Assembly (NCBI RefSeq): GCF_024139115.2
Contig: NW_026943382.1
Coordinates: 124,001 to 188,000, forward strand
Direction of reading: 5' to 3'
DNA from: Armigeres subalbatus
Taxonomy: Eukaryota; Arthropoda; Insecta; Diptera; Culicidae
Length of the DNA: 64,000 bases
Shown: positions 1 to 64,000 of the stretch, one piece after another
Layout of the letters: the number at the start of each line of letters is the position of its first letter
How positions within the stretch are numbered: the stretch's first letter is position 1
The notes under the pieces: model-generated
The model's input: the letters and a program-made list of their open reading frames with translations, nothing else
What the model was told of the DNA's origin: nothing
Databases searched by the model: none
Made by a program: the position numbers and the translations under genes

Positions 1-985
1 ATTATCCCGAAGGCCATCTGGTGGTCACCTGCGGTCATAACAGAGTAATGACTGAGAATTTCATTCAAAATCACCGTCAGAAATGGTTTAGAAAAACTGC
101 GCTGCTCTAGGACGAACTTCACAAAATTACCATTTTTACGGATGTTCCGGATTTTCCGGAAGGTCGCCTGGTGGCCACTGCGGTCGTAGCAGAGTAGGAG
201 CTGTGTATTAACTCGAATATCGCCGTCTGAAATGGTTTACAAAAAAATGCGCTGCTCTAGGATAAACTTTTCAAAATTACCATTTTTACGGACTTCCCGG
301 ATTATCCGGAAGACCGTCTGGTGGCCATATGTGAGTGAGAACTGCGAATTAACTCCAAGGTTATTGTCAGAAACGGTTTAGAAAAAAATGCGCTGCTCTA
401 GGGCAAGCTTCACAAAATGACCATTTTTACGGACGATCCGGGTTTTCCGGAAGACCGCCTGCGGTCATAGCAGTGTGAGAAATGTGTTTTAGCTCAAACA
501 TCCCCATCATAAATGGTTTAGAAAAATTGCGCTGCTCTAGGACGAACTACACAAAATTACCATTTTTACGGATGTTCCGGATTTTCCGGAAGGCCCACTA
601 ACGGTTATAGCAGAATAAGAACTGTGGAATATCTCCAAAATCACCATCAGAAATGGTTTAGGAAAAATTGCGCTACTCTAGGACAAACTTCACAAAATGA
701 CCATTTTTACGGACTTTTTCGGGTTTTCCGGAAGGCCGCCTGGTGGCCATCCTCGGTCATAGCAGTATGAGTGTTTAAGCTCAAACATCCTCATCCGAAA
801 TGGTTGAGAAAAAAATGCGCTGCTCTCGGATGAACTTCACAAAATGACCATTTTTACGAACGTTCCGGGTTTTCCGGAAGGCCGCCTGGTGGCCACCTAC
901 GACCATAGGTGAGTGAGAACTGCGAATTACCTCCGAGGTTATTATCAGAAATGATATAGAAAAAACCGCGTAACTTTAGGATGAA
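1..985. repeat. Tandem satellite, ~140-150 bp unit, about 7 copies
   Basis: The block gcgctgctctagga recurs near 100, 250, 391, 530, 671 and 818, with a decayed copy near 968, so the period is 139-150 bp. Each unit also carries aaaatgaccatttttacgga followed by ttccgg and ggaaggccgcctggtggcca. The copies differ by substitutions and small indels. The array starts before the window. A related satellite is present in reverse orientation at 63520-64000. Confidence 0.9.
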
Positions 986-1354
986 TTGTTAATGAAATAA
1001 ATAAATAATTCATTACTGGTCACTTTTCCCAGTGCACCTGAGCCTTTTATTAAGCTATATTTAGCTATATATTATTTTTTGAGGAATACATGGTGGTTTG
1101 GTGCAAATTGGTCAACTGACTAAAACGATATCTCATTTTTACTCAATGCGTTGTACTTTTTGCAAACGGTGCGAGTCCCGAAGGTTAAATAAAAGAATGA
1201 AAAATTCATCAATAAAATATAATCAGGTGAAACACAAATAAATATAAATATGCGAATCTTTAAAGAACGACCTATGGCTAAAAGAAAGAAAAAGTCAACA
1301 ATGCAATATTATAATGTGCAAAATAATGGTTGATCAACGCTTGACGTTTTGCCT
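986..1354. other. AT-rich spacer, no gene seen
   Basis: AT-rich sequence between two tandem arrays. I see no coding potential, RNA gene or terminal inverted repeats. Confidence 0.6.
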
Positions 1355-2470
1355 AATTTTTTCGACCTTCGACCTTTTGTCCAACAACCGGAATTTCTAT
1401 CTTTTGTTCTTTCGATCTTTTGTCTTTCGACATTTCCACTTTCGACCAGAGTGTAAAATAATCGAAAATTTTAGTGAAGTCCATTTTCTTCATTTGTCAG
1501 TTCACTTCCGACACATTCATAGTCGGCTCTGGACAGTCAATATTCAGTTGAATATTAGTCATTGAATATTTATGCACATTTTACATATTGATAAATTATC
1601 TGAAATCTGAACACGTTTCAAATGAGTAAAGTGATTTATCACACAGGACTGAATCCGATTTTCATCCACGAGGCACTTTCAGCGGTAAACATCAACATAA
1701 ACAATGATAATTATGTTTTTTTTCTGCACATAGTAAACACATTCAGTGACAGTCGAATGAATGAGTTCGTGGAGTAGTCGTCTGACTATGTCATTCTATG
1801 TTTTGAATATTCATGCGATGTTTGTCAAAATTCGGACCGAAGTTGCTTCTTGAAGGTGAATATTTTAAGCTCTGCTTTCAACCCTTTGTTCTTCGACCTT
1901 TTTAGTTTCGACCTTTTTAGTTTCGACCTTTTGTCCTTCGACCTTTTGACTCAGATTTTTTGTTTCGACCTTTAGACCTTTCAACCTTTTGACATTCGAC
2001 CTTCTCTCTTTCGACCTTTTCACTTTCGACTTTTTGTTCTTCTACCTTTTTAATTTCGACCTTTTGTCCTTCGACGTTTTTACTTTCGACCTTTCGTCCT
2101 TCGACCTTTTGACTCAGATTTTTGTTTTCGACCTTCTGACATTCGACCTTTTGTACTTCGACATTTTGACCTTAGACCCTTTGGCTCAGATTTTGTTGTT
2201 TCGACCTTTTGACCTCCAACCTTTTGACCTTCGGCCTTTTTATCTCGACCTTTTGACCTTCGGCCTTTTGCCGTACGACCTTTTAGCTCAGATTGTTTTG
2301 TTTCGACTCTTCGACCTTTTGTCCTTTCAACGTTTTGTCCTTTCGACCTTTTGACTCAGATTTTTTGTTTCGACCTTTTGTCCCTTAGATCTTTGGACCC
2401 TTTGGACCCGACCTTTGTCCTTTCGACCTTTTGACCTTCGACCTTTGTTCTTCGACCTTCTGCCCTACAA
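1355..2470. repeat. TTCGACCTTTTG-type minisatellite
   Basis: Degenerate tandem copies of a ~12-bp motif (ttcgaccttttg with variants such as tcctt and actt) run sparsely from 1355 to 1450 and densely from about 1890 to 2470. The open frame at 1989-2354 is only the repeat read as FDLLTFDLL and is not a gene. Confidence 0.85.
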
Positions 2471-2513
2471 CCCATATGATAGATAAAGATGGGCTGCTGT
2501 TTGATTGTTTGTA

Positions 2514-2609
2514 ATTTTACTTACGTTGAACAAAGGTAGCATGCAAAACGAAAACATCGAAATTCGATGTTTTCGTTTGCATGCTACCTTTGTTCAACGT
2601 AAGTAAAAT
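2514..2609. repeat. 96-bp near-perfect hairpin (foldback)
   Basis: The left arm (from attttacttacgttgaac) and right arm (to gttcaacgtaagtaaaat) are reverse complements over about 47 bp. There is one extra A in the left arm (gcatgcaaaac against gcatgcaaac) and essentially no loop at cgaaattcg. It could be a remnant palindromic MITE or a transcribed hairpin. No target duplication was identified. Confidence 0.9.
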
Positions 2610-3212
2610 CAAAACACCTGCTCTCATGGAGCGATGCTCCCAGGGGACTGAAGAGAAGGCTAATGCAGTAATACGTCTACCCACCATTCATTCAATATGG
2701 CGTACAATGTTCTTTTAATGCATGATAACAAAGCTTCGAAAGTATCGCCGGGCTATTTTTCGACATAAAAAGCCATACAAACACAAAAGGCTCGATATAC
2801 CTCAACTAATTGCGAATTTGTACTAACTGCGTACAAACCAATCACCCAAAATGAGCAATTGAATTCGGGTATACCACCCAGAAACTGGGTACCAAAAACA
2901 GGAGTACCAAAAACGATGTTGGGTAGAGTACCGCGGATGACCGGCGTTTCACTCTCCTGGATGCTTCCGAAAGTTTTTTTTTTGCCGTTCAAACGCACTA
3001 ACGGAGAAATCTAATTGTAAACCTTATTCTAGGCAATTACTTGCTTATTATTTTGCATAAGCAGCTAGAACTCTGCCTCCTATATGATATTATTACGTCA
3101 AGATACATGACAGTATTGGGATTTTAATACTTGGGTCACTTTTTAGTTGGGCCTCCGCTGATTGGGCCATTAAAATTATTAAAATCCCAACCAGCGAATC
3201 AAAACCGTATAT
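2610..3212. other. Non-coding spacer with a small hairpin at 3117-3191
   Basis: No convincing gene. At 3117-3191 the 14-bp arms ttgggattttaata and tattaaaatcccaa face each other, a small foldback. The minus-strand open frame at 2753-2998 has no supporting features. Confidence 0.5.
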
Positions 3213-3525
3213 TAGAGTGATTCAAATTTTGACTTTTTCGCTCCCCGATGCTTAAACGATTACATTTGCCATTCTAATGATCCTCCCAAATTTTTAGCTA
3301 ATTTGGATGTAATTTGAGTGAGCACGAACAGTTTGAAGTTTGTATGAAAATCCCTATGAAAACAGTAACTTTTGTGGAAAACCGTTCCCAACGCTTCCCA
3401 TTAAACTCTAAAAATATATGATTACATTGACAACATAGGAAATTTAACAAGGTAGCAGATCGTCTTTGTTGCGAAACGTTTTGATGCTTGCAAAGAAAAG
3501 TTATTAAGGAAATACTAAATTGCCA
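3213..3525 (+). mobile_element. 5' fragment of the TAGAGTGATTC hAT-like MITE family
   Basis: It begins with tagagtgattcaaattttg, the terminal inverted repeat of the complete copy at 31446-32113, and follows that copy for about 310 bp before homology stops. The other end is missing. Fragments of the same family lie at 50130-50510, 57165-57560 and 62380-62518. Confidence 0.8.
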
Positions 3526-4841
3526 GGAGCTACCATGGCTCTTCAAGTTTATACCTAAGCATTAAGCGCAACAAGCGAGTAGAAGTAAGCACAGTAGTAA
3601 ATGTACCTAGATAAGTAAGGGTATGCGATAACATACTTTTTCCTAACGAAACGAAACGAAATTTAAAATGTTTATGTTGATTCGGATCGAAACGAAACGA
3701 AATATGGATTTACTTTCGAAACTTCGAAACGAAACGAAATCAAGGTTCATTTGATTCGAAATTTTTCGAAACGAAACGAATTTTCAATTTTTTTTTCGCG
3801 GAATTTTGATTGAATTGGTTTCACATTATGTACTCAATTCGGATTTCACTTTTTTTAAGTCTATAAGTCTATTATAATAACAGAAGAGGCAGTCTGTGAT
3901 AAATCACCGCATTCTCGCCGCATATACCATTGGCGATAAGGCAATAACCCAGCATTTATGCCGCTTTCATATCAGAAAGTATAAAAAAATATAGAAATTG
4001 TGGGCTTTTTCATATACGGATTCAAATGTCGTTTAAAACCTTAGTTCACTTAAGAATAATGTAATTATGCTGAAGCATACTTCATATTGTCTTGTCAGCG
4101 TGGTTTTATAGTATTGAGCTAATTCAAAATCAGAAAATTAATGCTTAAATTTATTTTTTTATTTAGTGGGATACTCAATTATGTATCCACATCTGTCAGG
4201 CGCATACACAGATAGATAATTGATATTTGAAAAGTGCGTAACAGCCAAAACTTATTCCTTCTAATTATTCGTCAACATATATATAGATAGCTTACATTTG
4301 CTCACTAGAAGAATGTTGAGCACCTTTCTAAAAAGCACAAAGATATGTACTTCAGATTGAATTTCACAGACCCATAGTCTTATATACAATCAGCACGGCG
4401 AACTGAGCTATTGTCTGTGTGTCCTTGGCATATGAGAACAGCTGTTTTAGTCATTATGAGCTACAAGCAATCATAAGTAAAGAACTTTCAGCAATTTTAA
4501 TGATATTTCAACCCGTCCTGGATTTTTTTGCTAATTCCATTCGAAATCTAGAAATTTAGAAATGTCCACAAATCTTCAATGTTCATTACATATTGTGGAA
4601 ATAGTCAAAGAAGACCTAAGCTTGATTAACTGTACACATCGTAATTGCTAATCATGATTGTTCGAAAAACAGCAAATATGCACAGCCCACCAATTAAATA
4701 ATATTCTTGGGATACAAAGAAGCTATTCTTATTGTATACTTGCTTCGGAGTTTCCAAACCATGACCAATAACGATGCTGGTCACGTCCAGTCAATTTAGG
4801 ATTAGGAGAGGAAAATTAGTTTAACACTCATTGTTATAAAA

Positions 4842-7609
4842 CAGCGGTTCTCAACCATTTTCTTGAGAGGTACCCTTCGAACTTTTGCATTAATTGAGAT
4901 ACCCCCTATGATTTTTTTGCTGTAAATGAAAATAGTCGTAGCTCTTCAAGTATATCAAAAATGGACCTGAAATCTAACGGAATATATGGCTCTCCATAAA
5001 CTTTTCTGAAATTTTCATTTTTTAAAACTTCCCCATTAAAATTGAGTTCTTACATCAGGGGACAGACTGTAGGAAATGTTTTGACTATTGAAGGCCTCCG
5101 AGCCTCTTTAAAGGTGACTTCCGAGCCTCTTGAAAGGAGGCTTCCGAGCCTCTTGAAACGAGGCTTCCGAGCCTCTTGAAATGAGGCTTCCGAGCCTCTT
5201 GAAAGGAGGCTTCCGAGCCTCTTGAAAGGAGGCTTCCGAGCCTCTTGAAAGGAGGCTTCCGAGCCTCTTGAAAGGAGGCTTCCGAGCCTCTTGAAAGGAG
5301 GCTTCCGAGCCTCTTGAAAGGAGGCTTCTGAGCCTCTTGAAAGGAGGCTTCTGAGCCTCTTGAAAGGAGGCTTCCTGAGCCTCTGAAAGGAGGCTTCCTG
5401 AGCCTCTTGAAAGGAGGGCTGAGCCTCTTGAAAGGAGGCTTCTGAGCCTCTTGAAAGGAGGCTTCTGAGCCTCTTGAAAGGGAGGCTTCCTGAGCCTCTT
5501 GAAAGGAGGCTTGAGCCTCTTGAAAGGAGGCTTCTGAGCCTCTTGAAAGGAGGCTTCCTGAGCCTCTTGAAAGGAGGCTCTGAGCCTCTTGAAAGGAGGC
5601 TTCCTGGAGCCTCTTGAAAGGAGGCTTCTGAGCCTCTTGAAAGGAGGCCTGAGCTCTTGAAAGGAGGCTTCTGAGCCTCTTGAAAGGAGGCTTCTGAGCC
5701 TCTTGAAAGGAGGCTCTGAGCTCTTGAAAGGAGGCCTGAGCCTCTTGAAAGGAGGCTTCCTGAGCCTCTTGAAAGGAGGCTTCTGAGCTCTCTTGAAAGG
5801 AGGCTTCTGAGCCTCTTGAAAGGAGGCTTCTGAGCCTCTTGAAAGGAGGAGGCTTCTGAGCCTCTTGAAAGGAGGCTTCTGAGCCTCTTGAAAGGAGGCT
5901 TCTGAGCCTCTTGAAAGGAGGCTGAGCCTCTTGAAAGGAGGCTCTGAGCCTCTTGAAAGGAGGCTTCTGAGCTCTTGAAAGGAGGGCTGAGCCTCTTGAA
6001 AGGAGGCTCTGAGCCTCTTGAAAGGAGGCTTCTGAGCCTCTTGAAAGGAGGCTTCTGAGCCTCTTGAAAGGAGGCTTCTGAGCCTCTAGCTCTTGAAAGG
6101 AGGCTTCTGAGCCTCTTGAAAGGAGGCTCTGAGCCTCTTGAAAGGAGGCTTCTGAGCCTCTTGAAAGGAGGCTTTGAGCCTCTCTTGAAAGGAGGCTTCT
6201 GAGCCTCTTGAAAGGAGGCTGGAGCCTCTTGAAAGGAGGCTTCTGAGCCTCTTGAAAGGAGGCTTCTGAGCCTCTTGAAGGAGGCTTCCGAGCTCTTGAA
6301 AGGAGGCTTCCTGAGCCTCTTGAAAGGAGGCTTCTGAGCCTCTTGAAAGGAGGCTCTGAGCCTCTTGAAAGGAGGCTTCTGAGCCTCTTGAAAGGAGGCT
6401 TCCTGAGCCTCTTGAAAGGAGGCTCTGCGCCTCTTGAAAGGAGGCTTCCGAGCCTCTTGAAAGGAGGCTTCCGAGCCTCTTGAAAGGAGGCTTCCGAGCC
6501 TCTTGAAAGGAGGCTTTCGAGCCTCTTGAAAGGAGGCTTTCGAGCCTCTTGAAAGGAGGCTTCCGAGCTTCTTGAAAAGAGGCTTCCGAGCCTCTTGAAA
6601 GGAGGTTTCTGAGGCTTTCGAGACTACGGCGATGCTTCTTTCAAGATGCTTGAAAGAAGAATTCCGACCCTTCTAAGGGAGGGCTTCGAGCCTCTAGAAA
6701 GAGACCTTCCGAGCCTTTTGAAAAGAGCTTTCCGAGCCTTTTAAAAAAAGGAGAAAAGAAAAAAAAGAAAGTTTTAAGAAGAAAGCTTAAAAGAAGATTT
6801 CCGGGCCTCTAGAAAGGAGGCTTCCAACCCTCTTGAGAGTAGGCTTCCGAGCCTTTTAAAATGAGGCTGTCGAATCTGGCTGTCGAAATCCCAAAAAAAG
6901 GAAATTTCTAGAAAAAAAGCTTGGCTTCCGGGCCTCTTAAAAGAAAGTTTTTGAACATCTTAAAATGATGTTTCCGGGTCACTTGAAAGAGGCTTCCGAG
7001 CTGCTCGCAAGGAGGCTTCCGAGAAGCGAAGAAGGGTGCTTCCAATTCTCTTGCAACAAAGCAACTGAGCTTTTCGGGAAAAAGTCTTCATGTCTTTCAA
7101 ATGGAGACTTTCGAATCTGTAGACTCTAGAATCATATTAACATATTAACATATTATTCAACATTCTGTTTTGACCCGGTAGATTGCATAGAAGATTTTTA
7201 AAATTTATTTATTCGAGGTTTTGCCCTTTTGATCTTTTATCCCACATCTCTTCATCCATTGTACTGGTTGTGAAGGACAAGATTCAATAGGCCATGATTT
7301 ACTGATCGCCATGCATAGGATAAGGGAGGTATTTAGGACCACCAGTTCAAAGGCTCATATTTTGGACCACTGAGTGCAAATTCCTCTCGGTGGTCCAAAA
7401 GAAGAGCCCCCCTAAAGGTGGTCCAAAATACATCCTCTACCCTATTATGTACAAGACAAAGTTTAGAAATAAAAAAAAATACAAAACTTTATCAATAAGT
7501 TTGAATTAAAATTGTAATTCATCCGCCATTAAGCATTTCGTCCGAGGTACCCCCTGGGCCCGGCGAAAGTACCCTCAGGGCTACATGTACCCCAGATTGA
7601 GAACCGCTG
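4842..7609. mobile_element. Nested hAT (Charlie-like ends) non-autonomous element carrying a minisatellite
   Basis: The left end cagcggttctcaacc and the complement of the right end, cagcggttctcaatc, match over 14 of 15 bases. Such ends are typical of hAT-Charlie-type elements. The flanks are ttataaaa (4834-4841) and ttacacaa (7610-7617), a decayed 8-bp duplication. The corresponding right flank in the second composite copy (29311-29318) is still exactly ttataaaa. Inside are the 5088-6600 minisatellite and a palindromic ggtggtccaaaa zone near 7340-7440. No transposase is seen. Confidence 0.82.
5088..6600. repeat. Hairpin minisatellite, ~22-24 bp unit, roughly 65-70 copies
   Basis: The unit is ttgaaaggaggcttccgagcct plus c. 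Each unit contains GAGGCT and AGCCTC six-base arms around tccg and can form its own hairpin. Outer units (5100-5330 and 6430-6600) are regular. Central units show ctgag variants and many one- or two-base indels. The array lies wholly inside the nested hAT-like element. Only about one unit survives in the other copy (near 28420-28445). Confidence 0.93.
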
Positions 7610-8429
7610 TTACACAAGACCGAGGAACGCTCTGCATCTCCGTGAGCGCTACGGGAAAGGAATCGTTGGTTAGTAGAGAAGGTAATTCATGTGAAGGTCC
7701 TAGGTAAGCGACTGAATATTTATTGTAAACAAAGTTATTTTGAAAACATGAAGACGAAAACTCTGTTTCAAATCAATCCAACAGAATTCAATGTGATTCG
7801 TTTAATAAGCTTCTACAATACGATTGATTCCGCACTAAATAATTCTGTGCTCTTTGCTGCAAACATTAGCTTTATCACTTCGCGTTCTCCCACACTAGAT
7901 GGCGTGACCAGCATCTACAAGATGCCATCCCATGAACAGCAGCAACACGATCGATTCCGCATTCATATTGAACAAATAGTAAAAAATATCACAAAATATA
8001 AATTTGAAACTTGGAAACACTGAATTCGTTTTATAGAAGAAAACTACATACGTATTGTCGACTAATAATGGGGTTATGTAGTAAGCGTTAATAGAAAAAA
8101 TCGTATAACCTAATGTTTTGAAAACAACTTAACGATTTTGCATAGCGGCGCAGCCAAAATTTTTGATAATATAAATAACGGTTTAAGTTTAAATTTGTTT
8201 CGAAATTCCGCGAAATTCCGTTAAATTTCGTTAGAAGCTAGTTTTTTATAGCGAAATTTTTGTAATTTTACGAAACGAAACGAAATCATGAAATACGATT
8301 TCGCCATGCTAAAATTCCGCGAAATTCCGCGGAATTTCGTTTCGAACCACCTGAAACGAAATTTTTCGAAATACCGCATATGCTTATAGATAAGTACCTA
8401 GATAAATTATTATACCTACGCATAGTATA

Positions 8430-8580
8430 AATAGTGTAAGCTGCGATCATTTTCTTCAAGTCGAGTCAAGTACGAGACACTGAAGACGGCCTTACTGTTG
8501 AGGTCGAAATACGTATCTGTAAGATACAATTAAGTGGTGGAATTCAATGGGATTGTATAAACTCGTATTATGACAAATAA
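8430..8580. mobile_element. Fragment of the foldback family at 18628-19144
   Basis: The stretch containing gtcgagtcaagtacgagac, gaggtcgaaatacgtat and gtggaattcaatggga matches, in reverse complement, the left arm of the foldback at 18628-19144. No separate ends or target duplication were found. Confidence 0.7.
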
Positions 8581-10227
8581 AGACATTCACAGATAAAAAT
8601 ATGTTGTGATTTTAAATGTATTTTCATGCACATATTTGGAGCATGCAAATAAACGTAACATTCAATCGATCTCACTATTCTTTTAAATCGAAATAAATTT
8701 AAACGGTGCTTGCTTGTAAAATTCAATCAAATTTAATTGAATATCGAATGTTAATTCGTTTGATGCGATGGGCTTTAACTTTACACGTCGTTGAATTTTC
8801 AAAATTATTTGCTGTGTTCCACTAAAAAGCTCAAAATAATTTTTATAACTCAATTTTTGATTCCGGGAAGACTGAACGAAGATTTAATGTCACTCCAAAG
8901 CTAACTGGAGACCCAATTAATTTAAATAAGCATTATCAGTTGCTGGGAAGCTTAATGAATTCGTTGAAAACGATGCAAATTAATCGAAAGTTTTTGTAAA
9001 TAGCTTATAATGAGTGCTTTTGTAGGAGGATTATTTCAAAAAGGGAACAATCGTTGCTTCCAGGTTCATTATCAACAATGAAAATTCCCATGGGTCGGAA
9101 CTAATTTGCTACCATTCAATCCGTCTCACTCGCCACGATTCCCCCGTTACTTGAAACATCGGACATCATCAATATATGTTTATAGTTCCTGCAACGATTC
9201 GCGATTCCTTTAGGGTGTTCCATAAAATGACATGATGCATGGTATTAAGAGAGTGATCTCCAGTCAAAGTACTTTTTTAAAAATCTAAAAAAATGAGCTA
9301 GATAACTAAGCAATATTGCTGAAAGATGCTTTAGCAAATAATTGATGATTCAAATTCCAATATCCAATATCTAATAATGACTCATTCTGTACACTTTACT
9401 CTAACCTCCGCAATTGTAGCACCCTTTTGTGCATGTGAGTAGTAATAATAACTGATGGTGCGAAATCGCTACATTATTCTGGTCGTGTAACAAGTGCACC
9501 AAGGGCATCATCATCGCCATCATCATTACGGTGATGGGTTTCAGAGGACCTGCCTCGGCCGCGACGACGACGGCATCGCCGATGGCGAGCGGAAGTAACC
9601 CATTGGGGACCCATCCCCATCATTAATAGCCACCGAGAGCGGGAATTCACACCGGTGTCAGTCATTTGTAGTTCGACTTCCCCTTCGTCGTAGGTTTGGT
9701 TGGAATAGTAAGGGGGACGGCATGGTTATTGGAGTGGAAGAATGAGTTCCAGCGTTGAATTTAATAAGACTGTAATTACGGTGCATTCCCTCCGGGAAGT
9801 TGACACTATTAACTGGCTGGCTGGCTGTCCCGACACGCTGCAGAAGTGCAAGGGAAGGGCGACGGGGACCATAACAGCAGTAATGGAGCAGTGCAGCGTG
9901 TGGCTGTAGTGTTCTCCGAGGGAAAAGATGGCTCATAAAGGAAGAATCGTCTCAAAAAGGGATTAATTAGGAACGGTTATGACTAGTAGAAGTGCACTCC
10001 ATAGAATTATAAAGTTCAGATACCGAAAATGGCAAAAGGGCCAAATGATTTCGTTGAATTATTTTAGTGCAATGTGCAATCAAAGAAGATTTTCAACGAG
10101 GCAGCAATGTTCGTGTCAGATTAGAGTGTTGTATTTGGCCTCTCGATAGCCAAGTATGGCAGTTGAAAATACAAATATACACACCTTGTGGAAAATGGTG
10201 AAAGATCGAATGTTGCATGTTATAATA
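8581..10227. other. Mostly unique sequence, no supported gene
   Basis: No transposon termini were recognised. The patch 9474-9940 is richer in GC and has two overlapping minus-strand frames of 63 and 92 codons. They are arginine-, histidine- and proline-rich, with no recognisable domain, signal peptide or splice structure, so I do not call them genes. The patch could be a conserved regulatory or exonic remnant. Confidence 0.5.
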
Positions 10228-10412
10228 GCCATTAGTTAGCATTGCGAGCAAAGGCGTAGGATCGCTAATCCGAAGATGGCGAGTTCGATTCTAGGTCTGG
10301 TCTAGAATGTTTTCGGGTGGGAAACATTCTCGACTCCCTGGGCACACAAGATACTTGCCCATACTGATGCAAATGCCGTTAGTAAAAAACTTACAAAACT
10401 GTATACATTTTT
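10228..10412 (+). mobile_element. tRNA-derived SINE
   Basis: A tRNA-like head with an RNA polymerase III B-box-like motif (gagttcgattct at about 10289-10300) is followed by a tRNA-unrelated body (gttttcgggtgggaaacatt, then ctccctgggcacacaagat) and a T-rich end near 10405-10415. This is the general plan of insect SINEs; the family was not assigned. The A box is diverged and no target duplication was resolved. Confidence 0.65.
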
Positions 10413-11164
10413 TTTAATCACCCAGTCACGTATTAACAAATTAATCGCAGCAACCCACCGCACCGGTCATAATACTGGTGGGCTTGTCATAATACGTTAG
10501 CGGTGGCGTAGCCAGATAATTGGTCTGGGGGGGAGGTGGTTTTCTGAACATTTTTTGTTCGAAAAAAAATTTTCTTCTAAAAATTTTGTCTCTGGGGGCG
10601 GGTCAATCAACGAAATGTTCCAAAGCCAACTGCGATAAAGTATTAGCAAAATAACATTGATATCATTGGTTTTTGACCATGTACCTAATATTTTGCTATT
10701 TCTGAAGGTTTTCAATTTTTCTATAATACACCAGGGTCTCCAGAAGTTTCTGTTAGCTCAGGTGAAAAATCCTCATTGGCATCCGTATTCGTTTCTTCCG
10801 CTGCTGATTGAACTTCCTCACGTCCACTGAATACCTCTAATCAGTTTATTCATGTAGGGTATTTGTTCTATTATTAATAACATGCTCCTATATCAACCAC
10901 ATTCCCAAAACAGGCAATTTAGGCTCAATTTGTGTCGTGTTTTGTTGTTTTCTGGCGTGCTCACTGCTGAAAAAATTCACAAAAATGAGAAATAAAACAA
11001 TTAGCGCACCAATTCTTTGTTTTCGAATAGTATTGATTTGGGTACATGGTATGAAATCAAGGAGCAGTTCCCCTATCTTGTGGATTATTTATTCAAATTA
11101 ACCAAAAATCTATTGACGAATTATCCATTCAACTAATTACCTTTATTATTATTTATAAACACTT
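10413..11164. other. Non-coding, probably old repeat sequence
   Basis: No gene is supported. The phrase gcggtggcgtagccag near 10500 and the G-rich run after it look like an old repeat end, but no partner end was identified. The minus-strand frame at 10497-10715 has no domain evidence. Confidence 0.45.
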
Positions 11165-11375
11165 TCAACACTCGACTTATTTTCCATTCGACTAAATGTC
11201 CTTTCGACTAAATGTCCTTCCGACTAAATGTCCATTCAATTAAATATCCATTTGACTAAATTTCCATTCGACTTATTGTCCATTCGACTAAATGTCCCTT
11301 CGACCAAATGTACTTTCGACTAAATGTCATTCAACTAAACGTCATTCGACGAAATGTCATTCGACGAACTGTCCC
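11165..11375. repeat. CGACTAAATGTCC-type minisatellite
   Basis: About a dozen degenerate copies of a 14-17 bp motif (ttcgactaaatgtccat and variants) run head to tail. The motif resembles the ttcgacc array at 1355-2470 but is a different repeat. Confidence 0.85.
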
Positions 11376-11384
11376 AAAGCCGGT

Positions 11385-11462
11385 TGGCGACGTGTAGCCA
11401 TAGACCGAGCCGAATGGAAAATACTCTTATATACCGCACAGGCCACTTCGGCCTTAGTCTGA
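11385..11462 (+). pseudogene. 3' end of a non-LTR retrotransposon (tail of coding region only)
   Basis: A 25-codon frame reads WRRVAIDRAEWKILLYTAQA and then a few residues to a stop. The W-(x)4-D/N-R-(x)2-W pattern is the usual C-terminus of RTE-like reverse transcriptase proteins and resembles WKRLAQDRVQWRRIL in the RTE pseudogene at 23703-26700. The upstream part is absent, as in a 5'-truncated insertion. Clade assignment is tentative because the stretch is so short. Confidence 0.45.
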
Positions 11463-11487
11463 ATAAATAATAATAGAGGAACTACTA

Positions 11488-12891
11488 GGGTTCCTATAAT
11501 GAGAGATATGCAAATACTTTTTCAGACGATTTAGCAACGCTGTTACTTTTGTTAGCAAACGCTTCCAGCACTTGCCGCAGCGCAAAATGTTGAAGCTTGT
11601 ATATGACTTTGCATTTGATAACAATTTGGAATATGTTTGTCTGTCCACTAACAGTGTTTAAATAAGCATTGTCACTAAAATAAAAGTGGAATACAAATAG
11701 GCGAAACACGATACATAAACTAGATTACTTCTACTCGCGAAAGTAAAACAAATTGTTTATTCGATGAAACTACTCTTAAAATCTATTTCATAACAACCTC
11801 AATACCTTTCAATCTGCAACATTGCTATTCTCGCTTTTTATAAACGATGTAACCCTAATACTGCAACGTGGAGGTATGCTGCTGTTGTTTGCCGATGACC
11901 TTAAAATGTATGTAATTGTCCGAAACCTCACTGACTGCTATGAGCTACAGAACCTTCTCGAAATCTTCCATGACTGGTGTACTCGGAATATGATGGTTCT
12001 GAGCATTCCAAAGTGCTGTGTCATCAGTTTCCGACGAACGACTAATTTCATGACTACAGTATTGCTGGTTCTCAACTTCAACGGGTTGATCATGTTAAAG
12101 ACCTAGGAGTTGTTTTGGATGAAAAGCTTACCTATAGCCGCCACTTCTCAAATACCTCAAATACCATCGATAGAGCCAATCGCCAGCTTGGGTTCATGTT
12201 TAAAATCTCCAATGAGTTCCAAGATTGTTATGTTTCAAAGCACTGTACTGCTCTCTGGAACGCTCAATACTAGAGTTTGCATCTGTTGTTTGGAATCCCT
12301 ACCAGGCTGTATGGAGTTCGGTTCGAAGCTGTCCAAAGAAGATTCGTCAGATATGCTTTGCGCCACCTTCCATGGAATGACCCGTTGAACTTGCTTGCTT
12401 ACGCTGATCGCTGTCGTCTACTCGGGTTGGATACTCTAGCCAAGCGGAGGAATGTGGCTCAGTGTGTTTTCATTGCCAAGCTTTTATCATCTGAATACGA
12501 TGCTCCTGAGTTGCTGTCGAGGATCAGTTTATACGCACCTGTCCGGACGCTTCGAGCGCGAGCGCTGCTACACGAGGAGCCACAAGCTACTAACTATGCT
12601 GCAAACAGTTCCATTGTCGCCATGATCCATCGCTTCAACGAAGTGTCCGATGAATTTGATTTCAACATCTCTACATCCAGATTTCGCTGCCGCTTGCTGA
12701 GCCGTCTTTAATGTATTTATTGTTTGACCACCATTAGATTTAAGAATTTCATGTAGACAGCACAGTCCGATGAATAAAAAAACAAATACAATACAATAGC
12801 AACGTTCATTTGGCTCACGTTTTGACAGTTCTCAATGCTCGATTGGCGGCTTACAATGGCCGCTTTCGCATATCTCTCATTATAGGATCCC
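11488..12891. mobile_element. Terminal-inverted-repeat element interrupted by a Jockey-like retrotransposon
   Basis: The left end gggttcctataatgagagat and the complement of the right end at 12868-12891 match over 24 bp with one mismatch. Without the nested retrotransposon (11824-12798) the element is about 430 bp. The target duplication is ambiguous (ggaact-like sequence lies on both sides). No transposase is seen. Confidence 0.75.
11824..12798 (+). pseudogene. 5'-truncated Jockey/I-type non-LTR retrotransposon, reverse transcriptase C-terminal half
   Basis: Frames at 11822-12106 and 12277-12711 together give the last part of a reverse transcriptase: LLFSLFINDV, the catalytic block LLLFADDLKMY, then the typical C-terminal FEAVQRRFVRYALRHLPWND and LLGLDTLAKRRNVAQCVFIAKLL. 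Frameshifts near 12070 and 12270 break it. The copy is 5' truncated, ends in an A-rich tail (near 12775-12798) and is flanked by gcaacatt (11816-11823) and gcaacgtt (12799-12806), a 7-of-8 match. The exact clade is uncertain. Confidence 0.85.
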
Positions 12892-13292
12892 AAGGAACTC
12901 CTAAATAAGTAATATTTGGAAGAACTTCAAAAGAAATTAATGGAGGAACTACAAAAGAAATCCCTAGAATTTTTCGTTTTCCATCTCACTGAACATATAT
13001 TCATCTCATCACAAAACAAAGAAATACGGCACCAATCTCGTTGCTTCTTTTTGCTAACATGCGTGCTCACTGCTGAAAAAAATCACAAAAATTATAAACA
13101 AATTAAATTCTTTTTCATTGCTTTGTTGTTGATGGGGTGAACAAGGGAACTATGAGATGAAGTGCTGAATAGTTCCCCTATATTTTTCTAAAATTCTCTT
13201 CAGAGGTTGTGAGAACGTGTTGGGATATGTTGGATTGCTTTTGGTTTGAGCATTGTAGCAGTTGGGGTAGACGTATATATATATATATATAT
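12892..13292. other. Non-coding spacer ending in a (TA)n run
   Basis: AT-rich sequence with no supported gene. A perfect TA dinucleotide run lies at about 13271-13292 and abuts the next repeat. The frame at 12916-13140 has no domain evidence. Confidence 0.5.
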
Positions 13293-15245
13293 ACTAGCTT
13301 TATATACCCGGCCTTGCTCGGAATTGCCAGTTTGCTTTGCAGTTTTTTTACAATCGGAAAAATTTAAAACCAATTGGTCAACAGGGTAATTGTGTTTACT
13401 TATTCATACTTTATTATTTGATTAAAAGAAGGCTTTTGGAAACATTGACTAATTTTAAAGAAGGGATCGTGGGCTTGAAAAGCCTTATTCCGGGCAAACG
13501 TTTTTTTTTTCTAAAGAAGAAAAAACATCCACCGATGCCATATTCGGGGAAACGCATATTTTTAAAGAAGGGATCACACCCACCATTGCCTTATTCCGGG
13601 CAAATGCCTACTTTTAAAGAAGCAATCACATCCACCATTCAGAAGGAAACACATTAATCATTGATTTTCACTGGGCATACCATTATTCCGATGAAGGGTA
13701 ACAATTATCATTGTTTTATACCCAGCAAATGCTTGCTTTCTATGCAAGATTTTTCTGATGCTGTTCTTAATTATCCCAAATGTCCTTCATGTCGAATGAC
13801 CTTAGGCCAAATAGTGTTATGTTAATGGCCTGCTTCATTCAGGGATATGTCATTTTCAGGGAAATGTCATATTCTGGGATATGTGTATCGGGAAGTATCA
13901 TTTTTGGGAAATATCATTTTCGTTAAAGTCATTTTTGGAAAAATGTTATTACCGGGAAAATGTTATTGTCGAGGATTTGCTATTTTCAAGGAATTCGGGC
14001 AATTTGTTTTCGGAGCAAAGTACAATGTCAAAGAACCTCGGATGTACTAAATAAAAGGGATTTTAAATTAAGTCGTTTTCTAAAAAATACCCAACCCCAA
14101 TAACCCCCCACCCCCTCCTCCCATTCCAAAAGTCCCTTCCAGCCTCTCTACAATAGTTTCCTTTGGGTAGAGATTACGTGTTTGGTTTGAATTTACCCAT
14201 GCGATAAAAAGGTATACTAAACTGTTCCTTCAATAAATATATAATCCCTCTCATTCAGCCCAGTCTGATATAGTCTTCCTTAGACAGATAATATGGGTTC
14301 CAAGTTTGGTGGACATCGATTAATGGGTTCAGAAGTCATGCTGAATTGATCGAAAACTAAACAATACCCCTCTCCCACACCCGCCCCCTTTTAAAATGAC
14401 TTACTCATGTCCACTAAAATCGCTTCCTTAGGACAGACAATATTTGATACAAATTTGGTCATTTGGTCAAATTGGTCATGAGGCTCAAGATTTACATTGA
14501 GTTGATCGATTTCTAAACAATACCCCTCCCCGCATACCCTCCCTAGCATCCCTAACCTCCTTATGATAAAGAATTTGTGTTCCGAATTTGTTTGAAATCG
14601 GCAAAGGGGTTCAGAAGTTACACTGAGTTGATCTATAAGTAAGGAATACCCCTCCCACCAACACCTCTCTCTTTTCCAAAGAGCATCACTAACCATCGTC
14701 TCCTAAAGAATTTGTGTTCCAAATTTGGTTGAAATCGGCCAAAGGATTCAGAATTTACACTGAGTTGATCGATAACTAAGCAATACCCCTCCCCCCACAC
14801 CCTCCCCCTTTTCCAAAAAGTATGCTCAACCCCCCTATCGTCCCCTCCTTGTGTACCAAATTTGGTTGAATTCGGCCAAGAGGTTCAGAATTTACACTGA
14901 GTTGATCGATAACTAAGCAAAACGCCTCCCAAATGCCCCCCCACCCACCCCCTTTCCAAACAGCATGCTAAACCCCCTATCGTCCCCTCTTTAAGATAAA
15001 GAATTTGTGTTCCAAATTTGGTTGAAATCGGCCAAGGGGTTCAGAACTTACACTGAGTTGATCGATAACTAAGCAATACTCCTCCCCCCACACCCTCCCC
15101 CTTTTTCAAAGAGCGTGCTTGACCCCCCTATCGTCGTCTCCTTAAGATAAAGAATGTGTGTTCCAAATTTGATTAAAATCGGTAAATGGGTTCAGAAGTT
15201 ATGCTGGAACATACATACAAACATACAAACATTGAGTTTTATATA
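13293..15245. repeat. Unclassified repeat with seven internal ~135-155 bp units
   Basis: It begins at actagctttatatacccggc, close to ttgctcgg, and ends at acattgagttttatatatat. From about 14280 the phrases tccaaatttggttgaaatcg, acactgagttgatcgataac and a C-rich stretch recur near 14293, 14443, 14580, 14717, 14855, 15013 and 15160. A related start (actagcagaacgtaccctgc) occurs at 51536. Its ends resemble repeats seen in many invertebrates, but I cannot classify it. The frames 13337-13657 and 13847-14050 are low-complexity repeat readings. Confidence 0.7.
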
Positions 15246-15252
15246 TATAGAT

Positions 15253-15952
15253 TAGACTGGCCCAGCTTAGTATGGGGAGAAAAAATGTTGTCGAATTCCA
15301 CGGGGCATCTCCCAGGATTGTGTCTTTGGGTGAGAAAATTGATTTCTGAAATTTTCAGCTCAATCGCTTGTTGCATAAGCTGGCGCATTTGAATTGAAGT
15401 TTGTATGGGGATTTCAGCCAAAATATATAGAAAAATACACCTCCGTCACTCATTCGATCTGGAAATTGGTTCTGATTGCTCGATTGACCTCAGAATTGCG
15501 AAAACGGCAGTTGGTATGCCACAGAACAATTTTACAGAACAATGTATGATGATTAAATAAACTTTTGTATAGTTTTCGGCTGATTTATTAGGAGCTGAAT
15601 TGGCTATTTTTGGATTTATTGATCGAATCGTATCAGCCGAAACTTATATAAAAATTCATTTAATCATCATACAATGTTCTGTGAAATTGTTCTGTAGCAT
15701 ACCAACTGCCGTTTTTGCAATTCTGAGGTCAATCGAGCAATCAGAACCAACTTCCAGATCGAATGAGTGACGGAGGTGTATTTTTCTATACATTTTAGCT
15801 GAAATCCCCATACAAACTTCAATTCAAATGCGCCAGCTTATGCAACAAGCGATTGAGCTGAAAATTTCAGAGATAGATTTTCTCACCCAAAGACACAATC
15901 CTGGGGGGTGCCCCGTGGAATTAGACAACTTTTTGTTTCCTGGGCCAGTCTA
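15253..15952. mobile_element. 700-bp foldback element with ~320-bp arms and an 8-bp target duplication
   Basis: The ends are tagactggcccag and ctgggccagtcta. The arms pair almost throughout, for example tacacctccgtcactcattc against its complement at about 15760-15780. The flanks are atatagat at 15245-15252 and 15953-15960. No transposase is present, so it is a hAT-style MITE. It inserted at the boundary between the preceding repeat and a GATA microsatellite. Confidence 0.9.
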
Positions 15953-16010
15953 ATATAGATAGATAGATAGATAGAAGATAGATAGATAGAAGATAGATAG
16001 ATAGAGATGT
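15953..16010. repeat. (GATA)n microsatellite
   Basis: Interrupted GATA tandem copies (gatagatagatag with gaaga interruptions) directly after the foldback element. Confidence 0.9.
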
Positions 16011-16041
16011 AAACACTATAAGTTCTAGCAGATAAGCAGTA

Positions 16042-16481
16042 CAGTGTCGACCCGATTTTGTCACTCCCCGATTTTGTCTACCCCCGATTTTGTCTACCCC
16101 CGATTTTATCACGTTTTCGACCCGATTTTATCACGTCCCGATTTTGTCACGTTTTCGACCCGATTTTGTCACCCCAAAAATTTTAGTCGTTCTTTTTATT
16201 TACGTAAATAATACGGCAAACAACAATGGTTTTCATGAAATAAATTTGACTACATAGAATTTTCTGTGAATAACTTTTCAGTACCTGCGAAGGATTTTGT
16301 AAGCATTTTCAACAAGAAATAACGAGTACCGTTCACGCATTTTGTCTTTCCGAGGCATAAACTGATTCATATTTGTAAAACAAATTAAAAAATTGAAAAT
16401 TATTTTTTTCCCGATTTTGTCACATGCCCTATTTTATCACCCCAAAATTCACCAGGGGGTGATAAAATCGGGATATTACTG
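16042..16481. mobile_element. pogo/Tc1-mariner-like MITE with CCCGATTTT subrepeats
   Basis: The left end cagtgtcgacccgatttt and the complement of the right end, cagtaatatcccgatttt, are inverted repeats. Both sides carry a TA dinucleotide (16040-16041 and 16482-16483). Left-end subrepeats of cccgattttgtcac recur about seven times up to 16180. No transposase is present. Confidence 0.8.
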
Positions 16482-16760
16482 TATTATGTTATCATCATAC
16501 CTATCTCAATACCTCATTACCAATATTGTTTGTTTAGATGGATCATACAGACCCGTAAACTATCATGGCTCATGGGACTTGATTGGTTGTTCATTCAATA
16601 TTTAATTACAGGTCACCCTGAATGGCTGAAAGTCTCGTAAATAAAGAATATAAAAAATAAAACAAGTATTTCAAAATTGCTTTACTATTTGAAACGTAAT
16701 GTTGGTACCGGAAAAAACAATATCTGTAATTAATTCATAATAACTGTTTGGGCGATTAAT
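16482..16760. other. Non-coding spacer
   Basis: AT-rich sequence with no supported gene or element ends. Confidence 0.5.
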
Positions 16761-16790
16761 GGACGAGCTTGGTGGTCTAGTGGCTACCGC
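16761..16790 (+). mobile_element. 5' half of a split tRNA-derived SINE
   Basis: ggacgagcttggtggtctag and tggctaccgc form a tRNA-like 5' half with an A-box-like motif. It stops at the MITE end at 16791. The matching 3' half is on the minus strand just left of 27312. Joined, the two halves give an acceptor stem (gacgagc with gctcgtc). The last 8 bases, gctaccgc, are the MITE target duplication. Confidence 0.8.
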
Positions 16791-17342
16791 CAGGCATTGA
16801 AAAAAATCAGATCGTGAGTAAAAATCGGCTAAATTCATGCCAACATGATGCTCTACTGCGGCCTAATCGTTGATGCTTTCTAGATCGTTGAAATTTGGTG
16901 TTCGTTGATTCAATTTTCAAAGATCTTCATCGCTCACCAATGGGAGACAACTGAGCGAGGCAAATCACTTGGTAACCTAACAATGAGTTTTGTTACCACA
17001 CGCTGTTAGCAAAATGTTTTCAGACATTAGGAAAATTAAGTCCGTTATGAGAATGGAACACTGACACACTGCATGGGAGGCTTTGATACATTCTCTGCTC
17101 CATCCCAGCAACTTGAAAGCAGAATGAAAAAAGCAGAACACCTGATGTGTTTTGGTTTTATTCTAGTAGAGCAAGCGTAACACAAATGCAGTCGTAGATT
17201 CCCTCTGTTGCCTTACACAGCAACGATTGCTCATAATCGTTGTTTGATATCCGTCTGAGCAAGGCTGTTCATTCACTGGCATAGGATGCCATGATTGAAT
17301 TAGATCAATGCTCGTCCGCTCTACTCACGCTTTCAATGCCTG
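16791..17342 (+). mobile_element. CAGGCATT-family MITE, copy 1 (inversion breakpoint A)
   Basis: A 552-bp element with terminal inverted repeats caggcattgaaa and tttcaatgcctg. The left flank is gctaccgc (16783-16790) and the right flank gtctgggt (17343-17350). These do not match each other, but each matches a flank of copy 2 (27312-30557) in reverse complement. Copy 2 is in the opposite orientation. This pattern marks recombination between the two copies. No transposase is present. Confidence 0.92.
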
Positions 17343-18530
17343 GTCTGGGTAGACTTTGGCACCACCGTCTTCGCTGGCACGCCCTCGGTCGATTCGACCT
17401 TGCCCAAATCCGCGAATTCTTGGGCCTCAGTCTGGGTAGACCTCGACTCCACAGATTTCACGGGTTCGCACTTGGCCGTCCCGACCGCCGTTTCCAGCTT
17501 GGCGTCCAACATCGACTTACGAAGTTTCAGCAAGCTCCTCTTGAGTTCCTTACTGATATTATGCTTCGATGACGCAAAGTCGATGATGGCGTCCAGCCAA
17601 GGGGCAACTAACTCTAAACTTTGCGTTAGTATTACTCATGTTCCTACAATAGTATTTCGTGAAATTTCTTGTATCCATGATTTTCCACAAACAAACATTC
17701 GGTTGCTAGTTCGGTTGTTATGGCGTTTGCCAGTAAGTTGTTGAAACACAGTTTTCCCCTGTTTTGGAAACACCTGATTACTACTGTCTACAGATTCTAG
17801 GAAACTTTCAAACTGCATTTTATATTCCTTATGCCATCAAACCAAAACAGGAGCCTAAGAGATTGTCCAAAAAGTGTTAGTCATAGAAAAAGTTGTTCAG
17901 TGATTTTTTAGAACTTGAAGGAGACAGAAATTATGTGTTGCATAAAACGGGGTAGACTGTGTTGACTGTGTGGCGTTATGCTTCATGCTTTCCCAACCAG
18001 GGCTTTTTGATCAATTTGCCATAGATACGACGTAGTTTTTCGCTAGTATTTGTTAGTATTTCTGAATACTGCCGAAAGTTTAGAGTTAGTTGCCCCTTGC
18101 GTCCAGCTGTTCCGTCGCCACCTAGAAGGCCGAAAGCCCATCGCGTTTGCGGTTCATCGCTTTCACAAACCATGGGCCGTCTATAACCTCTACCGGCGGA
18201 GCCTGGGAGATGGTTAAGTGACCCACGCTGGCGCTGCGCGCTGAGCTGCCGACTATTGCCTCTGGCCTCCCCCACCTCTTGTGAAGGGGTTGTCGCCTAC
18301 ACTACTACCACTAATTGAAGAATTGACTTGGTTTTCCATTTTGGTCCCACGAGTTGCTCGGGAAAAGAGGTCCACCACGCCAGAGCCAAGCATGACGTGA
18401 TAAGGGACAATTACTTTGAAGGGTGCCCAGGTACCGCACAGGCTCCGTTAAAGACCTAGCTCATTATTTCACCCCCCTGGCCATGCATCCCCTCAGCACG
18501 AGTCGCTTAACGCCTTAACGCCACATTTAT
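17343..18530 (-). pseudogene. R1-like non-LTR retrotransposon, 5' part (5'UTR and start of ORF1), displaced by inversion
   Basis: On the minus strand the element starts at 18530, next to ctggcttggaca (18531-18542), which is the reverse complement of the 3' flank tgtccaaaccag (36175-36186) with one mismatch. A possible ORF1 start ATG is at 18339. Frameshifts follow, then the ORF1 segments LDAIIDFASSKHNISKELKR and STQTEAQEFADLGKVES. It ends at CCAAAGTCTACCCAGAC (PKSTQT) at the MITE border. The frame resumes with TEAQVFAGTSG on the plus strand after 30558. A 501-bp element interrupts it at 17598-18098. ORF1 of this clade encodes a nucleic-acid-binding Gag-like protein. The copy is inactive. Confidence 0.85.
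17598..18098. mobile_element. Nested 501-bp TIR element inside R1 ORF1
   Basis: The ends aaggggcaactaactctaaa and its reverse complement at 18078-18098 face each other. The 9-bp sequence gcgtccagc flanks both sides (17589-17597 and 18099-18107). Removing the element and one duplication joins the ORF1 codons for GLLGGDGTAG to the following LDAIIDF region, apart from a frame change. No transposase is present. Confidence 0.85.
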
Positions 18531-18627
18531 CTGGCTTGGACAAACCAATAATCACGCAAATGAGCTCTAAGGCTTGATAAATCGAAATATTGTATGAAGA
18601 TTTTTAACTATTCAACCAATTATAATA
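18531..18627. other. Short flank of the R1-like element
   Basis: It contains the 5' target duplication of the R1-like element (18531-18542) and otherwise AT-rich sequence. Confidence 0.6.
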
Positions 18628-19144
18628 TTCACTGTCATCGAGTTTACTACAATTCCATTTAATTCCACCAAATTGTATTACTTTTACATACACGTATTTC
18701 GACCTCAACTGTAAGGTCGTCTTCAGTGTCTCGTACTTGACTCGACTCAAGTCTGTTGACTTGTAAGGTCGTCTTCAGTGTCTCGACTTGAGTCGAGTCA
18801 AGTACGAGACGACCTTACACACTTAATTTTTTTAACCGGGATCTCAGCAAAATGGTCAACTTTTACCGAGATTCGCACAGCTGTGCACCAGCAAACATGT
18901 TTTTTGCGAGATTTTTGTCAAAAGTGCTGAAAATCAGCAAATGATTTGCCAAAAATCAGTTAACAAATATCATTTTTGCCGGAATATCACCTTTTTATTT
19001 TGTTGGCGTACGGCTGTGCGGATTTTTGCCGAGCTGCAGAAATAAAAACTAAGTGTGTACAGTTAAGTCGAAATACGTATATGTAAAAGTAATACGATTT
19101 GGTGGAATTAAATGGAATTGTAGTAAACTCGTCTCATGACAGTG
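18628..19144. mobile_element. Foldback element with ends TTCACTGTCAT
   Basis: The left end ttcactgtcat and right end atgacagtgaa are inverted. The arms include gtttactacaattccattta and cacgtatttcgacct against their complements near 19070-19130. The internal palindromic block cttgagtcgagtcaagtacg near 18786 suggests a partial duplication of the arm. The centre (18832-19050) is a different sequence. A diverged fragment lies at 8430-8580. Confidence 0.8.
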
Positions 19145-22100
19145 AAATATTTCCTAAATAGTTGTCTTTTAAAATCTCACATTTTCTTACCTGGCTTTAT
19201 GGAAATGCGATGGTTTTTCTCTTCTAGTTCTAAGTCGGATATTAGTATTCCCTGTGTCAGTTAATTTATGTAGTAAATGCATTAATTTATGAAGTAAATG
19301 CATCGTAGTTCAACAAGTCAGTTAAATTGTTGAGACGTTCCGAAGTGGGGCATATATGCTTTTCCGTCTACCGTTCTCGGAAAAGGCGGTTTTCCTCGTG
19401 TGATCTAGTCTTTCCCATTTTTTTCCAAATGGAGCTCGTTTTCGTACCACTGCTTGAATAGAACCGGATGATGGTTGTATAACTGACAACAAATGATGTA
19501 CATTGTTGTTTAAATGTTGGTTACTAGTCTTACTAACTACCCAGTACCCATGAAAGACAAAATTGTTTCAGCGCGGTATTCTATGTTACCAACTATTATC
19601 ATATTTAATAAAAGCAGAATCATCATACAGAGTGTAATTACTTGTTTGTCATAGACAATATTCACACTTTGGTATGATTAGGAGATTGAAGTGCAATAAT
19701 TCTGTAATTTGAATACTGTATTGTGGTTGTATTGTCTATTTTGTCATTGATATTAGAACAATATTATCTCTAACATCCTATGTTATTTATTTGTTTTCTA
19801 TTATTCAAAGAATAGGTTTTAGGTTATAGTTGGTTGAGGTTGCAAATTGCATATTTGATGATAATTTATTTGGATGTAATCAGGAGGAAATTCATGGTAT
19901 ATATGGTTGCATATTAGTGAAATATCGAACGCAAAAATCATTAAATTTGTAACTGCTATAACTTTCGATTCCCTAGATGAAATATTTTGAAATTTTCACA
20001 GCAGACGCCTGGATATTATATCTTTCGAAAGGCGAGTTCAGAATATGTGGACATTTTTTTTCGTTAATAACCGTCACAGGCACACCGTGCCTTGGGTAAC
20101 TATTGGCATTGTATTAAGCCCAGTTGACTTGGTAGAACAATTGGTTGGAGCTTCAAAATGATTTGAAGAACATAGAACAACCTGTTTGGACATATCCAAT
20201 TCTTAAATCATGCACCTGGGCTCTAAGGACATGTATAGATCTCATGGGTTGCTATTGCCTTTGTATTGATCCCAGTTGACTTGGTAGAACAGCAATAAAA
20301 TCGTTCTTGCGCGATATTTGTGTGCAATTTCCGTCCATATAAAAATGGCCAACTAACGATCCTTCCTCCGACGATTACAGGATGTATGTGTAGCAGATCA
20401 ACAATCTGAGATCAATTTCGAAAAATTTATGAGCAGACGATTATTTTGGTAATATAAACATGTCAATTTGGCTGAGATATTTCTAAGTCAAATCCGGGTC
20501 AATATGACCCGAACGCCGCAAGTGGGAGTTTTTTAAGCCTTTCAGAAACGTCGAACAAATTACGTCAATGCTCATAAACATAGTTTTCCACGAAATAAAA
20601 AAGGTCAAGAAGTTTCAGACAGTTATTACAATTTGAAAGTGCGATTCGCGTCATATTGACCCGAATACGTTAGGGAAAAGAAACATGAATTAATAAAAAA
20701 AATTTCTTGTACCTGTACCTAAGATGGAAAATTCTCAACCTCCTATCTAGTTTCAGTTGCAAATTTATAATAATGGTGAAAGCTGTTCAACCAAAACTAG
20801 GTAGAAGATTTTTGCATTTTGTTATCCGCTTGGATGAAATAGTCTAGATATTACGACCAATCAACATCGCGGAACGGTCCCTATTTCCAACCATCCGTCT
20901 GAACATGGTTTTGAACAAGCACAAAATACCCGCGAAGGATATCGAGCACCATCCCGGGTTTATGTGTGTGGTTGGTTCGTGCTCACGCGTTTTGCTACCT
21001 GAACTGCATATTTGCATTGGTTCTGATCCTGGGGATAGCCTGGACACGATCGGTTGGGGGAAGGCCCGCCGTCACAGGGACAAACAACAGCCCCGGAAGC
21101 TACGTTGATTGTTGACTCGCACAAACTCGGTACATGGAGGAATATAGTTTACGCACCGGTACGCACGTAATTTTAGTTTAATTCCGGTGTATATTTTACT
21201 AATCTGCTTTCAGCGTCAATAAACATTCGCCGATTGTCGTCGATTGCCGGTGTGCAAATTCCGTACACTCAAACATGGTGATGATGCCGATGCCGGTCGA
21301 TTGTTGTTTGGCATATGAAATGAGCAAACGCCGAGCGGCCGGCGGTATGATTGCATTTTTACCCGCCCACCAAACAGTCAGGATATGCAAACCCTTCCAT
21401 CGATTATGACGATGGAATCTATTATGTCGTGAAGCGGTGGTCAACAGTGATTTCAATTGGCAGTCTATGAGGGCAAATTTGAGTAGATGATCAAAGCCTA
21501 ATTAAACTGCTGCTACCAAATTGATGTCATCAACAACTAGTAAACTGACGTGGCCCATAATTAGGGTTCAAACTGTGCATTATGTTTACTAATGATACTA
21601 ATGATTGCATTAAATTTAGGCCAGACATTTGTTGCTTCGGTTGCTACCAAGCCCGGAAATACGTTGACATCAGTGATATGACGCCGGAGCCACTCACAGT
21701 GATGAATTCACATTCAAATGCACAGACGTTGAAAAGCCTTCCTAATGGCTCTTTTGTTTTGACTAACTTGAGGCTGAGACAAACTATCCAACGATATTTA
21801 AATGGCAGTGAAATGCCTCTTTGTTGTAGTGGGTGCCATTCGTCCTCCTGTAGTGGCCATTTGTCTGTTCGCATACTAAATATTTGCATGCTCGTTGGTC
21901 TGAGCCTGTGGCTAGCCGGAAGCCAGCTCAGGACAGGAAGCTGGCTAAACTAAATCAAGTGCTTTAGCTACTATATACATCGGTTTGTGTATCTTCAGTA
22001 CACACAACAGGAACAATAGCGAGAAGTTAGTTCGCTCATCTTGTACCTAGAAGCGTGTTTGGATACCTTCGGATGAACTAAGATGATTCATGGACACATA

Positions 22101-22287
22101 GCTACATATGAGATAAGCCGGTTGTATGAATTGAAGAAGAGTAATCACTTCAATAACTAAAGAGACAAACATTTTCCTGCACAATCTTCTACGGATAAAA
22201 TTTATATACTTTACCGAGACTTAATATTATGACAAATTAGCCTCTGTTAACACTACAAGTACCGAGCCAAGATTTGTAACGTAAAGT
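19145..22287. other. 3.1-kb region with no supported gene; small TIR element at 20487-20680
   Basis: Most of this is unique or old repeat sequence. At 20487-20680, cgggtcaatatgacccgaac and the complement of cgcgtcatattgacccgaat are inverted ends of a ~190-bp element. The phrase cccagttgacttggtagaac occurs twice (about 20120 and 20269), a partial duplication. The 20844-21480 patch is GC-richer and open on both strands for up to 85 codons, but no domain is recognisable. The frame at 21582-21953 has no support. Confidence 0.5.
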
Positions 22288-22485
22288 ACCAAGGTCGCAA
22301 AAAACGTGGAATGGCAACGTTGAGGATAAAGATATCAGCCGTTTTTTCAATCAAATCTCTTGATTTTTTTTACAGAACAATCTTTGGAATGTCCGAAAAT
22401 CGGCTACTAAAGGCAGATAACATTTTCATGTAACGGCCACTGAGTACCAGCCGGACAGTTCCGTTCCACGTTTTTTACAGTCTGT
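22288..22485. mobile_element. Short MITE (about 190 bp)
   Basis: Near 22294 the sequence gcaaaaaacgtggaatgg is inverted relative to ccgttccacgttttttacag near 22462-22481. This fits a small MITE. The exact ends and target duplication are not resolved. Confidence 0.55.
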
Positions 22486-22689
22486 TTTTGGCTATCCAGC
22501 ATGTTGTGTACAAGTCGTACCACACTACTTGTATGCACAATTATATGAAGCAGGTGAAACGTTTGAATAAATCATAGTTCAGTCATGAAAATCTAAGAAT
22601 TAGAATTCCGAAAAATTCACTCCAGAATCTATCCGAAACAATACTTAAAGCGTTCGAAGTATGACGACTTGAAATATTCAATGCAAAGA

Positions 22690-23285
22690 TCGTAACGTAG
22701 GGAGGAGGTGGTTTGAATATTGGTATTTCCGCGAGATATAGGGGAAGAGGCCCCAAAACACCCCCCGATGCAAAACGCCTTTTGTGGTTTCCCTCATATT
22801 TACCGTCATTAAAATGTCCGTAACAAAACTAGATCTAAAATTATGTAGGATAGGCGAAGAAAGTTTCAAAAAAGTGTATGAGAAGGTCGGAAAAACCGAA
22901 AAATTCCTCATTTTGAAGAAACATCTAACATTTTGGCGAGGCAAAACGCCCTAGTGGCAATAACCTACAAAGTACTTGCGTCTCCCTCCACGGACTATCC
23001 ATACTAGAATGCTGATTCACCGACGCGTGGTACTTTGTTCCCTAGGAGCTGCCAGCTAAAAGGCGTTTTGCCTCATGAGTTTTCCGGCAACAGAATATCA
23101 CCACTTTTTTGAAATGTGAATATTATCAATATGATTTTTGACAATTTTTGAATGGCATCAACTAGCTATCTTGTTTAACTGATGCATAATGTAAAAATAC
23201 CAATGAATAGCGTTACAAATAAGACAATAGAGCAGTGTTTGCTTAGCTAGGGCATATTGCCCCCCATTTCCCTACGTTATGAACA
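22690..23285. mobile_element. Possible TIR element with ends TAACGTAGGGA
   Basis: cgtaacgtagggagg at the left and ccctacgttatgaac at the right are inverted. The interior repeats gcaaaacgcc and ggcgttttgcc near 22772, 22942 and 23060. It is probably an old MITE; the target duplication was not found. Confidence 0.45.
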
Positions 23286-23702
23286 GAAATTTTTTTGAAT
23301 GAGCAAACAACCGACAGAAAAAGTGAATACAATCTTTTATTATAATTGAAATTGTGGAAAGTAGGTACAAAATTAGTTCAATTTTGCATTGCTTACAGAA
23401 TAAATCATCTAATGAATATTGAAAAATAATCCATTTTTAATCGCTCAAACTAGCATTAGCATTAACATTGAGCAATTCGCACAAATTCGTAGGTGGTACA
23501 AGTCAAGACTATTTATTGTATGATATTGCCATCACTTCCATCCGTTACCACAGATATTGATTTGGGATTATTCGCTATCTCTTAGATGAAAGTAATGCAC
23601 TCTCCAATAGCCGAGATCTGTCCAGGCCACATCCTTGTGAACGCTGAGGAAAGGGAAGGATGATTACTTGGGCACCTACCTAAGAAAGATGCAGAGAACT
23701 CT
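23286..23702. other. AT-rich spacer
   Basis: No gene or repeat end was recognised. Confidence 0.5.
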
Positions 23703-26700
23703 TACTTGATACTTGATGGGCTACAGCTCTTCGATGAACCTACGCCGAATGGAGTATCCTTCTCCACTGGACTCGATCCTGGGCCAATCGCTTCCAGTCG
23801 CCCTGAACATTGAGCGCCCTCAGGTCCTCTTCAACTGCAAAAAGCCATCGTGTACGCGGCCTTCCACGAAGCCTGCGGCCTCTTCCGGGTTCTCTACTAA
23901 ATATTATCTTCGCTTGTCGTTCTTCCGGCATACGAACAACGTGACCAGCCCACCGTAGTCTGCCGTGTTGTATAAGCTTAATAATATCCAGCCCTTTATA
24001 CACCTGGTACAATTCGTGATTCATGCGACGCCGCCAGATACCGTTCTCCTGTTTACCGCCGAGTATTGTCCGCAGCACCTTACGCTCAAACACTCCGAGA
24101 GCTCTCCGATCAGCCTCCTTTAACGTCCATGTCTCATGGCCGTATAAAGCCACCGGAAGAATCAGAGTAGTATACAGCGCGAGTTTTGTTTTCGTTTGCA
24201 GACTACGGGACTTAAGCTGGTTACGAAGTTCGAGAGTGCATCACCCTGCTTTAATCCATCTAAGGTAACAAATGACGTCGATATTTCATCCGCAACCCTT
24301 ACACTTGATTTCGATCCGTCCAACGTTATACGAATCAGCCGTATCAGTTTCGCCGGAAAACCATGTTCAAGCATAATTTGCCATAATTCATTCCGTTTCA
24401 CTGAATCGTACGCCGCCTTGAAATCAATAAACAGATGATGTGTCTGCAAGTTGTACTCCCGGAATTTATCAAGGATTTGTCTCAGGGTAAACATTTGATC
24501 CGTCGTTGATCGGCCCTCACGAAAACCTGCTTGGTATTCGCCGACGAAGGACTCTTCAAGCGGTCTCAATCTGTTGAACAGAATACGGGACATAATTTTG
24601 TACGCCGAATTAAGGAGGGTTATTCCTCGGTAATTGGCGCACTCCAGTCTGTGCCCTTTCTTAAAGAGAGGGCAAATGAGGCCGTCCAACCAGCTAGCAG
24701 TCATTTCCTCGTCTTCCCATATTTTCGACATAATATGGTGCAGAGCTTCGTAAAGCTGCTCACTGCCATGTTTGAGAAGTTCAGCCGGGAGCTGGTCCTT
24801 CCCCGCAGCCTTATTGTTTTTCAGCTCTTTGACAGCTTTTTTAACCTCATCTAGTGTAGGTGACTCCACAGCTTGTCCATCGTCACTAATATCTAGTCTG
24901 TTCTCCGATGCACCGTCACTTCCTCCATTCAACAAAGTCTCGAAGTGTTGCTTCCACCTGGCAGCCACTTCAGTTTTATCTGTCAGCAAATTCCCTTGTT
25001 GGTCGTTGCACATGACGGGAGATGGCGCTGTCTTTCTCCGCACGCCATTGACAGATTCATAAAACCTCCGCATATCGTTCTGCTCCATTTTTTCCTGCGC
25101 CTCACTAATCACTTGTTCTTCGTACTCTTTTTTCTTTCTGCGGTGGGTTCGTTTTTCGGCTGCTCTTGCTTCTTTGTACCGATCTCTATTCGATCGGGTA
25201 CCTGACACCAACATCCGGCTTCTGGCAACGTTCTTCTCGTCTGTCACTCTCTGACACTCCACATCGAACCAACCCGCCCTGGGTCGCCTCTGTGCAGTGC
25301 CTACCACTTCTCGTGCTGTTGTGCTCACCGCTCCATGGATCGACTCCCACAGATCGTTGATGTTGTCTCTAACGTTGATTGCACTTATCCGTTCGTCGAG
25401 CTTCTGGCGGTACTCAGCCGATACTCCTTCCGCCGACAATCGCTGGATATTGTTACGCATCGTTCGCTGTGATCTTTCGTTCGATACAGTTGACAACCGT
25501 GATCGAATTTTACTGACAACGAGGTAGTGATCAGAGTCAATGTTCGGACCTCTGAATGTCCGCACATCGATAACATCCGAGAAATGGCGCCCATCCACCA
25601 GAACATGGTCTATCTGGTTGCAAGTTTCACCATTTGGGTGTCTCCAGGTGTGCTTTCGGATGTTCTTTCGTGCAAAGTAGGTGCTACTGATGGCCATCCC
25701 TCTGGCAGCAGCAAAATTTACTAGCCGTAGGCCGTTGTCATTGGTAGCGGGTGAAGGCTCTCCCTACCGATTATGGGACGGAAAAAGTCCTCTTTACCGA
25801 CCTGAGCGTTAGCGTCTCCGATAACAATTTTTACGCCATGCTTTGGGCACTCTCCATAGGCTTTATCAAGACATTCATAAAACGTGTCCTTCACGTCGTC
25901 GGATTTATCGTTTGTCGGTGCGTACACGTTGATTAGGCTGTAATTGAAGAATTTGCCCCGTATCCTCAACACACAGATTCGTTCGCTAATGGGTTTCCAC
26001 CGCATCACTCGCTTCATCTGCTTGCCCATCACTACGAAACCAACTCCATGCTCTGCTTTTTCACCGCCGCTGTGATAGATGTTATACTTGAATACAGTAT
26101 TGGTCGTGGGGTCCACGGAATTCACGTTCTCCGGATCTAGGCCATCGGACTTCTTGAATAGCAGCCACGTTCACTCCAACCTTCTGCAGTTCACGAGCCA
26201 GAAGGCTCACTCGTCCAGGTTCATTTAGGGTCCTGACATTCCAGGTACCGAGTTTCCAATCATAGTCCTTATTTCGTTGCCGGGTCGGTTGCCAAAAATA
26301 ACGTTCTCTTTTTCTTCTATCTCCATTTTTCGTGGTATTTGAGAGGCTTCAGTAAGCTACCTTACCGGGGTCGCGTTTCCTACATCACGATGATGGGGCT
26401 GCCACCTTAGGTATAGCTGACGCGATACAGCATTTCGTTAATCAGCCGCTGGGTACCAGGCAGACGCTGTTTGAGCCGCACCTCCTGGTGAACAGACGCT
26501 CGAGGCGTACCTTCTCACTCTAGCTGATGTCAGAAGGACAACAGTGCCCAGGCTGCACTACCAGCTAAGTACACAACCCTTAGCTGGCGGTATTTGTCAT
26601 CGGACGACCCGTGGAAGCGTGAGATAGGGACTTGTGGGGACCATAGCTCTGTTGGGCGCTCCTTCCTTGATGTCAACCCACCATTTTGCAGCCCAGAGAA
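23703..26700 (-). pseudogene. RTE-clade non-LTR retrotransposon, nearly full length, catalytic core deleted
   Basis: Minus-strand frames give an APE-type endonuclease (LGTWNVRTLNEPG near 26260, YAPTNDKSDDVKDTFYE, GDANAQVGKEDFF, then QIDHVLVDGRHF and DSDHYLVVSKIR). A reverse transcriptase follows (GLICPLFKKGHRLECANYRG, LFIDFKAAYDSVKR, GLKQGDALSN). It ends with the tail typical of RTE (LYGHETWTLKEADRRALGVF, GRLRWAGHVVRMPEERQAK, QDRVQWRRILHSA). Frameshifts lie near 26120 and 25710. At about 24225 GDALSN joins directly to NQLKSRSLQTKTK, so the segment with the FADD catalytic aspartates is gone. GC-rich sequence to about 26700 is probably its 5'UTR. The 3' tail ends near tacttgatacttga at 23706-23719. 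Confidence 0.9.
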
Positions 26701-27149
26701 CTCTACGACCTCTCATATGTGCTACGGGCAGAACATTAAATATTCACTTTCATGAAGCATATTCGTTCCTACTTTTGGCAATCGTATTTTGATAATTCAA
26801 AACATAGAATGACTTACTCAGTTTACTTTTTTCAATTGATTACCACTGAATATGGTAGCTGCACGCGAGAAAAACATAATTAGCCTTGATTGTACTGAGA
26901 TTTGCCTCTAAAAATGCCCCTCAATTAAACGTCAGGATTGGATCTATGCGTGTATTTATTTAAATCATCAAACATGTGATCAGTTTTACGATAATTTGAT
27001 AATTTGTGGAATTCAAATAAATACTCACTGACCCATATTCATTCCGAAAATTGACTGTGCAGAGCCGAATATGAATATGTTTAGAAGTGAAGTGACAAAG
27101 AAGGCCGATGGGCTTCATAAAAAATATTCGAATATTTAAAGCTCTGGCT
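26701..27149. other. AT-rich spacer
   Basis: No gene or recognisable element ends. Confidence 0.5.
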
Positions 27150-27311
27150 ACGGGTGGTTAGTGGATTGTTATTGTGGAAGGATGTAACGGTAGGAATAGT
27201 TTTGGTAGAACGTGAAACACAGAAAGAACTAAGATAGAAAATACAAAATAGAAAAGAGACGAGCCTGAAATTAAACCTACGACCTCCTGCTTATAAGGCA
27301 GAAGCGGTAAC
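27150..27311 (-). mobile_element. 3' half and body of the split tRNA-derived SINE
   Basis: On the minus strand, starting at 27311, the sequence reads gttaccgcttctgcc, a B-box-like gtaggtttaatttc, then ggctcgtc, which pairs with the 5' half at 16761-16790 as a tRNA-like acceptor stem. A tRNA-unrelated body follows. The first 8 bases, gttaccgc, match the 5' half's last 8 (gctaccgc) at 7 of 8 positions, which is the MITE target duplication. Confidence 0.75.
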
Positions 27312-27340
27312 CAGGCATTGAAAGAGTGAATGGAGCGGAC

Positions 27341-27889
27341 CTAGGATAGAATGTGACAAGTAGTCAGTAGAAATCGTACCGATTTGCTGTCATAATCGTA
27401 CCGGTTGCTGATTGGTTGAATATGACAGCCGATTACTTCGATTGGTAGCGGCGCGTTTTCCGTAGGGCAGCATGTTGTTAGTTTGGCCGTGTTGCAGGTT
27501 TTTAAAGTTGATATTAAGCAAAATACGAAAATGTTTGAGTTCCAGTATTTTGGTAAGAAATAAATTTATATTGAACTGCAAACGCCATATAAATTATTCT
27601 CAAGGGTTGTACAGGTTTAAAACTGTTGATTTTAAGCATAATCATTCACCTTTCCGTCATTTTCGATCTAAAAGTCATTTTTTCAGTAGCGAAAACTTCT
27701 CTCTGTTAGTCTTTCACTTCTCTTACATTAATACTGGATGTAACGGAAAGAAAAACATCAAATTTTGATACATGATATTTGGAAGATTTTGTACCAAATT
27801 ACTTTGGCTGCACTGGCGAACACCTCGTCAGAGCAACCGACTAAAAAACAACAAGGCAGTCTCAATTGAGTTGTCACATCCTATCCTAG
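27341..27889. mobile_element. 549-bp hAT-style MITE nested in copy 2
   Basis: The ends ctaggatagaatgtgacaa and ttgtcacatcctatcctag are inverted repeats with one mismatch. The flanks are gagcggac at 27333-27340 and 27890-27897, an exact 8-bp duplication. No transposase is present; the frame at 27472-27768 has no domain. Confidence 0.92.
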
Positions 27890-28045
27890 GAGCGGACGAG
27901 CATTGATCTAATTCAATCATAGCATCCTATGCCAGTGAGTGAACAGCCTTGCTCAGATGGATACCAAACAACGATTATGAGCAATCGTTGCTGTGTAAAC
28001 AACGAGCAACAGAGTTCGCCAAGCCAAACTTGGTATGGTATCTAG

Positions 28046-30137
28046 TAAGGGTATGCGATAACACACTTTTTCCTAACGAAACGAAACGAAACGAAATTTA
28101 AAATGTCTTTGTTGATTCGGATCGAATCGAAACGAAATATGGATTTACTTTCGAAACTTCGAAACGAAACGAAATCAAGGTTCATTTGATTCGAAATTTT
28201 TCGAAACGAAACGAAATTTTAAATTTTTTTCCGCTTAATTTTGATTAAATTGGTTTTACGCACGCAATTCGGATTTCACTTTTTCAAAGTCAAATAACTG
28301 TTTTAACATATACAGATGTGCTCGACTTGCGGTTAGCAATCAGCTCGACGAACTGAGCTATTGTCTGTGTGTCCTTGGCATATGAGAACAGCTGTTATGG
28401 TCAGTATGAGCTAAAAGCAGAAAGGAGGCTTCCGAGCCTCTTGAAAACAGGCCTCCGAGGCTTTCGAGAGGGCTTCGAAGCTCTTAAAGAGGCCTTCCGA
28501 GCCTTTTGAAAAGAGCTTTTCGAGCCTTTTAAAAGAAGGAGAAAAGAAAAAAAAGGAAGTTTACAGAAAAAAGCTTAAAAGAAGATTTCCGGGCATCTAG
28601 AAAGGAGGATTCCAACCCTCTTTAGAGTTGAAAAGATCCGAGGCTTTTCAAAGAAGCAGAAAAAAAAGGAAATTTCTAAAAAAAACAGCTTGGCTTCCGG
28701 GCCTCTTAAAAGAAAGTGTTCGAACCTCTTGAAATGATGCTTCCGTGTCACTTGAAAGGCGGCTTCCGAGCTACTTGGAAAGATGCTTCCGAGAAGGGTA
28801 GAAGGATGCTTCCAATTCTCTTGCAACAAAGCAACTGAATCATATTCTTCACATATTCTTGACATATTATTCAACATTATGTTTCAACCCGGAAGATTGC
28901 ATAGAAGATTTTTAAAATTTGTTCATTCGAGGTTTTGCCCTTTTGATCTTTTGTTCCACATCTCTTCATCCATTGTACTGATGATGGAGGACAGGATTCA
29001 AAAGGCCATGATTTACTGATCGCCATGCATAGGGTAAGGGAGGTATTTTGGACCACCAGTTCGACGCCTTATATTTTGGACCACTGAGAGCAAATTCCTC
29101 TTGGTTTAAAATAAGAGCCCCGTAAGGGTGGTCCAAAATACATCCTTTATCTTATTATGACAAAGTTTAGAAATAAAAAAATACAAAGCTTTATCAATAA
29201 GTTTGGATTAAAATTGTAATTCATCCGCCATTAAGCATTTCGTCCGAGGTACCCCTGGGCCCGGCGAAAGTAACCCCAGCGGTACATGTACCCCAGGTTG
29301 AAAATCCCTGTTATAAAAGACCGAGAAATGCTCTGCATCTCCGTGAGCGCTACGGGAAAATAATCGTTGGTTAGTAGAAAAGGTAATTCATGTGAAGCCC
29401 CTTGGTAAGCGAATAAATATTCATTGTAAACTTGTTTTGAAAACAAGAAGACGAAAACTGTGTCAACACAATTCAATGTGCTTCATTTATTAAGCTTCTA
29501 CAATACGATCGATTCCGCACTAAATAAATCTGTGCTCTTCGATGCAGACATTAGTTTCATCACTTCGCGTTCTCCCACACTAGCTGGCGTTATCAGCATC
29601 TACAAGATCGATTGTACGCTGGTTATACAAATTTCTGCTACGCGAGGTAGATTTTTTTTTCACTTCGCGTTCTCCCGGACTAGCTGCCGTCGCATGACCA
29701 GCAGCAACACGATTGTTTCCGCATTCATATTGAACAAACAGTAAAAAATATTACAAAATATAAATTTGAAACTTGGAAACACTGAAGACGTTTTACAGAA
29801 GAAAACTACATACGTATTTGTCGAATAAGAATGGGGTTATGTAGTAAGCGTTAATAGAATAAATTGTATAACCTAAAGTTTTGAAAACAACTTAACGATT
29901 TTGTTCAGCGGCGCAGCCAAAATTTTTGATAATATAAAGAATATAAAGTTTAAATTTGTTTCGAAATTCCGCGGAATTCCGTTAAATTTCGTTAGAAGCT
30001 AGTTTTTTCTAGCGAAATTTTTGTAATTTTACGAAACGAAACGAAATCAACAAATGCGATTTCGCCATGCTAAAATTCCGCGGAATTTCGTTTCGAACCA
30101 CCTGAAACGAAATTTTTCGAAATACCGCATATGCTTA
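28046..30137. mobile_element. hAT-like composite element, copy 2 (2.09 kb, internally deleted)
   Basis: The ends taagggtatgcgata and taccgcatatgctta are the same as in 3616-8386. The flanks are gtatctag at 28038-28045 and 30138-30145, an exact 8-bp duplication that differs from copy 1. Homology to copy 1 runs outside and inside the nested Charlie-like element. The right end of that inner element sits at 29310, followed by ttataaaa. Its left end and almost all of the minisatellite are missing (junction near 28418). Confidence 0.92.
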
Positions 30138-30726
30138 GTATCTAGGGAATCTACGACTGCATTTGTGTTACGCTTGCTCTACTAGAATAAAACCAAAACA
30201 CATCAGGTGTTCTGCTTTATTCACTCTGCTTTCAAGTTGCTGGGATGGAGCAGAGAATGTATCAAAGCCTCCCATGCAGTGTGTCAGTGTTCCATTCTCA
30301 TAACGGACTTAATTTTCCTAATGTCTGAAAACATTTTTCTAACAGCGTGTGGTAACAACACTCATTGTTAGGTTACCAAGTGATTTGCCTCGCTCAGTTG
30401 TCTCCCATTGGTGAGCGATGAAGATCTTTAAACATTGAATCAACGAACACCAAATTTCAACGATCTAGAAAGCATCAACGATTAGGCCGCAGTAGAGCAT
30501 CATGTTGGCATGAATTTAGCCGATTTTTACTCACGATCTGATTTTTTTCAATGCCTGACCCAGACTGAGGCTCAAGTATTCGCGGGCACGTCGGGGGTGA
30601 CTGCTCCAACGGAGCAGACACAAAAACGGGGGAGACAGTCCCCAGGGGATGAGATCCCTGGGGGCCGCTCCAAAACGCGGAGGGTTACTACCCCAAACAA
30701 GAGTAGTGGGGCTGGGAAGCTGAACC

Positions 30727-30950
30727 CCGGCTTCGTGGCCGTGCGGTTAGCGACGTCAATCGTCTAAACGCATGTGCTGTGGAGTGTGGGTTCGACTCCC
30801 GCCCCGGTAAGGAGAAAACTTTTCGTAAAGCGAAAAGTTCTTCACTGGTCCACTGGGTGATGTGTAAATGTCCTTGTCCGTTGTCTAATGCTAAATGTTA
30901 AGTGTTCAGTCTTTGCGACCTCTGGCCGAAGACGGTGACTCTGTCTTTAG
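30727..30950 (+). mobile_element. tRNA-derived SINE nested in R1 ORF1
   Basis: A tRNA-like head with an A-box-like tggccgtgcggttagcg and a B box gggttcgactcccg is followed by a small hairpin (acttttcgtaaagcgaaaagt, split as acttttcg and cgaaaagt) and a short body ending near gactctgtcttt. It interrupts the ORF1 frame. Target duplication is not firmly resolved (gaacc lies on both sides). Confidence 0.8.
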
Positions 30951-31445
30951 GAACCTCCAAAACCGAGGGAGGAAGGACCTGGAAAGGTCCGTCCACCCAG
31001 GAAAGACGGTGGTAAGGGGTTACGGCAGGCTGAGAGCTCTCAGCCGCCCCAGACCAGGGAAATAGAGGGGGATGACGCCTCCTGGACCCTGGTCAAGAAC
31101 AAGAGGAAACCGAAGACGTCAAGGGCCGAAAAGAAGGCCCAGGCGAATGAGGGTAGCAAGAAGTCTAGGGTAGGCGCCAATCGCTCCAGGGGCAATGCCA
31201 CGGTCAGTCATCACGGCGGACGAGGCTAAGTACTCGGACGTCTTGAAGGCGATGAGGAGTCTCGTCACGGCACTGCGGCGACAGTGTGAAGTGGAGACGC
31301 CCACCGCTGCCGTTCGGCTACGGAAAGGTCCGGCAGGGACACAGGTAGCATTGGTTCGGCTATCTACAGCGGAAGCCTCCAAGGTAGTCAAGTAAGGAGC
31401 GTCAAGGTGGGGTGTTCGGTATGCCCTGTGGGCATATATGAGCAA

Positions 31446-32113
31446 TAGAGTGATTCAAATTTTGACTTTTTCGCTCCCCTATGCTTAAACAATTGGTTTT
31501 GTCATTTTAATAGACCTCCTAAAGTTTTAGCTAATTTGGAAGTAATTTGATTGTGCACGCGTCGTTTGAAGATTGTATGGAAATTGCTATGGAAATCGCC
31601 ACTTACGTGAAAGAATGTCTCGTGAGGTGGCCCACAAACTATTTGAATATAATTTACACTTCAGCTTTTTAGAATACTTCTTAAGCTGAAAGTCAGTGAT
31701 TGTTGCGAAACGATCTGACTGTTGTAAGCAAAGTTATAAAGAAAACTAAATTACTCATTGTTGATATTGATGTTATTCTTTTACATGTTAAATTGAATTT
31801 TCCACCATTCGGTTTTTCCGTAATAACTTTTCATGCTAGCATCAAATCGTTTCGCAACAAAGACGATCTGTTTCCTTGCTAAATTTTCTATATTGGCAGT
31901 GCATTCATGTATTTTAGAACTCACTGAACAACGCTGCGGAACGGGTTTCCACAAAAAATAAAGTTTTTATAGTAATTTTCATTCAAACTTCAAACTGCAT
32001 GTGCTCAGTTAAATTACAACCAAATTAGCTAAAAATTTAGGAAGATTATTTTAATAGCAAATGCCATCGTTTAAGCATGGGGGAGCGAAAAAGTCAAAAT
32101 TTGAATCACTCTA
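31446..32113. mobile_element. Complete TAGAGTGATTC hAT-like MITE nested in R1 ORF1
   Basis: The ends tagagtgattcaaattttg and caaaatttgaatcactcta are inverted repeats extending about 40 bp. The flanks are atgagcaa at 31438-31445 and 32114-32121, an exact 8-bp duplication. Removing the element and one duplication joins the ORF1 codons VGIYEQ to PEVCFKC in frame. Four partial copies occur elsewhere in the window. Confidence 0.95.
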
Positions 32114-33800
32114 ATGAGCAACCCGAAGTTTGCTTCAAGTGCCTGGAACCGGGGCACAAGCAATGGGACTGCAAAGACCCTGACAGAAGCAAGCTCTGTC
32201 GACGCTGCGGATTGGAGGGACATAAGGCACAATTCTGCACGAACCCTCCCAACTGTTTGATCTGTTCCAGCAAAGCTGCGAACAGCAAGCACCCCATGGG
32301 GGGTTCGAAGTGCCCAGCGTTTAAGCATGCTGCAAAATCACAGTGCAGGTAACGCAGCTAAACCTGAAACACTGTGATGCAGCCCAGCAACTGCTGTGTC
32401 AGACAGTTGCTGAATGGAGGACGGATATCACCATCATAGCAGATCCTTACCGGGTACCCGCCAGGAACGGTAATTGGGTCACCGATGGGTCTCAAATGGC
32501 GGCGATATGGACAACGGGGAAATACCCAATCCAAAAGTTGGTGTCTTCGGCACACGAGGGCTTCGTCATTGGCAAAATCAACGGGGTCTTCTTCTGCAGC
32601 TGCTATGCGCCTCCCCGATGGTCGATCGAGCAGTTCGGTCGAATGGTAGATTGTTTGACGGCTAACTTGATGGGGCGTAGGCCGGTGGTGAGAGCGGGTT
32701 ACTTCAACGCTTGGGCCGTGGAATGGGGTAGCCAACCACGAATCAACGGGGGCAGATCCTGCTGGAATCACTGGCCATGTTGGATGAGGACTTGGCTAAT
32801 GTCGGTACCAAAAGTACCTACAGCTGGAACGGGGCCAAGTCGATTATCGACGTTACGTTCTGGAGCCCTGGCCAAACGAGTAGCTCGAACTGGAGGGTAG
32901 ATGATGGCTACACTCACAGCGACCACCTGGCGGTTCGCTACAGTATCGACTATACGACCAGCATTCAGCGGACGGAAGAAGGGCCGAGGCCTAGCCCTCG
33001 TATGTGGAAGACATCATACTTCGACGACGAGGTGTTTAAGGAAGCGCTCCGCCGCGAGCACAATACTCTTGGTCTGAGCGGCGAGCAGCCGATAACAGTC
33101 CACCCTAGGAATGGGAGGCCACCGGCTTACTGGTGGACTCAAGCAATTGCGAAGGGAGGCGGATGCAGCGAGCACGCACAGAAGAGGAGTGTGTTGAACG
33201 ACGGGTGGCGTTCGTGGCTGCTAGAGCCGCTGAGATTAGATCAAACAAAAAAGCCTGCTTCGAGGGCCTGTGTCAAAGTGCCAACGCGAATCCATGGGGT
33301 GACGCCTATAGGGTCGTAATGGCCAAGACACGTGGGGTGATGGCCCCTACAGAGCGGTCTCCAGAGATGCTGGAGAGGATCTTCGCGGGGCTCTTCCCAC
33401 GTCACGACCCAAGTCCATGGCCTCCCTTTGTGGAGCTGCCAGGAACCAGGGTGGCCGACGAGGAAAGAGTAACTGTGGCGGAACTTGCGGGGATTGCACA
33501 GTCCCTTACTGTAGGTAAGGCGCCAGGACCGGATGGTATTCCAAACCTGGCCATGAAAGCGGCCGTTGCTGAGGCTCCCAAGATGTTCAGATCTGTCATG
33601 CAGAGATGTCTGGGGGAGGGAGTCTTCCCTGAAGCATGGAAAAGGCAGAGCTTGGTCCTATTGCCAAAGGCGGGAAAACCACCGGGGGATCCATCGGCAT
33701 ATAGACCAATATGCCTGCTTGATACGGCGGGGAAGGTGCTCGAGAAGATCATCCTTAACAGGTTGTTGATATGCACGGAGGGTGCGGATGGTCTATCGAG

Positions 33801-34097
33801 TAGAAGACTCGGAACATCTGTTATTCCATTGTCCGGCAATTTTTAGAAAGAGATTACAGTTCTTCAACAAGGGGCTGATAGAACCCTCAGAAGTTTGGAG
33901 AACAAGTCCCAAAATGGTAGTACGATTCATCAGAACCATAATACCGCATTGGGATAACGCTGGTAGTCAAGGTAATGCAGTTGCTCCAAATAGTAATGAT
34001 GCGTCAACTTGACAAAGCTAGATCAAATGGGGCATATATCACAATAGATCTAACAAATGGTCGCAGTGATTAAAATACCCAACAAGGAAAAAAAACC
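33801..34097 (+). pseudogene. 5'-truncated non-LTR retrotransposon 3' end nested in the R1 reverse transcriptase
   Basis: The frame reads VYRVEDSEHLLFHCPAIFRK and continues for about 55 residues to a stop. This is the C-terminal zinc-finger end of another Jockey/R1-type retrotransposon protein. It ends in a short A-rich tail (34085-34095). Flanking atcgag occurs at 33795-33800 and 34098-34103. About three residues of the host reverse transcriptase appear lost at the join (LSS to FRKAKSTVDAIL). Confidence 0.8.
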
Positions 34098-36174
34098 ATC
34101 GAGCTTCCGAAAGGCTAAGTCGACCGTAGACGCTATCTTGTCGGTTACCAAATCCGCGGAGATAGCTATCCAGCGTAAGAGGAGGGGAGTTCGCTATTGT
34201 GTAGTAGTGACTCTCGACGTGAGGAATGCTTTCAATAGTGCCAGTTGGACAGCTATTGCAGATGCGCTCCTGCGTCTTGGAATTCCCGAGTACCTGTACA
34301 AGATTCTCGGAAGCTACTTCCAGAATCGAGTACTGGTATACGACACGGAGGCGGGTCGGAAGTGCGTTGACATAACCTCAGGGGTTCCGCAAGGTTCAAT
34401 ACTGGGTCCGGTGATATGGAACGTCATGTACGACGGTGTCTTGAGGTTGATGTTCCAGGTGGGCGTGGTAATTCTCGGCTTCGCTGATGATATTACGCTG
34501 GAGGTCTACGGCGAATCGATCGAAGAGGTGGAGTTGACTGCAGCCCACTCGATCGCAATTGTGGAGGAGTGGATGAGTTCCAGGAAGTTAGAACTGGCTC
34601 ACCACAAGACTGAGGTGGTTGTTGTTAACAACCGAATGTCGGAGCAACAAGCGGTGATAAGGGCAGGCAATTGCACGGTCACCTCTGAACGCTCCATCAA
34701 ACTCTTGGGGGTAATGATCGACGATAAGCTCACCTTTGGTAGTTACGTCAATTACGCCTGCAAGCGTGCCTCCACAGCTATAGTGGCATTGTCCCGGATG
34801 ATGTCCAATAGCTCTGCGGTTTATGCCAGCAAGCGCAAGCTTCTGGTTAGTGTCGCTCTGTCCATACTGAAGTATGGGGGCACGGCCCTGCGTATTAACT
34901 GCTACAGAACGAAGTTAAAAAGTACGTATAGGCTCATGTGCCTAAGAGTTGCGAGCGCGTACCGTACCGTGTCGCACGATGCACTTTGCGTCATCACCGG
35001 TATGATGCCTATTGACATCGTTATCGGTGAAGATATAGAGTGCTTCGAAATGCGCGGCACGAGAGGCATCCATAGGACTGTCAGGTTGGCCTCAATGGTC
35101 AAATGGCAGCGTGCGTGGGATAGTTCCACTAAGGGTAGATGGACACATAGGTTGATACCGGAGATAGGTACGTGGATCAAGAGGCGCCATGGGGAAATCA
35201 CTTTCCACCTGACCCAGGTCCTTACAGGCCATGGTTGCTTTAGACAGTACCTACACCTGTTCGGACACTCGGCCTCGCCCGAGTGTCCGGTGTGCGCAGG
35301 TTTAGAGGAAACGGCGGAACACGTGTTGTTCGTGTGCCCGCGTTTTCGCACAATGCGTGACCACATGCTTGCCACATGTGGTCTGGACACTACCCCGGAC
35401 AACCTAGTCCGGAGGATGTGTAAAGTTGAAGTTGGCTGGAACGCCGTTTTATCGGCTATCGTCCAAACCGTCTCGGAGCTACACAGAAGGTGGCGCGTGG
35501 ACTCGAGGAATGGCTAGTTCAGGCGCAAATAAGAGGTGGTCCAAGGGTTCGGAGTCGGCTTTATGGGTCATACCGGTGCTCTGTGGTCGAACTCGATCCT
35601 TTTATCGAACAAGTGGCCGCGTGAAGAACAACATGGTATCGTCGCTTTCGCGGCGGGCGGGTTCCGAGCCCGAGGACGGAAAGGGGTCCTCGTCAAGGCT
35701 GGGGCAGGCGTAGGCACCGCGTCGGCAAGTCCCTCTGTGTGCTGGTGAATAGGCCCTATCGCAGAGAGGTCCATTTGTCGGCATCATCATTCTTGATACC
35801 AGTCGTGCAGAGGGAAGCAGGCGCGAAGTCGACCCTTTCCACCTTCCGAGGACATAGGGCCACCTGGAACATAAGGCCACCTGGAAATCCGGCAACGCGC
35901 TGGCACGATACCATGGTGTTCTTCTAAAAAAGCGAGTCACGATGTTCGGTGCTGCAAGGACACGCAGCTAACCTCGAGGGTGCGTTATGCACTTTCTGGT
36001 TGTACCGAAGGGACGATGGGCTTGGCGGCAATGAAAACGGTTAAGCGGGTCGGGGATGCAGTCCTGCCTCCCTCGTTTGTTGTTGGAGGTGGCCCCTAGC
36101 CCTGCACTTCCTGGACAACCCAGGATGTCTGTTAAGCAGATTCCCCCTCCATTGCTTAGGAAGAAAAAAAAATA

Positions 36175-36231
36175 TGTCCAAACCAGTTATCTAAGGTTCT
36201 CCATATAATTCTGGAGATCAAACAAATTAAC
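36175..36231. other. 3' target duplication of the R1-like element and short flank
   Basis: tgtccaaaccag at 36175-36186 matches the complement of ctggcttggaca at 18531-18542 in 11 of 12 positions. The rest is short flank up to the stop codon of the neighbouring minus-strand frame. Confidence 0.8.
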
Positions 36232-36774
36232 CTACAAGTCAACTGAAATCGGTACAAAATCAATATCAAGCAAGGAACTTCCGGAGGTATTCCCGGAGGA
36301 ACTTCCGGAGTAATTGCCGGAGGAACCTCTGGAGGAACTTCCGGAGAAATTCCCGGAGGAACCTCCGGAGGAACTTCCGGAGAAATTCCCTGAGGAACTT
36401 CCGGAGGCATTCCCAGAGGAACTTCCGGAGGAATTCCCGGGGGAACTTCTGGAGGAATTCCCGGGGAACTTTCGGAGGAATTCCCGGGGAACTTCCGGAG
36501 GAATTCCCGGGGAACTTCCGGAGGAATTCCCGGAGGAATTTCCAGAGGAATTCCCGGAGGAATTTCCGAAGGAAACCGACGACGACGATAAATTTTCAAT
36601 CGGCGCACAGGTCTGCTTTGAGAGGTTTCCCTCGTCTACAATGGCAGTGATTTTTGGCATCTCGCGTGCAAACGGGTTGGTAGCCGTGTCCACCATAATG
36701 GGTTCGAGTGTAAAAGAATAAACACTGTTTAACGCGAGCGAAAAGCACATGATCGTTAAGCAAACATAACACAT
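36232..36774 (-). CDS. Candidate secreted Ser/Gly/Asn-repeat protein (180 aa)
   Basis: An ATG-initiated, uninterrupted 180-codon frame. Residues 1-20 (MCYVCLTIMCFSLALNSVYS) look like a signal peptide. Residues 21-65 are non-repetitive with two cysteines at most. Residues 66-165 are a Ser/Gly/Asn-rich repeat (NSSG and GSSSG blocks, many N-glycosylation sequons), and it ends in LLDIDFVPISVDL. The repeat is encoded by the 24-bp minisatellite at 36285-36565, which is open in several frames, so openness there proves little. The evidence is the unique N-terminus, signal peptide and unique C-terminus in one frame. The R1-like 3' end lies only ~57 bp beyond the stop. I see no clear core promoter or AATAAA, and I do not recognise the family. 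It may be a single-exon gene, a last exon or chance. Confidence 0.4.
   Translation of the reverse strand: MCYVCLTIMCFSLALNSVYSFTLEPIMVDTATNPFAREMPKITAIVDEGNLSKQTCAPIENLSSSSVSFGNSSGNSSGNSSGNSSGSSPGIPPEVPREFLRKFPGNSSRSSPGNSSGSSSGNASGSSSGNFSGSSSGGSSGNFSGSSSRGSSGNYSGSSSGNTSGSSLLDIDFVPISVDL
36285..36565. repeat. 24-bp minisatellite (GGAGGAACTTCC / GGAGGAATTCCC), about 12 units
   Basis: Degenerate 24-bp units built from ggaggaacttcc and ggaggaattccc. The motif is the same as in the 1.8-kb array at 41885-43715, and here it encodes the repeat of the candidate protein on the minus strand. Confidence 0.9.
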
Positions 36775-37284
36775 TAAGCCCCATATGTTATGATACCATT
36801 ATCAACTGGTTAGAGGATCCATATCAATCTTCCGGATTAAGCAATCCAACGTATATTTAGTTTTAAAATTATATTTTAGTATAAACAAATTGAAACAATT
36901 CCATACCACTTATCTGTTAACGGATAATTTAAGTGATGAAGGGAAGAACACTTCAGTATCCAAAAACAATCATTCATTGCTTCAAATACTATGAGTTGTT
37001 TTTCATAAACGCATATTTTCCTATGCAATTTTGTAAACTACCGCACATTTTTTGATAAAACACATTCCCGTCTACAAACTACATGAGCGAGTACGCGAAC
37101 TTCTTTAATTTTGATAAAATATGCTTGAGATCACTGAAACATTTTTTTTTCCATGGAAAACTAGATGGAGACATCAGGCGAATCTAGATCTTAACCCGCA
37201 TAGTTTGCTGTATTCTGAATTCCAGCGTCTGCTATGATTTATTGACAAACTACCAGGGATGATCCTTATCATACCACTGAAAGC
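36775..37284. other. AT-rich spacer, no gene seen
   Basis: Upstream of the candidate minus-strand gene. TATA-like AT stretches are frequent but none is distinctive. Confidence 0.5.
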
Positions 37285-37527
37285 CTGTCTCATTTTACGA
37301 ATCGAACATAAAAGTTACAGTTCTGCTATTGTTGGATAGCAGAACCAATAAAACATCAATCCTGTCAGAAGTAACATTACTCGGCGACAAATATTAGTGC
37401 TGTCCAATGAGAGCTTGAAGTAGCTCGATGTTTTTCCCTGTCCTGCCCATGCCCATTTGTTGACATCACCATTGAACTGTCGCTTTTAAGTTTAATTTGA
37501 GTTTAATTCGGGAAATGAGACAGGCCA
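37285..37527. mobile_element. Probable short MITE (ends CCTGTCTCATTT)
   Basis: gcctgtctcatttt near 37288 and aaatgagacaggc near 37510-37523 are inverted. The target duplication was not resolved. Confidence 0.5.
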
Positions 37528-37616
37528 TAATGATCGAATCCAAGTTACTAAATGAGTTAGAAAAGAGTGAGTGAGTGAGAAAAGTTACAATCATCGACCT
37601 ATTTATTTGTCTAGTA

Positions 37617-38117
37617 CGGCAACGGTACCAATAGTGGAGGTATTAGTAGATCCACAAAAGAAAATATTTTTTTTTAATTGATAATTATGGGAAATTTACT
37701 GCTTTAATATCTTAGTCAATAGATAAACTAATAAATTTGCTAACAAAAATGAGAAAGATTTCATTTAACATCAACAATTACCAAATATTGCTTGCACCAC
37801 TATGGGTACACTGTTCCTTTAGTAGTGTTGAAAATTAATTTTGGTTCCTATAGTGGTGCTATCCATTGGTTTCTTATGAGCCTCGCCACAATTGCTACAG
37901 TTGCACCACTATAGGTGCAAGGTAGTCAATTTTATTAAGGTAAATCTTTGTTTCAATAGTTTTTCAAGCGAAATCTTAAGCAAAGTTGCATTTAACGTGA
38001 TATTTAAAGCACGACGCATCAACTGAAACCATCGTAAAGTGTATAATTATGATAAATCTCATTTAAACCCTACTACCTCGACTATTGGTGCTACCTCCAC
38101 TAAGGGTACGGTTACCC
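37617..38117. mobile_element. 501-bp MITE with TA target site
   Basis: The left end cggcaacggtaccaatagtgg and the complement of the right end (gggtaaccgtacccttagtgg) are similar inverted repeats with several mismatches. TA lies on both sides (37615-37616 and 38118-38119). The motif caccactatgggtac and relatives recurs inside. Confidence 0.6.
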
Positions 38118-39919
38118 TACTGAGATGAATATGGGATCATTCAATGGAAATGAACCAATTCCACTTGAATGTCATCACAACCCCGACCCAAGTCTAAAAC
38201 TATCTCAAAGCTTGCTAGATTGCGCGTCAATTCATGTGCCAATCATAAACACCGGGTGGTTGTTAAGCACAATGAATATTTCATGCTGAACGCTAGCGGC
38301 TTTCCTCCAAACATTTCAATCCAACCACCCTCAATTCTACCCCTCGCATATATTTCTTCCATCCTGGCCATGGGAGCACAACGTACCAACAGTCCATAAC
38401 CTGACTATGGTAAATGCGTGGCACTAACGCTTATTTCGGGGGTGACAATTTACAATACAAATTGAATCAGACAATCCTCTGAGGCAGACCACGGCCGGCA
38501 GTTAGGCATGGAAGCCCGCGATAATTTCGCCAATTCTCGGGATGCAACACTTTCGACCCACAATGTTGTTGGGTGGGTTCGGAAATGGTAGCCGGCCAAC
38601 CAAACGGGGTACGTTTAGCTTGAATAAATTGAAACTTATGAATTATTCAGACTGTTTGTGTATTTGCTATATTGTTTATAGTTTACGGATCAAGCGGCTA
38701 TAATCGTCGACTGTTGAGCCCACGCAAAAAAAAACTTAAGGTGAAGTGGTTAACTATTCACTCAACCTTCAAAGGCATTATTCTCACCATGGCAGGGATA
38801 CAACGGACAACAGTCAAGTAATGTACAAAACACAGAAACTAATTGTTTATTAGACCTTCAACAAAAACATTAAATTCATAAAGCGATAAACGCACATTGG
38901 AATGTCTTCTTTCGAAGCAATATTGCGTTGCGTCAACAATTTATCCTTTGTCACGCCACAGGAACAGCTAGCTAAGCAAAGCAATAACATCTCCATTATC
39001 GTGTACTATAGAGCATTGTACTACTGCTGCATCAGCGTGGGAACGAAGTGGGAGATAAAGTTGAATAACATTGAAATAAACAAGCCTATAAGTTCCGCAG
39101 AAAGTTTTCCCCGGCAAGTTGGGTTTGGAAAATGTTGAGGACGGATGAGGAACTGAGGACACAACTCATGGCAACGGATATGTATTCTGAGCTTGTTTGT
39201 GTTGTTGACAAGCGTTGTCGTTGTCCTCGTCCTTGCCGTCGTCGTAGATATGTAGAGACGTTCCTTACACGCTTCAGACTCCCACGAGTGAGCGGAGCAG
39301 CACTGCAGCAATCCTTCTTCTTTGTTTCTTGATGGGGTTATGACCCAACCAGATTGGGAGGTGGATGGCGGCAGCTTCGTTTTTCGCTCATCGCTGTTGT
39401 CGTCACATCCAGATGCGGGTGTTGAACGGTTAACCCACAGGGAGGTATAAATTTTATAGTTCATGTTTCTTCGTTTCTTCCCTTATCGCGTCTGAGGCGC
39501 TTCGGCGAAAGACATTGTGCTGTAGTACTGCTTTAAATGGAAGCTGAGTGCCAAGATCGCAGGTTAACGCTTTGTCTTTCGAGTGCGATAGGTGTGTGGA
39601 GGTTAATTTGAAAGTGAATGTACGATATACAAAATAGCACATCCACCTGGAGTTCCGGGCCGTGTTAAGGTTGAAGTCGATTGCAATGTAAAGGGTTGTA
39701 ATAGCTTCTCAATGCGTACTGCATTTCCAGTTTGCTACACAGGACATACCACTCGGAAAAGCATCTTTGGTATTCACTCTATCTTATCTCTAAAAGCATG
39801 GATGATCCAATAGTTTGTTTGTATGTGACTTAGAACAAGACAAGTTGTAGCCAACGGTGTCAGGCCATTAGGTAGAAGGTCATTTGCCCGAATGGTTATT
39901 AGGCCGCATTAGAAGTGGG
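38118..39919. other. Mostly unique sequence, no supported gene
   Basis: No transposon ends were recognised. Both strands are open for stretches near 38900-39470 (147 codons on the minus strand, Thr/Arg-rich middle), but there is no domain, signal peptide or splice evidence. The 37528-37616 interval before the MITE is also plain spacer. Confidence 0.45.
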
Positions 39920-40445
39920 AAATCAGTTCCACTTTTTTCCTTCTTCATTTTTCTTTCGCTGTTTTTAATTTTTCTTTATTTCCTCTTCAATCTTCCCTTT
40001 TTCTTTTTCCTTCTCCCTTTATCCTTCTTGCTTCTTCTCTCTTGCATATTCCTTTTTCTTTCCTGCTTCTTCCTTCTTTTCTTTTCATTTCTTGCTTCTT
40101 CATTCTTCATCCTTCTTCGTTAATCCTACTTTATTTTTCATTCTTCTTTCACCCTTCTGCCTTCTTCCTTTACCCAATTCTTTTTTCCTTCTTCCTTTTA
40201 CTTCCTTTTTTCTTTTTTACTTCTTCCTTCTTTCTTCCTTCCATCTACTATCTTACTTATTTCTACCTTCTGCCTTCCTTGTTTCTTCCTTTTTTCTGTC
40301 TATCTTTCTTCCCTTTTTCTTCCTCCTTTCTTCCTTCTTTCTTTCTTTTTCTTCTTTCTTCCTCCCTTTTTCTGTTTTCTAACTATCTTCCTTTTTCATT
40401 CTTCCTTCCTTCTTTCTTCCCTCGTCCTTCCTTTTTGCCTTTCTC
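39920..40445. repeat. 520-bp polypyrimidine tract (CTTCCTTTTT-rich)
   Basis: The plus strand is almost purely C and T for about 500 bp (ttcttcctttttcttcc and variants). The overlapping Phe/Leu/Ser frames are artefacts of the tract. Confidence 0.93.
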
Positions 40446-41104
40446 GTACAACTAAGTTGTACCGAAAGGCTATCATTTCACTCCAAATTCAAACTTTTGA
40501 TAGAAGTCCCGGAGACCCATTGTGTTATATACCATTCGACTCAGCTCGATGAGTTGAACAAATGTCTGTCTGTCCGTGTGTGCGTGTGTGTGTGCTCAAA
40601 ATGCCATAAAAAACATTAGCCAAATTTTCACATAGAAACTCTTAACCGATTTTCTTGCAACAAGTTGCATCCGACAGAGACTAAAACGCTGTTGATCACT
40701 ATTGAATTTCATAATAATTGCAAATTGCAAAAAAAAAGATAATATTAAAATAGTGATGAGATATAGTGACATAGAACAAAAATGTGTTATGAAAAATGCC
40801 TTGCATCTATGAATATTTTTAAAGTTTATCCGCGGCTTGCTCCCATTAAGAGTTTCATCGTACTATAAAGATGCTCGTGTTGCACGCATTTAGGCGTAAG
40901 TATGCTCTTCGTTCAGTTTCATAGTACTATGAAATTGTCCGAAAGTCAAAATTCGAACATAGGAAATTCGAGAAACTTTTGGCAGCGCCATCTGTCGTCT
41001 ACTAGTGTAAATTTTCTATCATAACATTAAACGGTGTAACTGTTCTGCCTTTCTTGTACATCATCAAGGAGTAAGCGTAAAGGATACATTTATTACCTTT
41101 TTGC
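40436..41104. mobile_element. GCCTTTCTCG-family element, truncated copy
   Basis: It starts gcctttctcgtacaacta and runs nearly identically with 55131-55826. The right inverted end (cgagaaaggc) is missing because the foldback at 41105 begins there. It includes a short GT run at about 40576-40593. Confidence 0.85.
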
Positions 41105-44100
41105 GCGTACGTCCACAACCCCCATTTTACGACAAAACTCAAAATTCAAAACCACGCAGCTCAGCAATTTCAAGCACGCATTTTCAAGCAATCTTCTGGA
41201 ATCGATCACAAAATTCCTATAGTTTTAGGAACCGAAGTCAATTTTTGTCCACTGGCCATGGTTCCGGATATATTCTGGGGAGTACTGGGGTTACCTCCCT
41301 CCCGGAAAAAATGGTCACTGGCAGATCGGCTTCGAAATCCATCGTGCGACATGTCAAACTTCATGATTTTGCAAAACAAGTACACTGGAGTACATTTCGG
41401 CGATTTTCGATCGAATTGGCCACCCTCCGGGTACTTCCAGGGCCTGGTTCCCTTGCAGAAGTGGCCAATTTTCATTCGCTCTTGGAACCCATCTTGCGAC
41501 ATATCAAACTTCATGATTTTGCAAAACAAGTACACTGGAGTCTATTTCGGTGATTTTCGATCGAATTGGCCACCTTCCGGGTACTTACAGGTAGACCTGT
41601 GCGATGATTGAAATTTAATCGGCGGTGGCGTGATAGATCATTTTCAGCCAGCGGCGTCACGCCGTTGGTGATTGGCGGCGGCGTGGATTGGTGTGAACCA
41701 GTTTCAAGCGCCAAAATTTATTCAGAAGTTCCTCCAGAAATTCTTTTATAAGTTCCTCCACGAGCTATTTTAAAGATTGTCAAGAAATTCCTTTGGACAT
41801 TCCTCCAGATATTCCTCTATAAGTGCCTCTGGGAAATTCTTCCAAATACTCCTCCCGGATATCGTCTGGAAGTTCCTCCAGGGACTCCTCCGGAAGTTCC
41901 GGAGGAATTCCTGGAGGAACTTCCGGAGGAATTCCTGGAGGAACTTCCGGAGGAATTCCTGGAGGAACTTCCGGAGGAATTCCTGGAGGAACTTCCGGAG
42001 GAATTCCTGGAGGAACTTCCGGAGGAATTCCTGGAGGAACTTCCGGAGGAATTCCTGGAGGAACTTCGGAGGAATTCCTGGAGGAACTTCCGGAGGAATT
42101 CCTGGAGGAACTTCCGGAGGAATTCCTGGAGGAACTTCCGGGCGAATTCCTGGAGGAACTTCCGGAGGAATTCCTGGAGGAACTTCCGGAGGAATTCCTG
42201 GAGGAACTTCCGGAGGAATTCCTGGAGGAACTTCCGGAGGAATTACTGGAGGAACTTCCGGAGGAATTCCTGGAGGAACTTCCGGAGGAATTCCTGGAGG
42301 AACTTCCGGAGGAATTCCTGGAGGAACTTCCGGAGGAATTCCTGGAGGAACTTCCGGAGGAATTCCTGGAGGAACTTCCGGAGGAATTCCTGGAGGAACT
42401 TCCGGAGGAATTCCTGGAGGAACTTCCGGAGGAATTCCTAGAGGAACTTCCGGAGGAATTCCTAGAGGAACTTCCGGAGGAATTCCTAGAGGAACTTCCG
42501 GAGGAATTTCTAGAGGAACTTCCGGAGGAATTCCTAGAGGAACTTCCGGAGGAATTCCTAGAAGAACTTCCGGAGGAATTCCTAGAGGAACTTCCGGAGG
42601 AATTCCTAGAGGAACTTCCGGAGGAATTCCTAGAGGAACTTCCGGAGGAATTCCTAGAGGAACTTCCGGAGGAATTCCTAGAGGAACTTCCGGAGGAATT
42701 CCTGGAAGAACTTCCGGAGGAATTCCTGGAGGAACTTCCGGAGAAATTCCTGGAGGAACTTCCGGAGGAATTCCTGGAGGATTTTCCGGAGGAATTCCTG
42801 GAGGATTTTCCGGAGGAATTCCTAGAGGAACTTCCGGAGGAATTCCTAGAGGAACTTCCGGAGGAATTCCTAGAGGAACTTCCGGAGGAATTCCTAGAGG
42901 AACTTCCGGAGGAATTCCTAGAGGAACTTCCGGAGGAATTCCTAGAGGAACTTCCGGAGGAATTCCTAGAGGAACTTCCGGAGGAATTCCTAGAGGAACT
43001 TCCGGAGGAATTCTAGAGGAACTTCGGAGGAATTCCTGGAGGAACTTCCGGAGGAATTCCTGGAGGATTTTCCGGAGGAATTCCTGGAGGAACTTCCGGA
43101 GGAATTCCTGGAGGAACTTCCGGAGGAATTCCTGGAGGAACTTCGGAGGAATTCCTGGAGGAACTTCCGGAGGAATTCCTGGAGGAACTTCCGGAGGAAT
43201 TCCTGGAGGAACTTCCGGAGGAATTCCTGGAGGAACTTCGGAGGAATTCCTGGAGGAACTTCCGGAGGAATTCCTGGAGGAACTTCCGGAGGAATTCCTG
43301 GAGGAACTTCGGAGGAATTCCTGGAGGAACTTCCGGAGGAATTCCTGGAGGAACTTCGGAGGAATTCCTGGAGGAACTTCCGGAGGAATTCCTGGAGGAA
43401 CTTCCGGAGGAATTCCTGGAGGAACTTCGGAGGAATTCCTGGAGGAACTTCCGGAGGAATTCCTGGAGGAACTTCCGGAGGAATTCCTGGAGGAACTTCC
43501 GGAGGAATTCCTGGAGGAACTTCGGAGGAATTCCTGGAGGAACTTCCGGAGGAATTCCTGGAGGAACTTCCGGAGGAATTCCTGGAGGAACTTCGGAGGA
43601 ATTCCTGGAGGAACTTCCGGAGGAATTCCTGGAGGAACTTCCGGAGGAATTCCTGGAGGAACTTCCGGAGGAATTCCTGGAGGAACTTTCGGAGGAACTT
43701 CCGGAGGAGAAGCTTCCTGGAGGAACTTCCAGACGATATCCGGGAGGAGTATTTGGAAGAATTTCCCAGAGGCACTTATAGAGGAATATCTGGAGGAATG
43801 TCCAAAGGAATTTCTTGAAGATCTTTTAAAAAAGCTCGTGGAGGACCTTATGGAAGAATTTCTGGAGGAACTTCTGAATAAATTTTGGCGCTTGAAACTG
43901 GTTCACGCCGATCCACGCCGCCGTCAATCACCAACGGCGTGCCGCCGCTACGCCGCCGCCGCTGGCTTTAAACGATCTATTACGCCACCGCCGATTAAAT
44001 TTCAATCATCGCACAGGTCTACCTGTAAGTACCCGGAAGGTGGCCAATTCGATCGAAAATCACCGAAATGGACACCAGTGTACTTGTTTTGCAAAATCAT

Positions 44101-44516
44101 GAAGTTTGACATGCCGCAAGGTGGATTCCAAGAGTAAACGAAAATTGGCCACTTCCCCAAGGGAACCAGGCCCTGCTTCCTTCAGGTACTTCCCGGAGGG
44201 TGGTCAATTCGATCGAAAATCGCCGAAACGTACTCCAGTGTACTTGTTTTGCAAAATCATGAAGTTATACATGTCGCACGATGGATTTCGAAGCCGATCT
44301 GCCAGTGACCATTTTTCCGGGAGGGAGGTAACCCCAGTACTCCCCGGAATATATCCGGAACCATGGCCATTGAACAAAAATTGACTTCGGTTCCTAAAAC
44401 TATAGGAATTTTGTGATCGATTCCAGAAGATTGCTTGAAAATCCGTTAGAAATTGGCTGAGCTGCGTGGTTTTTAATTTTGAGTTTTGTCGTAAAATGGG
44501 GGTTGGGGACGTACGT
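41105..44516. mobile_element. 3.4-kb foldback element with ~780-bp arms around a minisatellite
   Basis: The left end gtacgtccacaacccccatt and its counterpart near 44490-44516 are inverted. Correspondence continues inward over the whole of both arms (41105-41885 and 43716-44516). Each arm holds two ~165-bp satellite-like units (phrases aagtacactggagt and atcatgaagtttgacatg) and an outer unit with gggagggaggtaacccc. The centre is the 41885-43715 array. No transposase or target duplication is visible. The 786- and 397-codon frames across it are repeat artefacts. Confidence 0.85.
41885..43715. repeat. 24-bp minisatellite, about 76 units
   Basis: Units are ggaggaacttcc plus ggaggaattcct. Variant blocks are clustered: cctaga units around 42436-42700 and 42820-43015, ggattttcc units near 42780-42815 and 43070, and one-base-shorter ttcggagg units scattered in 43020-43620. 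The blocks suggest multi-unit duplication. Each unit contains the perfect palindrome aggaattcct. Confidence 0.95.
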
Positions 44517-44549
44517 GTTAAAATCCAATCAGTCGGTTTGAACTTGGCT

Positions 44550-44742
44550 TGCATAAGAGGTAAAATACAAAACAAAATAATACCAAAAATGTATATGCAA
44601 AATATTTTAGGCATAACATTTTAATACCAAACGATTGATAATTTGTTATGCGTTTGGTATTGTAATAAGTGACTATGTTATGCCTGAAGTATTTTGCATA
44701 ATAATTTTTGGTGTTATTCCCTTGGTATTTTACCTCTTTTGC
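44550..44742. mobile_element. Palindromic MITE (~190 bp)
   Basis: ttgcataagaggtaaaatac and its complement at 44722-44742 form the ends. The arms pair for about 90 bp through ataccaaacg and cgtttggtat. Target duplication not resolved. Confidence 0.8.
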
Positions 44743-44958
44743 ACACCGAGTTAATAACTAAGTAGGATATTAATAACCGAATAATAACACTAATAATAAT
44801 CAATAACACGAGTTATTTTCCTCTGCTCGGGTAACATACATTATATACCTATCATCCGTCCCGAACAACACAAGTCAGACATAAATGGTTGCAGCAACAT
44901 TTCTGTGACTGAATCTGGTCACATATAAGTTGCAGTCTCCTATATGGAACATGTGTAC
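44743..44958. other. Short non-coding spacer
   Basis: AT-rich with taataac repeats; no gene. Confidence 0.5.
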
Positions 44959-45667
44959 TAAGGTGGCTCAAAAAACACTTTTTCAATTTTTTTGATAGGC
45001 CGCCCTCTTATTCTGTTCTATTTGATGCCTTGATGATCTGGACAAAATTTGAGCCAAATCGGTCAACGTTTGGGCGGTGCTAAACTTGTTGGAAGTTTAT
45101 ATGCAAAAATGTATGTAGAAACATCCAAAAACAGTGATTTACAGTTGGACGGCACAATTTACGATCAAGAACAATGATACTTATTCAGTTCTTGTATAAT
45201 TAAATACAGAATGTTATGCTGAAAACCGCGAGAAGATTAGAGTTTATTAGGCAAAGATATTAGCATTTTACTGGAGTGTTGTAGGGGTGAATTTATTTCT
45301 TTTCAAAGGTAAAAGAAACGAAATTTGCTCAAACCCCACTTCAGAGAAATGCTAATAACTTAGCCGGGGAAACTCTAATCTTCTCGCGGTTTCCTGCATA
45401 ACATTCTGTATTAAATTCTTCAAGATCTGAATGAGTATCACAATTCTTCTTCATAAGCTGTGCTGTCCAACTGCAATTCACTGTTTTTGAATGTTTCTGC
45501 ATACATTTTTGCATATAAACTTCCAACGAGTTTAGCACCGCCTAAACGTTGACCGATTTGGCTGAAATTTTGTCCAGAGCACCAGGGCATCAAATAGAAC
45601 CGAATAAGAGGGTGGCCCATCAAAAAAATTGAAAAAAGTTTTTCCCATACTAATTTGAGCCACCCTA
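44959..45667. mobile_element. 709-bp foldback element with an 8-bp target duplication
   Basis: The ends taaggtggctcaaa and tttgagccaccctta-like (gagccacccta) are inverted. The arms of about 330 bp pair, including gcggtgctaaacttgttgga against its complement near 45520-45540. The flanks are atgtgtac at 44951-44958 and 45668-45675. A hAT-style MITE. Confidence 0.9.
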
Positions 45668-45719
45668 ATGTGTACTGCTAGGGGTTATGCCTAACGTCCA
45701 TTATGTCTAACGTCCTTAA

Positions 45720-45939
45720 GGTCACTCCTTACGGAATCCAAGTTTCAAAGTGCTCGCGTTTTCGGGGGCACACCACTCGATGCGGAAGTAACGCACAACT
45801 GTAATTTTTATTATTTCACGCATGCTGCGACGCAGCAAAGCTAAATCAACAACAATGACAGTTGTGCGCCGCCTCAGAGTCGAGTGGTGTCCCCTGAAAA
45901 CGCGAGCACTTTGAAACTTGGATTCCGTAAGGAGTGACC
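45720..45939. mobile_element. piggyBac-style MITE (TTAA target), copy 1
   Basis: The ends ggtcactccttacggaatcc and ggattccgtaaggagtgacc are perfect inverted repeats. TTAA lies on both sides (45716-45719 and 45940-45943). The arms extend through gtgctcgcgttttc. Confidence 0.9.
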
Positions 45940-46204
45940 TTAACGTCGTGGACCCACTTCTCTGGGGGAACCTAGTTCCCGAAAAACAACACCATTCGGA
46001 CACACTTGTTTGTAGTTAGCCTTATCCGATTTGATTGCAACAGGTTGCATTCGATGCGGAATCCTGCCTATTTCCTATGGAAATTTTCGCTGGCAAATCC
46101 GGAGCTTGCGTAACAAATCTCGCGGCGTACTCTATCACGCTGAAGTTGCTATTTATGGTCAGACATACACTTTAATCAGCGGTGTATATGCAGTTTCTTA
46201 CACT

Positions 46205-46425
46205 TTTATTCGTTCAGCTTTCAGTATTTCAATTTTTAAGACTTTCAGATTTTCAATCTTTCAGTCTCTCACTTTTTCAATCTTCCAGTCTCTCAGTCCT
46301 TCAGTCTTTCAGGACCTCAGTCCATCAGCATTTAAGTCTTTCAGCCTTTTTGTCTTTCAGTCTTTCAATCTTTAAGTTTTCTAGTCTCCCAATCTATCCG
46401 TTTTTCAGTTCTTCAGCCGTCCAGT
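46205..46425. repeat. TTTCAGTC minisatellite, first block
   Basis: Degenerate 8-10 bp copies of tttcagtc with ctttcag and cttccagt variants. It is repeated in the second duplication unit. Confidence 0.85.
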
Positions 46426-46531
46426 GGCCCATCAAAAAAATTGAAAAAAGTTTTTCCCATACTAATTTGAGCCACCCTAATGTGTACTGCTAGGGGTTAT
46501 GCCTAACGTCCATTATGTCTAACGTCCTTAA

Positions 46532-46752
46532 GGTCACTCCTTACGGAATCCAAGTTTCAAAGTGCTCGCGTTTTCGGGGGCACACCACTCGATGCGGAAG
46601 TAACGCACAACTGTAATTTTTATTATTTCACGCATGCTGCGACGCAGCAAAGCTAAATCAACAAAAATGACAGTTGTGCGCCGCCTCCGTATCGAGTGGT
46701 GTGCCCCCGAAAACGCGAGCACTTTGAAACTTTGATTCCGTAATGAGTGACC
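46532..46752. mobile_element. piggyBac-style MITE (TTAA target), copy 2 from the duplication
   Basis: Same as 45720-45939, with TTAA at 46528-46531 and 46753-46756. It arose with the tandem duplication, not by a second insertion. Confidence 0.9.
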
Positions 46753-47014
46753 TTAACGTCGTGGACCCACTTCTCTGGGGAACCTAGTTCCCGAAAACAA
46801 CACCATTCGGACACACTTGTTTGTAGTTAGCCTTATCCGATTTGATTGCAACAGGTTTGCATTCGATGCGGAATCCTGCCTATTTCTATGGAAATTTTCG
46901 CTGGCAAATCCGGAGCTTGCGTAACAAATCTCGCGGCGTACTCTATCACGCTGAAGTTGCTATTTATGGTCAGATATACACTTTAATCAGCGGTGTATAT
47001 GCAGTTTCTTGCAC

Positions 47015-47745
47015 TTTTATTCGTTCAGCTTTCAGTGTTTTAATTTTTAGGACTTTCAGATTTTCAGTCTTTCAGTCTCTCACTCTTTCAATCTTCCAGT
47101 CTCTCAGTCCTTCAGTCTTTCAGTACTTCAGTCCATCAGCATTTAAGTCTTTCAGCCTTTTTGTCTTTCAGTCTTTCAATCTTTAAGTTTTCTAGTCTCC
47201 CAATCTATCCGTTTTTCAGTTCTTCAGCCGTCCAGTCTTTCAGTCTTACATTTTTCAGTCTTTCCTTTTCTTTATTCTTTTCGAAAACTCTTTCGGTGTT
47301 CCTGTCTTTCAGTCTTTCAGACTATCAATATTGCAGCCTGCAGTCATGCAATATTTCAATTTTCTGGTTTCTCCCAGTTTTTTCTTCAAGTTTTTAAGTT
47401 TTTTTCTTTTTGTGCTTTTAAAAAAAAATATTTTCCTATCTCTCAGTTTTTCAGCGTTTCAGTCTTTAAAACCATTTAGTATTCCAATCTTTCAGTCAAT
47501 CAATCTATTAGAGTTTCAGTCTTTCATTCTTCCAGACTTCAATCCCTTCAGCATTTAAGTCCTACAGTTCTTCAGTCTTTCAGTTTTTCGATCATTTAGA
47601 CTTTCAGTCTTTTAATATTTCAGTTTTGCAGTCTATTGGTCTTTAAATCTTTCAGTTTTCCAGTCTTTCAGCCTCAAAGTGTTTCAATCTTTCAGACTTT
47701 CAATCTTTCTGGTTTTTAGTCTTTCCGTTTCTCAGTCGTTCAATG
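47015..47745. repeat. TTTCAGTC minisatellite, second, longer block
   Basis: The same motif as 46205-46425, extending past the end of the duplicated unit to about 47745 with increasing degeneracy. Confidence 0.85.
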
Positions 47746-50129
47746 AACAAGTTAAATAACAACAAGTATATCAGTTTATCTTGATCCTCGCTACACATTC
47801 AGCGATTGAAAAACATTATGTTGCTGTAGTTATGTTTTTGCTTCAATACACTTCTACTTTTATGTAATCGGTAATTAATCTCGCTCATTCTTTTTGGAAA
47901 ATGCATTTCAATTGCAATAATGGAATCCATAAGAGTGAATGGAAACATATTCATAACCCACACAAAAGAAAGTAATGAAAAATAAACGACATGTAAAATA
48001 CACGTAAATTGACCAAATATGTCTGGCTGTGCATTCTTGCTGTGCATTCTAATGACGCAGGCACTTAATTCAAAATTCAAATGAACAATCGCTCACTTTG
48101 AGCGATTGATTGTTTATCCTCGCGAATGATAAACAATTGAACAAAATAAGTAAAACGGAAATTTCCAAATTCGATACCGTCACGAAATTAGGATAGATTT
48201 CAAACGCTAATAGCTCCTTTATCTTTCAATGGATTTTCGAGATTTTATTATCAATCGAATCGGCAACTCTCCAGCAATTTTTTAAGCCTATTGGAATTAT
48301 TGATTGTCAACGAAAAAACATTAAAAATTTCAAATCTTTACCAACCCAGTAAAATTTCACAGTTTCGTTACGACCGCCGTCTGCGGTTGGTTTTTGCGCT
48401 CTACTTTTGTGCGATGATTCGCACAAAAAGTACAAAACAGAACCAGAGCAATGACCGCGGTCGGGTCAAAAAAGTAATGTTTATGAAAAAGTGCTACAGA
48501 TGCTGGACATGTTCATGTAAGCAAGAAGTGAATATTAAAATTGATCAATTTTAAACAAACACTCTAACTTTTTAATGGAAATTGAGTAAAATTTATGTGG
48601 GATAGAAAGAGAGAGCAATGCAATTTTACTCAGTCACTGAGTAGGTGAAAGTTAGCGTGTATCCTACTATTTAGGCAGCATTCCTTTAAAAAAAAACATT
48701 TCAAAAGCATTTAATCGCCATTCAATAGGCAATTAACTATGAATAACAATCGGAGAAAGGCATCATCACCACTGCGGAATAATAAATTTGGGGTTTTTAA
48801 ATGAAAATTTTAAACTGTCATATCCAACCATTTTCATATATAGTAAGTTACGCCAATTTTGTTCGAAACATAAATGGATTGGTGTGCGATCGAACATGAT
48901 TTGCGGAAAAACTACACATTACACGCGGCAAAACGTTTACATATACAATCCTCGCTACCTCCCGACCCCATATATCCAACATCCCAACGCACATAGGAGT
49001 ACGCAGTGTAAAAGCGTGGCCAAAAGTATGTCAATCATTTTTTCGTCTGTAAGTGCATTCAATAGAAACAGTAAAGTATATTTTTTTGTTTTTATGCTGT
49101 TTACATTCATCTAGCAATGAAGTATGACCACTGGCGGCGTCAGTTATTGTTTTTTGATAGAGCACCACTTGGCGCAAGAACGCTGCCTTTGAGAACTACA
49201 GCGTGCTTGCAACGAGTGGTGCCCACATCTGGCTCCGTCAGTGAGTATGATCTTCCTTTATGTTAATCTGGATTCTTTGATTATTACTTACTAAATTTTC
49301 CGAAATGATGTACTTTGTTTGTTTACTTCAACAATATAAATTTGTCATCGAATTATGTTAAAGTTCCTGGATAATGTTTTGTTATATCAAATGGAGCAGA
49401 TATAATAAATACGAAATGCAAATCAACCGCTATGTTTCTTAATAATCTTCACATCCGAAAAAAGCGTATGCTTTTATGGATCGGTATGTTAATCAAAGTC
49501 TCACTCTTCTTTGGAAGCGAAACATAATTTATGTGAGGTTTGGCACTCAAAACCATGATTTTTTTCTACCATTTTTAGGCAAACTTCACTATATTACAAT
49601 GAAAATAACTCACGATTGCGTGAGTATGCGTGAAATGTTTTTTATGAAGCTTATTCAAGAAGCTCCAATCTTTCCAACGCTGGCAATTTTGTTGCTTGGA
49701 CTGGCTTGGAACCTAATCAAAAGTTTTATTTTGTAAAACATATTATTGTAAAAAGCTAGAAAAAAGCTTGCAGTTAATATCATGATTATGGATCACCTGA
49801 ATAAGGTTTCAGATCGAATCATACTTGGAAAAGTTTTAAATACCCTCATTATTGATACTTATATTGATTTTCATCTTGATATTCATTAAAAATCAAGAAA
49901 AACATGATAAAACGCGAACATTTTTTAATGCACAATTGCGATAAAACTAGCATTGAAATTATGGTGAAGTTATGACACCCAGCATCGTCTACAAGTAAAC
50001 AATATTGTTTCAAAAACCCCATGGCAAATTAGTATCACTATTTGAGAATTCAAAAACGAAAAATAATATGGAAATATCTAAATTTTTTGTTTTTGACTTT
50101 TGGCCAGGATTTGGGCTGAAATACTCCTC
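47746..50129. other. Unique or old repeat sequence; copy of the 52385 repeat at 48150-48360
   Basis: No gene is supported. 48150-48360 (aaatttccaaattcgatacc, gattttcgagattttattat) is a diverged copy of 52385-52610. At 49117-49250 an imperfect ~130-bp hairpin includes gcaccactt opposite agtggtgc. Frames of about 60-110 codons here lack domains. Confidence 0.45.
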
Positions 50130-50510
50130 AGTGCAACGGTTGTAATTTGACTAAGCGCGCACGCGCAGTTTGAAGCTTGTATAAGAATTACTATGAAAAC
50201 AGTAAATTTTTCGGAAAACCGTTTTGCAACGTTGGTCATTAACATCTAAAAATATATGAGTACGTTGGCAACATAGGAAACTTAGCAAGTGAATAAATCG
50301 TCTTTATTGCGAAACAATTCGCTGCTTGCAAGAACAATTATTAAGGAAATACTAAATCTTGGGAAATTCAATTTAGCACGTGAAAGAATAACATCAATAA
50401 TGAGCAGTTTTATTTTCTTTATAACTTTGCTTACGAAAGTCCGATCGGTTCGCAACAACAATAGTCTTACAGATTTAGAAATATTCTACGAAGTCTTCGG
50501 GTTGATTATA
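50130..50510 (+). mobile_element. Internal fragment of the TAGAGTGATTC MITE family
   Basis: It follows the interior of 3213-3525 and 31446-32113 (ggaaaaccgttttgcaacg, ttgcgaaacaattcgctgct, tttataactttgcttacgaa). The terminal repeats are absent. Confidence 0.7.
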
Positions 50511-51533
50511 TTTAGGGGGAGATTGTCCAGTGCCGGACACATAAGCCATTAAACAAAAAACCCAGATTAATCCACCTACAGTGAGATTTTGACCCTTCCT
50601 TAAGCCCCAAAATATATGGGCTAACTGTCAAATTTTCCGTTTCCGTCGCCGTTCCGTTGTATTGCGTTTGGGGCTTTAATTATCAGGATTTTTTTCCAGA
50701 TTCCAGTATTTAAACCGAGATAAAACTACTCAGCTTCCCACGGTGATTTACCGCGAAGCTGACAAAATAATTGCCTACCCAAAGGCGGATGTCATGGGTT
50801 GAATGACAACTTAACGAATGATAACGTACTGTGCTTCATGCTGCCTATCTATAAGGCGCTCGTCGGATTGAATAACTATTGTGACATGGTTAGTAACTAT
50901 CGTAACGGTGGTTTAATATATTGTACTCCAGAGACCTCGATGTTAATTAATCCAGAACTAACTAAATCAGTCATTGATCTGAGCGAAACTCAATAGCGTT
51001 CAATAATAACATATATTTCGCCTTATGGATGCCTAATTTGGTAAAACTAAACTTGTTCAATACATTAAAAATGAGCGAGATTTTTATGGTAGTAAATTTC
51101 AGAATTTGCACACATACGCACACATACATGCATACAAGTGATCTATTAGTGTCTCAAAACATGCTCACATTTGCTATCTAGCTTCCACTGAAGAAATTTT
51201 TGAAATCCCTTTCTATTTTTCCTTTTTTTGCTTTTCTGAGAAGATTTTCTTATACATGCTTCTATATGTTCCTAAATTAAAATCATTTGTTTCTTTGAAA
51301 CAAATCAGAAAAATAGGCATAATTCCATGTCATATTATTTGTTATAATTATATTTTCAATGTCAAAGTGTATTTGTTTAAAATACCATACATTTTATTTA
51401 ATAATTCACGAGATTTCTAGATAGATCAATACGTAACACACCTGCGTAACGCATACAAAGTGAAATTATAGACACTTCCGAAGGAAGGGTCAAAAAACTT
51501 TAACTATCCGGATTATATTTCTTTTTATACCAT
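50511..51533. other. Non-coding, no supported gene
   Basis: Near 50567 the short motif cccagattaatccaccta is the inverted counterpart of the right end of the element at 55128-55858. The rest is AT-rich. A frame at 50799-50996 has no recognisable domain. Confidence 0.45.
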
Positions 51534-52384
51534 ACTAGCAGAACGTACCCTGCGTTGCTCGGGTATTTTCGTTTAACGTTCGAAATGTCATTTTCTGCGT
51601 TGATTGCGACGACGCCGCACTCTAGATCATTTTTCTAGCGATCGCATTACGTTTTCTCCAAACTCGCCTTAATATTGTATTTTGACAATTTTCCCAACTT
51701 TTCCTTTAAAATTTACTAACCTTATGCATATAGAAACACAGCTGATCCCAATACGAATCGATTAGTGAGGAAATCTCGCAAATCGGTCATCCTCTTCGTA
51801 AGTTATATTGCCTCAAAGGAAGAATAGATAGAAGAAAGAAACACAAAATATGACTATAAGGCAAAGACAAAGGTGTTGTTTGAACGAGATGGCGCCACAA
51901 CATTTAAAGTAAAATGAATTTCCTTGTATGGACAAATCATCCGTTCTCATCAACTACGCATCGCATCAATATGAAACCTAGGTCAAAAAGCAACAAATAA
52001 TTTTTAGATTGTTTGTTCCCACGGCTTGTTTTACAGTTCTAAACAATAAAAGAGATTTCATTGTACCTCCATACTAAATTCTAGCTGTATACTTTCGATT
52101 TCTTCAAGACTGTTCTCCACCTCGTGTGTGTGGAAGGAACATTGAAAGCTTACGATATCGAACAGCAGATGTCACTAGTGTATATGCAATATTACATTGA
52201 TACAAACACACAGCAACACCACCTGTCGCCTGATAATGGAAATATTGTAATTATACCATCAGGTGTAGTGGCTGTTGTTAAAATATTTAGGAAGGGCCTC
52301 AAGCGGAATTTTTGCTAGAATGCAACTGACGATCTCCTATTGAAGATTTTTGACGTAAACTACGTCTAAGGGGAAGCCTCGGGT
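51534..52384. repeat. Unclassified repeat related to 13293-15245
   Basis: It starts actagcagaacgtaccctgc followed by gttgctcgggtatttt, like the start of the repeat at 13293. The interior is AT-rich with no unit structure, and the right border is uncertain. Confidence 0.4.
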
Positions 52385-52610
52385 ACAGGGTGCAAAATGA
52401 AAATTTCCAAATTGGGGACCGTCACGAAATCGTGTAAAATTTCAAACGGTAATAGCGACTTTATCTTTCGACGGATTTTCGAGATTTTCTTATCAATAGA
52501 TTCGGAAACTTTCCACCAATTTGCTAATTGTATTAAAACTATTCATTTATCAACGGCAAATTATTGAAAATGTTATTTCTTTCCAAACCGGGTGAAAAAT
52601 TCAGAAATAA
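52385..52610. repeat. Repeat copy homologous to 48150-48360
   Basis: aaatttccaaattggggacc, cgtcacgaaat and cggattttcgagattttctt match the earlier copy at about 80 percent by eye. Confidence 0.7.
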
Positions 52611-52689
52611 TCAATCCCGTTCATAAATCCCCAACACGGACATCAGATTGCAGTAAGGTACGGGTCTTTTGATCCACTGCTTCGTTTTC

Positions 52690-52746
52690 CCTGTGTATAA
52701 AAAGCCACGTGTTTCGCGTGCGCGCGTCATTTTCATTCTGGATTTC
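52690..52746 (+). promoter_or_regulatory. TATA-box core promoter-like sequence
   Basis: tgtataaaaagccacg places a strong TATA box at about 52696. A TCATT-type start site follows about 30 bp on (tcattttcattctgg), and the first ATG is at 52748. The following frame (to 52887) is not a recognisable histone. The arrangement resembles compact histone-type promoters, and a histone-type 3' signal lies downstream at 53352. Confidence 0.45.
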
Positions 52747-52949
52747 ATGGAAAGCGGACCAAGGCGTCCAGAAGCGGCTGTGGTGGTGTGGATGAAAATT
52801 TTTCGTTCGATGGTGGTGGCGGTCGTGGCAACAGCAGTACATCTTTACATCCGTGTTACAAGCAGCATTTTTGGATCTGGCAATTAACGGCGTGCGTAGA
52901 GCCGAATCATCGGATGACTGTCGCGCAGTCCAGTAGTTGTTGTTGGTGA

Positions 52950-53321
52950 TAAAGATGGGCGTTCAGATCCAGAACCGATAAATGATCCGGATCTTTGTTG
53001 GGAGTGAATGATCCGTAGCTCACTTTTTGAAAGATGCGGTTCACCAGATCAGCAAATTATCTGGCTATTCGTAGGGAAATGTCAAAATGAAAGGTTTTTC
53101 GTGGGTTCTTTATGCATGTGATATTAGCTTGTGAGCGAGAGAGTGATGAAATGTTTGTATGCACGGGTCAAAAGCATGATCCTGAATGACAACCGTTGCC
53201 CCATTTTGCATTCTACTTACGTATTATTCAAAAGATCCGATCCGTATGAAAGATCCGGATCATTAGATTGAACGACCCAGATCTGATCCGTTCAACGGGT
53301 GATCCGTCTTGCCCATCTCTA
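52950..53321. mobile_element. 372-bp hAT-style MITE (ends TAAAGATGGGC)
   Basis: The left taaagatgggcgttcagatc and the complement of the right end (tagagatgggcaagacggatc) are inverted. The interior is rich in gatccggatc. The flanks are gttggtga at 52942-52949 and 53322-53329, an exact 8-bp duplication. Confidence 0.92.
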
Positions 53322-53351
53322 GTTGGTGAGGCACATAAGTGGGAATGAATC

Positions 53352-53389
53352 GGTTCTTTTCAGAACCACCATTATGTTTGGGAGGAAGG
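53352..53389 (+). terminator. Histone-type mRNA 3' processing signal, copy 1
   Basis: ggttcttttcagaacc is a perfect 6-bp stem with loop tttc and is followed by acc, matching the metazoan histone stem-loop pattern. A purine-rich gggaggaagg lies 13 bp downstream, as a U7-type downstream element would. No histone coding sequence is recognised upstream. Confidence 0.65.
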
Positions 53390-53881
53390 TTAAGTTGAAC
53401 TAATTTGTCTATAGTGCAACCGCTAGGAACTAGAAAATTTTTCAGTAAAATATTCTAGCGTGATTCTGAGCTCAATTATATGATGTTTGTCTAGCACTTA
53501 ACCACTCTTCTTGTTGTGGACTTAATTTTGAACGATGATTCAGTGATTGATAAGTGATTGAGAAAGTTGATATGAGACGAATTTTTTTCAAAGCATAATT
53601 GTTTGGTATCGGTAGCGGAATCATAGCATTAGTGCCGGTCCGAGCGCGCGTCAGAAGGAGAAACTGCTAATGTGTATTCGCATGGATGGAAATAAAACCT
53701 TAAACAATTAGCAGGCTACCTACTAGAATTATAAACTTGAGGGGAAATTTCACTTGACTGTTACTGCTATCCACGCGAATAATTTTCGGCAGCGTCTTTC
53801 TATAACGCGCGCTCGTGATTCTGCAACCGATGGAAAACAATCAGCCATCACCAAGTAATTAAGTTTTACTTTGAACAAAAT
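53390..53881. other. Non-coding spacer sharing sequence with 54650-54780 and 54945-55050
   Basis: gagcgcgcgtc and atgtgtattcgcatggatgg recur in the same order after each histone-type signal, showing a diverged tandem unit. Confidence 0.6.
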
Positions 53882-54202
53882 TCATCTCGCCTCAAGTTGT
53901 GACTTAAGATCTACTTTCTCTGATGGTAGCCAATCGTTAGAAAATTTAATCTGAGCACAAACGACCGCATGAACCACACCATCGATGAGAATACAATTTC
54001 CTGTAGCAGATCCGCCGATGCCGATGGTGGGACTACGATCTGCTTTTCGCAACATTTCGAACGAAATGGCTCGCGCGAGCTGAAGAGCTGCTTTCTTGTA
54101 ATCAATAAAGTTAAACCTGTAACCACGCCCTTTGGTGAGTGTTACGGTTACACAATATTTGCACTCATACCGATCAACAAAGAGGCGGGACCAATGATCC
54201 AT
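53882..54202 (-). CDS. Unrecognised 106-codon open frame
   Basis: An ATG-initiated frame of ordinary amino-acid composition (starts MDHWSRLFVDRYECKY, ends KVDLKSQLEAR) in a stretch without recognised repeat ends. It has no transmembrane segment or signal peptide. It includes IGIGGSATGN, which superficially recalls a phosphate-binding glycine loop, but nothing else supports a kinase. The opposite strand is also open (80 codons). It could be an exon, a decayed gene or chance. Confidence 0.22.
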   Translation of the reverse strand: MDHWSRLFVDRYECKYCVTVTLTKGRGYRFNFIDYKKAALQLARAISFEMLRKADRSPTIGIGGSATGNCILIDGVVHAVVCAQIKFSNDWLPSEKVDLKSQLEAR

Positions 54203-54285
54203 CTTTATTGATTATAAGAAAACTGCTTTCCCCCGCGCGCGAGGCATTTCATTTGAAATATCGCGGAGAGCGGTCCCAGCATCGG

Positions 54286-54546
54286 TAAAGATATCGCAAA
54301 TTAATCGATTAATTTTGAATCGATTACTTCCCAACGATTAATCGATTCAATAATCGACAAGAATCGAGAGTAATCGATTAGTTACTAATCGATTAATCGG
54401 GATTTTACGACAACTTTTAGATGTCGATTACTTCGATTAATTTTTAATCGATTACTACTCAACGATGAATCGATTCAATAATCGTCAAGAATCGAGAGTA
54501 ATCGATTAGTTACTAATCGATTAATCGAGATTTTATGACATCTCTA
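54286..54546. mobile_element. 261-bp hAT-style MITE made of ATCGATTA repeats
   Basis: The left taaagatatcgcaaattaat and the complement of the right end (tagagatgtcataaaatctc) are inverted. The interior holds two ~115-bp internal copies (each with caagaatcgagagtaatcga). The flanks are agcatcgg at 54278-54285 and 54547-54554, an exact 8-bp duplication. Confidence 0.9.
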
Positions 54547-54607
54547 AGCATCGGCGGAGTTGCTGAGCAAATTTTATTCCAAATACATATGGGATATTGG
54601 AAAAATC

Positions 54608-54649
54608 GGTTCTTCTCAGGGCCTCCATTCTATACAAAGGAAGATTGAG
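54608..54649 (+). terminator. Histone-type 3' signal, diverged copy 2
   Basis: ggttcttctcagggcc can still form a 6-bp stem using two G-U pairs. It is followed at 13 bp by the purine-rich aaaggaagattgag. Confidence 0.5.
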
Positions 54650-54894
54650 GCGAGGCGAATTTTTTTCAAAGTGCAAATTAACCGCTTGGAGACGCCATAA
54701 AGTTGCCTGGCGTCCGTAGCAGAATCACGAGCGCGCGTCGGAGGGAGATGCTACAAATATGTATTCGCATGGATGGCTTCAGTGGCAGTCAAGTTTAATT
54801 CTTTCAAGATTCTTATTTGGTTTTGTTATTCCAGCCAATGGCGTGGATCGTGTGGTCGTTAGTGATTCGAAATATGCATTATTGGGAATTAATC

Positions 54895-54937
54895 GATTCT
54901 TCTCAGGGCCACCATTTTAAACATAGGAAGATTGAGG
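54895..54937 (+). terminator. Histone-type 3' signal, diverged copy 3
   Basis: gattcttctcagggcc has lost one stem pair. It is followed by acc and by ataggaagattgagg. It is clearly the same unit as copy 2 but probably inactive. Confidence 0.45.
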
Positions 54938-55127
54938 CGAGACGAATTCGTTCAAAGTACAACGTCGTAGCAGAATTACGTTGCCGTTCGTAGCAGAATA
55001 ACGAGCGCGTATTGTAGAGAGCTGCTGCAAATATGTATTCTTGCACTGGCACTAGATTCTTCATTTCACCAAACTGTTTTACGTAGTTTACGTCGGGCGG
55101 TCGTGTCTTGTACACAACCCTTATGAT

Positions 55128-55858
55128 TTTTGCCTTTCTCGTACAACTAGGTTGTACCGAAAGGCTATCATTTCACTCCAAATTCGAACTTTTGATAGAA
55201 GTCCCGGAGACCCATAGTGTTATATACCATTCGACTCAGCTCGATGAGCTGAACAAATGTCTGTCTGTCCGTGTGTGCGTGTGTGTGTGTGTATGTGTGT
55301 GCGTGTGTGCACAAAATGCCATAAAAAACATTAGTCAAATTTTCACATAGAAACTCTTAACCGATTTTCTTGCAACAAGTTGCATCCGACAGAGACTAAA
55401 ACGCTGTTGATCACTATTGAATTTCATAATAATTGCAAATTGCAAAAAATAGATAATATTAAAATAGTGATGAGATATAGTGACATAGAACAATAATGTG
55501 TGATGAAAAATGCCTTGCATCTATGAATATTTTTAAAGTTTATCCGCGGCTTGCTCCCATTAAGAGTTTCATCGTACTATAAAGACGCTCGTGTTGCACG
55601 CATTTAGGCGTAAGTATGCTCTTCGTTCAGTTTCATAGTACTATGAAATTGTCCGAAAGTCAAAATTCGAACATAGGAAATTCGAGAAACTTTTGGCAGC
55701 GCCATCTGTCGTCTACTAGTGTAAATTTTCTATCATAACATTAGACGGTGTAACTGTTTTGCCTTTCTTGTACATCATCGAGGTGTAAGCGTAAAGGCTA
55801 CATTTATTACCTTTTTGCGCGAGAAAGGCGCCGTCACCGCTAGGTGGATTAATCTGGG
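55128..55858. mobile_element. GCCTTTCTCG-family element, complete copy
   Basis: gcctttctcg near 55132 and cgagaaaggc near 55821 are inverted ends. The sequence continues rightward to taggtggattaatctggg. The body is nearly identical to 40436-41104. It contains a (GT)n run at about 55270-55310. The left flank (55073-55127) matches 57587-57642, where no element follows, so it inserted into that repeat. Confidence 0.8.
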
Positions 55859-55865
55859 TTTTTTA

Positions 55866-56021
55866 TGTACAGGTTATCCGACTTCGTCAGTAGATGGGAA
55901 TAACCAGCGCGGGGGGAAAACATACATTTTCAGTGCAAAACGTAAACAAACGAGCATAAATTCCATACAAAAATCCAAGATGGCTGAGTTGGGGATATTG
56001 ACAAGTCGGATAACCTGTACA
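55866..56021. mobile_element. 156-bp palindromic MITE with TA target site
   Basis: tgtacaggttatccgactt and aagtcggataacctgtaca are perfect inverted ends. TA lies at 55864-55865 and 56022-56023, as for Tc1/mariner-type insertion. Confidence 0.88.
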
Positions 56022-56241
56022 TAAATAAATCTTGTATTGAACATTGATGATTCATACAAACTATATTTGATCATTTGAACACCTTTTTCGACGATGAATT
56101 TTGGTGAAAAATTTTACGATTCAGAAAAATGTCTCCTAGTACCGGACACTATTGCATCATGTTCAAATGTGACTAAGTTCCTGTTACATGAGTAAAGACA
56201 TAATTCAGAACAGTAATATTATTCACGTGCTTTGAGTTGTA

Positions 56242-56783
56242 CACCTGTGTTCAGAATAATAGCAGCGGAAGCTGTTTTTCATACAAAATGGTCAATGACC
56301 GATTGAGCTGAAATTTTGGCAGTGAACTACAAATATGATGAAATTTACACATAGTAAGTATAAATATTTTCGAATGACGCGTTCAAAAATTACACACTAG
56401 ATCAAATTGTTCAAAATAATAGCAGTTTTTGTTTCGCAAATATCAATAAAAAAATTGAATGGAATGTTATCAATTTGAATTCAGGTGCTGCGAGACACTA
56501 AGCTTAAAATTTAAAAATATAAATTGTTGAATTTGACATTTGAATTGGCCAATATAACAAAAATAAAAACTGCTATTTTTTGAACAATTTGACCTAGTGC
56601 GTAATTTTTGAACGCGTCATTCGAAAAAAAAATGGTACGTAGTATGTGTAAAATTCTTCATATTTGTAGTTCACTACCAAAATTTCAGCTCAATCGGTCA
56701 TCGGGATACAAAGTTGCAGCTTGTCAAAGTTGACCATTTTGTATGAAAAACGACTTCAGCTGCTATTATTCTAAACACAGGTG
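56242..56783. mobile_element. 542-bp foldback MITE with TA target site
   Basis: cacctgtgttcagaataata and tattattctaaacacaggtg are inverted. The arms extend ~170 bp (gaacgcgtcattcga, agttcactaccaaaat). TA is at 56240-56241 and 56784-56785. A Tc1/mariner-type MITE. Confidence 0.9.
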
Positions 56784-57164
56784 TAAATATTAAAAATTGT
56801 TAGTGGAGCTTATTTGACTCTTTAGCTAATTTTTTTACATCCTAATCCAAATTCCCACCTTTTTCAATGTCCTCTTAAATTTTTGTTTCTGCTAATTTCT
56901 GTGGCTTTCTTAGCAAGAAGAAACAATTGAATTGAAGTAAGTGTAGTTTTGTACAAGGTTTATCACATGAAGATCTGATATTCCTTGCCGTTAGAAGCCT
57001 GCTCAATAGCTTCCTTTTGTACTTAATAAGATGAAGGAGGGACTTCTGCAAGTAGTGTCGTTTTAACAAGTGTCCGGTATTGGGAGGTGTCCGGCGCTGG
57101 GAGATCTTCCCCTAAATAGTTAGTGATCCGCCTCACGTAACGATCTCTCACATACGGGGGGTTT
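56784..57164. other. AT-rich spacer
   Basis: No gene or element ends; the minus-strand frame at 56875-57069 has no support. Confidence 0.5.
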
Positions 57165-57560
57165 TCTATAGTAATTTCCATACAAACTTCAAACTGCTCG
57201 TACTCAGTTATATTATAACCAAATCAGTTGACAATTTAGGAGGTTAACCAAAACAGCAAATGTTAACGTTCAAGCATAAGGGGCTCTGACATGTTGTACA
57301 ACTTAAACTCCCATACACGCTCTGACATGTTGTACAACTTAAACTCCGCCCCCAAGAAATTTGGTTCGGTTGGAGTAAAGTCGGACCGTCTGTGGGCAAG
57401 TTGTACTGTCCAACAGTCGTACAACTTGACCACAGACGATCCGACCATACTCCAACCGAACAAAATTTCCTGAGGGCGGAGTCAAAGTTGTACAACATGT
57501 TGGAGTGAGTATGGGGCCCCTAAGGGAGCGCAAAAGTCAAAATTTCATTCACTCTAGGAT
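57165..57560 (-). mobile_element. 3' fragment of the TAGAGTGATTC MITE family with a nested palindrome
   Basis: It matches the right part of 31446-32113 (catacaaacttcaaactg, aatttaggaggtt, then agtcaaaatttcattcactc at the end). At about 57288-57512 a palindromic insert pairs atgttgtacaactt with aagttgtacaacat and caagaaatttggttcggttg with its complement. Confidence 0.75.
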
Positions 57561-57586
57561 CTAACCAAAATAATTATCTTATGATC

Positions 57587-57642
57587 TGTTTTACGTAGTT
57601 TACGTCGGGCGGTCGTATCTTGTATATAACCCTTCTGATTTT
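57587..57642. repeat. Short repeat shared with 55073-55127
   Basis: tgttttacgtagtttacgtc and gggcggtcgt are nearly identical in both places. Here no GCCTTTCTCG element follows. Confidence 0.75.
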
Positions 57643-58044
57643 TTTAAACTAGTTTTATTTGCTAATTAATACATTCATCTCTTAGACTAGGTGTTCCGTG
57701 TTTTCTTAACACTATCATCCTTATTTGCTATGTCATATTTTTAGTTATTATTAATGTCGAGAGAAAAGCAAAGTGAACATCCCTAGTAAATCTATTCTCT
57801 ACTCTCTTTTCTTTATTTTTCAATTTGTTCAGAGAATTCCTCATATGAAATTATATTGCCAGTACTCATATGGACTTGCAAGAGACTGGTTCGCGTTAAG
57901 ATCGCATTAAAAGTATTTGGTAACGATATTCCAATTATTTCAGTCGTCTTGAGATCCGAAAATAGTTATTCCCTGTGGTCAGCTGTGGTCTGCGGTAGAA
58001 ATTCCCTTAAAAACTAACATTAATATATTTCAATTGCCTCTGGC
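57643..58044. other. AT-rich spacer
   Basis: No gene seen; borders the 3' end of the Juan-like element. Confidence 0.5.
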
Positions 58045-58845
58045 AGTTATAATTTTTTTCTTTGGTTTAATTGAACCATGTAGGAATTACAATGTTTTCA
58101 ACTTAAACTAAACCTAACCTATTTTATACTAAGGGTACAAGGAGTTAATCGTTGCAATAGAAGATTGCAACGATTTTTTTCTAAAATTGGAAATTATTTT
58201 GTTGGACATTTGTTGCAATGTCTCAATATTAGAAATTCTATGAAGTTCATTGGTACTATACCACGGAGGCAACTTCAGAATCATTTTCAAAATTTTATTT
58301 TGAATCCTCTGGAGTGCTTTCTTTCTGGTATTGCAGCAACTAGTCCATATTGGCACAGCATACAACATACAAAAGTTTGTTCTTAAGACAAAGTTTTGAT
58401 TTTCTGTTTATAAGTGGATATAGACACTTAATATATTTGTTACATTTGGCTTGAAGGCCTTCAATGTGATTTTTAAAAGTTAATTTTTGATCTAGCAGAA
58501 GACCTAAATAATTAGCTTCGCTAGACCAATTAATTGGAACCCCATTCATAGTGACAATATGTCTGCTAGAAGGTTTCAAATAAGAAGCTCTCGGCTTATG
58601 TGGGAAAATTATAAGCTGAGTTTTGGAAGCATTCGGGGAAATTTTCCATTTCTGCAAGTAAGTGGAGAAAATATCCAAACTTTTTTGCAATCTACTACAA
58701 ATGACACGAAGGCTTCGCCCTTTGGCTGAGAGACCTGTGTCATCTGCAAACAAAGATTTTTGACACCCTGGTGGTAAATCAGGTAAGTCAGAAGATAAGG
58801 AAATCTTAATACAGTTGTATAGAAGTTGCATAGGTTACATTACTT
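58045..58845 (-). pseudogene. Juan-like (Jockey clade) non-LTR retrotransposon, 3' part
   Basis: The minus strand encodes the catalytic block KSLFADDTGLSAKGRSLRVI, then FSTYLQKWKISPNASKTQLI, EANYLGLLLDQKLTFKNHIE and, after a small deletion with frame loss near 58375, MLYAVPIWTSCCNTRKKALQ and LKMILKLPPWYSTNELHRIS. The stop is at about 58129 and a short A-rich 3' end lies near 58050. This is the wording of the abundant Juan elements of Aedes. It is 5' truncated (near 58845) and inactive. Confidence 0.9.
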
Positions 58846-60749
58846 TCCATTGTGAATCTCTATCTATGTGACTGATAAGTGATAACCCATCCCATCTAAC
58901 ACAACTTCCTTCTCGTGGTAATTGTGGAGATGCAGAGGTATTCTCGGTCTCTAGTCGCAACAATGACCTCACACTAACATTCCTTTTCTTTTCTAACTGA
59001 CTAACATTTGCGAACTGCTGAAATGTGCATAGATAGCAAATCCCAACCACTATTTACATGGATCGAAGTGCAATTTGCAACCATTGAGATGTACAGGAAC
59101 AATGCTACAGGCTCTGTTGAACATGTCTCGTGATATCATGAAGATTGAAACGTCTCAAGATGGGACTTAGATCTCATTTTAAAATTTCCACTTTATCAGA
59201 GCAATCAGTTTCTCGAAATGCCGCGGATCCTGACCATCAGCACTCATATACTTTGAAACGAGCTTTATTGAACGTGTCTCGCGAAAACATGAAGTTTGAC
59301 ATGGTGACATGAAATAAGTGGCCACTTCCCAGAGGCCAAGCCGTCACCGTGTCTAATTTCCCATTGAAAATTTGAAAAGCTTTCGGGAAAAACTAATTTG
59401 AATTTTCGAAAATATACCCGATGAAATCACGAATAAATTTTTGTGAAAATTTGGTACAGTTCCAGAGAAAATTCCGAAGAATTTCCATAAAAGCTTTAAA
59501 AAATTCATGAGCGAGATGAATGAACTTGACCCTAGCTAAAGACGAGTTTTCCGCGCAAATTTAGTAGGGGCAAATCCCGTTTAGCAATGTTTTTGGTTCA
59601 TAACTTTGGTCCAATTGAACAAAGTATGGTATTTGCATACCAATAGAGTCCTACAGGGATAAGCTAACAATTTGCTTTATTATAAGTATTAGAAAATTTT
59701 ATTAATAATTTTGCTAGATGTTGTTTTTATGACGTTTAGAAAAAGTTGGTCGGTCGTCGGCACCCAAAAAAAACCAAAAATGGAAAAATATGGACTAAGG
59801 ACATTATGGCTAAAAAAAATCAAGATTTATTGTGTAAATGACGAAGAAATTGATTACATTTCAGTACATTGTACATATTTAATAGAGTTTTCCAAAATAA
59901 TTATTTTAGCTCACATCGTGGCTAATAACCTGAAATTAGGCAATTGACTTTGATTTGTTTTGATATCTCCTTTGGAAAATGAGATGCCGGCAACAGACCA
60001 TATTTAGGTGCTGGCAACCGAAATTAGCAACAACTTTGAAAAGTGAAAATAAAAGCTTAATTGCAAACGTTACGGCGGTATTCAATATTGAATCACAAAA
60101 CAGAGTAAATATGCTTTGTAAGTTTGCAGGGAAAGGTGGTCGTTTACCGGCACTGGTTGGTTGTCGGCACCCCGTCGTATCTTTTAACAGAAAACAGATG
60201 TGGTCATTTTGACATTTGACATACGTGTGCTCTGTAAGCACGATCTTTTTGTGCCCATTTCCGAAGGATATAGAAGCTTTTGTTTCGCTTTATAGAGCAA
60301 ACATTTTTTTGTCAAGTGAAAACCCACTCCAACGTTTTTTTTTTGGTCATTTGCTTAGTGCTATAAACCGACCGTAGTAAAACGATCGAAATGGTGAGCG
60401 CATTACATATTTTCAAAGCAAATTTACTCTATTTTGTGATTCAAAATTGAATGCTAGCGGTCACAATTCAACTATTATTTTCATTTTCATGGTAAATATC
60501 AGTTTATTGCCTCTCAATTCCAACCGAAACATGGCGCAGGGATTATGTCTGATTCTGTGAAAATCTGAAAAAAACGCCGGCGAACTACGGGGTTGTAATC
60601 GGAGAGAAAAAATTACGCGTAACATGTGTGATTTTACAAATTCAACTGAACTACATCTATATTGTTTCTTCTTTTATACACAGAAAGTAGAGCAAGATAA
60701 CAATTGGCGGGAATGGTTTACAAAGACGACGATTGTCGTAAAGGTGAGA
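58846..60749. other. Non-coding; weak satellite-like copy at 59140-59340
   Basis: Around 59150-59340, tgaagtttgacatg, gtggccacttccca and gaacgtgtctcgcgaaaac resemble the satellite units in the arms of the 41105-44516 foldback. The rest shows no gene. The motif gccggcaac near 59985 and 60150 is a short inverted pair. Confidence 0.45.
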
Positions 60750-61247
60750 GACAGAAATCCATTAGAAATTTGATTGAAGGTGCAACTTATTGTTACACAC
60801 ATAGGAAGTAGTGGCGTCCTCATATTCCGCTACAACAATGTCTTTCCATCATCTCAGCTGAACGTTTCTTTGGTAGACAGTTCGGCTTCTGAAACAGCAA
60901 ACCCCTTGAATCTAACTTTGGTGACGAGAAACCTTGGATTTTTTTTTGCATCTCACTGACCAATACACGGTCATGTGGATGCTTTTAGTCCTAACACTGA
61001 AGTCATCACAGTTCCCAAGTCTAAATCTACAATTTGGGTAGACACTGACACAGAATCCAGAGAAGCATCAGTAAAGTTACATAGCTTGAACCTCATCATC
61101 AGTGCAGTTTGTCTGCCGTAGTATCCCACAGTGGCTCCATATTCCGGACACATGTTGCTGATTGAGGCGCGATAAGAAATTGACAACTCACTGACACCAG
61201 ATCCAAACAACCTCAGGATACCACCACCAACATGATAATAACTAAAC
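60750..61247 (-). pseudogene. Aconitase / iron regulatory protein 1-like fragment, broken
   Basis: The minus strand from 61247 begins after tttattttcag, a splice-acceptor-like end. It reads GSGVSELSISYRASISNMCP, EYGATVGYY, then TQIVDLDLGTVMTSVLGLK. After a frameshift near 60985 it reads PHDRVLV, and later RFKGFAVSEAELSTKETFS then a stop. These are consecutive landmarks of cytosolic aconitase/IRP1, an iron-sulphur enzyme that binds iron-responsive elements when it lacks its cluster. About 15-20 residues after GYY are missing or scrambled, and stops and frameshifts follow. The acceptor-like sequence suggests a duplicated genomic exon rather than a retrocopy. The iron-sulphur cysteine region is not intact here. 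Confidence 0.75.
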
Positions 61248-62379
61248 CTGAAAATAAAATTAAATGCAAATTTGTATGAAATAATAAATCGAAATCATGC
61301 AAGACTTAAACAAAGGCTCTGTTTAGTGTGCCTCAAAATATCGTAAAATATGACACACCGAAAGATAAGTTTCAAGGCTTTCAGCCAAAAACAAACATAC
61401 ATGTAATAAATAAAATAATAAAGAGTTGAACAAATGAAAGAGCATAAAAATGGGTAACGAGCTACATATTTGCCAAAACTCTAGCTATAGCTATAACAGC
61501 ATCGCATGCGCTTCCCAAAGTATTCAAACATTGTCACTGAGACATGTAGCATCTTTATCGTGGTTGATCTTCAAATTAATAAGCAAGAGCTCCCTCAAAG
61601 TTCAAGGGTAGTAACTCGCACAACAAGCCAATAGCAATCTTCTTATAAAATAATGCATTCCGTTGGATCCCATCACTCAACTGGTGAACGTTCACTCAAT
61701 CGTGCGACTCTGTTCTACAATTTATTAGTCAAAACAAACCATCCACCATCAAGTGATACCAACCGGTGCGCTACGGGTTGCAATGCTTCAAGAAATACTA
61801 CTTTCATCATGTTGTACGAACCCAGAGCCATATAGCAGTCGGCCGCACACCACAGGGCCAGCTCCGTATGTGTGTAAGCACTTGAGGTGGCAAGAATAAC
61901 CATAGTTCGGTTAGGGTAAACATAACTTATGCTCTTTCCATCCTGATGCCCGACGTCGGCTTCGCCGTGGCTTAGTGCTGACTAACTACCGTACCGTGAG
62001 CAACAATGCAAAATAGAGGCCCTGTGTGTATGCATAGTTCTGTATGCATTGCATGTACTTGGTAGGTGCATAGAAAATTATCTGCATCATACGCCTTCGT
62101 ACTAATGAACAAAAGAGCAACAGGAACGAACATAGACCGATGCTCATTTGGAAACTACCCAGGACGGCCGTAGTGGATCCCGGATGGTTACTTTGCATAT
62201 ATGTATGCGTGTTTCTTTCGTCCTGAATCGAAATGCACAATAGGATGAGATGAGCAATAAGCTTACAAAAGTCAGATCATTTCGCAACACCAACTGACCT
62301 CTAGTTTCTATGAGTCATCGGGTCGACTACATTTGAATAGTTAATGGGTCGCAACACGGAATGGTCTTTTACTTGAGTG
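61248..62379. other. No supported gene
   Basis: It may contain intronic sequence of the aconitase-like fragment (upstream on the minus strand), but no further exon was recognised. Minus-strand frames at 61715-61903 and 61986-62240 are without domain support. Confidence 0.4.
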
Positions 62380-62518
62380 GCGATTTCTATAGTAATTTTC
62401 ATACAAACTTTAAACTACATGCGTTCAGTCTAGTTACATCCAAATTAATAACAAATTTAGGAGGATTAAAAAAACAGCAAATGTCAGGAGCGAAAAAGTT
62501 AAAATTTGAATCACTCTA
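62380..62518 (-). mobile_element. 3' end fragment of the TAGAGTGATTC MITE family
   Basis: catacaaactttaaactaca, aatttaggaggatt and the terminal ttaaaatttgaatcactcta match the right end of 31446-32113. The left part is absent. Confidence 0.8.
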
Positions 62519-63519
62519 ATGTTCATACAAGTCTCTAGATGCCTTGCGTATTATGTGCAATCCAAATTAGTTTATTGCAGATGTTTACTCCAAATTGTTC
62601 TGGAATTTAGATTATTGGATATAGCTGGTCAACTTCGCCTGGTATTAAACCAAAATCTAACCCCGTTATCAAACGCTACACACGAGCTGGAAAAAGAAAG
62701 TTTGTGCAAATGCTGTGTCGTTGAACGACACGAGACTCTCAAGCAGCAACACAAACAAACGGTCTGCGTTTGGAGAAAAATAGTGTGACAATGTTGCGTA
62801 CATTTGGAGCACCAAATTTAATCGGATAAAATGTAAATATTTGGACAATCATTGTGTTTTACTGTACTTTTTCCAACACTGTTGGGTTTAGTTCGAATAC
62901 CAGAAGGTGTTTGTAGAGATTCGACGATTATGGTGCCAGTTGCTAGGTCTGTTCGAACCAAGAATAAATCAATAACTGACTTCGTTTCAGAGCTGTCTAA
63001 CAAATCTTTTCACACGCCTGCTATTCATTAGTATTTTCAAAATTTTGAATCATCATGGATATATCGTTTCTATAGAGATATTTAGCTAATAAACGGTTCT
63101 TCTCTTATTCCCTACAGTGTTGACCTCGTAAACTAATTCATGTGAGTCCAAAACAATTTGAAGAACCTGTTACGTCTAAATTAAACTAACTTAACCTTCC
63201 TAAGGCATTAGAAAAAAGTTACACACATTTGGACCCAAGATTTCATCACGATCACAAAAACTCAAATTTCAAACGATGATCTTTAGGCACCAAACGAAGG
63301 ATGTAGGTTTCTAGAACAAGCTCATGGGGTGAATCATCCAAATTTACCTCCCTGGACCTTGGGGAACCTGTACTAAAGAGGTCTGTTTGAGGTTCTCAAT
63401 TTGCCACCAAATTTTCGAGTTTCGTGTTATGAAACATAAAATTGCTTGCAAATATGTGCTCTGATGATCCCAACTGTATTTGCTATCTTGTATATGCCAT
63501 TTCTGGGGAAATTTATCCC
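62519..63519. other. No supported gene
   Basis: Mixed AT-rich sequence; no element ends or RNA genes were recognised before the satellite at the window end. Confidence 0.45.
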
Positions 63520-64000
63520 TCTAGCGGTCATCGGAGAGCCCTCTGGAAGATCCGGAACTTCCGTAAAAGTGGCCAATTCTAAAAGTTAATCCCAGAGCTT
63601 CGCGATTTTTTCGTAATCATTCATTCTGGCAAATTGTGGGTGCAATCAATAGTTAAAGTCTTCTGTGACCCCCAAATGTCCCAGAAACGGTACTCCGGAA
63701 GATCCGGAACATTCGTAAAAGTGGCCAATTCCAAAAGTTTATCCCAGCTTTTCGCGATTATTACGAAACCATCCACACCGGCGAATTGTGTATGTAATCA
63801 ATAGTGCAAGTGAAAGTGCTTCGGAAGAATCGGAACATCCATAAAAATGATCAATTCCAAAATTTCATCCCAGAGTTTCGCATTATATCGTAATCATCCA
63901 TCCTGACGAATAATGGATGCAATCAGTAGTGAAAGTCTTCCGTGATCCCGAAAAGCTCCCGAAACGGTCATCCAAAAGATCCGTAAAAGTGGCCAATTTC
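63520..64000. repeat. Satellite related to 1-985, opposite orientation
   Basis: ggaagatccggaac followed by gtaaaagtggccaattc recurs at about 63547, 63700, 63830 and 63970, with spacings of 127-152 bp. The reverse complement of the 1-985 unit (ccggaa, gtccgtaaaaatggtcattt) has the same order, so the two arrays share a family but point in opposite directions. The array continues past the window. Confidence 0.8.

What the first reader, a model, noticed from the sequence alone, without database searches (positions are those of the whole stretch)
16791..30557. A ~10-kb inversion mediated by two inverted copies of one MITE, shown by swapped 8-bp target duplications
Copy 1 (16791-17342) is flanked by gctaccgc and gtctgggt. 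Copy 2 (27312-30557, opposite orientation) is flanked by gcggtaac and acccagac. Neither copy has matching flanks of its own. The left flank of copy 1 is the reverse complement of the left flank of copy 2 (7 of 8), and the right flanks are exact reverse complements. Recombination between two inverted copies, each originally with its own duplication, predicts exactly this and inverts 17343-27311.
Basis: seen in the sequence. Interest (0 to 1): 0.86.

Follow-up and report, generated by a model that had tools for sequence, protein, structure and literature searches.

The report
Small mosquito inversion between MITE copies
A roughly 10,000-base piece of mosquito DNA was flipped end for end, most likely by recombination between two oppositely oriented copies of one small mobile element; this is a clear new example of a known way in which genomes are rearranged.

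Summary
Two inverted copies of a 552-bp element with 12-bp terminal repeats lie at 16791-17342 and 27312-30557. Neither has matching 8-bp flanks of its own; the flanks pair across the copies, 8 of 8 and 7 of 8. Copy 2 is longer because two hAT-like insertions, each with its own intact 8-bp duplication, sit inside it.

Independent evidence: a public Armigeres subalbatus protein (LOC134226841) matches the window in pieces, residues 1-57 on the minus strand ending at copy 1 and 55-114 on the plus strand starting at copy 2. Re-inverting 17343-27311 makes one gapless match over residues 1-114, 92% identical. So an R1-like retrotransposon was split. At the other join a SINE-like sequence appears to be restored, but I could not confirm that.

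The best mechanism is ectopic recombination, as reported for Galileo and BuT5 in Drosophila. Aberrant transposition from a single copy (hybrid element insertion) gives the same flanks and is not excluded; the chimera test needs other genomic copies, and the genome search failed in all 18 attempts. An assembly flip is unlikely but unchecked. "Aedes" is not supported; Armigeres is likelier.

The parts
16761..16790 (+). 5' part of a SINE-like (tRNA-derived) sequence, ending in the 8-bp duplication GCTACCGC
   Evidence: seen; start and SINE naming by inspection and recall; ARAGORN found no tRNA in the joined sequence
16783..16790 (+). target duplication 1, copy a (GCTACCGC)
16791..17342 (+). MITE copy 1, 552 bp, 12-bp terminal inverted repeats CAGGCATTGAAA
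17343..17350 (-). target duplication 2, copy a (ACCCAGAC on the minus strand)
17343..27311 (.). segment inferred to be inverted, 9969 bp between the two MITE copies
17343..18527 (-). 5' part of an R1-like non-LTR retrotransposon (5' UTR and first part of the gag-like frame), now in the inverted segment; itself interrupted by another insertion at 17598-18098
   Evidence: the 5' end at about 18527 rests on the candidate duplication
18528..18544 (-). candidate 5' target duplication of the retrotransposon, matching the sequence after its poly-A at 36173 (14 of 17)
   Evidence: 4 of 400 random segments score as high, and an unrelated place at 20194 (minus) also matches 14 of 17
27148..27311 (-). 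rest of the SINE-like sequence, beginning with target duplication 1 copy b (GTTACCGC on the minus strand)
   Evidence: far end set where the match of a neighbouring repeat stops; no independent copy found
27312..30557 (-). MITE copy 2 with two nested insertions
27341..27889 (.). nested hAT-like insertion 1, 549 bp, duplication GAGCGGAC on both sides
28046..30137 (.). nested hAT-like insertion 2, 2092 bp, duplication GTATCTAG on both sides; a relative lies at 3616-8386
30558..30565 (+). target duplication 2, copy b (ACCCAGAC)
30558..36172 (+). 3' part of the same R1-like retrotransposon: rest of the gag-like frame, endonuclease and reverse transcriptase, poly-A

Best explanation
One copy of a hAT-like MITE inserted into a SINE-like sequence and a second copy, in the opposite orientation, inserted into the gag-like frame of an R1-like retrotransposon about 10 kb away. 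Crossing-over between the two copies by the host's homologous recombination then inverted the segment between them, so each MITE kept one flank of its own site and took one from the other. Two more hAT-like elements landed in copy 2, before or after the inversion. Shown: inverted copies, crossed flanks, and the colinearity of a split coding sequence after re-inversion. Inferred: that there were two older copies, that crossing-over was the act, and that the site-1 sequence is a SINE.
For: Crossed flanks 8 of 8 and 7 of 8, about 2e-8 by chance. P0001 (Armigeres subalbatus LOC134226841) aligns gapless across the restored join, 103 of 110 residues identical. Against the window as it stands it breaks at the MITEs: residues 1-57 at 17512..17342 minus, 55-114 at 30558..30737 plus; the re-inverted join gives one match 1-114, the two joins as they stand give only halves. 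The motif STQTEAQxFA occurs once inside the left half and once across the restored join. A candidate duplication of the whole retrotransposon is split between 18544 and 36173 in the orientation that the inversion predicts (suggestive only). Three other hAT-like insertions that I checked in the window (27341-27889, 28046-30137, 3616-8386) have their own matching 8-bp duplications. The copies are not identical, 14 of 552 positions and two indels, which fits two older copies more easily than one freshly duplicated.
Against: Chimerism of the copies, the defining test, could not be done: no third copy of the family is in the window and the genome search did not complete. Uneven divergence along the MITE is weak: a split chosen by eye gave Fisher P 0.010 (rough column counts), but with the break point left free 230 of 5000 permutations are as uneven, and the best split is then near the end (11 of 531 against 3 of 21 positions). 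At site 1 the restored SINE has no second copy or match, no tRNA call, a fold no better than 189 of 2000 random joins, and no duplication of its own. The open frame across the site-2 join is not remarkable by length alone (426 of 2000 random joins as long). The retrotransposon's candidate duplication has an equally good 17-mer match elsewhere, at 20194 on the minus strand.
Confidence: 0.72

Rival explanations
1. Hybrid element insertion (aberrant hAT transposition): a single MITE in the SINE-like sequence; after replication one end from each sister copy was used together and inserted 10 kb away in the retrotransposon, inverting the segment between and leaving a MITE at both ends.
For: Predicts the same flank pattern: the old duplication split between the two copies and a new one likewise. 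Its outcome is called strikingly similar to ectopic recombination, apart from identical copies, in PMC2775673; alternative transpositions including sister chromatid transposition are documented for Ac/Ds (PMC8225341, section 15), which are hAT elements. Needs one prior insertion instead of two. The newer duplication would be the perfect one and the older the 7 of 8, as seen, but one mismatch is no real evidence.
Against: The copies should have been identical at birth; they now differ at 14 of 552 positions and by two indels, though later mutation could do this. Needs active transposase.
Confidence: 0.18
2. Assembly flip: in the living genome both MITEs have their own duplications and the segment is not inverted; the assembler turned it round between the inverted repeats.
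For: Inverted repeats are classic flip points; one published Ar. subalbatus assembly used 6.9 million ONT reads with 15.9 Gb (passage in PMC12333114), which by my arithmetic is about 2.3 kb a read. I do not know which assembly the window is from.
Against: Copy 1 is only 552 bp, which ordinary long reads cross; the copies differ by 14 substitutions, two indels and 2.6 kb of nested insertions, so they are easily told apart.
Confidence: 0.06
3. Independent insertions into unrelated copies of the same SINE and retrotransposon families, with flanks lost, no inversion.
For: Both target sites seem to lie in repetitive families, so similar flanks are commoner than in unique DNA.
Against: It needs complementary halves cut to the base, with the two retrotransposon halves equally close to one relative (93.0% of 57 and 91.7% of 60 residues) and overlapping only by the duplication.
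Confidence: 0.02

Closest known systems
Drosophila buzzatii inversion 2z3 made by Galileo (Delprat et al. 2009, PMC2775673)
   Same: One DNA transposon family at both breakpoints in opposite orientation, exchanged target duplications, nested insertions with their own 8-bp duplications, one of them a hAT element (passages, and section 10 part 1 of 2).
   Different: Galileo is a P-superfamily element with 7-bp duplications and long TIRs; that inversion is a polymorphic chromosomal one; chimerism and the uninverted chromosome were shown there, not here.
Drosophila mojavensis inversion 2s made by the MITE BuT5 (PMC3355041)
   Same: A MITE with exchanged duplications at both breakpoints (passages).
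   Different: 9-bp duplications, a fixed inversion, one copy reduced to a 27-bp footprint.
hAT-derived MITEs at Atlantic cod inversion breakpoints (PMC12368964)
   Same: hAT-derived MITEs proposed to cause inversions by ectopic recombination (passages).
   Different: Tandem MITE arrays at the breakpoints of large inversions; 'target site' and 'TSD' occur 0 times in the held main text, so exchanged duplications were not the evidence.
Ac/Ds alternative transposition inversions in maize (PMC8225341)
   Same: Elements with 8-bp duplications at inversion breakpoints (passages and section 15).
   Different: There the cause is transposase acting on the ends of two elements, with a newly made duplication; here ectopic recombination is favoured but not proven.
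Microinversions in Aedes aegypti (PMC7068900)
   Same: Small inversions in a mosquito of the same tribe; the text gives 23 confirmed microinversions below 500 kb (a legend says 21), median 43 kb (passages).
   Different: No transposon mechanism in the passages I saw; 'target site', 'ectopic' and 'inverted repeat' each occur 0 times in the main text.

Membership tests
TE-mediated inversion by ectopic recombination | copies of one TE at both breakpoints in opposite orientation | tested here: met
TE-mediated inversion by ectopic recombination | target duplications exchanged between the copies | tested here: met
   8 of 8 and 7 of 8; chance rates
TE-mediated inversion by ectopic recombination | interrupted sequence continuous in the uninverted order, site 2 | tested here: met
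   protein P0001
TE-mediated inversion by ectopic recombination | interrupted sequence continuous in the uninverted order, site 1 | tested here: inconclusive
   SINE seen by inspection only; no match found
TE-mediated inversion by ectopic recombination | the two copies are reciprocal chimeras | tested here: inconclusive
   no third copy available (genome search did not complete); divergence pattern weak
TE-mediated inversion by ectopic recombination | uninverted chromosome exists or existed in relatives | not testable with these tools
   no mosquito DNA beyond the window could be searched
hybrid element insertion | copies identical at birth | tested here: inconclusive
   14 of 552 differences plus two indels now; age of the event unknown
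hAT-type MITE | 8-bp target duplications, short terminal inverted repeats, short and non-coding | tested here: met
   8-bp duplications across copies, 12-bp TIR, 552 bp; no stop-to-stop frame of 110 aa or more lies wholly inside it. That hAT elements make 8-bp duplications: passages
hAT-type MITE | ends shared with an autonomous hAT element | not tested
R1-like non-LTR retrotransposon (the interrupted target) | endonuclease and reverse transcriptase domains | tested here: met
   PF14529 and PF00078 above cut-off; two R1-named proteins, 42% identical, among the 120 listed hits

The most novel reading that the evidence does not exclude
A natural animal inversion made by the hAT transposase itself, by hybrid element insertion from a single MITE on sister chromatids, rather than by ectopic recombination; a non-autonomous 552-bp MITE would then be an active rearranger.
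Probability: 0.15. Interest if true: 0.5.

Novelty: new member of a known kind. Interest (0 to 1): 0.35.

Why it matters
Small TE-made inversions are hard to find and date in repeat-rich mosquito genomes. This one is readable base by base, because its breakpoints fall inside other elements whose continuity can be checked. It also suggests a general method: pair the 8-bp duplications of all inverted MITE copies in one assembly to list such inversions without a second genome.

Tried and rejected
Rejected: one long composite transposon from copy 1 to copy 2, because its outer flanks (GCTACCGC and ACCCAGAC) do not match. Rejected as evidence: length of the open frame across the site-2 join (426 of 2000 random joins as long; with the left half fixed 687 of 2000); fold energy of the joined SINE (189 of 2000 random joins as low); ARAGORN on the joined SINE (0 genes; at a lowered threshold the only calls were two weak ones within MITE copy 1 in the as-is control); Rfam on both pieces (no tRNA; nor in the whole window up to E 1); a duplication of the SINE's own (no exact one next to the SINE ends; the best inexact one is matched by 170 of 400 random segments).

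Led nowhere: exact patterns in viral contigs for the SINE and the MITE (0 matches each), a protein-guided scan there (2 stretches matched a pattern, none confirmed), one MITE pattern in genome contigs (0), SINE letters in papers (0 papers), and a protein search with the translated SINE join (no candidate). One paper reading failed because a search term was too short and was repeated with legal terms. A first script looked in too narrow a range for the duplication of the insertion at 17598-18098 and found none; it was then seen directly.
Full report
What is there. Copy 1 (16791-17342, 552 bp) and copy 2 (27312-30557) end in CAGGCATTGAAA and its complement and are in opposite orientation. The repeat tool finds the inverted arms 16791-17204 with 30144-30557 (414 nt, 99%), 17213-17321 with 27890-27998 (109 nt, 96%) and 17314-17344 with 27310-27340 (31 nt, 90%). 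Copy 2 is long because it holds two insertions with their own 8-bp duplications, 27341-27889 (GAGCGGAC) and 28046-30137 (GTATCTAG). Without them the copies differ at 14 of 552 aligned positions, and copy 2 has 31 and 6 extra bases.

Flanks. Copy 1 has GCTACCGC and GTCTGGGT; copy 2 has GCGGTAAC and ACCCAGAC. They pair only crosswise, 7 of 8 and 8 of 8. Random 8-mer pairs match 8 of 8 at 4e-5 and at least 7 of 8 at 6e-4. As a yardstick, three other hAT-like insertions in the window (the two nested ones and a relative of the second at 3616-8386, TAGATAAG on both sides) have matching duplications of their own. These three were the ones met on the way, not a full survey.

Did the flanks belong together? 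Site 2: reading the complement of 17343 onward and then 30566 onward gives an open gag-like frame of 164 codons, with the motif STQTEAQxFA once in the left half and once across the join. A search with window-derived pieces of this protein found one protein at E 0.001 or better among 1816 candidates: P0001, Armigeres subalbatus LOC134226841, 217 aa. It runs gapless across the join, 103 of 110 identical. Against the window as it stands, tblastn places residues 1-57 at 17512..17342 on the minus strand and 55-114 at 30558..30737 on the plus strand, overlapping only by the duplication; then 115-154 at 30954..31073, 197-217 at 32118..32180, and a weak piece 182-198 at 31397..31447. Re-inverted, residues 1-114 form one match at 92%; the joins as they stand give only the two halves. 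A control that did not help: 426 of 2000 random joins in this repeat-rich window have an open frame as long, so the frame alone proves nothing.

The split element is an R1-like non-LTR retrotransposon: downstream frames hold an endonuclease (PF14529) and a reverse transcriptase (PF00078) above Pfam's cut-offs, and the reverse transcriptase matches two R1-named proteins at 42% and an Anopheles moucheti protein at 45%. After its poly-A, at 36173, stands TATGTCCAAACCAGTTA; 18544-18528 on the minus strand reads TTTGTCCAAGCCAGATA, upstream of the gag-like start, in the orientation expected if the inverted segment is turned back. In the best local match 13 of 15 agree; 4 of 400 random 370-nt segments score as high. 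Against it, another place in the window, 20194 on the minus strand, matches the 17-mer equally well, 14 of 17. I count this as suggestive only.

Site 1: the left flank of copy 1 looks like the head of a tRNA-derived SINE and the complement of copy 2's left flank like its continuation. This rests on inspection and recall. ARAGORN finds no tRNA in the joined sequence, the fold energy is reached by 189 of 2000 random joins, Rfam finds none in the pieces, and no second copy was found. So site 1 adds the 7 of 8 duplication but not an independent proof.

Mechanism. Ectopic recombination between two inverted copies explains what is seen and has precedents with the same signature: Galileo in D. buzzatii (PMC2775673, passages and section 10 part 1 of 2) and the MITE BuT5 in D. 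mojavensis (PMC3355041, passages). The Galileo paper warns that hybrid element insertion from one site gives a strikingly similar outcome, except that its two copies are identical where ectopic recombination makes them chimeric (Figure S1 legend). For Ac/Ds, alternative transpositions are documented (PMC8225341 section 15). Here the copies are 2.5% different. Six differences lie in the first 421 positions and eight in the last 131; a split chosen by eye gave Fisher P 0.010, but with the break point left free 230 of 5000 permutations are as uneven, the best split being near the end of the element. That leans to two older copies without deciding it. No third copy lies in the window.

Assembly. 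A flip between the repeats is possible in principle, but copy 1 is short and the copies are distinguishable. I could not see reads. The organism is probably Armigeres subalbatus or a close relative, not Aedes, judged by P0001 alone (tribe Aedini). The words 'inversion' and 'ectopic' occur 0 times in the main text of a published Ar. subalbatus genome paper (PMC12333114, word search only).

Literature. Searches on inversion with target site duplication, ectopic recombination, MITE and Aedes (5 papers), inversion breakpoints with Galileo and related terms (19), MITE with non-allelic homologous recombination (16, of which 15 listed), mosquito inversion breakpoints (16), Aedes aegypti inversions (141, of which 12 listed) and exchanged duplications (2, both Drosophila) showed no such case in a culicine mosquito in the titles or the starts of abstracts listed; I looked inside only six papers, in passages or sections: PMC2775673, PMC8225341, PMC3355041, PMC7068900, PMC12368964 and PMC12333114. 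Microinversions are reported as abundant in Ae. aegypti (PMC7068900). hAT-derived MITEs are proposed to have caused inversions in cod (PMC12368964).

Verdict. The inversion is real as far as the sequence can show it (about 0.9 that it is not an artefact or coincidence). The mechanism is most likely ectopic recombination (0.72), with hybrid element insertion as the live rival (0.18). It is a clean new member of a known kind.

Noticed in passing
28046-30137 and 3616-8386: Two relatives of one hAT-like element with ends TAAGGGTATG / CATATGCTTA; the copy at 3616-8386 is flanked by TAGATAAG on both sides and holds a long tandem array at about 5050-6670 whose units also occur in the short copy.
   Followed up: partly
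17598-18098: Another insertion, with inverted ends around GGGGCAACTAAC, lies in the gag-like frame within the inverted segment and is flanked on both sides by the 9-mer GCGTCCAGC.
   Followed up: partly
30738-30953: An insert of about 216 bp, SINE-like by eye, interrupts the gag-like frame; the relative P0001 lacks it. No exact direct duplication of 7 or more bases was found around it.
   Followed up: partly
23740-26170: A second, different non-LTR retrotransposon lies on the minus strand inside the inverted segment; of three frames tested there, one has a reverse transcriptase match (PF00078) and two have none. Host genes were not sought further.
   Followed up: no
41770-44137: Long tandem array with open frames on both strands (repeats such as RNFRRNSW and GTSGGIPG).
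   Followed up: no
26728-27147 and 1446-1875: Two copies (about 68% alike) of an unnamed repeat; the first abuts the tail of the SINE-like sequence next to copy 2.
   Followed up: no
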